IMG/VR virus record: IMGVR_UViG_3300033145_002134
Location: 1-39,772 of that record
DNA: 39,772 bases
Direction: 5' to 3' (one strand)
Source of the DNA: a virus
This document shows positions 1 through 39,772 of the stretch, piece after piece. Both the position numbers and the translations under genes were made by a program. Each line of letters opens with the position of its first letter. The first letter of the stretch is position 1. The notes under the pieces are model-generated. The model was given only the letters and a program-made list of their open reading frames with translations, was not told where the DNA came from and made no database searches.

Positions 1-114
1 CCTGAGATATGCCTTTGCGCAATATCTGAGAAAGAGCAATATACCTATAGAAATCAGGAAGCACCTTATGAGGCACCGGTCTCTGAGCTCCCTGCAGATT
101 TATGAAGCTCCACA
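1..114. repeat. Terminal direct repeat, left copy (circular overlap)
   Basis: These 114 bases are identical to the last 114 bases of the window (39659-39772). Both copies lie in the same reading frame of the integrase gene, so joining the ends restores one uninterrupted gene. This is the signature of a circular or circularly permuted molecule whose assembly overlapped itself; the unit length is then 39,658 bp. Confidence 0.95.
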
Positions 115-187
115 GAAAGATGAGATAGATGCGCACCTAGGTAAGGTGTTTGAAATGAGATCGGCGATGTTAACTGAAAGAAAATAA
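1..187 (+). CDS. Tyrosine recombinase/integrase, C-terminal part (continues from 39772)
   Basis: This is the 3' end of the integrase that starts at 39033; it enters in frame at position 2 and stops with TAA at 185-187. Across the circular junction the full protein is 270 residues. This segment holds the second half of the catalytic domain: H208-x-x-R211 (HSLR), H234 (MRHRS) and the nucleophile Y243 (LQIYEA). Together with R87 and K112 encoded at the other end, the full R-K-HxxR-H-Y set is present, so the enzyme should be active in site-specific integration and excision. It is a 'broken' gene only because the circle was opened here. Confidence 0.93.
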   Translation, partial: LRYAFAQYLRKSNIPIEIRKHLMRHRSLSSLQIYEAPQKDEIDAHLGKVFEMRSAMLTERK

Positions 188-232
188 TTTAAAGGAGTTT
201 TATGCTTCAAATACTAAAAAGGAGGTGGGAAT

Positions 233-739
233 TTGAAGAAAGAATTATTAATCCTAGGAATTTTGGCAATCCTGGTTTTCAGCGGCTGCACAAGCAAATC
301 AACAACTCAGCCTACTGAACAATTAGAGGCACCCAGCGATACAACTATCAAGCAAACATTATCCAATGACGAAAAATATCCCAATTTAATCAAGAGTCTT
401 TTAGCCAGTGAGAAAGGACTCGACATTACAACACAGGTAGCAGATGGTAGAAGCAATGGGGGCGTAAAGGCCCTAATTCTAGGCTATGAATCGAGTGCTT
501 TAACAGAAACACAACTAGCAGATGAAACAGGCGCCATCCTTGGTTCCTTCATTGGAGCTGTGAAAAATGGTTGGGACATAGACGAGCTTATGGTCGTTGT
601 CGCAGATACTCAAGGAAACGCTGTTGGAACATGGCATTGTTCAAAAGAGTGGATAAACGACTATCTAGCAGGAAAAGTAACAATGGACTGGCTTGTCTTA
701 AAAGCGGTTGGTTCAATGACAATATTCGGAGAGTCCTAA
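233..739 (+). CDS. Predicted secreted lipoprotein, probable accessory (moron) gene
   Basis: A 168-residue protein with a lipoprotein signal peptide: a basic MKK start, a hydrophobic core at about residues 5-17, and a lipobox ending FSGC with the lipidated cysteine at residue 19. A Thr/Ser/Gln-rich linker (about 20-45) follows, then a compact domain of unknown family. The start is TTG at 233, chosen because a strong ribosome site GGAGGTG lies at 221-227. It is, with the integrase just upstream, one of only two plus-strand genes. An isolated gene facing away from the virion operons and encoding a surface lipoprotein is typical of lysogenic-conversion or superinfection-exclusion genes. That role is inference; no family was recognised. 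Confidence 0.75.
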   Translation: MKKELLILGILAILVFSGCTSKSTTQPTEQLEAPSDTTIKQTLSNDEKYPNLIKSLLASEKGLDITTQVADGRSNGGVKALILGYESSALTETQLADETGAILGSFIGAVKNGWDIDELMVVVADTQGNAVGTWHCSKEWINDYLAGKVTMDWLVLKAVGSMTIFGES

Positions 740-770
740 TCCTATTTTGGGCTCTTTCTTTATTTCTTTT

Positions 771-806
771 TCTGTAAATCAGTTACTATCTTCTGGACTA
801 AATCCC
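771..806 (-). repeat. Dispersed repeat, copy 1
   Basis: On the minus strand this carries GTAACTGATTTACAGA preceded by GGATTTAGTCCAGAAGATA. It matches copy 5 (37411-37436) at all but two positions over about 26 bases, and shares GGATTTAGTCCA with copy 4 (13511-13545). It lies in the gene-free stretch between the convergent lipoprotein and membrane-protein genes. Read on the minus strand it would encode VQKIVTDLQK, like the gene containing copy 5, but has no start codon. Confidence 0.6.
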
Positions 807-830
807 TTTTCTATGTCTTCTTTCCTCTAT

Positions 831-913
831 TGTCTGTAAATGACTTACGATAGAGAAAAAAGCTTACTATACTACTACTGCGAAACCAATGTATCGTAAC
901 TGACTTACAGACA
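831..913. repeat. Near-perfect 22-bp inverted repeat (dispersed repeat copies 2 and 3)
   Basis: The arm starting at 831 (TGTCTGTAA...TTACGATA) is the inverted copy of the arm ending at 913 (TATCGTAAC...TTACAGACA), with about 3 mismatches in 22 and a spacer of about 40 bases. Each arm also contains the small dyad GTAA-N5-TTAC. The position between two convergent transcription units (ends at 739 and 917) suits a bidirectional terminator, but the same core also occurs at 13.5 and 37.4 kb, so a protein-binding role is equally possible. Confidence 0.6.
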
Positions 914-916
914 TGT

Positions 917-1081
917 TCAAAGCAATCCTATTGCCATCAAGATTAAGGCCAGCCCAAACAATATCAAAATCAGCTGATTGGAGGATATCTTAGCCCCCAA
1001 CCTATTCGCAAGCTTCCAAAACAAAAGAGTAGCCACCATAAAAAAAATAATGGCGGCTACGTCAAGAATGGCTTCAATCAT
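917..1081 (-). CDS. Small two-helix membrane protein (holin candidate)
   Basis: A 54-residue ORF read on the minus strand, from ATG at 1081 to TGA at 917-919. It is almost entirely hydrophobic, with two membrane segments (about residues 4-24 and 36-54) joined by a short basic loop (KLANRLGAK). It lies 15 bases after the stop of the next membrane protein upstream, with GAGGG as a distant ribosome site. Small two-helix proteins at the end of a tail operon are usually holins or other lysis factors; no endolysin is recognised nearby, so this is inference from size, topology and place. Confidence 0.55.
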   Translation of the reverse strand: MIEAILDVAAIIFFMVATLLFWKLANRLGAKISSNQLILILFGLALILMAIGLL

Positions 1082-1096
1082 GTTTACAAAATCCCT

Positions 1097-1402
1097 CTAG
1101 TTTTCTAGGAATCTACTTATTTTTCCTAGCAACCTGAGCCCTGTTTTAATTACTTCCTCAACTGCAACAACCGCACCGAAGTACAGCAGCTCGTTTCCGA
1201 AAGCTATCTCGACAGAGATTCCTGAGTATGCAGCAACGCCTCCGACCACGGCACCAATGAGCAAGGTCTTTACAAACTTCTTTTTGCTAAAAGTAAGCTT
1301 GTCTTCCCTTCCTTCCTCGACTGCCTTTGCTTTCTTATTGTAGAATTTTATTAGGCCGTATGCAGCTCCTGCAACAATTCCTCCTACTATTATTTCAAGC
1401 AT
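1097..1402 (-). CDS. Small membrane protein, possibly lysis-associated
   Basis: 101 residues with a Gly/Ala-rich membrane segment at about 4-20, a basic stretch with many Lys (about 21-45), a second segment at about 47-64 and a third hydrophobic stretch near 70-85. A clear GAGGAGGTG ribosome site precedes ATG 1402. It lies between two other membrane proteins at the downstream end of the tail operon, the usual place for holin, antiholin or host-envelope genes. No family was recognised; the topology is read directly from hydrophobicity and the function is inferred. Confidence 0.6.
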   Translation of the reverse strand: MLEIIVGGIVAGAAYGLIKFYNKKAKAVEEGREDKLTFSKKKFVKTLLIGAVVGGVAAYSGISVEIAFGNELLYFGAVVAVEEVIKTGLRLLGKISRFLEN

Positions 1403-1414
1403 AGTTTCACCTCC

Positions 1415-1735
1415 TCATGGTTTAATTCCAAAAAACATACTCCAAACTGCTATAGCTCCCCCGAGTATTCCACCAACAAAGCCAGCAATTCCTCCATACT
1501 TTCCACTAGATGCTTTATTATCTTCTTTCAAATTTTTGATGTTAGTTTTAACAGTGGCAAGTTCTGAAGAAAAAACTCCCCTAGTTTGGGAACAGGTACT
1601 ATTCTGACCGTCTATTTTCTTAAATATCAAATCGATTTTTTTATCCAGATTATTCTCAAAGCGATCCATTCGCTCATGCAGGGCCCTGAATGTTGCTTTT
1701 GTTTCCCCTTTGAATTCTCCATTACCACCATTCAA
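1415..1735 (-). CDS. Coiled-coil protein with C-terminal membrane anchor (XhlA-like architecture)
   Basis: 106 residues. Residues about 15-75 are heptad-like and charged (helical coiled coil), followed by a Gly-rich transmembrane segment (about 80-101) and a short basic end. This resembles phage haemolysin/XhlA-type proteins that act beside holins in host lysis, although sequence identity to that family was not tested. The start is TTG at 1735, supported by GGGGAGG about 7 bases upstream; an ATG nearby is in another frame. It follows the tail hub gene directly. Confidence 0.6.
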   Translation of the reverse strand: MNGGNGEFKGETKATFRALHERMDRFENNLDKKIDLIFKKIDGQNSTCSQTRGVFSSELATVKTNIKNLKEDNKASSGKYGGIAGFVGGILGGAIAVWSMFFGIKP

Positions 1736-1748
1736 ATTATCCTCCCCT

Positions 1749-4652
1749 CTAGTAGTCCAGTTTTAAGTACGCCCCTAATGTGTACACTTTGCTGCTTGCA
1801 ATGTTTTCAGCATAGTCCAAGGCATAACCGTAAGTAAGAGTTGAGAGACTTTCCTCCCGAGCCCCCGTATCTTTACGAATTACTGTAGTAAAGCTTGTGT
1901 TCTCAATGAACCAGATGTAAGTTCCGTCTGTTGCACATCCGAATGGGTACCAGGCTTCAGCTAGTGCTCCGTACGAAGAAGCATTGGCAAGCTTGTACCA
2001 ACAGCCGTTTGTTATAGCTGAAGGATAGTGCCAGGTAAGGTGAAAGTTTGTTCCGTCCCAAGCCAGGCCTCTTCCTATCGGGCCATCATAACTAAGCTGG
2101 CCCTCTGGAAACCAACCCATTTGAATTTCTGTGGAGATTGTTGTAGGCGTTGCATTGAATTTGTAAAGCACCTTGTCCCTGTTTGTTTCGCCCTTTGTTG
2201 TATAAGTAGCGTAAAGGTTTGAGCCATCCCACTCGCAATCTGCCCAGAGGTTTCCTGTTGATTCTGTCCCGGTAATTGTGTGTGTCTCATCAAGCGAGCC
2301 GTCTGCGTCATCTATTTTGTACCAGGTGCCATACGTTCCCAAGTCTGAAAGAATCCACAAGTCGCTTCCGTCAAAACAAATTCCCACAAAGGTTCCATAC
2401 GTGCTTACTGAAAAATCGTAAGTTGCTGCAGCTGCTATTCCATAGTCCCCTGCCACATGCTTTGCTATCCTGTTTGTTGTTCCGTCAGTATTTGTACTCC
2501 AAAGAGTTGTCCCGTCGCCACAGCAGCTCTGTGGATCATAGCCTGATGCTCCGCAAACTGTTTCCATATTCAGAGCCGCACTTATTGAAATCAAGTCTGC
2601 ATTGAATTGCATTAAGAACCTTGTACCGTCCCTCACTGCGAAGAACCTTGAGATTGCAGAACAATAACCAGCGCCAGTTTTAGCATACGTTCCGCTCCCT
2701 CCATAATAAAGCTCGTCCGGAAGCCTTTGCGTAGCAGAACAATATACCCAAATACTATTAATTGCTGAAGAAGAACCGTCCGGTTTTACTCCAACAACAA
2801 AGTTGGCTCCATCGTACGCCAGGCCCCAAAGCGCTGTTCCTGCTCCTGCCGGCAGTGAAAAATTAGAATCCTCTACGGTCAAATCAGAAGCATTCCTTTG
2901 GCTTATTCTTCCGTTTGTAGCATCAACCACCCACAGGTTTGTTCCGTCATGCGCACAGTCCCTGATGTCTATTCCAAGCGTTGCAACAAGTTCCGAAGCA
3001 GAACCAGTAATCGAATCCATAGTATAAATTTCGCTGTCAGAATTTGTTGTATAAAAAACATTTCCGTCTTTGTAGAATGTTACGCCATAGGCATTTCCTC
3101 CCCAGGGAGTGCCGAAACGCCAGTATTCCTTGAATGTCAAATAATCGCCGAACCATACCTCTACAAAAGTCCAAGGCCTGTAAACAACTATCTCCGCTTT
3201 TTTTGTTGCAAACACTAGAGCATCAAACTCATCCATTGTAACCTTGAATTTTAAATCGTTCTTGTCGCCTGTGCTGCTTGCGAATGTGTGTTCTATTGCA
3301 GCATCATCCTCTGCTCCGTATGGGTCAAGCTCTTCCCAAGTGGCTCCTTTGTCATTTGAAACATAGTATTTGTTTCCATCATTTCCAGAATATTCCTCGC
3401 GCACAAAAGGCAAGCACTTTGTGTAATTCGCATCACCCACTATGGAGTCTGTGATTTCTGCTGTTGCTGACGAGCTTGGGTTTCCAATCTGCAAAGAGGA
3501 ATCCGTTGTATAGGTATTGGTAAAAGTCCAGAAGTCGTCCTGGTCTTTTGTGAATTTGTAAACATAACTCTCCTCATAGTTGCCGGAGTTAGCAAACTCA
3601 ATGCTATCCTTTGTTTTTTCGTACAGCTCTTTATAGAACGCTGAAGTGTCCTGCTCATCCTGCACTAGCATTACGGTTGTTTTGAAGCCAGAGCTTTTTG
3701 GCTCATAGCTGTGGTTGACATGTCGCACTCTGTAAGAGGTTCCGCTCTCTCCGATTTCGGAAACATTCAGCGTAATTGTTTTCCCGGGAACAACTCTCTC
3801 ATCCCCGTAAATTACTGCCAAGCCTCCCCACTCGCTTTCCTTGTCCTCGAGCAAAGCAGCATCGCTAATTGATTGCACCAGGCTTGCAGTGTCCATTCCT
3901 GCATTCTTTATTATTTTCATTACCTTGCCGTACTTTGCAATGCTATCCTCATCCTGTTCTGTTTTGAACAGCTGCACTTCCTCAACCATCTTGCCATAGG
4001 TTCGGATATAATTTCGCACTGTTTTCCAATCAATGCCCAGGCTAATGTCCTCAACATTTCCCCCATCCCCGGAATCAATACTCACCTCATTAGCCCCGGG
4101 GCTGCCTGTAAAATGCAGCACATCATCAAAGTTAACCCATGAAAAATACTGTGCCTTCACGCAATAGTTTGCAATCAGTTGGTTTAGAAAAACATGGTCT
4201 AAGAATTCTGTACCAGGCACAATTCCTGCAGTAACAACTCCGCCCGTGTTGATTGACGGAACACGCGCATTGACCTCCGCTATAATAATATTTCCAAGGT
4301 CGGTATTTGTATAAGAATTAATTGTAAAATTTTCCATCAACAAAACCCAGGTTCCCCTGCCACTGATTGTAACAGTGGCTCCTGCTGATTTGTTGTAACC
4401 TTTCTTTACTTTCTCAACTCGCCCATGGAATGTTCCAACTACTCCCTCGCTCACATATCCCAGGTAAATCTTTACATCGTCATGGTAGGCAAAAAAATCA
4501 TTGAAAGTGCCTGCTCCATTTTCAAGCTTTACAGTGAAAGAACTAGCCTGAGAATTAACAGGCAGGGACACAGAGAGTTTTTCAACTACGTTATCTGCCT
4601 TTATGCTAACATCATTTATTTTTAAATCGTAATCCGGTTCTATCCTAGTCAT
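1749..4652 (-). CDS. Tail hub/baseplate protein with C-terminal propeller-like repeats
   Basis: 967 residues. The N-terminal third or so (about 1-340) looks like a tail-hub/baseplate (gp27/gpD-like) domain and directly follows the tape measure and a small tail protein, the normal place for a hub. The C-terminal half (about 490-960) holds about nine repeats of roughly 45 residues centred on xDGTxLWxxxxxxG (for example HDGTNLWVV, FDGSDLWIL, TDGTYIWFI), a pattern typical of beta-propellers. Such a domain probably projects from the tail tip and could bind the host surface. It starts at ATG 4652 inside the stop of the preceding gene (ATGA overlap). The hub call rests on context and pattern; the propeller call on the visible repeats. 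Confidence 0.72.
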   Translation of the reverse strand: MTRIEPDYDLKINDVSIKADNVVEKLSVSLPVNSQASSFTVKLENGAGTFNDFFAYHDDVKIYLGYVSEGVVGTFHGRVEKVKKGYNKSAGATVTISGRGTWVLLMENFTINSYTNTDLGNIIIAEVNARVPSINTGGVVTAGIVPGTEFLDHVFLNQLIANYCVKAQYFSWVNFDDVLHFTGSPGANEVSIDSGDGGNVEDISLGIDWKTVRNYIRTYGKMVEEVQLFKTEQDEDSIAKYGKVMKIIKNAGMDTASLVQSISDAALLEDKESEWGGLAVIYGDERVVPGKTITLNVSEIGESGTSYRVRHVNHSYEPKSSGFKTTVMLVQDEQDTSAFYKELYEKTKDSIEFANSGNYEESYVYKFTKDQDDFWTFTNTYTTDSSLQIGNPSSSATAEITDSIVGDANYTKCLPFVREEYSGNDGNKYYVSNDKGATWEELDPYGAEDDAAIEHTFASSTGDKNDLKFKVTMDEFDALVFATKKAEIVVYRPWTFVEVWFGDYLTFKEYWRFGTPWGGNAYGVTFYKDGNVFYTTNSDSEIYTMDSITGSASELVATLGIDIRDCAHDGTNLWVVDATNGRISQRNASDLTVEDSNFSLPAGAGTALWGLAYDGANFVVGVKPDGSSSAINSIWVYCSATQRLPDELYYGGSGTYAKTGAGYCSAISRFFAVRDGTRFLMQFNADLISISAALNMETVCGASGYDPQSCCGDGTTLWSTNTDGTTNRIAKHVAGDYGIAAAATYDFSVSTYGTFVGICFDGSDLWILSDLGTYGTWYKIDDADGSLDETHTITGTESTGNLWADCEWDGSNLYATYTTKGETNRDKVLYKFNATPTTISTEIQMGWFPEGQLSYDGPIGRGLAWDGTNFHLTWHYPSAITNGCWYKLANASSYGALAEAWYPFGCATDGTYIWFIENTSFTTVIRKDTGAREESLSTLTYGYALDYAENIASSKVYTLGAYLKLDY

Positions 4653-5086
4653 GGAAGTCCCGTTTCCTCAATTTTTATTTTATACTCCCAATGTGCGGTC
4701 AACTCAACCTCCTTCAGTTCAAGGATTCTAACTTGAACTGCAAGGTCAGTGTAGCCCTGGAAAGCCAGCACATCATGGTCCTGGTAATAAGCTCGCATTA
4801 TTGCCATGTTCGCATCCCTAGTTGCACCTTCAAAAATTCCCTTGACTTCGTAAACTGTCGAATCGCTGCCAAGATACTGGCGCTTGGAGTTTTTTGAGCC
4901 CAAGATTGAATGCTTTGCAGTCCGCTTGTAATACTTCGGCTTTATGCCGTCAAAATCTACAATAAGCGTAAGGGCTTCGAGAGTTATTTCTCCAGCTAGC
5001 TGCAGGATAGCATCAGCTGCAAAGGTCTTCGTTCTTCCGTCCTGAACTAGGACAGCATCCATTGAAAATGTTTTAGTCAGCGCCAT
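4649..5086 (-). CDS. Small tail protein carrying two KTFxADAIL repeats at its N-terminus
   Basis: 145 residues. Residues 3-30 hold two copies of the KTFSMDAVL/KTFAADAIL repeat that also builds the large proteins at 14384-17113 and 17444-18337. The rest (about 33-145) is a compact domain with a WEYKIKIEE end, resembling distal-tail or gpU-like connector proteins placed between tape measure and hub. The shared repeat suggests it is the docking point that places repeat proteins on the tail, or that the module is a general stalk. The family call is tentative; the repeats are plain in the sequence. Confidence 0.6.
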   Translation of the reverse strand: MALTKTFSMDAVLVQDGRTKTFAADAILQLAGEITLEALTLIVDFDGIKPKYYKRTAKHSILGSKNSKRQYLGSDSTVYEVKGIFEGATRDANMAIMRAYYQDHDVLAFQGYTDLAVQVRILELKEVELTAHWEYKIKIEETGLP

Positions 5087-5091
5087 TCAAA

Positions 5092-7635
5092 TCACTTGTT
5101 TTGTTTATTTGCCCATGCATCTTTCTCATCCTCCGCAAGGTCTCTTTTAAAATCATCAAAAGTGTAATCAGCAGAAAGGTTCACGTTCTCGATGTAGTAC
5201 GTTACTGTGCCTCCACCGCCTCCGCCTACTGCAACACCTTCCACTAAACCTGCGAGGTCTTTAACTCCAATAAGATTGTCAAGGCTGCTGAATTTCTTAA
5301 TGCCCTGGCCAGCTCTGTAAATGAAGTCACCAGCTTCTCCATCACCATTGTTATTTCCATTGCCTCCGCCTCCTCCGCCCCAATTAAACATCCCTAGCAC
5401 GGCATTAGTAATATCAGTCATTGAAGGAATGAATCCTAAAATTGTATTTGCGATTTTCCAGCCTATTGATTTCAGGCCTCTTATCAGTCCCCAAATTATA
5501 TTCCGTCCTGCAGTGTACATCCAGTTTCCAATATTGCGAATGCCTGTAACAATCTTATTCCATAGATCTGTGACAAAGTTCCTGGCTGCGTTTATTATTC
5601 CTGTGAACGTGTTGTAAAAGAATGTCTTCCATCTTCCGAGAATATTCTGCAATGGCCCCAAGTCGCCTTCCAAAGCAGAAAGCAAAGCATCAAAGGTGTC
5701 AATTACCAGGCCCACGTATTCCATTATCCATTCAAACACTGGCTTGAAAACTGTTTCCCAAGCTAGGAAAAGGACATCACTTACAAAGCCGAAAATTTCC
5801 TCAAAAGCAGGCCCGAACACATCAATTAAAATCCCTGCAATACGCCCTAGTAAATTCATTAATTTCTCAAAGATAGGCACAACTGTCTCAAAAACGTCCT
5901 CGGTTATATCTCTAATGCCACCGAAGTTAGTTATCCATGCTGCAGCAAGCAAACCTATAGCCAAAATCACCCATCCAATTGGCCCAGTTAAAGTACCTAC
6001 AACTCCTGCCAAACCAGCAGGTCCTAACAATCCAACCAATGCGCTAATAGCAGGAAGTACCAAAGCAAAGGCTCCAACAAGCATTCCAATAATAAGCACG
6101 CTAGCCTGTATTACTGGGTCCAGGGATGCGAAGATCTCCACCGCTTTCTCAATAATTGGCACAAGCATTTCAAGAACTGGAACGAGTGCTTCTCCAATTT
6201 TTATTGCCAAATTGTCAACACTTTGCATTACTTCCTTAAATCTATATTCCATTGTTCCAGACATTACCTCTGTTGCATTTGCAGCAGCGCCCTCAGCATC
6301 GGTCATGTCTTCAAGCTTTTCAGCAAAGTTTTCTGCGTTATCTCCTGTCAATCCCAATGCACCTTTCAATCCCCTAATTTGATTAAAGAATTTTGCCATC
6401 TTTGTTGTTGAACCTTCTGCTTTTTCTCCAAGCAGCTTCAGTACTGTTGCAAAATCTAAGGTCTTAAGCAAATTTTCTCCTGTTGTTTTTGAAACTTCTT
6501 TCAGCACTTCGCCTGAAGCCTTAAAGACATCCTTCTGTGCTTCCATTGAATTTTTTTGTTCTTCTTGCGTTTCCTGCAAATCGTCCTGCTTTATTCTCAG
6601 CTTGTTGTAAGAAAGGCTCAGCTCCTCATTGGCTAGTTTAATTCTATCAATATCTGCCTCTTCGCCTTCAGTTAATTCCCTGCCTTGCTTCCTAGCCGTC
6701 AATCTAATTTCCTGAATCTTAACTCTGTTCACGGCCATGGCATCGCCCATGTCATCAAGCTCTGCAGACATGCCAGCAACGGCCTCAGTTGTTTCAGTAT
6801 AAGCCATAGTCAAAGCATCCAGCTCTGCTTGCTGGGCAATGTAATCATCTGTTGCGTCTTGAACCTCAATTGTAAGCATGCCCTGTTCTGCTGCAATTTG
6901 ATTCAGCGCCAGGCTCATGTCTTCGGAAGGTTTCAAAAAAGCAAGCATCATCATGTTCAAAGCCACAGTTGATTCACTAGCACTTAAACCTTGCTGGGTT
7001 AGTGTTGCAAGGGCTGCGGAAACAGTTTCAAAATTTACTCCAAGAGCCGCAGCTGTTGGCAACACAGTTGACAAAGCACTCCCTAATTCACCGTAAGTAG
7101 TAACACCTTTCGCAACGGTCTGAAACATAATGTCAGAAACGTGGCTAGCTTCATCGGCTTCCATGCCGTAAGCATTCAGCACCTGGGTTAAGCCTGTTAT
7201 TGCAACACTTGCATCGACAGATCCACCGATGGATGCCTTAACTGCTTCCTCTAAAACATTCGCAGCATCAGCAGCATCACCGAATCCTGCTGAAACAACC
7301 TGATACAAGCTTGCTGCAATTCCTGCTTTTCCTCCTGCAACAGCATATTCTTCTCCTAGTCTATGGACAGTATCTCCGTAAACTTCATTTGCATTTGCTC
7401 CTGCTTCCATCAAAGTAGTAACATTAGCCATTTCTTTTTCAAAATCAACATATGCCTTTATTGCCAAACCCATTCCAGCAACTGCTGCAACACCCACTGC
7501 AAGCATTGGGCCACGCATCTTATTCATGGCCCCGGTCAAGCCGCCCAGCTTTCCCTTTACACCATCAACCACGGCGGAGGCTCTGTCAGTTGCCGAAATT
7601 ATAATTTTTACTACATTTCCTCCTAACGTAACCAT
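5092..7635 (-). CDS. Tail tape measure protein (TP901-like)
   Basis: 847 residues. The N-terminus (about 1-330) has the TP901-type tape-measure core: an Ala/Gly-rich segment near residues 40-60, then KEMANVTTLMEAG, SLYQVVSAGFG and LTQQGLSASESTVAL stretches. A helical coiled-coil zone with many Glu/Lys/Gln (about 255-370), hydrophobic helical segments (about 510-590) and a Gly-rich region near 770-790 follow. The protein sets tail length and is normally ejected during DNA entry. The ATG at 7635 overlaps the frameshifted end of the tail-assembly chaperone, as in many siphoviruses. A long tape measure and no visible contractile sheath suggest a non-contractile tail. Confidence 0.9.
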   Translation of the reverse strand: MVTLGGNVVKIIISATDRASAVVDGVKGKLGGLTGAMNKMRGPMLAVGVAAVAGMGLAIKAYVDFEKEMANVTTLMEAGANANEVYGDTVHRLGEEYAVAGGKAGIAASLYQVVSAGFGDAADAANVLEEAVKASIGGSVDASVAITGLTQVLNAYGMEADEASHVSDIMFQTVAKGVTTYGELGSALSTVLPTAAALGVNFETVSAALATLTQQGLSASESTVALNMMMLAFLKPSEDMSLALNQIAAEQGMLTIEVQDATDDYIAQQAELDALTMAYTETTEAVAGMSAELDDMGDAMAVNRVKIQEIRLTARKQGRELTEGEEADIDRIKLANEELSLSYNKLRIKQDDLQETQEEQKNSMEAQKDVFKASGEVLKEVSKTTGENLLKTLDFATVLKLLGEKAEGSTTKMAKFFNQIRGLKGALGLTGDNAENFAEKLEDMTDAEGAAANATEVMSGTMEYRFKEVMQSVDNLAIKIGEALVPVLEMLVPIIEKAVEIFASLDPVIQASVLIIGMLVGAFALVLPAISALVGLLGPAGLAGVVGTLTGPIGWVILAIGLLAAAWITNFGGIRDITEDVFETVVPIFEKLMNLLGRIAGILIDVFGPAFEEIFGFVSDVLFLAWETVFKPVFEWIMEYVGLVIDTFDALLSALEGDLGPLQNILGRWKTFFYNTFTGIINAARNFVTDLWNKIVTGIRNIGNWMYTAGRNIIWGLIRGLKSIGWKIANTILGFIPSMTDITNAVLGMFNWGGGGGGNGNNNGDGEAGDFIYRAGQGIKKFSSLDNLIGVKDLAGLVEGVAVGGGGGGTVTYYIENVNLSADYTFDDFKRDLAEDEKDAWANKQNK

Positions 7636-8248
7636 TGTAGATTCTTCTCCTTGTCGCCTTCGGTTTGCACTCTATTATGTGCGTCAACCAGCCGGTTGAT
7701 TTCCTGATAAGTTAGGCCGGGCATTGTAAAGAAAGTGTATCCTCTGTAATGGAGGAACACTTCCAATAGTGCCTCATCAGGATTTATTTTTTTGATAAAT
7801 CCTTGTCTAACTTTTCAGCATACTTTTGGATTGCTGCTTTTCCGGCTTCCTGCATGGTCTTCTGGTCTATGCTAAGGGAAATTGCCATTATTGCGGTGGC
7901 AATAGCTCCAGAGTATCTGGGTTTCATGTCCTTTATTTGTGCCTCAGTTACAACTGGTTCTATGAGATGCTCCTTGATTATTTTGCCATCCTGGTCTTCG
8001 GTTGTTTCAAAAATTTCTTTTCCTTCTTCTTTCCGCTTAACTAATCCAGCCGACAAAGCTTTTATTTCCCCTCGAGGCATTGGCGTTATTCTAACTGTTG
8101 GGCCCTGTGTTTTCACTACTTGCTTTTTCTTTCCGTCTTCCTCAACAGTTTCGTACTCCCTTAAAAGTTCCAATTCAACCTCAAGCGGCAAAAGCTTTCC
8201 GTCCGCTCCGCGTTCGTGCAATATGCCTTTTACTTCTAGCATACTCAA
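7623..8248 (-). CDS. Tail assembly chaperone, extended form made by -1 frameshift (gpGT-like)
   Basis: The 0-frame protein ends at TAA 7784-7786. Directly before the stop lies a slippery run of seven A (7787-7793, minus strand), read as A-AAA-AAA. A -1 slip opens a 54-residue extension starting INPDEALLEVFLHY and ending NLQWLR, with TAG at 7623-7625, giving about 208 residues. Eleven bases after the run is a stem (GAGG/CACT pairing with AGTG/CCTC, 7752-7775) that could stimulate slippage. The extension has no good start of its own, is protein-like, and overlaps the tape-measure start. This is the classic G/GT arrangement of phage lambda-type tails, where both products guide tape-measure assembly. 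Confidence 0.75.
7784..8248 (-). CDS. Tail assembly chaperone, short form (gpG-like)
   Basis: 154 residues from TTG 8248. That start is chosen because AAGGTG lies five bases upstream and because TTGA overlaps the stop of the preceding gene, a junction used repeatedly in this genome; a longer start at GTG 8275 and an internal ATG at 8242 are possible. The protein is hydrophilic and Lys/Glu-rich with no membrane or catalytic motif. Its position between major tail protein and tape measure, and the frameshift site at its end, identify it as the tail chaperone rather than sequence similarity. Confidence 0.7.
   Translation of the reverse strand: MSMLEVKGILHERGADGKLLPLEVELELLREYETVEEDGKKKQVVKTQGPTVRITPMPRGEIKALSAGLVKRKEEGKEIFETTEDQDGKIIKEHLIEPVVTEAQIKDMKPRYSGAIATAIMAISLSIDQKTMQEAGKAAIQKYAEKLDKDLSKK
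7787..7793 (-). promoter_or_regulatory. Slippery site for -1 ribosomal frameshift
   Basis: Seven consecutive A on the minus strand, in register A-AAA-AAA, immediately followed by the TAA stop of the 0 frame. It is the canonical X-XXY-YYZ arrangement. A potential stem-loop (7752-7775) starts 11 bases further on. Frameshift efficiency cannot be judged from sequence. Confidence 0.72.
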
Positions 8249-8370
8249 TCGAACACCTTCTGAACTTTGCCGCACTCAACGCATTCCCTTATAGAATGAA
8301 TCCCGTGCTGATTCCCTTTCCGTTTCCAATTGCTCCAATCATGAAGCCCGAAAAAACATCGTAGGCCCAT
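8245..8370 (-). CDS. Small zinc-ribbon protein
   Basis: A 41-residue ORF, ATG 8370 to TGA 8245. It has the pattern LRCFFGLHDW...IRECVECGKVQK: one Cys and His near the N-terminus and a CxxCGK knuckle at residues 30-34, typical of very small zinc-binding proteins of archaea and their viruses. GGAGG lies just upstream and the gene starts right after the TAA of the major tail protein (TAAATG). The placement inside the tail operon is unusual; the role (nucleic-acid binding or virion assembly) is unknown. Confidence 0.65.
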   Translation of the reverse strand: MGLRCFFGLHDWSNWKRKGNQHGIHSIRECVECGKVQKVFD

Positions 8371-9720
8371 TTAGTAGACCTCCGTTCCTTCGACCATCAT
8401 AACCACGCAGCTTGTTATGTTTATCTCAAGGTCCTGCACAACTAGGTCATCCAATGGTGCGTCATCGTCTGCTTTATCGTATGTGCATTCACTGAAAATA
8501 AATTGAATGCGCTCGTACTCTGGCTTTTTCAGCGTGTGCTTGATTGTGAAGGTTCCGATTGTATCTTGTGGCTCTGTTGCATTTGCTACTCCATATTGCC
8601 TTTCGATTTCTTCCTTATCAAGCAAGTCAATCTTCGCTGTTGATTTGTAGGTTCTCACTCCAGGCACTAATTTCTTGATGTACCTGCCGTCTGTTCCCTT
8701 AGCTTTATAGTTGTTATTTATTGAAAAGCTAAAGTCGTTCAGGTCGTAGTCTGTTCCACCTGCTACTTCAAGCTCAGTGTCCCATTCCAGGTACATTGCC
8801 CCTGTGAAATCTGTGATTGAGGAAGCTGTTGCTCCGCTCACGTTTGTCTGAGGTTTCTTTCCAATCATGTTCGCAATGAATCTGATTGGATCGGTCTGTT
8901 CTCTGGCCACTGAATAGGTCAGCTCGTTTATTTTACAGCCCAGCCAGTATTTGATTATGTCATCTGCTGCTGTTCCTTCTGGGTTAATGTAAGTGTCCTC
9001 AACTGAAAGACCATAGTTTGAGCTACCGTGAATCAGCTTTGTTTCCTTTGCCCAGAAAATTGTTTTTACATCTGTCGTGTAGATTGCTGTTACTGCTGCA
9101 CCAACCCAAACAAGTGCAATTGCAAGCTCATCTGTTGGCACGCTCGCCCAATCTGGCACTGGGTTTGCTGCTGCTGTTCCTGCTGTTACTGTTTCCTCTG
9201 TTGTTGCAGCATTGTCCTTGATTGAAACTACGTCCACTCTGTCCAAAGATGCATGTGCTGCACTGATTGTGATGTCTGTGATTTCGGTCGTTGTATAATT
9301 TGAGGATGCTATGTCATAGCTTCCTGCTGCTGCAAGCGTCAAAGTCATGTTCGGGCTTCCTGCCTCTACAAGGTTGCATGCTGTTACAACTTCGTTTGCA
9401 TCGCTTGCTGCTACTGGCGTAGCTGAACCATCGCCCATTGCACCTTTCTTTAGTTCTCCAAAAACGTACTGCAAAAACAATCCGTTCTGTGGGCTGTACT
9501 CAACAGGCCCAGCGACCTTTACTCTTCCTGCTACTTTCTTCCCGACATTCCTGCCGCTTGATTTACTCCTGTGCTGAATTACGGGAGCAGCAGCTTTTAT
9601 TCCGCAGCTTATTACCTTCCCAAAGGGCAGGTTCACGGCCGCAGATAATGTTCCGTAGGCTGTTTCCTCAACACCATAACTGGTTTGAGAAGACCAACCT
9701 GAATAATCTCTTTGCGTCAT
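8371..9720 (-). CDS. Major tail (tube) protein
   Basis: 449 residues, beta-rich, with a central Thr/Ala/Ser-rich insertion (about 100-215) that resembles an extra domain displayed on the tube surface, and C-terminal strands (about 330-449) typical of tail-tube folds. It lies between the tail-terminator/connector genes and the tail-assembly chaperone, exactly where the major tail protein is expected. The start ATG 9720 overlaps the previous stop (TAATG) and follows GGGAGGGG, a very strong ribosome site suited to an abundant protein. The assignment is mainly from order, length and composition. Confidence 0.72.
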   Translation of the reverse strand: MTQRDYSGWSSQTSYGVEETAYGTLSAAVNLPFGKVISCGIKAAAPVIQHRSKSSGRNVGKKVAGRVKVAGPVEYSPQNGLFLQYVFGELKKGAMGDGSATPVAASDANEVVTACNLVEAGSPNMTLTLAAAGSYDIASSNYTTTEITDITISAAHASLDRVDVVSIKDNAATTEETVTAGTAAANPVPDWASVPTDELAIALVWVGAAVTAIYTTDVKTIFWAKETKLIHGSSNYGLSVEDTYINPEGTAADDIIKYWLGCKINELTYSVAREQTDPIRFIANMIGKKPQTNVSGATASSITDFTGAMYLEWDTELEVAGGTDYDLNDFSFSINNNYKAKGTDGRYIKKLVPGVRTYKSTAKIDLLDKEEIERQYGVANATEPQDTIGTFTIKHTLKKPEYERIQFIFSECTYDKADDDAPLDDLVVQDLEINITSCVVMMVEGTEVY

Positions 9721-9986
9721 TACTTAGTCCCCTCCCGGTCTTTTTCCTTTTTCTCTTTCCTGCCAGGCTCTGTTTTCTTTACCACAACATCAGCTGTGAT
9801 TTCTTTTTCCTTTTCTTTTTCTGGAGCAGCTTTCCTGGCACCTGTCGCTGCTTCATAATTGCTGTTTGTGAGGATCGCTTTTCCTACGTCCTCAGGGAAA
9901 TCCCTCTCATCGCTGGCCTTGTGAATCCAATGGACTCCAGGGCCCTGCATATTAAGTTCTCCCCCTATTTTTGCTCGAATCCTCAT
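9720..9986 (-). CDS. Small charged protein of the head-tail region
   Basis: 88 residues. The N-terminal half is a compact beta-like segment (MQGPGVHWIHKASDERDF), and the C-terminal third is extremely charged (Lys/Glu runs). It is linked to its neighbours by TGATG and TAATG overlaps, so it is translated with the tail-terminator and major tail protein. Comparable short charged proteins occur between connector and tube genes of tailed phages; no family was recognised. Confidence 0.6.
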   Translation of the reverse strand: MRIRAKIGGELNMQGPGVHWIHKASDERDFPEDVGKAILTNSNYEAATGARKAAPEKEKEKEITADVVVKKTEPGRKEKKEKDREGTK

Positions 9987-10453
9987 CAGATCCCCTCCGT
10001 TACAATTACTATTTTTATTTCGCTTGAATCAAGCACAAATGTCTTGGGCTTAACTAAAGCCTCATATCGTGTTCCGATAAGCATTATGTCAACGTGTCTC
10101 CAGCTGTCATCTTCAGCTCTCAACCCATCTAAGTACCTATTCGTAACCATCAATTTCTTAATTTTTCCAGTCAAAATAAGCAATTTGTCCTGGCGCTTCT
10201 TGTAATCCTTATATTTTTCCAGAACAATAATGCTCATGCTGCTCTTCTGGCCTATTTTGTTCTGGCCCTTGTGTATCTGTTCTGTTTCGTCCTCTGTCCA
10301 GGCTAGCATCACTGCAGGATAATTCGGAATGCTGTTCGGCATTCCCTCATAAACTTTTTCCAAATCAGCAAGACCTGTATCCTTCTCAATAATTTGTTTT
10401 ATCTTATTGCGAATCGCAATCATCATATCCAAGTTACTTGTTTCATAAGCCAT
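9986..10453 (-). CDS. Probable tail terminator / tail completion protein
   Basis: 155 residues with an alpha/beta pattern: an N-terminal helix (IAIRNKIKQIIEKDTG), a strand with PAVMLAW, a long helix (DKLLILTGKIKKLM) and C-terminal strands. This profile, and the position between a gp10/virion-morphogenesis-like protein and the major tail protein, match tail-terminator proteins of the gpU type, which cap the tail tube where it joins the head. It starts at ATG 10453 in a TAATG overlap. Sequence motifs alone do not prove the family. Confidence 0.55.
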   Translation of the reverse strand: MAYETSNLDMMIAIRNKIKQIIEKDTGLADLEKVYEGMPNSIPNYPAVMLAWTEDETEQIHKGQNKIGQKSSMSIIVLEKYKDYKKRQDKLLILTGKIKKLMVTNRYLDGLRAEDDSWRHVDIMLIGTRYEALVKPKTFVLDSSEIKIVIVTEGI

Positions 10454-10890
10454 TACATCGCCCTCGCTACTTCTGATTTAAAAATATCCATAATTTTTCT
10501 ATTGGCCTGGTCAGGTGCCGGTTCAAAGGTTTGCCTTTCAGGTATTCTTCGTGTGCCCTTTTCATGATGAATCAAATAATTAACTCCAGGATAAACTTCG
10601 CCCTCCAGCTTTCTCTTGTTTACACTCTCATGTATTGAGGTTCTCATGTGGCCCTTGTCAATCAGGCCCATTAATGAACGGCCCATCTTAGATTTTCTAG
10701 CAAGAGTCGAGGGAGAAAAGGGAGGCCATCCCAAGCCTTTTGTTTGTCCAGTCTTGATGTTATCCATAACAACTTCCCGAACCAGGGCAGTTGAACGAAC
10801 CAAGGCAACAAAGAGAGAATTTCTAATTTTTCCTTTAGTTCCTTCTAGTCCTGAAATGGCCTCACGCGCTTCAATTCTGTAGTTAAGCAT
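10453..10890 (-). CDS. Virion morphogenesis / tail completion protein (HK97 gp10- or Mu gpG-like)
   Basis: 145 residues. The signature W-PPFSPSTLARKS at about 55-67, then GLIDKGHMRTSIH, then a vGVNYLIHHEKGTRRIPERQTFEPAP stretch, matches the phage virion-morphogenesis/gp10 family (W.PLS..T...K, L...G.L..SI, YA.iHe.G....p.R.F). These proteins join head and tail. The start is ATG 10890, preceded by GAGGAC just after the stop of the connector gene. Confidence 0.75.
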   Translation of the reverse strand: MLNYRIEAREAISGLEGTKGKIRNSLFVALVRSTALVREVVMDNIKTGQTKGLGWPPFSPSTLARKSKMGRSLMGLIDKGHMRTSIHESVNKRKLEGEVYPGVNYLIHHEKGTRRIPERQTFEPAPDQANRKIMDIFKSEVARAM

Positions 10891-10894
10891 GTCC

Positions 10895-11254
10895 TCATCC
10901 CGTATCCGTGTCGAAGAAGTCGCTGTTTACTTTCTCCATTCCGGAATCCGGGTCGGCGATGGCTTTGCTATAAGAGTCAAGGTATTCCCTTGCTTGCTTT
11001 TTCAAAATTTTGGAAATATTGCTTTCGTTGGGTTCAGAATCTGTAAAAAAAAAGTCATACACCTTGCCTGCTGCATAGCAGGCCGTTGCGTATTTTATCA
11101 GGTCAGGAATTGTTCCAGAATAAGTTTCGTCTTGAATTCCATTAACCCAAACTTCTGCTTCGGTGATTCGGAGCTCAACATTGTCATCGGACATCTCTCC
11201 GTCATCCATTTTTATTTGTTCCCAAACATCTAGTACTGTGCAATACGTTCCCAT
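10895..11254 (-). CDS. Head-tail connector/adaptor protein
   Basis: 119 residues, mostly helical: a helix starting YCTVLDVWEQI, then ITEAEVWVNG, a tyrosine/alanine-rich helix (LIKYATACYAAGKVYDFFF) and a long final helix. This four-helix profile and position just after the capsid genes match gp6/gp15-type adaptors that sit under the portal. GAGGTAATAGTA precedes ATG 11254. Three strong hairpins lie directly upstream. Confidence 0.6.
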   Translation of the reverse strand: MGTYCTVLDVWEQIKMDDGEMSDDNVELRITEAEVWVNGIQDETYSGTIPDLIKYATACYAAGKVYDFFFTDSEPNESNISKILKKQAREYLDSYSKAIADPDSGMEKVNSDFFDTDTG

Positions 11255-11272
11255 TACTATTACCTCGCGTTC

Positions 11273-11322
11273 CCGGTCAAAACCGGTTCAGGCAGCGACT
11301 GCCCCTGCCAGGCTACTCCTGG
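11273..11322 (-). other. Three tandem RNA hairpins upstream of the connector gene
   Basis: Within 50 bases there are three perfect 5-bp stems: CCGGT/ACCGG (11273-11286), GGCAG/CTGCC (11291-11303) and CCAGG/CCTGG (11308-11322). They fill the longest gap (95 bases) in the structural operon, between the small post-capsid protein and the connector gene, and are far more GC-rich than their surroundings. They could be a processing site, an attenuator separating high capsid from lower connector expression, or a protein-binding RNA. Confidence 0.55.
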
Positions 11323-11348
11323 ACTTATTACATTATTACTTTCTTACT

Positions 11349-11573
11349 TTATTTCTTTTTGCCTTTCTTTTCTTCTGGCTCTTCGGGCTCTTCAGGTTTT
11401 TCTTTTACCTTTCCAGCCTCAGTGAGCTTGCCTTCTCCTATTAGCGTCTCAACAGCATCTGCTTTTTCTTCCAGCAGTTTTTCTGAAAGTTCTATTGTTT
11501 CCCCTTTCAGTACCTTTATACCGTCGCCGAAGCTAATATCGGAAGTGCCCGTATTAACATATTTTTTTCCCAT
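11349..11573 (-). CDS. Small acidic/basic-tailed protein after the major capsid gene
   Basis: 74 residues: a short beta-like N-terminus (KKYVNTGTSDISFGDGIKVLKGETIEL), a helix, then a Pro-Glu-Lys tail (EEPEEPEEKKGKKK). GGAGG lies 8 bases before ATG 11573, separated by a run of T. Similar tiny proteins follow the capsid gene in many tailed phages and are sometimes head-fibre or connector accessory proteins. No specific family was recognised. Confidence 0.6.
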   Translation of the reverse strand: MGKKYVNTGTSDISFGDGIKVLKGETIELSEKLLEEKADAVETLIGEGKLTEAGKVKEKPEEPEEPEEKKGKKK

Positions 11574-11609
11574 AAAAAAAACCTCCAGGTCTGTTTTCTA
11601 TTTTCTTTT

Positions 11610-11634
11610 CTCCTTTAGAAAAAAAATAAAGGAG
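11610..11634 (-). terminator. Perfect 8-bp hairpin after the major capsid gene
   Basis: On the minus strand CTCCTTTA pairs with TAAAGGAG around a 9-base loop of eight T and one C. It lies between the major capsid stop (11641) and the next start (11573). The T-run could act as an archaeal-style U-tract terminator with partial read-through, or the stem could stabilise the capsid messenger. Position supports regulation of expression level; mechanism is inferred. Confidence 0.45.
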
Positions 11635-11640
11635 GGGAAA

Positions 11641-12477
11641 TTATATCCCCGTTATTGAAATCAATGCGTTTGCCTCGTACACTGCTGGCACACTTCTCAG
11701 GAATGTGTTGAAGCTGTAACTCTGATTAGAGAGCACATAGTCCTCTTCCACATCTAAATCCTCTGCAACAATCAGCTCTGCAATGTCTGCACCTGATTGC
11801 ATCAGCAATCCTGTTCCTGTAGCAATGTTCCTGTCAACTCTTACTGTTATTCCGAGCTTTTGAATTTTCTCGAGCTCAGTTAGGTCAGTGTTTGCAGCCC
11901 TTTGGTAGGTCTCCAAATATTGGTCCTTGTGCAACAGTAAATCTGTCGGCTCAAATTCATCGCCCATTGCAAGCATGGCCCCCATTATTGCTAATGGAAT
12001 GTTTGCAACAGTTGCCCATGTAGCTCCCCCGAAGGTTCCACCTACACTAGCATACAGGCCGCTGACTCCTGAGAGCGCGTTCTGGAGAATGATTGTTTCA
12101 TTCTCTTTATTCTGTGTCAGCCTACTTGCTCTCCGAGCCATAACAGTATTCAAAGCTTCGCCGTACTCTCTACTTGAGAGCAGGTCTTCCCTTGCAATAT
12201 TGAAAGACACACCGTGCTTCAATACTGGGATAAGTTCCCTTGCCTTGTCTATTGCCATTCCTGGAAAGTTTGTGGCTTTCGCAACAACGTCTGCAGCTCC
12301 TACGTCTGTCAGAGTATCAAAGCCGAACTCTTGCCTGCCGATTGAAACCTTTCTTACGGGGCACACTTGCCTTCCAGCAAGGTTCACGTATTTAGGCTCA
12401 ATGACAGCCGAGCGTACTTCTCTAAACTCTTCAGTTGAAAGAGATGCATCGTTCAAAATTTGGTTTAATTGTCTCAT
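11641..12477 (-). CDS. Major capsid protein (HK97 fold, encapsulin-like family)
   Basis: 278 residues from ATG 12477 (ATGA overlap with the decoration gene). It opens with MRQLNQILND and shows an HK97-type order: an N-terminal arm, a long helix with many Arg/Lys (NTVMARRASRLTQNKENETI), a Gly-rich E-loop/A-domain zone, the DLLLHKDQYLETYQR helix, and a C-terminal strand ending NALISITGI. Length and pattern resemble the short HK97-fold capsids related to encapsulins. Placement after protease, scaffold and decoration genes is diagnostic. A hairpin follows the gene. Confidence 0.82.
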   Translation of the reverse strand: MRQLNQILNDASLSTEEFREVRSAVIEPKYVNLAGRQVCPVRKVSIGRQEFGFDTLTDVGAADVVAKATNFPGMAIDKARELIPVLKHGVSFNIAREDLLSSREYGEALNTVMARRASRLTQNKENETIILQNALSGVSGLYASVGGTFGGATWATVANIPLAIMGAMLAMGDEFEPTDLLLHKDQYLETYQRAANTDLTELEKIQKLGITVRVDRNIATGTGLLMQSGADIAELIVAEDLDVEEDYVLSNQSYSFNTFLRSVPAVYEANALISITGI

Positions 12478-12896
12478 ATGATGAGCACCTTCCCCCAAGC
12501 TGTAGATGCAATTATTGTATGTGCAATTCCTACAACCTTGTAGCTTGTTGCTGAACCAACTGTGAGTGGTTCAACTATTCCTGCTGCAGCACAACTTACA
12601 TGTCCGCCTTCTGCGACACCTGTAGTTGAGTACATGGCGTAAATTTTACCAGGCACCAAAGCTGCAACGGTTACAACATCGTTGTCCGCATACTCTGCAG
12701 TTCCAGATTTCGCATAAATTTTCTCGTCCGGTACAGCAATTCCCTGCACGAATGCAGTGTCAGCTGCAGTTAACTTTACATCGTTTGCTGCTGTTCCTTT
12801 TTCCACAAGTTTTCCGAAGCCAATGGCTCCATCAGCTTTCCTTGTGAAGGTCGGTACAACAAATGATGGATTGAAATCATATACTCTATCCGCCAT
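12474..12896 (-). CDS. Head decoration protein (gpD/DUF2190-like)
   Basis: 140 residues, beta-rich, Ala/Val/Gly-heavy and with few charged residues: repeated short strands (FGKLVEKGTAANDVKL, VQGIAVPDEKIYAK, VTVAALVPGKIYAM, VVGIAHTIIASTAWGKVLI). This is the usual look of head-stabilising decoration proteins that sit beside the capsid gene. The ATG at 12896 follows AAGGTG and abuts the scaffold stop (TAAATG). Confidence 0.7.
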   Translation of the reverse strand: MADRVYDFNPSFVVPTFTRKADGAIGFGKLVEKGTAANDVKLTAADTAFVQGIAVPDEKIYAKSGTAEYADNDVVTVAALVPGKIYAMYSTTGVAEGGHVSCAAAGIVEPLTVGSATSYKVVGIAHTIIASTAWGKVLII

Positions 12897-13418
12897 TTAC
12901 TTCACCTTCCTTGCATCGGCATATATGTTTTCGCGTGCTTTTTTCAATTCGTCAATCTCACCGTCGCTGTCATGAAAGAGCGTCTTAACCTGCTTTTTCC
13001 CAATAGCGTCTGTTTTTTTACTCAGTTTCTCCATGGAGTCCTCGAGTTTCTTTACTGCGTCGCCTTTCTTTTCAGCCTCTTCCTCAAGCTCTTTATTTTT
13101 TTCTTTGAGCTTTTCGTTTTCAGCTTTCAAGTCAGCATCCTCAGCTTCCTCATCTTCTCCGTTGCCTTCGCCTTCGCCCTCTTTAGGTTTCTCGCCTTCT
13201 TTGGGCTTGGCTTCCTCGCCTTCCTTTGGCTCCTCTCCCTCTTTAGGCTTTTCGCCTTCAGCTGGATCCTCGCCTTCGTCTGCGATTTTCTTTTCAAGGG
13301 CATCAATCTTTTTGTCCTTGTCCGCAACAGAGTCGTTGAGTTCCTTAATCCTTTCTACGGCTAAGGTCTCAAGTCCTTCAGAGGAATCTGCTTCTAAAAC
13401 TTTCTGTAATTCACTCAT
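12897..13418 (-). CDS. Capsid scaffolding protein
   Basis: 173 residues from ATG 13418, chosen because GGAGGGATAAAATT precedes it; an upstream in-frame GTG exists but lies within the promoter element. The protein is almost wholly helical and charged: an N-terminal coil, a central low-complexity part made of KPKEGEE-type repeats (about residues 50-90), a Lys/Glu coiled coil (about 97-140) and a basic C-terminal helix that could bind the capsid shell. This composition and the place between protease and capsid genes are typical of scaffolds. Confidence 0.75.
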   Translation of the reverse strand: MSELQKVLEADSSEGLETLAVERIKELNDSVADKDKKIDALEKKIADEGEDPAEGEKPKEGEEPKEGEEAKPKEGEKPKEGEGEGNGEDEEAEDADLKAENEKLKEKNKELEEEAEKKGDAVKKLEDSMEKLSKKTDAIGKKQVKTLFHDSDGEIDELKKARENIYADARKVK

Positions 13419-13442
13419 AATTTTATCCCTCCATAAACATCT

Positions 13443-13488
13443 GCCTTCATCTATCACAATCTGCTTAATATAGTTTTCGGTTTTTTAT
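13443..13488 (-). promoter_or_regulatory. Late-type promoter element, copy P2 (scaffold/capsid operon)
   Basis: On the minus strand: an A-tract, then AAACTATATTAAG (TATA-like), then ATTG and ATAGATGAAGGCAG about 20 bases on. Copies P1 (24983-25028), P3 (14223-14268) and P4 (14341-14388) share the A-tract and TATA core. The TATA centre is about 52 bases from the scaffold start, predicting a leader of about 25 bases that contains GGAGGG. Confidence 0.65.
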
Positions 13489-13510
13489 GGCAAAATCATG
13501 GAAATCAGCT

Positions 13511-13545
13511 GGATTTAGTCCAATGTATCGTAACAAAGTGACAGA
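13511..13545 (+). repeat. Dispersed repeat, copy 4
   Basis: GGATTTAGTCCA followed by ATGTATCGTAAC and GACAGA. CCAATGTATCGTAAC is identical to the copy at 886-900, and GGATTTAGTCCA to the copy at 771-806. It occupies the gap between the protease stop (13549) and promoter P2, so it could be an upstream activator or repressor site for the capsid operon. Confidence 0.6.
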
Positions 13546-13548
13546 GAA

Positions 13549-14214
13549 TTAGAATGCGTTGAGGCCCACACCGTCTGCAGTGCCTGCGCGGCCTTGCATT
13601 ATCAAGGCTAAGTGGTCAAAGAAGAAATTCTCCTGGCGAATGTCATAATGCTGTCCGTTGAATTCCCCCGGCACGTGCACTTCCTTACATCTGAATCCTG
13701 TGCTCACATCCTCTAAGCGCTTTGCTTTTGTGTCCTTAATTAGCTGTTTGTTTTTTTCATTCTTTTTAATGAACACGTCCCCATAAGAACGCTTTCCTTT
13801 TTTGTCCCACTTAACAGAATCAAAAACAATATGGCCTACTTGCTGGCCCATGCTTGTAACTACTTTCTCCGGAGGATGCACGTATGCTGTTATAGGTTTG
13901 CCCCTTAAAGAATCCAGTGCTTTCTTCAGTTCCTCAGCCGACTTGTAGTGCTTGCCATTGTCGTACGGTAGCACTCCTTCCTTTGTGAAAACAACATCAT
14001 GGAAAGTAACGCCCTTCTCTGATTCAGTCCAGGCGTCGCCTTCAATGGCATCGCCTTTTGTTCCAATAGAATCAGTATGATCTATAAGTTTTTTTCCTGC
14101 GCCTTGCTCTTCAAGTTTTTTAATCAAAGCCTTATCTGCCAGGGCCCTGTCATTCTTTTTTGCCTGAGCTTTCAGTTTGCCAAACAAAGCCAGGTCGCTT
14201 AAAGAATCATTCAT
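13549..14214 (-). CDS. Head maturation protease (DUF2213-like)
   Basis: 221 residues. After a Lys-rich N-terminus (about 1-45) come the hallmarks of the DUF2213 phage family: GVLPYDNGKHY, LRGKPITAYVHPPE (about 102-115), a QQVGHIVFDSVKW strand, DVSTGFRCKEVHVPGEFNGQHYDIRQ and the terminal DHLALIMQGRAG. These are thought to be prohead proteases related to the HK97 group, which trim scaffold and capsid during maturation; the conserved His and Ser positions fit but were not verified by alignment. ATG 14214 has no strong ribosome site; promoter P3 would start its transcript only about 10 bases upstream, so a near-leaderless messenger is likely. Confidence 0.8.
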   Translation of the reverse strand: MNDSLSDLALFGKLKAQAKKNDRALADKALIKKLEEQGAGKKLIDHTDSIGTKGDAIEGDAWTESEKGVTFHDVVFTKEGVLPYDNGKHYKSAEELKKALDSLRGKPITAYVHPPEKVVTSMGQQVGHIVFDSVKWDKKGKRSYGDVFIKKNEKNKQLIKDTKAKRLEDVSTGFRCKEVHVPGEFNGQHYDIRQENFFFDHLALIMQGRAGTADGVGLNAF

Positions 14215-14222
14215 AATAAACC

Positions 14223-14268
14223 ACTCTTACCTTCTGCATTCTCCTTAATATAGTTTTGCCATTTTTCA
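14223..14268 (-). promoter_or_regulatory. Late-type promoter element, copy P3 (head protease)
   Basis: Minus strand: A-tract, AAAACTATATTAAGGAG, then GAAGGTAAGAG. The downstream part (GAAGGTAAGAG) is shared with P4 only. Spacing from the TATA core predicts a transcription start about 10 bases before the protease ATG at 14214. Confidence 0.62.
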
Positions 14269-14340
14269 GGCAAATTTGTGCGATAAGCTCCTAGGCCCTG
14301 CATTTTCCTAGTCAATCCTTCCCATCCAAGCCCTGCACGT

Positions 14341-14388
14341 GCTCTTACCTTCCACAAACTCCTTATTATACTTTATTCTTTTTTTAAG
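14341..14388 (-). promoter_or_regulatory. Late-type promoter element, copy P4
   Basis: Minus strand: seven A, AATAAAGTATAATAAGGAG, then GAAGGTAAGAG, matching P3 outside the core. It overlaps the stop codon of the giant repeat protein (14384-14386) and lies about 120 bases upstream of P3, so the protease gene appears to have tandem promoters. The 169-base gap 14215-14383 otherwise holds only weak short ORFs. Confidence 0.55.
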
Positions 14389-17113
14389 AAATAAACGCCT
14401 CGAGAGAGTCTTTTCTAGTTTTTACTGTAAGATTATCCTTCCTAGTTGCCACGTCCAGGGAATCCTTTCTCGTTGTAACCTCTACTTGTTCCTTTCGGAG
14501 AAAAACATCCAATTGGTATATGGCAAGCGGCGCATAAAGAATTGCATCCCCAGTAAATGTTTTGTATGCTCTGCCTGTCAGTACAGCATCAATTGAGAAT
14601 GTTTTTGTAACTACTATCCGCAGCATAGCATCGAGTGTAAAGGTCTTTGTTGCCTGCAGCATTATCCAGGCATCAGCAGTGAAAGCCTTTATTGTTGTCA
14701 GCTGCAGTATAGCGTTAATCTCAAAGGTTTTCAGGCTCACCGACCTTAGTACGGCATCCGCGCTGAATGTTTTGGTAACAACTATACTTAGTATAGCGTC
14801 TGCAGTAAAGGCCTTGCTCCCTACCTGCATTAAAATGGCATCAGCCTGGAATGTTTTTGTTTCCTGCTTTCTGAGGAAAGCGTCCGCAGTAAAAGCCTTT
14901 GTGAACACTGCTCGCAAGTATGCGTCTGCCTGGAATGTTTTCGAATATGTCCCTTGCAGTAATGCATTTGCAGTAAATGATTTGGAGTAACTTATTCTGA
15001 GTAATACATCTGCAGTAAAGGCTTTTGTCAGCCTGTCAACAACTACCGCATCTGCTATGAATGTTTTCGTTTCTGTTGCTTGTAACCAGGCATCGGCACT
15101 GAATGTTTTGCTGTACCTATTTACCAAAATACCGTCAGCCAAGAATGTTTTTGTTTGCACGGCTTGCAGCACTGCATCTGCTTCGAATGTTTTCGTGTAC
15201 GTTCCTTTTAGAATTGCGTTGATTGAAAAGTTTTTAGCGTCTGCCGCTTCCAGGATTGCGTCCATGGAAAAACTTTTTGTAAGGCCGCTTGCTTTCAGGA
15301 TTGCATTTGCTTCGAAAGTTTTGGTGAGCCGTTCAACAACTACAGCATCAGCCTCGAATACTTTTGTAAATGTGGCTAGGAGAATTGCGTCCGCTTCAAA
15401 TTCTTTGGTTCCAACTATCTGCAATGTAGCATCTGCACTGAAGGTCTTTGTCAGGTCAGAGGCTTTCAAGAAAGCATCTGCGATGAATGTTTTTGTTGCG
15501 GTCCCGAACAGTATTGCATCAGCTGAAAATGCTTTAGTAAACACCGCTCGCAAGTGAGCATCTACTGTGAATGTTTTCGTGAGCCTATTTATTAAGATAG
15601 CGTCAGCCTCAAAGGTCTTGCTGAATGTGGCCTGCAGCACAGCGTCAACATCAAATGTTTTAGTCAACCTGTCAACAAGTACAGCATCGGCCTCAAAGGT
15701 TTTGGTTGCTGTTGAAACCAGGAATGCGTCCGCTGAAAATGTTTTTGTCAAGCCCTGTGCCTGCAAGTATGCATCCACTATAAAAGTTTTTGTAAGCCGA
15801 TTTATCAGGAGTGCATCGGCTGTGAAGGTCTTGGTTACTACAGGGGATATGAGTATTGCATCTGCTGCAAAGGTTTTAGTCAGGCCAGATTGTTTCAATA
15901 ATGCATCTGCCTCGAATGACTTAGAATAGGTCCCCTTGAGAATTGCATCAGCTGTAAAATATTTAAAATTTGTACCAACCCATGCATCCATTGTGAAAGT
16001 CTTCGTCAGGCCAGAAGCTTTTAGTATAGCATCTGCTGTGAATGTTTTTGCGTATCTTCCTAATTCATCAAATTTAACAGCTATATCTGTCCAAGTGGCA
16101 GAAGAAGACCAATCAGTACCACTATTTGCTGATTCGGTATAAGTACAGGTGGCTCCGCCGTATGTTTCATTAACATATACTGCACTATTTACAGTAGCCA
16201 TGGCCGATACTCTCCAACAATTAGAACTATCTACAGAATTTGGAGATTTAAGGACTATTCTGTACTGACTTCCATTTGCAAAAGTTATAGGAGAACTAAA
16301 AGATGCGTACGTCCAGTGGTAGCTTGTAGATTCAGATGTTCCTGCCGGAGCTATTTCTCCACTATCTATAACATCTTCGGCATCCGGGCCTCTAATTTCA
16401 TATTGTAATGCACCTGCCGGAGTTCCTTGTCTTCTTATAATAATTTCTAATCCTCTAACGGTTTGCGCCCCGGCGATTGTAATTAATTCTCCTTTCCAAT
16501 ATGCTCCATAACAGTTTTCAGTGTAGCCATAAGTGTAAGGCTGGCCTTCATACGTTGCATCATCATACTCAATGATAAATACTCCTGAGCCACTAGTACC
16601 GCCCCAATCAGCACCGCTGTTAGTTGATTGTTTAAATTCTAAACTCGAATCAACATAATTAGAATCATTATCTGCTTGGTTTCTTGGAGTGCCAATAACG
16701 GGTGCGGTGTAAATACCTCTCGATAAGTGTGCATGATTACTTCCGTCTATTGTTCCGCTTTGATACTGAATTCTGATTGCATAAGTAACTCCAGCAGTTA
16801 AATCGACTGTTTCTCCTAAAGTGAAAGTATTCCATGCTCCATCTGCAATTTGTTGGTCTACATATCCGGAGTTAGTTGCCCCAAGCCAGGTGCCATCCGG
16901 CTCATCCGAACCATCAACTGCTTGTAATCCAATTCTATAAGTCGGACTTGTTCCTGTAACTGTGTTTGAATCTATGCGAATAGCTGAAACAGTTTTTGTG
17001 TTTTGAGCCGTGAATATTATGGCTATTTGGTCGGTAGCAGCATCTAATGGAATTGATGCTACAGTATAATTCAATGCAGATTCATGTCCAAAAAGATAAT
17101 TACTTGTTCCCAT
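14384..17113 (-). CDS. Giant virion-surface protein with about 36 KTFxADAIL repeats
   Basis: 909 residues. Residues about 1-350 form two beta-rich (jelly-roll/carbohydrate-binding-like) domains, the second starting near residue 180; both end in similar SNSGxDW...F/I stretches. Residues about 354-862 are a near-continuous array of about 36 repeats, mostly 14 residues long (xTKTFxADAxLxxx, variants with 13 or 15). The last 47 residues switch to a basic tail with three TRKDSL/TRKDNL units. No catalytic motif is seen. It most likely forms a long fibre or surface stalk with an N-terminal binding head. GAGG precedes ATG 17113. Near relatives in the window: 17444-18337 and the N-terminus of 4649-5086. 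Confidence 0.7.
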   Translation of the reverse strand: MGTSNYLFGHESALNYTVASIPLDAATDQIAIIFTAQNTKTVSAIRIDSNTVTGTSPTYRIGLQAVDGSDEPDGTWLGATNSGYVDQQIADGAWNTFTLGETVDLTAGVTYAIRIQYQSGTIDGSNHAHLSRGIYTAPVIGTPRNQADNDSNYVDSSLEFKQSTNSGADWGGTSGSGVFIIEYDDATYEGQPYTYGYTENCYGAYWKGELITIAGAQTVRGLEIIIRRQGTPAGALQYEIRGPDAEDVIDSGEIAPAGTSESTSYHWTYASFSSPITFANGSQYRIVLKSPNSVDSSNCWRVSAMATVNSAVYVNETYGGATCTYTESANSGTDWSSSATWTDIAVKFDELGRYAKTFTADAILKASGLTKTFTMDAWVGTNFKYFTADAILKGTYSKSFEADALLKQSGLTKTFAADAILISPVVTKTFTADALLINRLTKTFIVDAYLQAQGLTKTFSADAFLVSTATKTFEADAVLVDRLTKTFDVDAVLQATFSKTFEADAILINRLTKTFTVDAHLRAVFTKAFSADAILFGTATKTFIADAFLKASDLTKTFSADATLQIVGTKEFEADAILLATFTKVFEADAVVVERLTKTFEANAILKASGLTKSFSMDAILEAADAKNFSINAILKGTYTKTFEADAVLQAVQTKTFLADGILVNRYSKTFSADAWLQATETKTFIADAVVVDRLTKAFTADVLLRISYSKSFTANALLQGTYSKTFQADAYLRAVFTKAFTADAFLRKQETKTFQADAILMQVGSKAFTADAILSIVVTKTFSADAVLRSVSLKTFEINAILQLTTIKAFTADAWIMLQATKTFTLDAMLRIVVTKTFSIDAVLTGRAYKTFTGDAILYAPLAIYQLDVFLRKEQVEVTTRKDSLDVATRKDNLTVKTRKDSLEAFIS
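14528..16054 (-). repeat. Array of about 36 coding repeats, period about 42 bp
   Basis: Each unit encodes [L/A/F/Y]-T-K-[T/A/S]-F-x-[A/V/I/M]-[D/N]-A-x-[L/V] plus 3-4 variable residues. The conserved positions alternate hydrophobic and small residues, as in beta-strand solenoids. Codon choice varies strongly between units, so the array is old or diversified rather than a recent tandem expansion. Units ending in VNR, VDR or INR are always followed by L/Y/R-[TS]-K, hinting at a higher-order pattern. Confidence 0.85.
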
Positions 17114-17115
17114 AA

Positions 17116-17355
17116 TTATACCTCTTTAGAATATGCGTTCCACAATTTCGAATCTTCTGCTTTTGTCATTTGAGATTTCAATTCATCCAATAATGAATCT
17201 ATCCATTTTTCCACATTAGTCTGATTAAAACTCGATGAATCAAAATGGTTAAATTTTGAAAACACATCAAAACTTTCTCCAGCTGAAGGAGCAAATTCAA
17301 CTTCAATATGTATTCCATTTTCATCCCAATTAACTTTTTTTAGTGTTGCTATCAT
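17116..17355 (-). CDS. Small protein between the two repeat-protein genes
   Basis: 79 residues from ATG 17355, preceded by AGGAGG. It has an N-terminal beta-like part (LKKVNWDENGIHIEVEFAPS), then an aromatic/Asn-rich stretch (FDVFSKFNHFDSSSFNQTN) and a C-terminal helix (KWIDSLLDELKSQMTKAEDSK). Its position between two fibre genes suggests a fibre chaperone or small virion protein. A similar small gene (18410-18580) lies upstream of the other repeat protein. No family recognised. Confidence 0.65.
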   Translation of the reverse strand: MIATLKKVNWDENGIHIEVEFAPSAGESFDVFSKFNHFDSSSFNQTNVEKWIDSLLDELKSQMTKAEDSKLWNAYSKEV

Positions 17356-17402
17356 CCTTCCCAACCTCCTGGTCTGTTTCTTTCTTTGCTAAAATCTTTC
17401 AT
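17352..17402 (-). CDS. Micro-ORF with strong ribosome site (16 aa)
   Basis: ATG 17402 is preceded by GGAGGGATTTGA; the ORF MKDFSKERNRPGGWEG ends at a TGA that overlaps the next start (ATGA at 17355-17352). It may be a real peptide or a translational-coupling leader for the 79-residue protein. Confidence 0.35.
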   Translation of the reverse strand: MKDFSKERNRPGGWEG

Positions 17403-17444
17403 TCAAATCCCTCCAGATATTTTTTTATAAATCTTCATACGCAT
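17403..17444 (-). CDS. Micro-ORF coupled to the repeat protein stop (13 aa)
   Basis: ATG 17444 lies in a TGATG overlap with the stop of the second repeat protein, with GGGAG upstream. It encodes MRMKIYKKISGGI and stops directly before the next micro-ORF start at 17402. Probably a coupling leader rather than a functional protein. Confidence 0.3.
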   Translation of the reverse strand: MRMKIYKKISGGI

Positions 17445-18337
17445 CACGCTCTCCCTCTTAGCTCAGCCTCAATATTTGGATTCCTAAGTTGTACAATCAT
17501 GTGGTACCTTGCCATTGGCACATAGAGAATCGAATCGGCTGAAAATGTTTTTATTAAATTACCTGTCAACACTGCATCCAAAACAAAGGTCTTTGTCCCA
17601 ACTAATCTTAGAACCGCATCCGCTGTAAAGGTTTTTGTTAATACCAGGACAACCCAGGCATCTGCAATAAATGTTTTTGTCTGTGTTGCTTTCAGAATTG
17701 CATTTGCCCCGAAGGTTTTCGTTGCTATTAACCTCAATACAGCGTCCACACTGAATGTTTTTGTTTCAGTTTTCCTAAGCACTGCATCTGCAGTGAACGC
17801 CTTAATATATGTTCCTTTCAGGATTGCGTTCACTGAAAAAGTCTTCGCCGTTACAGCAGTCAATATCGCATCAGCAGAAAATGTTTTTGTAATTCCAGAT
17901 TCCTTCAAATAGGCGTCCGCAGAAAATGTTTTTGTGAGCCTGTTAACTAATACACTATCCGCAATGAATGTTTTGGTATTTACTGCTGAAACCAGTATTG
18001 CATCAATCGCAAAGGTTTTTGTTTCCGTGGCCTTCAGTATTGCATCAACTGAAAAGGTTTTAGTTTGGCCCAAGGCTTGCAGGAAAGCGTCAGCTTCAAA
18101 CGCCTTAGTGAATTCCTTCCTCAAGAAAGCATCCGCTGTGAATGTTTTTGTAAGCCGATTCACTAGGACAGCATCAGCTTCCAGAGCCTTCGTTGATGTT
18201 GCCTTCAGTATGGCGTCAGCTGTAAAAGTTTTTGTTCTCCTGTTTATCAGAATAGCGTCCGCTGTGAATTCATTATAAATTACGCCATAGTACGATTGCC
18301 CGTACCTTCCAGTTCCATACAGTGCTGATTCTGCCAT
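17444..18337 (-). CDS. Second KTFxADAIL repeat protein (about 18 repeats)
   Basis: 297 residues from ATG 18337, chosen for the GAGGATGAGG ribosome site. A short N-terminus rich in Gly/Tyr (MAESALYGTGRYGQSYYGV) leads directly into about 18 repeats (residues about 22-274). The last repeats and exit sequence (DAVLTGNLIKTFSADSILYVP, then a short basic end) match the corresponding part of the 909-residue protein, so the two are paralogues that share a C-terminal plan, but this one lacks the N-terminal binding domains. It may be a short stalk, an alternative fibre or a donor for repeat exchange. Confidence 0.7.
   Translation of the reverse strand: MAESALYGTGRYGQSYYGVIYNEFTADAILINRRTKTFTADAILKATSTKALEADAVLVNRLTKTFTADAFLRKEFTKAFEADAFLQALGQTKTFSVDAILKATETKTFAIDAILVSAVNTKTFIADSVLVNRLTKTFSADAYLKESGITKTFSADAILTAVTAKTFSVNAILKGTYIKAFTADAVLRKTETKTFSVDAVLRLIATKTFGANAILKATQTKTFIADAWVVLVLTKTFTADAVLRLVGTKTFVLDAVLTGNLIKTFSADSILYVPMARYHMIVQLRNPNIEAELRGRA
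17516..18274 (-). repeat. Array of about 18 coding repeats, period about 42 bp
   Basis: Same 14-residue unit as the array at 14528-16054. Units such as KTFTADAILKA, KTFSVNAILKGTY and LTKTFTADAFLRK recur in both arrays, which points to exchange or duplication between the two genes. Confidence 0.85.
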
Positions 18338-18409
18338 AGCCTCATCCTCTGAGCCTAAGAATCCAGCACACACGCAATAGGAATCTTTCAGCTATTAACT
18401 TTCTAAATA

Positions 18410-18580
18410 TTATAACTCTCCCGAGCTTGGGATTTCCTTTGCTTCAACATTGTCCTTTGCCAGATAGCCTTGCTTATCGAGCAAGTGCATAACTATTTCA
18501 GACAATTCTTCAAGAGTCCAAGTTCGCGGTTCTTTTTCCAATGTTGTTTTGAATTTTATATGTATTGCTTCTAACGCCAT
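18410..18580 (-). CDS. Small hypothetical protein of the fibre cassette (56 aa)
   Basis: Starts at ATG 18580 after GAGGTG and ends at TAA 18410-18412. The sequence MALEAIHIKFKTTLEKEPR...WTLEELSEIVMHLLDKQGYL has an N-terminal strand and a clear central amphipathic helix. It sits between a lectin-like protein and a repeat protein and resembles in place the 79-residue protein before the other repeat gene. Function unknown; chaperone or fibre linker is a guess. Confidence 0.6.
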   Translation of the reverse strand: MALEAIHIKFKTTLEKEPRTWTLEELSEIVMHLLDKQGYLAKDNVEAKEIPSSGEL

Positions 18581-18590
18581 ATTTCTCACC

Positions 18591-19259
18591 TCAGTCGTTG
18601 TAAATAAAAGGCCAGTAACTTCCTCTCGCTATTTTTATGTAATCTAAATGCACTTCTGTTTCAGGGGGGCTTGCCGGATAATTCCAAGGTCCAATTTGCG
18701 TAAGTCCATTATAGATAGTATTTGGGTCTGCAGAATCTCCGGCTCCGTCATAAACCCAATCAGCACCATCGTCTTTTGAAAAAAAGGAAAAGGAATTCTG
18801 CCTAAATAGAATTCTGATGGTCCACCAGCTTACATTGTCGAATGTTTTGTCGAATTGCTTTACATAAGCATTGGTTGAATCGAAGTACCAGACGCTGTCT
18901 TCTGAAATTGCGACCGTATGCCTGTAGGTTCCTTGATATACGGATAAAAGAAAACAGTCCAATGTACCGACTGTTCCATCAAATCCGCCAGCCAGCTTGT
19001 CGAATTTAATTTTAAATTCAACAGTAATGTTAGGACTACGCTGAAATGCTCCTGCAAAATTTTGAAGAACAGCTGCGCTGTTTGTTCCGCCTGAATCTCC
19101 TGCAACCAGATGAGCTTGACCAGCTGGGTCTATTTCTATTGTTGCAGTTCCTAATGGGTTTTGTGTCCATCCGGTTAAATCATCAAAATCATCATCAATG
19201 CTTAAGAATCTCAAATCATCTACCTCGTGCGTAAATCCTAGAGTTTTTCGAACTGCCAT
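18591..19259 (-). CDS. Lectin-like (concanavalin-A-type) surface protein, paralogue 3
   Basis: 222 residues from ATG 19259 (AGGTG upstream). It shares with the next two genes the blocks DPAGQAHLVAGDSGGT, FKIKFDKLAGG, SEDSVWYFDSTNAYVKQFD, DNVSWWTIRI, FFSKDDGADWVYDG and ETEVHLDYIKIARG. These are alternating strands of a jelly-roll with Asp/Asn/Trp loops, the usual look of LamG/concanavalin-like sugar-binding modules. It likely contributes to host receptor binding; the catalytic residues of a glycosidase are not evident. Confidence 0.65.
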   Translation of the reverse strand: MAVRKTLGFTHEVDDLRFLSIDDDFDDLTGWTQNPLGTATIEIDPAGQAHLVAGDSGGTNSAAVLQNFAGAFQRSPNITVEFKIKFDKLAGGFDGTVGTLDCFLLSVYQGTYRHTVAISEDSVWYFDSTNAYVKQFDKTFDNVSWWTIRILFRQNSFSFFSKDDGADWVYDGAGDSADPNTIYNGLTQIGPWNYPASPPETEVHLDYIKIARGSYWPFIYND

Positions 19260-19267
19260 AACATCAC

Positions 19268-19936
19268 CTAAATATCCCAATCAATCGGATAGTATTCTCC
19301 TGCAGCTATTTTAAAATAATCAATATGCACTTCCGTTTCAGCTGGGCTTGCTGGATAGTTTTGAGCTATCAGCTGAATCAATCCAGGAAATCCTGCATTT
19401 GGATCTCCATCATCGCAAGAGCCCCAATAAGCCCAATCTCCATCATCATCTTTTATAAAAAGGATTATTGATTTCGCAAAATGAATAAGCCTTATTGTGT
19501 ACCACGAAACATTATCCAAAGAAGCAGTAAATTGCTGGACATAACCATTCGTAGAATCATAAAACCACACGCTATCATCAGAAATCAGAACATAATTCAC
19601 ATGGACTCCTGTCAAAATACCTATTAAAAAACAGTCCAATGTAGCGGTAGTTCCATTATAACCTCCAGCTAATTGGTCAAACTTAATTTTAATTTCCGTT
19701 GTAAAAGATGAAAGGTATTGTTGAAAAATATTGCTTCTATATGCTCTTGCGGTGCTGTCAGTTCCGCCTGCATTTCCGGCTTTTAAATGAAGCTGGCCAG
19801 CTGGACTTATCTCTCGCAATGAAGTTCCTATTCCGTCAAGTACCCAGCTTGCAGTATCATCCCAAGGCTCGTCGATGTGCAAATACCGTATATCGTGAAT
19901 GTCCTGCAACCGAGCTAATTCTTTGTACTCACTCAT
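19268..19936 (-). CDS. Lectin-like surface protein, paralogue 2
   Basis: 222 residues. It has the same block order as its neighbours (SPAGQLHLKAGNAGGT, IKIKFDQLAGG, SDDSVWFYDSTNGYVQQF, DNVSWYTIRLI, KDDDGDWAYWG, ETEVHIDYFKIAAG). It differs most in loops between blocks, as expected for binding surfaces under selection. The ATG at 19936 overlaps the stop of paralogue 1 (ATGA). Confidence 0.65.
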   Translation of the reverse strand: MSEYKELARLQDIHDIRYLHIDEPWDDTASWVLDGIGTSLREISPAGQLHLKAGNAGGTDSTARAYRSNIFQQYLSSFTTEIKIKFDQLAGGYNGTTATLDCFLIGILTGVHVNYVLISDDSVWFYDSTNGYVQQFTASLDNVSWYTIRLIHFAKSIILFIKDDDGDWAYWGSCDDGDPNAGFPGLIQLIAQNYPASPAETEVHIDYFKIAAGEYYPIDWDI

Positions 19937-20586
19937 GGCATAATCATCCCCGGTGCGAACTTCACATAGTCCATGTGAATTTCTGTTTCAGCAGGACTTG
20001 TTGGGTAATTAATTACCCACATTAAAATTCTTCCATTAAGTATGGTATATGGGTCTGCGTTTCTACAACGACCTAAAAAGTTCCAGTCAGCGTCATCATC
20101 TTTAGCAAAAACTAAGGTAAAATTCGAATCAAAAATCAACCTGATGGTGTACCATGAAACATTGTCGAAAGTGGTGTCGAACTGTTTTACATGGACATTT
20201 CCAGCAGTGTAGTACCATACGCTGTCAGAAGTAAAGGTAACCACATGCATATATACTCCTGAATAATGTCTAAATTGGAAGAAATCGTTTGTCGCACCGG
20301 GAGTCCCAGTCCATCCTCCAGCTAACTGGTCGAATTTAATTTTGAATTCTACAGTCATTGTTTGGAGATTTGTCACTAAGCTATCAAGATACTTACCGCC
20401 AGTACTGTCTGTTCCACCTGCATCTCCAGCTACCAGATGCAATTGTCCAGCTGGGCTTTCTTCAACAGTGCGTGTTCCTGTGCCGTAAGTTGTCCAATCA
20501 GTAATATCTTCCCAATCTTCATCCTTTATGAGATTTCGGGTATCTACTATATCAGAATAATGAGCCCTTCCTTTGTACGCAGTCAT
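19933..20586 (-). CDS. Lectin-like surface protein, paralogue 1
   Basis: 217 residues from ATG 20586 (GAGG seven bases upstream; an alternative ATG at 20592 overlaps the previous stop). Blocks SPAGQLHLVAGDAGGT, FKIKFDQLAGG, SDSVWYYTAGNVHVKQFD, DNVSWYTIRLI and ETEIHMDYVKFAPG align with paralogues 2 and 3. Tandem triplication of a binding module directly after a fibre-like gene suggests a receptor-binding repertoire or a hetero-oligomeric tip. Confidence 0.65.
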   Translation of the reverse strand: MTAYKGRAHYSDIVDTRNLIKDEDWEDITDWTTYGTGTRTVEESPAGQLHLVAGDAGGTDSTGGKYLDSLVTNLQTMTVEFKIKFDQLAGGWTGTPGATNDFFQFRHYSGVYMHVVTFTSDSVWYYTAGNVHVKQFDTTFDNVSWYTIRLIFDSNFTLVFAKDDDADWNFLGRCRNADPYTILNGRILMWVINYPTSPAETEIHMDYVKFAPGMIMP

Positions 20587-20588
20587 AA

Positions 20589-20915
20589 TCATTCCTCAAC
20601 ACAAACATAGAGCCTTCCTTCATCAACTTGGTACACTACTTTTCCAAGAACAGGAGTAAGCGCATCTCTCGCTGTTGCATCTGCCACATTATGCACCACT
20701 AAATCTTTTGCTTGATTGCCTTGAAATTCAGCATCAGCATTTACTGTTAGAATCTCACAATCAACATTCCTTGAGGAATCAATAACCTCGGTTCCCTGAA
20801 TCTCAAGTGAAAGAGTATTCAGTTTGTGTGTGCCATCGTGAATGTAGTCATTGATATCATTCTGCCGTGCTGCAGTTATTAGGTCCCCATTCGAAACATC
20901 TGCCAAGTCTGCCAT
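20589..20915 (-). CDS. Tail-fibre/baseplate-like protein
   Basis: 108 residues beginning MADLADVSNGDLITAARQNDINDYI, a pattern common at the N-terminus of phage fibre and baseplate-wedge proteins, followed by repeated short strands (SLEIQGTEVIDSSRNVDCEILTVNADAEFQG) that look like a beta-helix fibre, and a C-terminal DALTPVLGKVVYQVDEGRLYVCVEE cap typical of fibre tips. AAGGTGGG precedes ATG 20915. It probably forms a stalk or base for the lectin-like proteins that follow. Confidence 0.6.
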   Translation of the reverse strand: MADLADVSNGDLITAARQNDINDYIHDGTHKLNTLSLEIQGTEVIDSSRNVDCEILTVNADAEFQGNQAKDLVVHNVADATARDALTPVLGKVVYQVDEGRLYVCVEE

Positions 20916-21094
20916 TACTTCCCACCTTCCTTATTTTTCCACTTTAAATAATCCGCAAGGTCGCCCCCTCCAATACTAATCTTTCGGATATTGGAAAACC
21001 AAGCAAAAACATCTTCTCTTTTAATTCCAGGCATGTCTTTAAGGAATAATTCTGCCTGCGCACTGAAATAAATTTCTACTTCTCTCCTAGTCAC
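20915..21094 (-). CDS. Small hypothetical protein (59 aa)
   Basis: Starts at GTG 21094, supported by GGTG upstream and an overlap with the preceding stop; longer in-frame starts at 21106 and 21130 are possible. The product is helical with several aromatic residues (EIYFSAQAELFLKDMPGIKREDVFAWF) and a conserved-looking DLADYLKWKNK end. It lies between a conserved virion-associated protein and the fibre gene. No family recognised. Confidence 0.55.
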   Translation of the reverse strand: MTRREVEIYFSAQAELFLKDMPGIKREDVFAWFSNIRKISIGGGDLADYLKWKNKEGGK

Positions 21095-21644
21095 TTTTAT
21101 CACCATCCTTTTTCTTAACCAAAATTGCATCAGCAGCTGCTTGAGTATTATCTCTTTTCACAATTACTGCCCCTACAGAAAAATGCTGCTCGTCATAGCA
21201 TTTCGTTTCTGCCGGAATAGGATTCCCAATCGCATTGTAAGGAGCCTCCCTCCATATGCCTGAAAGCTCAACGTGCCCGTCCTCAAAAACGTAAGCTATA
21301 TCCTGCACGCTCCGGCCGCCAATGGTTGCCTGCCATCCAACTAGATAAATAATTGACCTGCCAATAGGCTTAGCTTTAATATCTCTGGCCCCTCCACCAA
21401 ATTTGTATTTCTCCAGGACTCTACGCCTGTAAATTAGTCTTCGACCTGGCTCCAGGTACATTTTGAAAAGAAGCTGATCCGGCACCGCTTTCGGTTGAAT
21501 AATTCCGGCTTTCCTTATTTCAAAAGCAGAAAGCTTACTCCGGTCAATGTCCGGGTACTTGTTTTCTTTTCCATCTTCCTCGTATTGAGATAATTCTTTG
21601 CCGTCATTATAAACAGCCTTCCAGTAAATGCTTGAGTGCATCAT
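21087..21644 (-). CDS. Conserved virion-associated protein of unknown function
   Basis: 185 residues from ATG 21644, in an ATGA overlap with the endonuclease stop and after GGAGGAG. It opens with an IYWKAVYNDGKELSQYEEDGKENKYPDIDRSKLSAFEI segment, a beta-rich domain (RLIYRRRVLEK, SIIYLVGWQATIGG, DIAYVFEDGHVELSG) and a hydrophilic end with one degenerate ADAILVKK unit reminiscent of the repeat proteins. The first segment recalls proteins found in varied phages and archaeal elements, but no function could be named. Confidence 0.55.
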   Translation of the reverse strand: MMHSSIYWKAVYNDGKELSQYEEDGKENKYPDIDRSKLSAFEIRKAGIIQPKAVPDQLLFKMYLEPGRRLIYRRRVLEKYKFGGGARDIKAKPIGRSIIYLVGWQATIGGRSVQDIAYVFEDGHVELSGIWREAPYNAIGNPIPAETKCYDEQHFSVGAVIVKRDNTQAAADAILVKKKDGDKSD

Positions 21645-22021
21645 TCTCTCCTCCGTAATGTTTCCGAGAATTTCTGAGCAGTTTCTTTCTTCAGAACAAG
21701 TTCTGGCAAAATCCATTCAGTAAATCTTAAGCAATCATAGAAAGAACGAAGCGTCCAACAGTACTGTGGACTCCAGTGTTTTTTCCAGCTCTTTTGTCGC
21801 CCTCTTCTCTGCAAAGAGCCGCCTAAATTAGAAACAATATAATCCAGGACGAATTTGTCCCTTTCAACTAAAGCAATCCTGATAAAAGGGCTTACTCTTT
21901 TCCTATCTTCAACATAGAAATTGCCTTCACCATCAATCATTCCGGCAAGCCAGCATTTAAATTTCTCGCTTACTTGGAAATTAAGTCTGCATTCTTTTCT
22001 GTTTGTTTTATTGGAGTCCAT
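21641..22021 (-). CDS. LAGLIDADG homing endonuclease (single-motif)
   Basis: 126 residues with one LAGMIDGEGNF motif at 25-35, the helix and acidic residues of the LAGLIDADG family, so it should act as a homodimer that cuts a long DNA site. The following FYVED and IRIALVERDKFVLDYIVSNLGG parts fit the DNA-binding saddle. It is free-standing: genes on both sides have intact frames, and it is chained to the next gene by ATGA. GGAGGAGG lies about 11 bases upstream of ATG 22021. It could mobilise itself and flanking fibre genes between related viruses. Confidence 0.85.
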   Translation of the reverse strand: MDSNKTNRKECRLNFQVSEKFKCWLAGMIDGEGNFYVEDRKRVSPFIRIALVERDKFVLDYIVSNLGGSLQRRGRQKSWKKHWSPQYCWTLRSFYDCLRFTEWILPELVLKKETAQKFSETLRRRE

Positions 22022-22051
22022 TGTATTGGTCGCCTCCTCCCTTTTGTTTCT

Positions 22052-22618
22052 TTATATTTCGTCGTACTGGAATGTGATTGTTTCGTCAGCCAAGTTTCCT
22101 GGGCTGGCTGTACTTCCCACAACCATCTGCAGCACAACATAGTCTGTTGTTTCGCCAATCGCATTGATTATTGTTCCTGCTTCCGAAATTGTACATGTCC
22201 TTGGAGCTCCGCTCGTGTAGGAAAACAAATCGGTTACAGCTGCAACATCAGTGTGGTTGGTCATTATTTCGTTTGCGTCAGAAACATCGTAGCCTGTGTC
22301 TGCTCCGCTGTTCTTGACCTGTACTCCATCGCCAACATTTACGGTGATTCCTGTTCCGAAACCTCCGCCGTCAGTGTACAGCTTTACGTTGTCCACCTGA
22401 GTATCTGGCGCTGTTGCACAGTAAAGATAGACTTGCTTCCATCGGCTGTACTCTGAACCTGCTGCCGGAATTGGCATTGGATCAACTGCATCGATTGTTG
22501 CATCGTCTTCTTGCTTGAACCTGATATTAGGGGGCCCAAGCCCGTCCGTGTTCTGCTCCGTTCCTGGAGTGTTGTCTGTTCCTCCAAAATCGAAGTTCAC
22601 ATTAAATACTGCTGCCAT
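22052..22618 (-). CDS. Probable structural protein, beta-rich
   Basis: 188 residues, low in charge and rich in Thr/Gly/Asp/Val: blocks such as FNVNFDFGGTDNTPGTEQNTDGLGPPNIRFKQ, WKQVYLYCATAPDTQVDNVKLYTDGGGFGTG, and a C-terminal DYVVLQMVVGSTASPGNL strand that resembles a virion jelly-roll. It follows the BppU-like gene and precedes the homing endonuclease; GGAGG is upstream of ATG 22618. A head-fibre or tail accessory role is likely but unproven. Confidence 0.6.
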   Translation of the reverse strand: MAAVFNVNFDFGGTDNTPGTEQNTDGLGPPNIRFKQEDDATIDAVDPMPIPAAGSEYSRWKQVYLYCATAPDTQVDNVKLYTDGGGFGTGITVNVGDGVQVKNSGADTGYDVSDANEIMTNHTDVAAVTDLFSYTSGAPRTCTISEAGTIINAIGETTDYVVLQMVVGSTASPGNLADETITFQYDEI

Positions 22619-22640
22619 TTTTACGCACCTCCTTCCAAGT

Positions 22641-22964
22641 TTATGGCAAATCTTTCACTACGCGGATATCGAATCTCTTAGTAGTGATTATTTTTCCGCC
22701 TGAATATGTTATCTGTAATTCAGCATGATAGAGCCCGATTGTTATGAGCTCGCCGTTCTGCACCGTGTACTTGCAGGTTCCGTCCACTGCGGAAACAACC
22801 GAGCAAGTCACATCCAAATCTAGTACAGTTCCTCCAATAATTGCGCTCCTTAATTTTATTTCTGTAACATTCGTGAGGTTAACTACTACTCTAGCATAGT
22901 CATAGACTGTGAAGTTAATATCGTAAAGCTCATCGTTCTGAACTACTTCAAGAACTTCAACCAT
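22641..22964 (-). CDS. BppU-like/Ig-like baseplate or fibre-attachment protein
   Basis: 107 residues in a two-sheet Ig-like pattern: LYDINFTVYDYARVVVNLTNVTEIKLRSAII, then CKYTVQNGELITIGLYHAELQITYSGGKIITTKRFDIRV. The GLYHAELQIT...GKIITT end is close to the N-terminal domain of BppU-type baseplate proteins, which anchor receptor-binding proteins. It begins directly after the portal stop (GGAGGG, then TAAATG). Its place next to the portal rather than the tail tip is noteworthy. Confidence 0.55.
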   Translation of the reverse strand: MVEVLEVVQNDELYDINFTVYDYARVVVNLTNVTEIKLRSAIIGGTVLDLDVTCSVVSAVDGTCKYTVQNGELITIGLYHAELQITYSGGKIITTKRFDIRVVKDLP

Positions 22965-24956
22965 TTAGCTCCCTCCGAAATATGCTACAATTGTGCATCT
23001 GCAATTTGGATCTTCCAATTCTGGCGGCGTGTTGTTCAGGTCAAAAATGTGGCCGTTCAAGAACGCATGTGTTGGCCGCACCGCAGTGTCGCCAGCAGAA
23101 AGGTATTTTACTCTTTTCACTTTGCCCGAATCCCTGTAAGATTGTTTAATGGCTTGCGTCATTGCTCTGTGGGATTCCGTTCTCGCGAGAGTATCGGCAT
23201 TATGTTTTGCCCCATCAACAATGAGCTGAATTTTCTTTCGCATTTGTGGAATGCCCTCTCCAGCTAACATGCTTTCCTGGACTGCAAAAAGAGTTCTCTT
23301 TGTAACGTCTGTTCCATAAGAATTTACAAAAACGTAATTCGATTGCCTTAATATTTTCTTAATCTGGCCTGCCTTCTCGCTGGCTATTATGTTTAAGTTC
23401 AAAAGTAATTCAGACCTTTCCCATCCATACTGCCAAGAAGCGTTCACATTCTTATCCACAACATCCTTGATTTTCTTGGCTCTGGCTTTCTCAATGAGTT
23501 CAAGCTCTCTCTCCAAATCCCCAAAGTCATCGGTGAGAATTCCCTCAACCTCGCTAGCCTTTATTACTTTCATTATTTCATTAATTGAAAACAATGCTTT
23601 CAAATCCTGTGCATAGTCCTCGCCTAATTGAATAACCTCTGAGGCTACTAGATTGGTTTCCTCAGAATATTCCCAATCAGGGAACAATGCATCCACTTTA
23701 GCATCTGTTTTGGCCTCTTGCTCTAATTCTTTTTTTATCTCCTCAGGATTCCATACTCCGGATGTAATACGAATCGATTCTGTTTCCGCTGTAAGCTTGT
23801 CAATCTCTGCCTGTTCCTTTGCGTTCATTTCCTGCAACGGGTTCCATTCAACTTTATAGTCGCCATCAGCTACTTGCTTCGTTCCTTGAAGAATTGTAAT
23901 CAGCTGTTCAATGACTGGCGTAAAATCGAGTTCCTGCTTTGCGGAAATATCAGAATAATAATCTTTGAGGTTTGTTTCGCTTCCGGTAACTGCCCCTGCT
24001 GCAACGCCCTCTACAATCTGCATGGGAATATCAAAACTCATGGCCACTGCTTTCAGCGCAACATTCCAATACTGTTCTGGATTCAGTGCGCTTTTTCTCA
24101 CGCCCACGTCTTTTATTTCAGTTGTTTCATCGCTTACCCAGGCTGTCTTGGAATTTGTTTCCGCTGCCTGTGCCTTTATTGCTTTCATTGCAGCAGGCTT
24201 TCCTTTCTTTTTTATATAGTGAATGAAGCCAGCAGCGTTTCTATAGAATGCCTGGCCCGTGCTCCAAATAACATTATCCAAAACAACTAGGTAATTGTAA
24301 GCTGGCCGCATATAGCCAATGCCTTCTGGATCGTTCCCGTACTGGTTAACCGGCATATAAATGAATCTGCTTGCATGCACCTCAATTGCGGGCCCTGTTC
24401 CTAGCTTCACCATTGCGCCAACTATCTCGCCATAGTGTTCAGAGTTGCTATCCTTCTCAATAAGCAGTTTTCTTACATTGGTTCTTGTAATAATGCTCAA
24501 GTAATCCAAGCTCTTCGGATTCTCAATTTCTTCCTCAAGGCCTGCCTCATCGCTGTAACCCAACATGAGCAAGGCATAGCCCTCAACCATTCCAACCTTA
24601 TATGTTTCCTTTAAAATTTTCTTCAAGCCCAGAGCCCGTGTTTCGCCTTCAGTTATCCATTTCTTTTTTGAAGAAAATACTTTGCTTACGTCTTCAATTA
24701 GTGTTTCATTCTCTGATTCAATAGTGAACCAATTATCGAAAGTGTCAGCGGCAATTTTGTTAACAAGCTTTCTGCCAATCCCGTTTCCCCTGTACGCATC
24801 TACAAGCTGCTCGTTTAAAATATTAGTATTCCAAAGCGTACTCTTACTAGCCGCATCTGAAGCCTTGCTTGATTTGGCATCAGGATTATATTCTGGAATA
24901 AGTCTATCTACAAGAATCCGCTTGCCAGTATTGATTGCATCGTTGAACAGGGACAT
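22965..24956 (-). CDS. Portal protein fused to a MuF-like head morphogenesis domain
   Basis: 663 residues from ATG 24956 (GAGG seven bases upstream, promoter P1 further up). Residues about 1-420 form a DUF1073-type portal: LVDAYRGNGIGRKLVNKIAADTFDNWF, then a crown with MPVNQYGNDPEGIGYMRP and FDIPMQIVEGVAAGAVTGSETNLKDYYSDI. The C-terminal part (about 510-663) has the Mu gpF pattern: RTESHRAMTQAIKQSYRDSGKVKRVKYLSAGD...RPTHAFLNGHIF...PNCRCTIVAYF, with CRC as a metal-like Cys pair. The dodecameric portal is the DNA gate and motor dock; the MuF part may help capsid assembly or be ejected. Fusion of both in one gene is known in some phages. Confidence 0.85.
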   Translation of the reverse strand: MSLFNDAINTGKRILVDRLIPEYNPDAKSSKASDAASKSTLWNTNILNEQLVDAYRGNGIGRKLVNKIAADTFDNWFTIESENETLIEDVSKVFSSKKKWITEGETRALGLKKILKETYKVGMVEGYALLMLGYSDEAGLEEEIENPKSLDYLSIITRTNVRKLLIEKDSNSEHYGEIVGAMVKLGTGPAIEVHASRFIYMPVNQYGNDPEGIGYMRPAYNYLVVLDNVIWSTGQAFYRNAAGFIHYIKKKGKPAAMKAIKAQAAETNSKTAWVSDETTEIKDVGVRKSALNPEQYWNVALKAVAMSFDIPMQIVEGVAAGAVTGSETNLKDYYSDISAKQELDFTPVIEQLITILQGTKQVADGDYKVEWNPLQEMNAKEQAEIDKLTAETESIRITSGVWNPEEIKKELEQEAKTDAKVDALFPDWEYSEETNLVASEVIQLGEDYAQDLKALFSINEIMKVIKASEVEGILTDDFGDLERELELIEKARAKKIKDVVDKNVNASWQYGWERSELLLNLNIIASEKAGQIKKILRQSNYVFVNSYGTDVTKRTLFAVQESMLAGEGIPQMRKKIQLIVDGAKHNADTLARTESHRAMTQAIKQSYRDSGKVKRVKYLSAGDTAVRPTHAFLNGHIFDLNNTPPELEDPNCRCTIVAYFGGS

Positions 24957-24982
24957 AAAATTTCCTCGCGAGAAACTAACTG

Positions 24983-25028
24983 CCCTCATCTATGGCAATC
25001 CCCTTAATATAGTTTATGCTTTTTTTAA
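24983..25028 (-). promoter_or_regulatory. Late-type promoter element, copy P1 (portal operon)
   Basis: Minus strand: seven A, AAACTATATTAAGG, then GATTG and ATAGATGAGGGCAG, almost identical to P2. It fills the 101-base gap between the terminase stop (25058) and the portal start (24956), giving a predicted leader of about 28 bases with GAGG. One of the clearest cases that this element is a promoter, because it lies in a real gap and ahead of a gene with its own ribosome site. Confidence 0.68.
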
Positions 25029-25057
25029 CGTTTTGAGAGCTATTTGGATTGTTTTTA

Positions 25058-26410
25058 CTAAATTGCAACGTCAAAAGTATCTGTTTTCTGGCCTGCAACC
25101 CATAGTGCCATTGCTATGCTCCAGAAAGAATCCCCGTGGCCCTCAGGTGTTTCCAAGGCCTGCAGGTCATTGTCAACTACAAGAATTTGGTCAATCATAC
25201 GCCGGTCATTCAACAGTTCAACTTCTTTGTTTTCAACCATTTTCTCAAAGTTTGTAGCCATGTCATGCTTTAGTGTTGTCTTGAAAATAAACGGATCCAG
25301 GACATTAGGCATCTCACCGCGTTCAACAAAGCTTTCCATTTCTCCCCGAGTAGCATCATAGCCTCCCTCGTCAACCTTGAGCCTTTGTACAAGGCTGTTG
25401 ATGTGATCCAGCTGCTTGTTATATCCCCAGCCATCCAGGAACCTTTGGTAAATCTGTTTCCAATGTCCTGGCGTGTCCTCTTCAAATACAACAACGTGTG
25501 AAGGATGCACTTTCTTTCCAATGTCCCAACCCATCACTACATAATAATCCTCGTTCTGTTGCTTCTTTGGTTCCAGGGCTGAGTTGACCGCACCTTGCAA
25601 AACGTCCCGTGCAAACCATGCCTGCTCCGTCCAGACAGGCTTGCACATAAACTCTTGATTGAAAACTCTCTCCCCTAGTTTTCTTTTTCTAAGCATCAGC
25701 CTTTCCCACGGCCATGCTTCAGGCCATAGACTAATTTTCTTTTCCCAATCCAGAACAGCAGGCGAAACTGTTACAGCCATTCCCTCAGTTACTTGCTTAT
25801 CGAAAAAGAAATCGAATTCGGTTTGGGGCGTGCCAACCACATGCATCTGTCCTTCAGGTTTAAGCATGCTTACAACTTCTGTTTTGAAAATTCGGTTTAT
25901 TTTATTAATCACTGTCGGGTTCAGCTTGTTCTCTGGGTCCCTTAATGGATCGTCCACATAGATTCTCGGTGCATGAATTCCTCTTTTGAATCCAAGCAAT
26001 CCGCAGGGATCAATGGTTGTAATTCTTTCACGGTCCCACGTGTACTTCAGCACTCCCTCTGCTGTTGGCTTCAAATCAATTATTTCATCATAAAAAGAGT
26101 TTCTTGTAATGAACTGCTTAGTCTTTCCCAAGTGGTAGCCGCTCATCGAAGCGTTGTAAGAAAAATAATGCCCTTCTAATCCAGGCCTGTAAAGCAGGTC
26201 CCACATGATATGGGCGTACAAGCTGGCTGATTTGAAGTGTTCTCTTGCGGATACTCTAACTGTTTCCTTGTTGTCCTGCAGCATGCTTGCCGTGGTATCA
26301 ATGTGGGCCCCGTCAATAAACTTGTCGAAGGACAGGGAAAAAATGTTGTTAACAAAATACTTGAAGTCCCTTTCCCCTTTCCGAAAATGTTCCCATTGCT
26401 CTTCATTCAT
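25058..26410 (-). CDS. Terminase large subunit (TerL)
   Basis: 450 residues. ATPase domain: a degenerate Walker A-like SAREHFKSA at about 54-62 (the R-x-H-x-K-S form seen in many terminases), Walker B RIYVDDPLRD at about 150-158 and coupling motif VVGTPQTEFD near 191-200. Nuclease domain: MGWDIGKK with catalytic Asp near 296, DEGGYDATRGEM and the final GHGDSFWSIAMAL with the third metal-binding Asp. The enzyme packages DNA into proheads through the portal and cuts concatemers. It lies between TerS and portal, the canonical order. Confidence 0.92.
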   Translation of the reverse strand: MNEEQWEHFRKGERDFKYFVNNIFSLSFDKFIDGAHIDTTASMLQDNKETVRVSAREHFKSASLYAHIMWDLLYRPGLEGHYFSYNASMSGYHLGKTKQFITRNSFYDEIIDLKPTAEGVLKYTWDRERITTIDPCGLLGFKRGIHAPRIYVDDPLRDPENKLNPTVINKINRIFKTEVVSMLKPEGQMHVVGTPQTEFDFFFDKQVTEGMAVTVSPAVLDWEKKISLWPEAWPWERLMLRKRKLGERVFNQEFMCKPVWTEQAWFARDVLQGAVNSALEPKKQQNEDYYVVMGWDIGKKVHPSHVVVFEEDTPGHWKQIYQRFLDGWGYNKQLDHINSLVQRLKVDEGGYDATRGEMESFVERGEMPNVLDPFIFKTTLKHDMATNFEKMVENKEVELLNDRRMIDQILVVDNDLQALETPEGHGDSFWSIAMALWVAGQKTDTFDVAI

Positions 26411-26438
26411 TCACCATCACCGACATTTTTAATTAATC

Positions 26439-26876
26439 TTACTTTTTATCTTGCTCCTCTCGCTCTTTTTTAAGAATCTCCTGGGCCTTAACCACAGTCA
26501 ACTCTCCTGAAAGTTCCACTCTTTTAGGTGCCTCTTCAAGAACACCAAGAGACTGAAGAATCCTAATCTTTGCCTCCTCATGTTTTTGCATCAAATTCAA
26601 GGCCCCGATTTTCACATTATCATTACTTGTATCCCTGTACGTCTTCCTAGCATCCCGGTATATACCATCGTACCGCATTAGAAACTCAAACAAAACTTTA
26701 TCAAGCGGCTTTTTCGCCAGCTCACCTATAATTTCTTCCCTTAGCTTTTGCCTGTCCCTCTCAACAGTGCGAACAGGAACTTGTAATGTCCTAGCTATCT
26801 CTTTTGTGTAAAGGCCCTCAAGCACTAATGTCTTTACTTTCTCTCGCCTTTCTTCAATTTTCTTTTTGTTCGACAT
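26439..26876 (-). CDS. Terminase small subunit (TerS)
   Basis: 145 residues: a basic start, a helix-turn-helix (YTKEIARTLQVPVRTVERDRQKLREE, about 23-48), a long helical middle suited to ring oligomerisation, and a charged C-terminus (VKAQEILKKEREEQDKK). This architecture directly before TerL is that of a TerS, which recognises viral DNA and starts packaging. The ATG at 26876 follows GGAGGTG and overlaps the methyltransferase end by 23 bases. Confidence 0.75.
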   Translation of the reverse strand: MSNKKKIEERREKVKTLVLEGLYTKEIARTLQVPVRTVERDRQKLREEIIGELAKKPLDKVLFEFLMRYDGIYRDARKTYRDTSNDNVKIGALNLMQKHEEAKIRILQSLGVLEEAPKRVELSGELTVVKAQEILKKEREEQDKK

Positions 26877-28176
26877 CCCCCTTCACCTCCGCCGCTTTTT
26901 TGGCGGTTTTGCCCGTGTATCTCTCCCACCGATTGATAATAATTTGACAGTATTTTGGATCTAATTCCATCATAAAACACTGGCGACTGAGTTTTTCTGC
27001 AGCAATTAATGTGCTTCCGCTGCCGCCGAACAGGTCTAGCACAATTTCGCTTCTTTCAGTCATGGCCATTATTGCTGGGAAAGCGAGCTTGTAAGGTTTT
27101 TGTGTTGGATGTTCATATTCCGAGGTCTTGTCTCGGTGTTGATACCAGGCATCCAATTGCTCCAGAAAATTCGAGAATTCCAGGTTAATGAGACTTGTCC
27201 TGTTTTTGACGAATTGTTTGTTTAGCTCTGGCTTTTTTCCCTCTTTCAAGCCCAAAATGTAGAATTCAAGCTGCTTGTGGAAAACGCATCCTGGTGCATA
27301 CGTCAGGGAATTTTTTACCCATGCTCCAAGCTGGTTTACTTTCCATTTTTCCAAGATTACGGCCTGAATTGCCGTGTGCAGGTGCTTGTCCCCATTCCAT
27401 AAAACCAGGCCTGCTTTTTCTGTTGTCCAATCAAAACAGTTCTTCATGGCTTTGCGAAGAAATTCCAAGTACTGCTCTTCTGTCATGTTGTCTTGGAAGA
27501 CTTCTTTGTGGCCATACTTGTATTTTCCCTCTGCGTAGCTGTGAAATCCGAAGCTCCTATAGTTTATATTGTACGGAGGATCCGTAAACACCAATTTTGC
27601 CCTATTACCATTCATTAATTTTGCAGTATCCTCTGGAGAAGTAGCATCTCCACAGATTAGCCTATGCTGATCAAGCCTGAAAACGTCTCCCCGTACAATA
27701 TCTGTTTCAATTTTCTTGTACTCTTTCTCTACATCGAATTCCTCTTCCTTATCAATGTTTAAGGCGTCCAAGATTGAATCAAATTCCCTCTCTTTCAAGG
27801 CCAGTAATTCATTAACTTCGCCTAAGCTCATATGTTCACTGAAAAATTGGAATTCCAAGATATCCATTTCCCAGTCATGCGTTCCCCGAAGCTTGTTCAA
27901 AACCTGCCTCAAAATCCTGCGGTCAATATCCTTCAACAGCAATCTAATAACCGGCACCTGTTTCATTCCCAAAACCTTTGCACGCAGCCACTTCTGCTCG
28001 CCATCCGCAATAAGCAAATCCTTGTTTGTAATAATCGGGACAATAAACCCATACTTTTTGATGCTCTCATCCAGCGCGCGCTCTTGGGTTGGTGTCATTT
28101 TGTTAGGGTTCTTTCCATCAATCTTCAAATCATTAATAGGCACCATTTCAACTACGGGGATTTCAATCTCAGCCAT
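26854..28176 (-). CDS. ParB-like domain fused to a beta-class DNA methyltransferase
   Basis: 440 residues. Residues about 8-85 match the ParB/Srx nuclease-like fold (PINDLKIDGKNPNKM, ADGEQKWLRAKVLG). Residues about 160-425 are an amino-methyltransferase: catalytic motif IV DPPYN at 199-203, then HPTQKP at 356-361 and the S-adenosylmethionine site DLFGGSGST at 381-389. Motif IV before motif I defines the beta class; DPPY methylates adenine N6 or cytosine N4. No restriction enzyme lies next to it, so the likely job is protecting or marking viral DNA. The family (phage ParB-MTase fusions near terminase) is well known. Confidence 0.92.
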   Translation of the reverse strand: MAEIEIPVVEMVPINDLKIDGKNPNKMTPTQERALDESIKKYGFIVPIITNKDLLIADGEQKWLRAKVLGMKQVPVIRLLLKDIDRRILRQVLNKLRGTHDWEMDILEFQFFSEHMSLGEVNELLALKEREFDSILDALNIDKEEEFDVEKEYKKIETDIVRGDVFRLDQHRLICGDATSPEDTAKLMNGNRAKLVFTDPPYNINYRSFGFHSYAEGKYKYGHKEVFQDNMTEEQYLEFLRKAMKNCFDWTTEKAGLVLWNGDKHLHTAIQAVILEKWKVNQLGAWVKNSLTYAPGCVFHKQLEFYILGLKEGKKPELNKQFVKNRTSLINLEFSNFLEQLDAWYQHRDKTSEYEHPTQKPYKLAFPAIMAMTERSEIVLDLFGGSGSTLIAAEKLSRQCFMMELDPKYCQIIINRWERYTGKTAKKAAEVKGDVEQKEN

Positions 28177-28635
28177 CTAATTCCCCCTCTTCCAAGTTTT
28201 AAACCATAATGGTAATTTAGTTTTCCATCCTCTCTCGTCAAGTGTATGTTTTTCTTTTTGTACCTCGATTTTTTCAAGCCGGACTAATAAAGGTTTTTCT
28301 TCTGCTCCTCCATGCCCAACTAAATTTGAATTTGGGGCTAACTCACTACAAAATTCACAAAAAGATTGCTTCTCGCCTTTTTCATTTGTTGCCTGAACAA
28401 CTAAATAAAGTGCAAAAACATTATCCGCATTTGGTTTCACAACCTGCATTATAAAAAAACCTTTACTCACTGGTTGCTTAGCATCTCTAATGTTGAAATT
28501 CATACTTGGATGCTCAAACCGTTCCTTAATTTCCTCAATATAACCTTCGCCTTTCTTAACCAATTCGCAAGTAACAACCTCTTTGCCTTTAACAAGGTCT
28601 TTGAGTTGCTGCTCGTTGAATTTTTGGGTTTTCAA
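28177..28635 (-). CDS. Hypothetical protein with CxxC pair
   Basis: 152 residues from TTG 28635 (GGAGGG upstream, TTGA overlap with the preceding stop). It has alternating strands and helices: KEVVTCELVKKGEGYIEEIKERF, SKGFFIMQVVKPNADNVFALYLVVQATNEKG, and CEFCSEL near residue 93, followed by a basic WKTKLPLWFKTWKRG end. The Cys pair may bind metal. It directly precedes the methyltransferase, with no recognised family. Confidence 0.6.
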   Translation of the reverse strand: MKTQKFNEQQLKDLVKGKEVVTCELVKKGEGYIEEIKERFEHPSMNFNIRDAKQPVSKGFFIMQVVKPNADNVFALYLVVQATNEKGEKQSFCEFCSELAPNSNLVGHGGAEEKPLLVRLEKIEVQKEKHTLDERGWKTKLPLWFKTWKRGN

Positions 28636-28799
28636 TCCAATCCCTCCATGGTCTTTTCAAATTCTTCCGGTGTTTCTTTTATTGTCATTATTTTCGTTTT
28701 GCACTTCTGGCAGTACACTTCATAATGTGCTTCGCCTATAAGCTGTATTCGGAATAGCTTCGCCCCGCACTTGCATCTGATTCTAGTTCCTGGTAACAC
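28632..28799 (-). CDS. Com-like zinc-ribbon protein (55 aa)
   Basis: Starts at GTG 28799, six bases after GGAGG; a longer GTG start at 28838 has no ribosome site. The sequence TRIRCKCGAKLFRIQ...YEVYCQKCKTKI holds CxC at residues 9-11 and CxxC at 30-33 in a single zinc ribbon, close to the Mu Com translational regulator, which sits upstream of the phage methyltransferase mom. Here too a methyltransferase follows two genes on, which makes a regulatory role attractive. Family call is by pattern only. Confidence 0.6.
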   Translation of the reverse strand: MLPGTRIRCKCGAKLFRIQLIGEAHYEVYCQKCKTKIMTIKETPEEFEKTMEGLD

Positions 28800-29016
28800 G
28801 TTTGCCCTCCTGCTTTTCCTGTTGGGATATGAAATCACGCCAAGGCTGTAAACTTATAGGCTGATATGGAAAAGAGAAACGCAGCTGCTCGTGCCTTTTC
28901 TTTAAATAAGAAATTTCTTCCTCAATGGCCTCTAGTCTAATTATCTGCCGTTCTCTAATCTCTTTGAATTTCTTAAGCCTTTTTTGAATGTGTTCAATAT
29001 CGTAATCCTTGTTCAT
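28783..29016 (-). CDS. Small coiled-coil protein (77 aa)
   Basis: Starts at ATG 29016 with GGAGTG upstream. Residues 8-50 are a continuous charged helix (IQKRLKKFKEIRERQIIRLE), followed by a proline-containing tail (SFPYQPISLQPWRDFISQQEK). Overlaps the next gene by 17 bases. Likely a small oligomeric DNA- or protein-binding factor; no family recognised. Confidence 0.55.
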   Translation of the reverse strand: MNKDYDIEHIQKRLKKFKEIRERQIIRLEAIEEEISYLKKRHEQLRFSFPYQPISLQPWRDFISQQEKQEGKRVTRN

Positions 29017-29020
29017 TCTC

Positions 29021-29242
29021 TCACACTCCAAAGTCTGTTTCCGGGTCTTCCTCGAGCTTTGTTTTAACGGCTTCCTCCAAAGCCCGGATTCTTCTAAGGG
29101 CCTCAAAGTACTTCTGCTTCAAATTTCTGTTTTCTTCTTTGAGGTTTTTAATATCTGTATAGACAAGCACCAACTGTAGCTTAACTTCACGCTTGACTGC
29201 TGTTTCCACTATTCTCGCTATCTCGCCCATACAGAACCACAT
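29021..29242 (-). CDS. Small coiled-coil protein (73 aa)
   Basis: Starts at ATG 29242 just after the DUF1508 stop; an internal ATG at 29230 is possible. The middle and end form a long amphipathic helix (DIKNLKEENRNLKQKYFEAL) ending in an acidic tail. No family recognised. Sits in the run of small early genes. Confidence 0.5.
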   Translation of the reverse strand: MWFCMGEIARIVETAVKREVKLQLVLVYTDIKNLKEENRNLKQKYFEALRRIRALEEAVKTKLEEDPETDFGV

Positions 29243-29248
29243 TGCTCA

Positions 29249-29434
29249 CTATCCCAAAATTACTATAGGTGCTCTTCCTGCACATTTCTTTATGGCTGCG
29301 ATTCCCTTCAAGGCATTTCTTTTCCTTGAGTAGCCCTCGCTCTGTGCAATTATTTTGCCGTTGGCTGCTCTCAATCGAAAGTACCATTGTCTATCAACAG
29401 CGTTTCCTATAAACACTTCAAACTTTCCCTGCAC
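29249..29434 (-). CDS. DUF1508 (YegP-like) protein
   Basis: 61 residues from GTG 29434, chosen because GGAGGTG lies six bases upstream. It contains one full DUF1508 motif: GKFEVFIGNAVDRQWYFRLRAANGKIIAQSEGYSRKRNALKGIAAIKKCA. This small beta-beta-beta-helix domain occurs in bacteria, archaea and viruses; its biochemical role is not established. One copy (rather than the tandem pair of YegP) is usual for short homologues. Confidence 0.85.
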   Translation of the reverse strand: MQGKFEVFIGNAVDRQWYFRLRAANGKIIAQSEGYSRKRNALKGIAAIKKCAGRAPIVILG

Positions 29435-29774
29435 TGTTCTCACCTCCCTTCTTTTTTTCTGCCTCTAGTTTTTCCACTTCCTCTTTAGAGATTTTTTTAA
29501 CCTCTGTCTTTTCCTCTGGCGGCAATGCAGGAGGGAACACGTCAATTATTTTGGCTCCACCTATTAGTCGCTTACCTTGGTCTCGTCTTTCAGTCAGGTT
29601 TGTTATTTGCATTTTCTTTTCTTCGTTGTCAATGCCAAGCTTTTCTACCTCGTTGTCATTGATTTGTATTTCAAACTCAATTTTCTTTATTGAATTTGTC
29701 ATGCGCTTCACTGAGATGCGCTCCTGCTCTCTTTCCTTGCCGTTAAGGCTTCTGTCGTTTGGGTTCTTTTGCAT
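29418..29774 (-). CDS. Helical charged protein (118 aa)
   Basis: ATG 29774 follows GGAGAGG. The protein is a Lys/Glu-rich coiled coil: KIEFEIQINDNEVEKLGIDNEEKK near the N-terminal half and a KEEVEKLEAEKKKGG end, with a Pro-rich short segment (VFPPALPPEE) between. It overlaps the preceding gene by 32 bases. No recognised family. Confidence 0.5.
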   Translation of the reverse strand: MQKNPNDRSLNGKEREQERISVKRMTNSIKKIEFEIQINDNEVEKLGIDNEEKKMQITNLTERRDQGKRLIGGAKIIDVFPPALPPEEKTEVKKISKEEVEKLEAEKKKGGENSAGKV

Positions 29775-30174
29775 TTTTTATCCTCTCCTTTTTTCTTTTC
29801 ACTGCTTCTTTGAACAGCTTGCGTGGCAATGGCCAGCGCATTCCTTTTTGAATTTTCAAATAAATTCTTTTGTCCTCGACTGTGGCAAAAAATTTCCAAT
29901 TACAAAAAGCGCAATTCAGGTATTCAACAATGCAGGATTTCTTTCCGTAATGTACTGATAGTTTGCCTCTAATCATTTTGTGGAATCCCTTATTGCAATA
30001 CTTTTTCCTTGCCTGTTCAAAACTAAAGCCCTTCCAACCTAGTGTTAGCATAAACCATTCCCAACGCAACCAGGAAAGGCAGGACGAGAAAAAATTACTC
30101 AATCTGGGTAATTTAAAACTTTGCCTAGCCCCACTCGCGTTCGTCCCTTCTCGCCTTTCTGCTCCCGTTTTCAA
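29743..30174 (-). CDS. Hypothetical protein with Cys pair (143 aa)
   Basis: TTG 30174 is preceded by GGAGGG and overlaps the ASCH stop (TTGA). The product is basic with an unusual number of aromatic residues (SWLRWEWFMLTLGWKGF) and a CxxC-type element (CAFCNWKFF). It ends in a Lys/Arg-rich tail that could bind nucleic acid. No family recognised. Confidence 0.5.
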   Translation of the reverse strand: MKTGAERREGTNASGARQSFKLPRLSNFFSSCLSWLRWEWFMLTLGWKGFSFEQARKKYCNKGFHKMIRGKLSVHYGKKSCIVEYLNCAFCNWKFFATVEDKRIYLKIQKGMRWPLPRKLFKEAVKRKKERIKNAKEPKRQKP

Positions 30175-30518
30175 TTCAATCCCTCCGATGCACTTTCATT
30201 CATGCTTGGAATTTTGTGCGGATTGAAAAAGAAATGTACCCAAACCAGTTCCTGTGCTTTGAATTTTCCTCTGTGCAGGCTTTTCCATACAACTTCAAAC
30301 TCTTGCGGATTGCCTGCGCCCTCTGCTTCCCAAAGAAATTCTTTTACAAACCACAAAGGCAGCTCCATTACATGCTGCAGCCTAAACCTTCCGTTTGCTG
30401 TATAGAAATAATCCCCTGGATCTCCGTACCTTTTGTGCCGGCTAGTGCAAACCTTTTGCCCGGCCCTAAGCCTTTCATCGCTCCACTTGTTGAATGGAAT
30501 TTCAATCTGTTTGCTCAT
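30171..30518 (-). CDS. ASCH-domain (PUA-like) protein
   Basis: 115 residues. The order KWSDERLRAGQKVCTSRHKRYGDPGDYF, then RFRLQHVMELPLWFVKEFLWEAEGAGNPQEFEVVWKSLH and a final VWVHFF strand fits the ASCH fold, a PUA-related RNA-binding barrel: T.R...YG..GD.F and EG..(x)P.EFe..W are the typical elements. ASCH proteins may act in RNA binding or as coactivator/nuclease-like factors. ATG 30518 overlaps the next stop (ATGA). Confidence 0.72.
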   Translation of the reverse strand: MSKQIEIPFNKWSDERLRAGQKVCTSRHKRYGDPGDYFYTANGRFRLQHVMELPLWFVKEFLWEAEGAGNPQEFEVVWKSLHRGKFKAQELVWVHFFFNPHKIPSMNESASEGLN

Positions 30519-30715
30519 AGCAACGCTTTCTCCAGTGTTTCTTTCTTTACTCTTTTCAATGCGTTCCCGAATTTCTCCAGGGCCGCGCCTGGTGTGCTTC
30601 CCTTACAGCAAATTTCAAGCTTGCTGCATTCAAAGGCATACTCATTCTTTCTTGGATCTGTCGTCCTTAGTGGGTAATATAGCACTTCCAGATTTGTCTT
30701 GCGTATTTCCGGCAT
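30515..30715 (-). CDS. HicB-like small protein (66 aa)
   Basis: ATG 30715 with GGAGG upstream. Pattern LEVLYYPLRTTDPRKNEYAFECSKLEICCKGSTPGAALEKFGNALKRV resembles the partial RNase-H fold of HicB-type antitoxins (strands, then G.TP..Al.....A). No HicA-like toxin is visible alongside, so it may be a stand-alone domain. It overlaps the previous gene by 74 bases, more than is usual here, so one of the two starts or ends may be wrong. Confidence 0.5.
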   Translation of the reverse strand: MPEIRKTNLEVLYYPLRTTDPRKNEYAFECSKLEICCKGSTPGAALEKFGNALKRVKKETLEKALL

Positions 30716-31046
30716 TAGATTCAACCTCCTGTTTTTCTTCTATAATAACCTCAACTTCTTTTCTGAATTTTTCCTGTTTTCCCATTTGCTCTTTGGCCCA
30801 TTGCTTTATTTCGTTGAACTTTCCCAGAGGCAGGAAAATTACTTCCGCTTCCTCTGTTACCATCTCAACAAACTTCTGGCCCATGTGCTCGGTTATTTCT
30901 GGGTTGTCAATGTCAAGCGTTGCAATATCGCTCAACGCAATCTTTGGATCTGAAACCTTTACGAAAACCTTGCTGCCTTTCACTCGGAAGGCTTTTATGC
31001 TCAGAGTCGTTTTTATTCCTTCTTCAATTTCTGGATTTGCTTGCAA
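30642..31046 (-). CDS. Hypothetical protein (134 aa)
   Basis: TTG 31046 directly follows the preceding TAA and has GGGAGGGG upstream. Residues 1-70 alternate strands and helices (LSIKAFRVKGSKVFVKVSDPKIALSDIATLDID), then a charged helix (KFNEIKQWAKEQMGKQEKFRKEVEV) and a Ser/Lys-rich disordered end. No family recognised. Confidence 0.55.
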   Translation of the reverse strand: MQANPEIEEGIKTTLSIKAFRVKGSKVFVKVSDPKIALSDIATLDIDNPEITEHMGQKFVEMVTEEAEVIFLPLGKFNEIKQWAKEQMGKQEKFRKEVEVIIEEKQEVESNAGNTQDKSGSAILPTKDDRSKKE

Positions 31047-31304
31047 TTATTTCCCCTCCCTTTTAGTTGGCACAACAACATAGGAATCCCAAGTGCCGCC
31101 ACTGTTTCTTTCATTCTCTAGCACTATTATTTTTGCTTCCTTGACTTCCTTGACTTTTGCAGGAAAGCCCATCATACCTAATCTCACTGTTCCGCCTTTT
31201 TTTAATTTTTCATGGTTGGAAAGGAAAATTTTGTTTTCGTTCCATTTGTCATCATGCAACAAAATGCCTTCCGTTTCCTTTCTTGTTAGTTCAATTTCTG
31301 GCAT
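31047..31304 (-). CDS. Small hypothetical protein (85 aa)
   Basis: ATG 31304 after GAGGAG. A basic beta-rich protein (TRKETEGILLHDDKWNENKIFLSNHEKLKKGGTVRLGMMGFPAKVKEVKEAKIIVLENE) that could be a small nucleic-acid-binding fold next to the TRAM gene. No family recognised. Confidence 0.55.
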   Translation of the reverse strand: MPEIELTRKETEGILLHDDKWNENKIFLSNHEKLKKGGTVRLGMMGFPAKVKEVKEAKIIVLENERNSGGTWDSYVVVPTKREGK

Positions 31305-31306
31305 GC

Positions 31307-31534
31307 TTACTCCTCCTGCGGTTTTACTATATCTGCAAAGGCTACTCGCTGCAGTACTTTTGTAATTTCAACCTCGTGCCTTTCGCCTTTCCTTGCGCCT
31401 TGGATTATTACTACAAATCCCTCGACCTTTGCAACGCCGTCGCCGTCCTTACCGATACCGATAATATCAACCTCGATGCGCTCGCCTTGCTGCACTGGCG
31501 GCTGCCTTGCTCCTCTTTCTTCTTTTCCTTCCAA
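31307..31534 (-). CDS. TRAM-domain protein
   Basis: 75 residues from TTG 31534 (GGAGG seven bases upstream). GERIEVDIIGIGKDGDGVAKVEGFVVIIQGARKGERHEVEITKVLQRVAFADIV is a complete TRAM beta-barrel with the typical G-GDG-A and (I/V)-GA--GE signatures. Stand-alone TRAM proteins are characteristic of archaea and act as RNA-binding or RNA-chaperone factors. It is a good pointer to an archaeal host. Confidence 0.88.
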   Translation of the reverse strand: MEGKEERGARQPPVQQGERIEVDIIGIGKDGDGVAKVEGFVVIIQGARKGERHEVEITKVLQRVAFADIVKPQEE

Positions 31535-31535
31535 A

Positions 31536-31685
31536 TTAATTCCTCCTTGTGATTTTTATGTTGTCTCCGGCCATAGGTCGGTCTCTTTTCCTGTACTGGA
31601 AAAGCTGTCCTTTCAGCTGCCTAACTTCTTCTTCCAAACTGTTTATTTTCTGCTGCATTTCTCTCATTCTTTTTGCGTTGCTCAT
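31536..31685 (-). CDS. Small coiled-coil protein (49 aa)
   Basis: ATG 31685 directly follows the previous TAA, with GGAGTG upstream. MSNAKRMREMQQKINSLEEEVRQLKGQLFQY is a clear leucine-heptad helix, then a basic tail. Probably an oligomer-forming small early protein. Confidence 0.5.
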   Translation of the reverse strand: MSNAKRMREMQQKINSLEEEVRQLKGQLFQYRKRDRPMAGDNIKITRRN

Positions 31686-31835
31686 TTATTCACTCCATTC
31701 AGATTCTTTATTTCCACACAAAGTACAAACTAACGTACCAACAGTTTCAGGATATATTCCATTAGCTGTTCTTATTTTTATTTTCTTTTTTTCAAGAAAG
31801 AATTTGTTATTTCCGCATTTGCATTTCTTTTTCAT
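31686..31835 (-). CDS. Small zinc-ribbon protein (49 aa)
   Basis: ATG 31835 in an ATGA overlap with the previous stop. CKCGNNKFFLE near the start and CTLCGNKE near the end (CxC at 5-7 and CxxC at 37-40) form one rubredoxin-like zinc ribbon. Likely nucleic-acid- or protein-binding. Confidence 0.65.
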   Translation of the reverse strand: MKKKCKCGNNKFFLEKKKIKIRTANGIYPETVGTLVCTLCGNKESEWSE

Positions 31836-32104
31836 TGCTTCGCCTCTAGTATTTTTTTAGCCAACTCAGGATTTTCTCCAATCCATAAAAAAAAACCTAC
31901 AATTTCACTTTTTTTCCATTCTATGAATTTAATGTTTTTTAAAATTTTTCCCAATTCTTTCAAACTATACCTTGTCGGCCCTTCAAGAACTTTTCCCAAT
32001 ACTTCATCTACTGCATTCATTGGCCCTTGCATTTTAGCATCCAATTGACGATTTATATTTTTCAAGTATTCTTTCATTTCTCTAACTTCTTTTTCTGACA
32101 TCAT
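31832..32104 (-). CDS. Small helical protein downstream of HerA-like ATPase (90 aa)
   Basis: ATG 32104 in a TAATG overlap; a second ATG lies three bases on. A helical protein (MKEYLKNINRQLDAKMQGP...TRYSLKELGKILKNIKFIEWKKSEIVGFFLWIGENPELAKKILEAKQ). Translational coupling to the ATPase suggests a partner, but no family was recognised. Confidence 0.6.
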   Translation of the reverse strand: MMSEKEVREMKEYLKNINRQLDAKMQGPMNAVDEVLGKVLEGPTRYSLKELGKILKNIKFIEWKKSEIVGFFLWIGENPELAKKILEAKQ

Positions 32105-33888
32105 TACAAGTCCTCCAAGAAAAGTGTTTTGCTAGCCTTAACCATCTGGCCGTCAACTTCAATCAGCCCGTTCCTTCTTAGCAATCCCAAGTAAGTACCA
32201 AACGATCCTCCGCTTGGTGCAAAGTTTGTTTTCTCTCCAATCTCTTCCCTAGTAATTTCTCCCGGGTAAACTTCTGCAATAGCGCGAAGCATTGCTCCGG
32301 CTCCTGCCCTGAATTTTGAAGCCCACATATCAACTAAAGCTGTAGGCTCTGTCGGAAGGTCAGGGATATCTCCTGCATTTTCCAGGCCCTCAGAGGTAAT
32401 TATTACTTCACCTTTTTTCTCTTCGATCCAGCCAGCTCTTTTTAGTTGGCCCCAATAGGTACCGAAAGAGCCGCCCTTCATAGAAAAGCCTGAAAGAGAT
32501 GCAACCTGCTGCCTACTTATTGGTGTCGGATGGAACATTGCAACAGCCTTAAGCATTTTCATTGCCCCTGATCTGAGCGTTCCATTGTTTCCCTCATCTG
32601 TGGGTATGTGTATATGTGTCTCAGCCTTCATCGATGGCGTTATCGATGAGCTTATAGATGGCTGTGCTTTTTGTCCAATGCCATACTCTCGGTCAAGTTG
32701 TGCAACACTTTTCCTTGCTCCCGGCACATGATTTTCTTTATCATCAAAAATAGAAATTTTATCTACAATCGCAATGACACTTTCAACTTTTTGAGATTTC
32801 TCTTTTATCAAACCAAAATTATATTTTAGAGTGTGGAGATGTTTCCTCATTTTGTTGAACTCAACATCATACCTTTTTTTTGCTTCAGAATATCCTTGTA
32901 TCCTAGCATTGATTATATCATTCTTATTTTTCACCGGTACTTCAGAGTACTTTATAGTACCAACTTTCTTCAGCTGCAAATTCAACTCCCGAATTTTCTT
33001 TTTTAAATCTGATGTTTCCATCTGCTCTTCCTCAGCTTTCTTCGGAAGATCCGCAAGCTTAGATAATATTAATTTAATATTACTTCCTGCAGGTGCTGCT
33101 TTGATGCTTACTCCCATGCCTGCCTCCGGATGAGATGTTTTTACCTTGTCAATTTTTACCTTAGCTATTTGCTTGGCTATTGCAGGACCGAATGCATAAA
33201 ATTCTCCTGCCTCGAGGTCTCTCAAAGAAAGCATTTGTTGTTTTGAAGTAAAGCCTAGCTCTTCGCTTGCCCTTTTCATGTCCACATCTAGGCCTGTTCT
33301 TCCGATTAGTTTGTTGTTGCATTCGGCTGCTGCATCCTTGTGAAGTTTTGAAAGCCTCTGCGTTGCTAGGGCAATACAATATCCTCTCTTCCTTCCTCGG
33401 GTTGCTGCATCAATTACGGAGCCTGCACTTTCTGATTTTGTTTTCTCCGGACAGAAGATATGGGCCTCATCTACTATAAGCAAAACAGGATGCCATAGTT
33501 CCTTTCTGGCGTTCACCATTGCGTCCAGGAATCTCTTTACAAATAGAATCCTCTCATGATGCTTCAGCTCATACAAATCGATTATGGCTGAAATGTTATG
33601 CTCGAGCAGTTTCTTTGCAAGCATCTCTGCTGACCTGATGTCTGTTGGAATGTCGCCGTCTTTTCCGACTAATACATAATCGTACTTTTCCCTTAGCGTT
33701 GCGAACTCTCCCTCCAGGTCAAGGACAATATGCTGTACCTTCCCGTGCGTTTCCTCGAGGAGCTTCCGGATTAAATAAGATTTTCCTCCTCCAGAGTTTG
33801 CCTGAATTAAAAGTCTGGTTCTCATTAGTTTTTCCAGGTCGATTCCCAGGGGCTTGCCGTCTGCCTTTCCGATGATTGCTTTCTTCAA
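32104..33888 (-). CDS. HerA-type (DUF87) ATPase with two C-terminal winged helices
   Basis: 594 residues from TTG 33888; the upstream GTG at 33912 lacks a good ribosome site while GGGGG precedes the TTG. Walker A NSGGGKS at about 31-37, Walker B LLIVDEAHIF at about 136-145, then ATRGRKRGYCIALATQRLSKLHKDAAAECNNKLIGRTG, the typical HerA/FtsK sensor region. Residues about 445-594 hold two similar winged-helix copies (PISRQQVASLSGFSMKGGSFGTY; EITREEIGEKTNFAPSGGSFGTY). HerA proteins are hexameric DNA translocases that work with nucleases in end resection; two PD-(D/E)XK-like genes lie upstream. Packaging is not its role, as TerL is separate. Confidence 0.85.
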   Translation of the reverse strand: MKKAIIGKADGKPLGIDLEKLMRTRLLIQANSGGGKSYLIRKLLEETHGKVQHIVLDLEGEFATLREKYDYVLVGKDGDIPTDIRSAEMLAKKLLEHNISAIIDLYELKHHERILFVKRFLDAMVNARKELWHPVLLIVDEAHIFCPEKTKSESAGSVIDAATRGRKRGYCIALATQRLSKLHKDAAAECNNKLIGRTGLDVDMKRASEELGFTSKQQMLSLRDLEAGEFYAFGPAIAKQIAKVKIDKVKTSHPEAGMGVSIKAAPAGSNIKLILSKLADLPKKAEEEQMETSDLKKKIRELNLQLKKVGTIKYSEVPVKNKNDIINARIQGYSEAKKRYDVEFNKMRKHLHTLKYNFGLIKEKSQKVESVIAIVDKISIFDDKENHVPGARKSVAQLDREYGIGQKAQPSISSSITPSMKAETHIHIPTDEGNNGTLRSGAMKMLKAVAMFHPTPISRQQVASLSGFSMKGGSFGTYWGQLKRAGWIEEKKGEVIITSEGLENAGDIPDLPTEPTALVDMWASKFRAGAGAMLRAIAEVYPGEITREEIGEKTNFAPSGGSFGTYLGLLRRNGLIEVDGQMVKASKTLFLEDL

Positions 33889-33889
33889 T

Positions 33890-34042
33890 TTAATCCCCCT
33901 TTTTTGTTTCACATAATCGTTCCAGTTTTTCTTCTTCTTTCTTCAAACATTTATCGTGGAAAACTCCGCTAATGCCATTTCTCCCTACAAAATTCTGCAA
34001 TTCATTTTCTTTAAAAGTCAAACCGCAACCATCGCATTTCAT
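33890..34042 (-). CDS. Small zinc-finger-like protein (50 aa)
   Basis: ATG 34042 directly after the HAD stop (TAGATG), with GAAGAGG upstream. MKCDGCGLTFKENEL gives CxxC at 3-6, and FHDKCLKKEE a His and Cys near 29-32, a likely CCHC metal site, followed by a Lys/Glu helix. It precedes the ATPase by one base. Confidence 0.6.
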   Translation of the reverse strand: MKCDGCGLTFKENELQNFVGRNGISGVFHDKCLKKEEEKLERLCETKKGD

Positions 34043-34504
34043 CTAATCCTCTTCCCATTGATCTACCTGGTAACAAGTAAGGCCCAGCTCCCGCCACATA
34101 TCCACTACTCGCTGCCTGTCCTCAAATACTCCTATGACTTCAAATTTTTTTTGAATTTGATTTTTGTAAATTTCTTTCTTTATTTTATGGTCTGGCCTTA
34201 TATCTCCATCAAGGCGCATTATCATACTATACTTACGAGATTCTTTTGAACTTGGGAAATGATTCAAAAGCCATCTTATTGTAATTCCTTCAATCAATCT
34301 AGGCCGTCCTGTTAGGAAAATTATGTGGTAATGTTCTGCTAGGAATTTAATTAATTCAATTACTTGTTTTTTTGGTTTGTCTTTGTATGCTGCTGCAAAG
34401 AATCTCTTCCAGTCTTTAACTCCGTGCGGGTTCTTTATCCAATGCAGCCTGTGGGTAAGGTCTGCTATTGTTCCGTCTATGTCTACGATTATTGCTTTCT
34501 TCAA
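34043..34504 (-). CDS. HAD-superfamily phosphatase, polynucleotide 3'-phosphatase-like
   Basis: 153 residues from TTG 34504 (TTGA overlap). HAD motif I DIDGTIAD at 8-15, motif II LTGRP at 64-68, a conserved Lys in PDHKIKKEIY, and GVFEDRQRVVDMWRELGL as motif IV. Length and these spacings match the phosphatase half of T4 PseT-like polynucleotide kinases, without the P-loop kinase half. It would remove 3' phosphates from nicked DNA or RNA, fitting the neighbouring nuclease genes. Confidence 0.82.
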   Translation of the reverse strand: MKKAIIVDIDGTIADLTHRLHWIKNPHGVKDWKRFFAAAYKDKPKKQVIELIKFLAEHYHIIFLTGRPRLIEGITIRWLLNHFPSSKESRKYSMIMRLDGDIRPDHKIKKEIYKNQIQKKFEVIGVFEDRQRVVDMWRELGLTCYQVDQWEED

Positions 34505-34851
34505 TTAATCAGCTCCTCTTTCCATTCCTGGTCAATCCGAATCCCAACTATCCTGCACGGGTAACGTTCCCTTTTGCTGTCAATGCTCTTTTCTTTTTCT
34601 GAATCCATTACCTCGATTGCCACTCTGTCATCCAGCACGAAAATGTCTGCCCGGCTTCCGTTCTTGAAAATTGCCTCAGTGTAAAAGCTTTTGCCCTGTG
34701 CGTTCAGCCAGTAGCATATTTCAAAAATCTTTATTGCATGCTTGAACCTGCCAGGGAAACCACACTTGTTTCTCTTTGCGTTCTGCTTCATTCTGTTGTC
34801 TAGCAAGTTCTTTGATTCTTGGCAAAACTGCTCTCGTACTTTTTGGTTCAT
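34501..34851 (-). CDS. PD-(D/E)XK-like nuclease (small)
   Basis: 116 residues from ATG 34851 (ATGA overlap). A long basic N-terminal helix region is followed by KHAIKIFEICYWLNAQGKSFYTEAIFKNGSRADIFVLDDRVAIEVMDSEKEKS: the order E...(G/S)RADI...AIEV is the metal-binding core of the PD-(D/E)XK fold, with the usual Lys replaced by Val (ExV). Catalysis is possible but not certain. It lies with the HAD phosphatase and SWIM gene, suggesting DNA-end processing. Confidence 0.55.
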   Translation of the reverse strand: MNQKVREQFCQESKNLLDNRMKQNAKRNKCGFPGRFKHAIKIFEICYWLNAQGKSFYTEAIFKNGSRADIFVLDDRVAIEVMDSEKEKSIDSKRERYPCRIVGIRIDQEWKEELIN

Positions 34852-35060
34852 AGTTTCCTCATCACCTTCAAGAGTTCCCTGGCGTTCTTAACGTGCTTGC
34901 AGTTGGATTTCTTTCCCCTGCCCTCCTGCATTGTTCCATGTTGACAATCGCAAGACCTTTCCACAGAAGAAAGGCAAACAAGGTATTTCTCTTTTGCAAG
35001 AAACCAGTGCTTGCCTTTCAATCCCTGGCCAAGGTAGCGAATTGCGAATATATAACCCAC
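34848..35060 (-). CDS. SWIM zinc-finger protein (70 aa)
   Basis: GTG 35060 after GGAGGAATAA. CDCQHGTMQEGRGKKSNCKH gives CxC at 37-39 and CxH at 54-56, the exact SWIM pattern (CxCx(n)CxH), usually found in DNA recombination or transposase-associated proteins. A short strand-rich start and a helical end (VKNARELLKVMRKL) surround it. Works presumably as a nucleic-acid-binding partner in this cluster. Confidence 0.75.
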   Translation of the reverse strand: MGYIFAIRYLGQGLKGKHWFLAKEKYLVCLSSVERSCDCQHGTMQEGRGKKSNCKHVKNARELLKVMRKL

Positions 35061-35291
35061 TTATTCCTCCTCATCCTTGTCTTCAACAAGCAAGGTGCTC
35101 TGATGCTTAACCATCTTGATCTCTAGCTCATCCCTGATGTTCAAGACAATCGGCTTGTCTGAGTGCAGGTTTATTCGCTGCCCTGTTTCGCTTCTAAGGA
35201 ACGTAGAGTATGTCCTCTTTGTTTCATCCTCTTTCTCGTTTTCTTTTTTTGTCTTCGATAAGACAACAAAATTCTCTTTATAGTTCGTCAC
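35061..35291 (-). CDS. Hypothetical protein (76 aa)
   Basis: GTG 35291, seven bases after GGAGGG, in a GTGA overlap with a possible micro-ORF. The middle (RTYSTFLRSETGQRINLHSDKPIVLNIRDELEIKMVKHQSTLLVEDKD) looks like a small beta-barrel or SH3-like domain. No family recognised. Confidence 0.5.
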   Translation of the reverse strand: MTNYKENFVVLSKTKKENEKEDETKRTYSTFLRSETGQRINLHSDKPIVLNIRDELEIKMVKHQSTLLVEDKDEEE

Positions 35292-35347
35292 ATCAATCCC
35301 TCCTGTTTTTTATAATGTGATAATTGCCACGATTTTTCCACGTCCAT
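35288..35347 (-). CDS. Possible micro-ORF (19 aa)
   Basis: ATG 35347 in a TGATG overlap with the nuclease stop, and its TGA overlaps the next GTG start (GTGA). Encodes MDVEKSWQLSHYKKQEGLM. Such a perfectly fitted peptide may be a coupling leader; evidence is only its linkage. Confidence 0.3.
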   Translation of the reverse strand: MDVEKSWQLSHYKKQEGLM

Positions 35348-35886
35348 CAAATCCTCTCCGGTTGAATTAATCCTAGCAAAAGATTCGGACTCTTCAAAGC
35401 CATTCTGCTTACCTTGTAAGCCTGCGATCCGTTATGCTCGAATGTTTTAATCTCACTGGAGTGTGGCACGTCTTTTTTCATAATCCAGCCGTAAATCTTC
35501 AGGAAGATTGCTCCCGTGCGGAAGTCCAAAAAATTCAGCTTCTCGAAAAGGTAAGCGTCTACTTTCTTCCTTTGGTACTGCTCCTTGTTGATTAGAAACT
35601 CCTCAGAAGTCTTCACATCAAATTTAAACAGCTGCAGCAGTCCGTTCTCATTTGGCACCGCAAGCTGCGAATCAAATTCATCAACCTCTCTGCCTTTGAG
35701 AACTTTAGGAAATGGCTGCTTGAACGCATAGCAGTGAGCGAACTCTACCTGGAAACCCATGCGGTCAGCCTTGGCTTCATCGCCCTGCAGAAACTTGTCC
35801 TTATTCCCTGTCCTGTTTGCATGGATCTCTTCCGCAGCCTTCCTGGCTTTTTTAATTACTTCATACGGTATCTTTACTTCCAGCAT
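35347..35886 (-). CDS. PD-(D/E)XK-superfamily nuclease-like protein (179 aa)
   Basis: ATG 35886 after GGGGAG. Helical N-terminus (IPYEVIKKARKAAEEIHANRTGNKDKFLQGDEAKADRMGFQVEFAHCYAF), then a strand pair (EVDEFDSQLAVPNENGLLQLFKFDVKTSEE). The order E (in VEFAH), D...(F)DVK, matches the E-D-xxK active site of PD-(D/E)XK enzymes, with FDVKT as the core. The FLKIYGWIMKKD part fits later strands. Likely involved in DNA processing or recombination; also possible as a holiday-junction or Cas4-like nuclease, untested. Confidence 0.55.
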   Translation of the reverse strand: MLEVKIPYEVIKKARKAAEEIHANRTGNKDKFLQGDEAKADRMGFQVEFAHCYAFKQPFPKVLKGREVDEFDSQLAVPNENGLLQLFKFDVKTSEEFLINKEQYQRKKVDAYLFEKLNFLDFRTGAIFLKIYGWIMKKDVPHSSEIKTFEHNGSQAYKVSRMALKSPNLLLGLIQPERI

Positions 35887-35986
35887 ACTTTTCTCCCCTG
35901 TAATGAAAATCGAGGTAATGCGCCATCGGGAAATCAGTTATTATTCCGCAAATGGCGCATTGTTCTTTTTCCCTCAATTTTCTCAT
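35861..35986 (-). CDS. Small zinc-binding protein (41 aa)
   Basis: ATG 35986 after GAGGAATAA, and overlaps the next gene by 26 bases. MRKLREKEQCAICGIITDFPMAHYLDFHYRGEKY has CxxC at 10-13 and His residues at 23 and 28, a likely CCHH site. A small nucleic-acid-binding role is likely. Confidence 0.55.
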   Translation of the reverse strand: MRKLREKEQCAICGIITDFPMAHYLDFHYRGEKYAGSKDTV

Positions 35987-35989
35987 TAT

Positions 35990-36556
35990 TTATTCCTCGT
36001 CAACAAAGTCCTGGACTAGATTTGAGAAACCTTTATTGTTTCCGAATTCCCAAGGCTTACTTTTGACAAGACACTTCTTGCCTACGATCTCCTTTGCTAT
36101 GTCCCAAGAGCTTTCCAATGGAACGCTAAGGTATGCCTCAAGCAAGCTCTTCAATTGAGCCAAATTGTTTGAAGAACCCATCCAAAGCCGATTAGTGTAT
36201 TCTCTGATACTTCCGAAGGTTTGGTCGAAGCTCCTATTTTCTCCCGTCTCTTTGTCTTTGTACTCGAATGTGCATTGCAGCCAGTGTTTTTTGTAATACT
36301 TGTCTTCCGGCAGCTGTATTTCCTTGCCATCCCTGTTTGTAGTAGTTACCGTTTGACCGTCTGTTTGAAAACTCGCAGCTGTTATAACGCATTCTATTGG
36401 CCTTTTGAATTCTGGTTTATTGCTGCCGAATTTTTTCTCCCTTGTTTCTTTACCAGTGTCAACTATTATCTGGCCTTCTTTTTCGTGCTCGTTTCCTTCT
36501 TCGTGATTTGGGACTTCAATGTCTTTGGTTTCTGGTTTTACTGTGCCTTTACTCAT
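35990..36556 (-). CDS. Hypothetical protein, possibly ssDNA-binding-associated (188 aa)
   Basis: ATG 36556 after GGAGGCGG. An acidic, disordered N-terminus (about 1-45) precedes a core with FKRPIECVITAASFQTDGQTVTTTN, WLQCTFEYKDKETGENRSFDQTF and a C-terminal GKKCLVKSKPWEFGNNKGFSNLVQDFVDEE. The last part (GK.CLV...G....N) resembles phage SSB/DUF669-type proteins, which sit near recombination nucleases. It directly precedes two nuclease-like genes, which supports the idea, but identity is not shown. Confidence 0.5.
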   Translation of the reverse strand: MSKGTVKPETKDIEVPNHEEGNEHEKEGQIIVDTGKETREKKFGSNKPEFKRPIECVITAASFQTDGQTVTTTNRDGKEIQLPEDKYYKKHWLQCTFEYKDKETGENRSFDQTFGSIREYTNRLWMGSSNNLAQLKSLLEAYLSVPLESSWDIAKEIVGKKCLVKSKPWEFGNNKGFSNLVQDFVDEE

Positions 36557-36752
36557 TTAAAGCCGCCTCCTGCTTTTTGAAATCCTCGAGCTCTTTTACC
36601 GCGTGCAACGCAATGTCTTTCATATTTGTAATGCGTTCCTCCGCTTCCTTTTTATTTGAGGCATCGAAATAAACTTTGCCTCCTTTCCTGGTTCCTCCAA
36701 AGTCAAGCTCTAGAGAATCAGGATATTGTTTTTTTTGCAATATCTCTTCCAT
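36549..36752 (-). CDS. Small hypothetical protein (67 aa)
   Basis: ATG 36752 after AAGGAGGCG; an upstream GTG lacks a ribosome site. MEEILQKKQYPDSLELDFGGTRKGGKVYFDASNKKEAEERITNMKDIALHAVKELEDFKK has a short strand pair then a long helix, as in small DNA-binding or toxin-antitoxin-type proteins. No family recognised. Confidence 0.55.
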   Translation of the reverse strand: MEEILQKKQYPDSLELDFGGTRKGGKVYFDASNKKEAEERITNMKDIALHAVKELEDFKKQEAALNE

Positions 36753-36781
36753 GAGATTCGCCTCCTTGCCCACGCCTTAAA

Positions 36782-36949
36782 AAGGCTATGGCACGCCCAG
36801 GCAAGGAATTGAACCTTGCACCCAATTTCCCGAGGTGGGTTAACACTACTAGAATTCGGGTCCCCCTGGCTGAGCATACCGGCATTATAGCCGGCATTCC
36901 CAATACGCTTTCTTCCAGCGTAGTCTCACTCGGTTGAGTAAGTGTAATT
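36782..36949 (-). other. Gene-free structured region with a tRNA-like T-arm
   Basis: On the minus strand CAAGG-TTCAATT-CCTTG is a perfect tRNA T-arm, followed by CCTGGGC as acceptor-like strand. A partly matching 5' strand (GCTCAGC or CCAGG) lies about 50 bases upstream, but no canonical D- or anticodon arm folds between. Upstream are three more hairpins: CCGGC/GCCGG, TACGCT/AGCGTA and ACTC/GAGT. It may be a degenerate tRNA, a tRNA 3' fragment serving as integration (attP) core, or a structured viral RNA. The GC content is higher than the flanks. Confidence 0.4.
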
Positions 36950-37483
36950 TTAGCGCACACGTTTAACTCTCCTGCATCCTTTTCTATTCATCGGGATTAC
37001 AATGTGTAGTTCGTTGTGCCTGGCCAAGTGCCCTATTACGCTCTGCAATTCCTGGCCATTCAATTCATAGCGGTGTGCTATTGCGCTCTCCGTAATGGTT
37101 GTACCAATAGGCTTGTCCTGCAGCTCGCGGTAAACTTCTGCGTATGCGTGCATCGCTTTGTTCTCGACTTTAAATTTTGTAATAAAGCTTTCCTGTCCTG
37201 GTTGTCCTTTGAAAAAATGTAGCTCGTGGGCCTTGGATGCTTCCTGCATTAGTTCTCTCAAGTAGTTGCTCGAGCGGATTTTAAACTCGGCTTTCAAAAT
37301 AGAAACCGTAACCTGCTGATTCGTTTCAGCAAGCTCTGCAATCCGCTGCAATTTATGTACCTTGCCCGGAGAATTGGAATAAGCTGCCGCTTCCAGCTGC
37401 TTTATTCTTTTCTGTAAGTCAGTTACGATCTTCTGGTTCTCCAGGACTATTGCACTTAATTCTTTCTGCTCAAGTTCTTGCAT
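36950..37483 (-). CDS. Winged-helix-like DNA-binding regulator (177 aa)
   Basis: ATG 37483 after GGAGTGGG. A coiled-coil start (QKIVTDLQKRIKQLEAAAY) and two helix-turn-helix-like parts (VHKLQRIAELAETNQQVTVSILKAEFKIRSSNYLRELMQEAS; TESAIAHRYELNGQELQSVIGHLARHNELHIVIP), ending in a very basic tail. Looks like a transcription regulator placed early in the operon. It contains copy 5 of the dispersed repeat in its coding sequence. Confidence 0.6.
   Translation of the reverse strand: MQELEQKELSAIVLENQKIVTDLQKRIKQLEAAAYSNSPGKVHKLQRIAELAETNQQVTVSILKAEFKIRSSNYLRELMQEASKAHELHFFKGQPGQESFITKFKVENKAMHAYAEVYRELQDKPIGTTITESAIAHRYELNGQELQSVIGHLARHNELHIVIPMNRKGCRRVKRVR
37411..37436 (-). repeat. Dispersed repeat, copy 5 (inside a gene)
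   Basis: Minus strand CCAGAAGATCGTAAC followed by TGACTTACAGA, differing from copy 1 (771-806) at only two positions. It encodes QKIVTDLQK in the regulator gene. Confidence 0.6.
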
Positions 37484-37620
37484 TCTTTCCCACTCCGGAA
37501 TCCTAATTTTATATCTGTAAGACCTCTCTGCTCAGGTAAAATTCTCTTAATCTCTGTTGCGCCTTCTCTCTCTGCCCTTTCGGTCATTTCTTTAATGCTG
37601 ATTGTGCTGTCGAATTTCAT
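37456..37620 (-). CDS. Small hypothetical protein (54 aa)
   Basis: ATG 37620 in an ATGA overlap, with GGAGG upstream; a longer upstream start is not supported. MKFDSTISIKEMTERAEREGATEIKRILPEQRGLTDIKLGFRSG has a helix then strands; a small regulatory protein is possible. No family recognised. Confidence 0.5.
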   Translation of the reverse strand: MKFDSTISIKEMTERAEREGATEIKRILPEQRGLTDIKLGFRSGKECKNLSRKN

Positions 37621-37772
37621 GATTCTGCCTCCAACAAAACTACTGCAATTTTTTTTCCAGCCCAAGATTTTCTCAAATAAACTCTTGACGCCCTTGGTTC
37701 AGGTGAAGCAGTTTTTTTCACCATCTCATAGCCGGCAATTGAAAAAGTTATTTTTCCACACTCACAACTCAT
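37617..37772 (-). CDS. DUF2080-like small protein (51 aa)
   Basis: ATG 37772 after GGGAG. AGYEMVKKTASPEPRASRVYLRKSWAGKKIAVVLLEAE fits the archaeal DUF2080/AbrB-like pattern (GYE.V.K...SG.VYLPK.W.GKKV.V.LLE), seen mainly in archaea and their mobile elements. The N-terminal CECG is an extra Cys pair. May act in DNA binding or as an antitoxin-like factor. Confidence 0.6.
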   Translation of the reverse strand: MSCECGKITFSIAGYEMVKKTASPEPRASRVYLRKSWAGKKIAVVLLEAES

Positions 37773-37991
37773 TCAGCTCCCTCCTTTTTCATTCTTATCT
37801 GTAGTTTCTGTTGGCCCTCTTTTCCATTCAATGAAAGCAACTGAGGAGTAGGGAACCTGATACTCCTTATTTAACTCAAGATCTATAATTTCCAAATCAG
37901 TATTTCCATGATCGTCTATTCGAATAGTTACTTCAACATTCTCAAATTTTGTCTCTGCCTTGTCAAGAAGCATTATTGCTTTAGCCAACAT
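37773..37991 (-). CDS. Small hypothetical protein (72 aa)
   Basis: ATG 37991 after GGAGGG. Short beta-strand-rich protein with a helix at the start (AKAIMLLDKAETKFENVEVTIRIDDHGNTDLEIIDLELNKEYQVPYSSVAFIEW). No family recognised. Part of the tightly overlapping early run. Confidence 0.55.
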   Translation of the reverse strand: MLAKAIMLLDKAETKFENVEVTIRIDDHGNTDLEIIDLELNKEYQVPYSSVAFIEWKRGPTETTDKNEKGGS

Positions 37992-37992
37992 C

Positions 37993-38163
37993 TCAACTCC
38001 CTCCTATAGAAACAAATAATTTCGGGGCTTGGTTGTCAGTGAATTTTCTCCTCTCAACCTTAGCAGCCGTTCGATTTGGGTAAGGGCCATGCCAATTTTC
38101 AGCCCCTTGGTTTTCGCGCCAATACCATTCTCCTCTTTGAGGAGACCAATAATAGCCTCTCAT
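37993..38163 (-). CDS. Aromatic-rich small protein (56 aa)
   Basis: ATG 38163 (ATGA overlap) after GAGGTGGG. MRGYYWSPQRGEWYWRENQGAENWHGPYPNRTAA is rich in Trp, Tyr and Arg; similar tiny proteins occur as early phage products, with roles such as host-function inhibition or DNA mimicry. No family recognised. Confidence 0.55.
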   Translation of the reverse strand: MRGYYWSPQRGEWYWRENQGAENWHGPYPNRTAAKVERRKFTDNQAPKLFVSIGGS

Positions 38164-38483
38164 GCTCCCACCTCGAGAGAATTAAAATTAACGGCTGCCG
38201 GCATCATCCTCTGGCCCATGTTCAACGGCATGGGCAACCTAACTCCGTCTTGTCCGCCGGTCTTACGCCTAGGTGGAATTGTTAAGAAGGTGTCCCCCAC
38301 CTCCTCAAGTTTCGAGGTGAAACAAGCAGAAATATGCCTAGATAGGCATAGTTTTTCCGTAAAATCCGAACTGGGAGCTCCTATTTTTAGCCCCATATCT
38401 GAGAAATCGCTTAGCCCGGAGGAGAACTGCACTCCTGGGTTCGTTTGGTATATCCCATTCTGCTCAAATCCGAACTTTATCAT
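38160..38483 (-). CDS. Hypothetical protein (107 aa)
   Basis: ATG 38483 preceded by AGGTG at five to six bases; an upstream GTG (38492) overlaps the previous stop but has no ribosome site. The product is neutral and low in helix-forming residues (PGVQFSSGLSDFSDMGLKIGAPSSDF...IPPRRKTGGQDGVRLPMPLNMGQRMMP). No family recognised. Confidence 0.5.
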   Translation of the reverse strand: MIKFGFEQNGIYQTNPGVQFSSGLSDFSDMGLKIGAPSSDFTEKLCLSRHISACFTSKLEEVGDTFLTIPPRRKTGGQDGVRLPMPLNMGQRMMPAAVNFNSLEVGA

Positions 38484-38488
38484 TTCTT

Positions 38489-38629
38489 TCACCTATTGCC
38501 TTTAACTAGCCCCAATTCCCTATCTAATGTAGCATAAAGCGGTTCTTGGGGAATTACCTTTTTTCCTTCCAGGTATTTGAAGGCTTTTTCTGAAATCCAT
38601 GTGTTTTTTGTTTTGATTTTTGTTGCCAT
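38489..38629 (-). CDS. First gene of the early operon (46 aa)
   Basis: ATG 38629 to TGA 38489. MATKIKTKNTWISEKAFKYLEGKKVIPQEPLYATLDRELGLVKGNR is basic with a central helix. The predicted start of transcription lies only about 9 bases upstream, so its messenger is probably near-leaderless. As the first product behind the operator pair it is a candidate regulator, but no DNA-binding motif is certain. Confidence 0.5.
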   Translation of the reverse strand: MATKIKTKNTWISEKAFKYLEGKKVIPQEPLYATLDRELGLVKGNR

Positions 38630-38637
38630 TTCGAATC

Positions 38638-38715
38638 AGTTATAATACGTTCTAACTCATATATAAACCTTGCTGTAATTTTGGTTGGTTAATAAGTTAT
38701 AACCTTTTATAACTT
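38638..38715 (-). promoter_or_regulatory. Early promoter with two operator-like palindromes
   Basis: A TATA box (TTTATATAT, minus strand of 38659-38667) is flanked by two related palindromes: AGTTATAA-TACG-TTCTAACT (38638-38657, one mismatch) and AAGTTATAA with TTATAACTT separated by CCTT (38694-38715, perfect). Their centres are 57 bases apart. The first covers the predicted transcription start and the second lies upstream of the TATA box, so a repressor bound to both would lock the promoter. Strong candidate for the lysogeny switch; the repressor is not identified. Confidence 0.6.
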
Positions 38716-39032
38716 TTTCCACTCAGATACTATGACAGGATGTTCACAAAAAACTTTTCAGGAGAGGCCTCGTTTCTGATGCGAAGTTTTCCCATCAGCA
38801 ATTATTGTAAAGGAAATTCTGGCACCGGAAACCTACTCCCCCCCAGAAGCTTCTTAAAATACTTAGTCTGTTATTCGTTATTGACGTCTGCAGCCGGACG
38901 TGCTAAGTCCCCTTGGGTCTTCTGGCCGGGGCAGATGGCTAATTCTAAGGAAATCAACCAATTAGTTGATTTTCAATCAACCGAGGATATTTCAAGGTCG
39001 GAGAATAAAATATTATTAAGAGGTGGGTAACA
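38716..39032. other. Structured gap upstream of the integrase
   Basis: About 317 bases with no convincing long gene. It holds a palindrome AGAAGCTTCT (38845-38854), a seven-C run (38838-38844), nested stems ACTTAG/CTAAGT (38861-38908) around ACGTC/GACGT (38884-38901), CCCC/GGGG (38909-38931) and an inverted repeat AAATCAAC/GTTGATTT (38951-38972) with a third half-site at 38975-38981. It could contain the replication origin, the integrase attachment site or a small RNA. A 96-residue ORF crosses it but has little to support it. Confidence 0.5.
38935..39030 (+). CDS. Possible small ORF coupled to the integrase (31 aa)
   Basis: ATG 38935 to TAA 39028-39030, two bases before the integrase TTG. 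MANSKEINQLVDFQSTEDIS is protein-like, but only a weak GGGG lies upstream. May be a leader peptide for the integrase or an accident. Confidence 0.3.
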   Translation: MANSKEINQLVDFQSTEDISRSENKILLRGG

Positions 39033-39772
39033 TTGAACGAGAACTTAGTTTTAGATACAGTTACTTCTGAGGAATTTCTATACACGCTATCTAGGGAGAA
39101 ACTTAAAAAAATAATGAAAGCCGTCAGGACGGTTAATGAGAGAAAATACACCAGGAGGAAGTTTCCCAAATACCGATATCCGGCCTACAAGGCTATGTCG
39201 CTGGAGAATGTGGACAGGTTTTTTTCCGCATTCTATACCCATGAGTGGCGGTACAAAGTCCTTTTTATGACTCAGGCTTTTTTGGGCTTGCGGATTGGGG
39301 AGGTTGTTAAAATCAACCTCAAAGAGATTGATTTCCAGAATAAGCAGATTAAAATTAAAACTGAAAAGCAGGGCCCTTTTGAGGTCCTGGATTCGATGCA
39401 CCTGCATGAGAAGCTTGATGTTTTACTGGCGGAATATATCCATGAGTACGAAAGGGAGATTATAAAGCATGACGGGTTTATTTTCTTCCCGGAAACTTCC
39501 CGGAGCCACAATCAGTATGTTTCCTCAGACAGGGCCAGGAACATATTCCGCAAAGTGTGTGATCGGATTGGGCTTAATGAATTTTACGGCTACAGGGAAC
39601 CTGCCAGTGATTTGGACAATTGGCAACCAGGGAAATTATACAAGCATACTACCCACTCCCTGAGATATGCCTTTGCGCAATATCTGAGAAAGAGCAATAT
39701 ACCTATAGAAATCAGGAAGCACCTTATGAGGCACCGGTCTCTGAGCTCCCTGCAGATTTATGAAGCTCCACA
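39033..39772 (+). CDS. Tyrosine recombinase/integrase, N-terminal part (continues at 1)
   Basis: Starts at TTG 39033 after AGAGGTGGG; ends at the window edge and continues in frame at position 115 to 187 (270 residues in all). The N-terminal part (about 1-60) is a basic arm/SAM-like domain; catalytic R87 lies in GLRIGE and the beta-hairpin K112 in KTEKQG. HSLR, MRHRS and Y243 are also covered in the last 114 bases. XerC/D-like archaeal integrases use this arrangement. It is transcribed away from the early operon, sharing the 38.64-39.03 kb control region. Confidence 0.93.
   Translation, partial: MNENLVLDTVTSEEFLYTLSREKLKKIMKAVRTVNERKYTRRKFPKYRYPAYKAMSLENVDRFFSAFYTHEWRYKVLFMTQAFLGLRIGEVVKINLKEIDFQNKQIKIKTEKQGPFEVLDSMHLHEKLDVLLAEYIHEYEREIIKHDGFIFFPETSRSHNQYVSSDRARNIFRKVCDRIGLNEFYGYREPASDLDNWQPGKLYKHTTHSLRYAFAQYLRKSNIPIEIRKHLMRHRSLSSLQIYEAP
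39659..39772. repeat. Terminal direct repeat, right copy
   Basis: Exact 114-base copy of positions 1-114, inside the integrase gene in the same frame. Marks the point where the circular sequence was opened. Confidence 0.95.

Follow-up and report, generated by a model that had tools for sequence, protein, structure and literature searches.

A 14-residue repeat unit, probably of tail-fibre shafts, is shared with tail proteins in uncultured viruses

The viral DNA analysed here, a whole contig of 39,772 bases (the window), encodes four proteins of one virus that carry a 14-residue repeat unit in 36, 18, two and two copies, respectively. We consider this unit, with moderate confidence, to be a beta-strand repeat, not described before, from the shaft of receptor-binding fibres borne on the tail; these fibres would probably be docked via units shared with tail proteins. 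The two proteins with long runs of units (array proteins) are encoded on the minus strand, like the other structural genes of the window:

14384..17113, minus strand: array protein 1, 909 aa, with an N-terminal globular region, 36 units and C-terminal 9-residue repeats
16049..17113, minus strand: residues 1-355 of array protein 1, the globular N-terminal region
14522..16048, minus strand: the 36 KTFTADAIL-type units of array protein 1, spacing 13-15 residues, from the PSSM scan
14387..14512, minus strand: C-terminal second repeat of array protein 1, with about five units LDVxxRKxx of 9 residues
17444..18337, minus strand: array protein 2, 297 aa from the ATG at 18337, with 27 residues, 18 units and a short C-terminal tail
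17510..18274, minus strand: the 18 units of array protein 2, from the PSSM scan

Units were called by an iterated position-specific (PSSM) scan of the open reading frames, with shuffled ORFs as a control, none of which passed the same test. In agreement with the preliminary description, which had counted about 36 and about 18 units by eye in an almost strict 14-residue register, the scan identified 36 units in the 909-residue protein and 18 in the 297-residue protein. The former are separated by 14 (28 of 35 intervals), 15 (6) or 13 residues (1), the latter by 14 (14 of 17 intervals) or 15 residues (3). An exact two-unit DNA pattern matches the window six times, compared to 0.00 matches expected. 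The consensus in the window is K-T-F-[TS]-A-D-A-[IV]-L followed by five further residues, the last of which is usually T. In the first set of fetched loci, 829 units were found in 38 ORFs, mostly at intervals of 14 (622), 15 (128) and 16 residues (14); positions K1, F3, D6 (93%), A7 (75%) and L9 are conserved, and positions 10-13 are variable. A second period, of nine residues (LDVxLRKxS), at the C-terminus of the 909-residue protein had been missed previously (p = 0.002, the lowest value that 500 shuffles can give).

Misassembly often arises from long tandem protein repeats, and the arrays might therefore represent a low-complexity or assembly artefact, or else a recent DNA duplication without selection. 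At the DNA level, the mean identity between units is only 0.52, and synonymous codons at conserved positions are saturated, differing about as often as random draws from the codon usage of the window; the rates of different codons between units are 0.67 observed and 0.66 expected for A7, and 0.51 and 0.50 for F3. Hence, Tandem Repeats Finder is blind to the array and detected no 42-base array in the window. Neighbouring units are no more similar to each other than distant ones, and the same cassette is carried by independent viruses. An artefact or unselected duplication is thus refuted for practical purposes. The repeats are old, and as synonymous differences between units are at chance level, it is the protein pattern that is maintained. 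The low DNA identity and the chance-level codon differences support the earlier proposal that selection acts on the protein.

For the unit, Pfam, PHROGs and NCBIfam yielded no credible match, the requirement being either a hit above the curated cut-off or hits that agree between members; only scattered weak matches to unrelated families were seen. With P0002 and profile A2 as queries, no PDB chain matched at E values up to 10, and a literature search with the motif letters returned nothing relevant. The initial impression that no named family fits therefore holds, and the sequence family is new relative to the family, structure and phage-record libraries searched. AlphaFold2 monomer predictions were run on 18 full arrays and then on 37 gapless stretches of 10 units. 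Both predicted a short turn and a single 10-11-residue strand for each unit, with low pLDDT values of 45 and 44, respectively. Low prediction confidence is usual for obligate oligomeric fibres. Owing to these values we claim no fold, and the array may even be disordered. Foldseek matches of the low-confidence models in the PDB and a viral library were treated as meaningless; beta-helix matches to SufB/D, CsgA and FapC, with E values of 0.06 or worse on a model of pLDDT 45, were given no weight. Covariation between units at lags 1-6 showed nothing consistent with a register and no coupling of neighbouring units. Neither a match to a known family nor predicted disorder, which the preliminary description had named as grounds for rejecting a new repeat, was found, strands being predicted at low pLDDT. 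Of the solenoid or stalk it had suggested, the stalk is the best reading, while a solenoid is not established, as the models agree only on one strand per unit.

Several known systems resemble the array in part. Stacking strand-turn repeats also occur in curli, Fap amyloid repeats and two-strand beta-solenoids. Like the triple beta-spirals of adenovirus and reovirus shafts, the array would consist of short beta repeats (about 15-17 residues there) and hold a receptor-binding end. Triple beta-spiral repeats carry a Gly/Pro turn, which is absent here; there is moreover no PDB sequence match to the solved shafts, and host and virus are unrelated. The head of YadA-type trimeric adhesins is a left-handed parallel beta-roll of 14-residue repeats with a fully conserved glycine at position 8, and UspA1 contains a 15-residue variant of this repeat (PMC9543794). 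The viral array shares with the YadA/Hep_Hag beta-roll the 14-residue period with a 15-residue variant, the many copies, the putative adhesin context and the predicted beta structure (PMC9543794). However, the viral unit has K1, F3, D6, A7 and L9 rather than an invariant glycine, and no near-invariant glycine is present at unit positions 1-10 among the 829 units, so that a YadA-type beta-roll was rejected on the glycine criterion in spite of the fitting period. Nor does Hep_Hag appear in the list of 25 Pfam families obtained for 37 array segments. In the beta-bracelet of Orsay virus CP-delta, a pentamer, an 8-residue repeat with the pattern (V/L)x2Vx4V is formed by a 5-residue strand and a 3-residue loop (PMC7565637). 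As proposed for the array, this is a viral fibre shaft of strand-plus-short-loop repeats with Glu, Asp and Asn (PMC7565637), but the period of the viral unit is 14-15 rather than 8 and there is no sequence relation, which led us to reject this fold as well.

In most array proteins, large globular N-terminal domains precede the units. Three relatives (L033, L041, L042) carry an N-terminal Laminin_G_3 domain (E 1e-15 to 1e-18), and residues 32-145 of array protein 1 match DUF4082 weakly, under the curated cut-off (E 8.9e-4). The presence of lectin-like and other globular N-terminal domains is in line with the earlier idea of a repeat stalk that positions binding domains. Towards the other end, the last ~7 units match position by position among both window arrays and those of the relatives L012 and L014, with a DAW unit as the fourth from the end, and several array proteins terminate in the 9-residue repeat LDVxLRKxS. 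The array might instead be adhesive itself, a self-assembling beta-structure that attaches to polymers of the host or of surfaces, the N-terminal domains being accessories. Such a role would suit array protein 2, where no binding domain but only 27 residues precede the first unit, and the almost naked arrays of L030 and L027, which contain little beside the units. The large globular domains on most array proteins argue against it, as does the conservation of K1, F3, D6, A7 and L9 next to variable positions 10-13, which fits a structural element with exposed turns; we regard an adhesive array as quite improbable.

The assignment of the fibres to the tail, which forms part of the preferred explanation, is based on units and genes at the following positions:

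4649..5086, minus strand: 145-aa tail protein at the Dit position, flanked by tape measure and hub, with two N-terminal units
4988..5074, minus strand: the two units of the Dit-position protein
21087..21644, minus strand: P0004, conserved cassette protein
21117..21188, minus strand: C-terminal pair of degenerate units of P0004, with a spacing of 14 residues
1749..4652, minus strand: tail hub (Tal position), PF24032 E 1.7e-7, phrog_400 E 5e-5
5092..7635, minus strand: tape measure protein, PF10145 E 2e-22, phrog_991 E 1e-69
8371..9720, minus strand: tail tube protein without a unit, PF18906 E 2e-14

The two N-terminal units noted earlier on the Dit-position protein start at residues 5 and 20 and score 23.6 and 28.0, above the 99.9th percentile of shuffled proteins (11.0). 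Its homologues in two related viruses keep two units (L094; G088) and one unit (L095; G087), respectively, ahead of a protein body of 61-62% identity. At the end of P0004 a single degenerate unit had been described; we find two, exactly 14 residues apart, with scores of 8.0 and 4.1 (99th percentile of shuffled proteins 6.3). Both recur in two P0004 homologues, with scores of 11.6/6.0 and 10.2/5.4 and profile E values of 2.5e-5 and 1.7e-4, and the count of two is therefore preferred. In one further record (L013), a single unit forms the end of one of its two tail-tube paralogues (PF18906 E 2.9e-14). The end of the window hub, KVYTLGAYLK (KVYTFGAYLK in one relative), is unit-like; owing to its low score it was not counted.

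In L042, the cassette is located between the end of the tape measure gene and the hub, and the array ORF, which encodes a LamG domain and 8 units, extends further by 150-odd residues; by eye, these resemble the beginning of a hub. The ORF that follows, with an overlap, has a match to phrog_400, the tail family that the hub of the window also matches. When the window-type hub was compared by profile with the array-fused stretch, no support was obtained, so that the identity of this stretch as a hub relies on the following ORF and on reading by eye; comparing hubs with the C-termini of L042 and L045 likewise gave no convincing score. This arrangement, together with the conserved last units and the 9-residue repeat, indicates that the C-terminus is likely the virion end of the array. 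The globular N-terminal domains, the retained Dit-position units, the run into the hub gene in L042 and the unit on the L013 tube protein make a stalk with a tail dock the best reading. The tail protein had been proposed as the dock before, and the units kept in two relatives and the unit-bearing tube protein favour this, whereas the docking itself is something we infer. Units on the Dit-position protein are confined to three close relatives and those on the tube protein to one record; the units on tail proteins may possibly be captured fragments without function.

The L013 tube protein could also hint at a tail-length companion, an array lying along the tail tube with one 14-residue unit per ring, as the length of an extended 14-residue unit is close to the rise of a tail-tube ring. 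However, unit number bears no relation to the length of the tape measure (847 aa with 36/18 units, 728 with 28, 658 with 46/8, 988 with 41, 747 with 15 and 581 with 29), and the other tube proteins examined, about half of the tube loci found, carry no unit. The missing correlation already disfavours such a ruler, which appears very improbable.

The most serious competitor of a tail fibre is a head fibre, with array stalks fixed to the capsid or the portal vertex, since the array genes of the window lie inside the head block, between the portal (22965-24989) and the protease (13549-14214). The neighbouring genes of the cassette are:

22052..22618, minus strand: P188, 188-aa cassette protein, conserved on 41 IMG/VR loci found with its own profile
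22641..22964, minus strand: BppU N-terminal-domain protein, 107 aa, candidate fibre anchor, PF10651 E 1.5e-6, above cut-off
18591..20592, minus strand: three tandem related proteins of ~220 aa without units, lectin-like by eye only

For the one of the three ~220-residue proteins that was searched, neither Pfam nor PHROGs gave a match. A head location would also agree with L045, where the protein fused to the array has a match (E 4e-29) to a PHROG annotated as minor head protein. On the other side stand the units on the Dit-position and tail-tube proteins, the L042 array ORF running into the tail-hub gene, the adjacent BppU_N domain, and the position of the cassette after tail-type genes in L061, L065 and L091. 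In the window, the array genes are encoded in a virion structural block with tail-anchor-type proteins (BppU_N, tape measure, hub and tube), and we consider a head fibre unlikely.

The usual order of the cassette is P188, P0004 and array; in the window, the BppU_N-domain protein precedes P188. Among array-bearing contigs P188 is 34-76% identical, whereas most of the portal, terminase and capsid proteins are much more divergent or cannot be recognised. Searching with the P188 profile alone yielded the 41 loci, 30 of which have an array ORF downstream and three of which have an array elsewhere in the record. Of the remaining eight loci, seven reach the contig edge within ~2 kb, and a 57-kb record (L080) has a P188 locus truly without an array.

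The tandem-unit pattern and P188 together place arrays on ~40 uncultured viral contigs. The two-unit DNA pattern matched 36 IMG/VR stretches and seven stretches of GTDB contigs, of which those of a Methanosarcinales bin (L045) and a Patescibacteria bin (L046) contain arrays by the PSSM scan. In a Lachnospiraceae bin (L050), the pattern matches twice at the border of the retrieved sequence; this stretch is a candidate only, and the Bacteroidales-type matches failed the scan. A tblastn search detected no array among 50,697 phage records or 72,556 plasmid records. No array was detected in the 53 other genomes searched around the bin of the window or in 52 further genomes from the same order as the Methanosarcinales bin, and P188 was not detected in the 86 other genomes of the phylum. 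The window corresponds to contig C9 of a small genome bin that is archaeal by its L32e ribosomal protein; as the contig may be mis-binned, the archaeal host of the virus is putative.

In the tail-fibre explanation, each 14-residue unit would form one beta-strand and a short turn, and long runs of units would build the shaft of fibres on the virion tail. The shaft may be oligomeric, and a trimeric prism, a beta-roll or another kind of fibre are all conceivable. Globular domains at the N-terminus (laminin-G and others in relatives) would form the distal, host-binding end, while the C-terminus, where the last units are conserved and the 9-residue repeat often follows, would face the virion. There, the units of the Dit-position protein, P0004 and the L013 tube protein would most probably add strands to the beta-structure of the fibre and thereby dock it; the BppU_N protein and P188 would serve as the constant base of the cassette. 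In TP901-1, BppU binds the Dit ring, and the T5 protein p132, with a BppU_N fold, is a candidate side-fibre anchor (PMC7291167). As in these phages, a BppU_N-domain protein adjoins the fibre genes; here, by comparison, we infer the link from the fibre to the Dit position. We know of no relative in which the fibre's own repeat is displayed on the Dit-position protein. While virus fibre shafts are a known functional kind, the sharing of a unit between fibre and tail proteins is unusual, and suggests that the unit is both the fibre shaft and part of the fastening of the fibre to the virion. A shared docking code, by which shafts attach to any tail protein displaying one or two units (Dit-position, P0004 or tube) and fibres are swapped by cassette exchange, is conceivable, though we put it forward only tentatively. 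Absent from the libraries searched yet recurring on these ~40 contigs, the unit provides a simple marker for likely receptor-binding fibres in unculturable viruses. If the units on tail proteins do dock the shaft, this would constitute a modular attachment rule for tail fibres.

The C-terminal end of many array proteins, the putative fibre proteins carrying tandem 14-residue KTFxADAIL-type units, consists of a second repeat with a period of 9 residues and sequences such as LDVxLRKxS, LTAxAKDxS and similar. Judged against 500 shuffles, this period gave a p value at the floor of that test. The 9-residue repeat was located as follows:

Window 14387-14512: C-tail of array protein 1
L012, L014, L009, L041 and L013 (loci of other uncultured viral contigs): C-tails of their array proteins

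At a further locus, the array at L082:13982-15298 has diverged from the usual unit sequence, its units reading KTFTSGGTL or KSFKNGGQL, with Gly-Gly in place of the Asp-Ala core. Where the L042 array ORF runs on toward the putative tail hub gene, two frames overlap at L042:7350-7353 and split the array-hub coding stretch, reflecting either a sequencing error, a frameshift or two separate genes.

For the major capsid protein (window 11641-12498), the encapsulin family model Linocin_M18, with E 2e-13, is a better match than the phage Major_capside model. Two other window genes were assigned:

26854-28176: ParB-like domain and DNA methylase in one fusion
32104-33912: HerA-type ATPase

A LAGLIDADG endonuclease ORF (window 21641-22021) overlaps the start of the conserved cassette protein P0004, and a homologue also lies beside P0004 in the relatives L057 and L055. 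Adjoining the arrays, a tandem trio of mutually similar ~220-residue proteins lacking the unit (window 18591-20592) may possibly represent alternative fibre heads.
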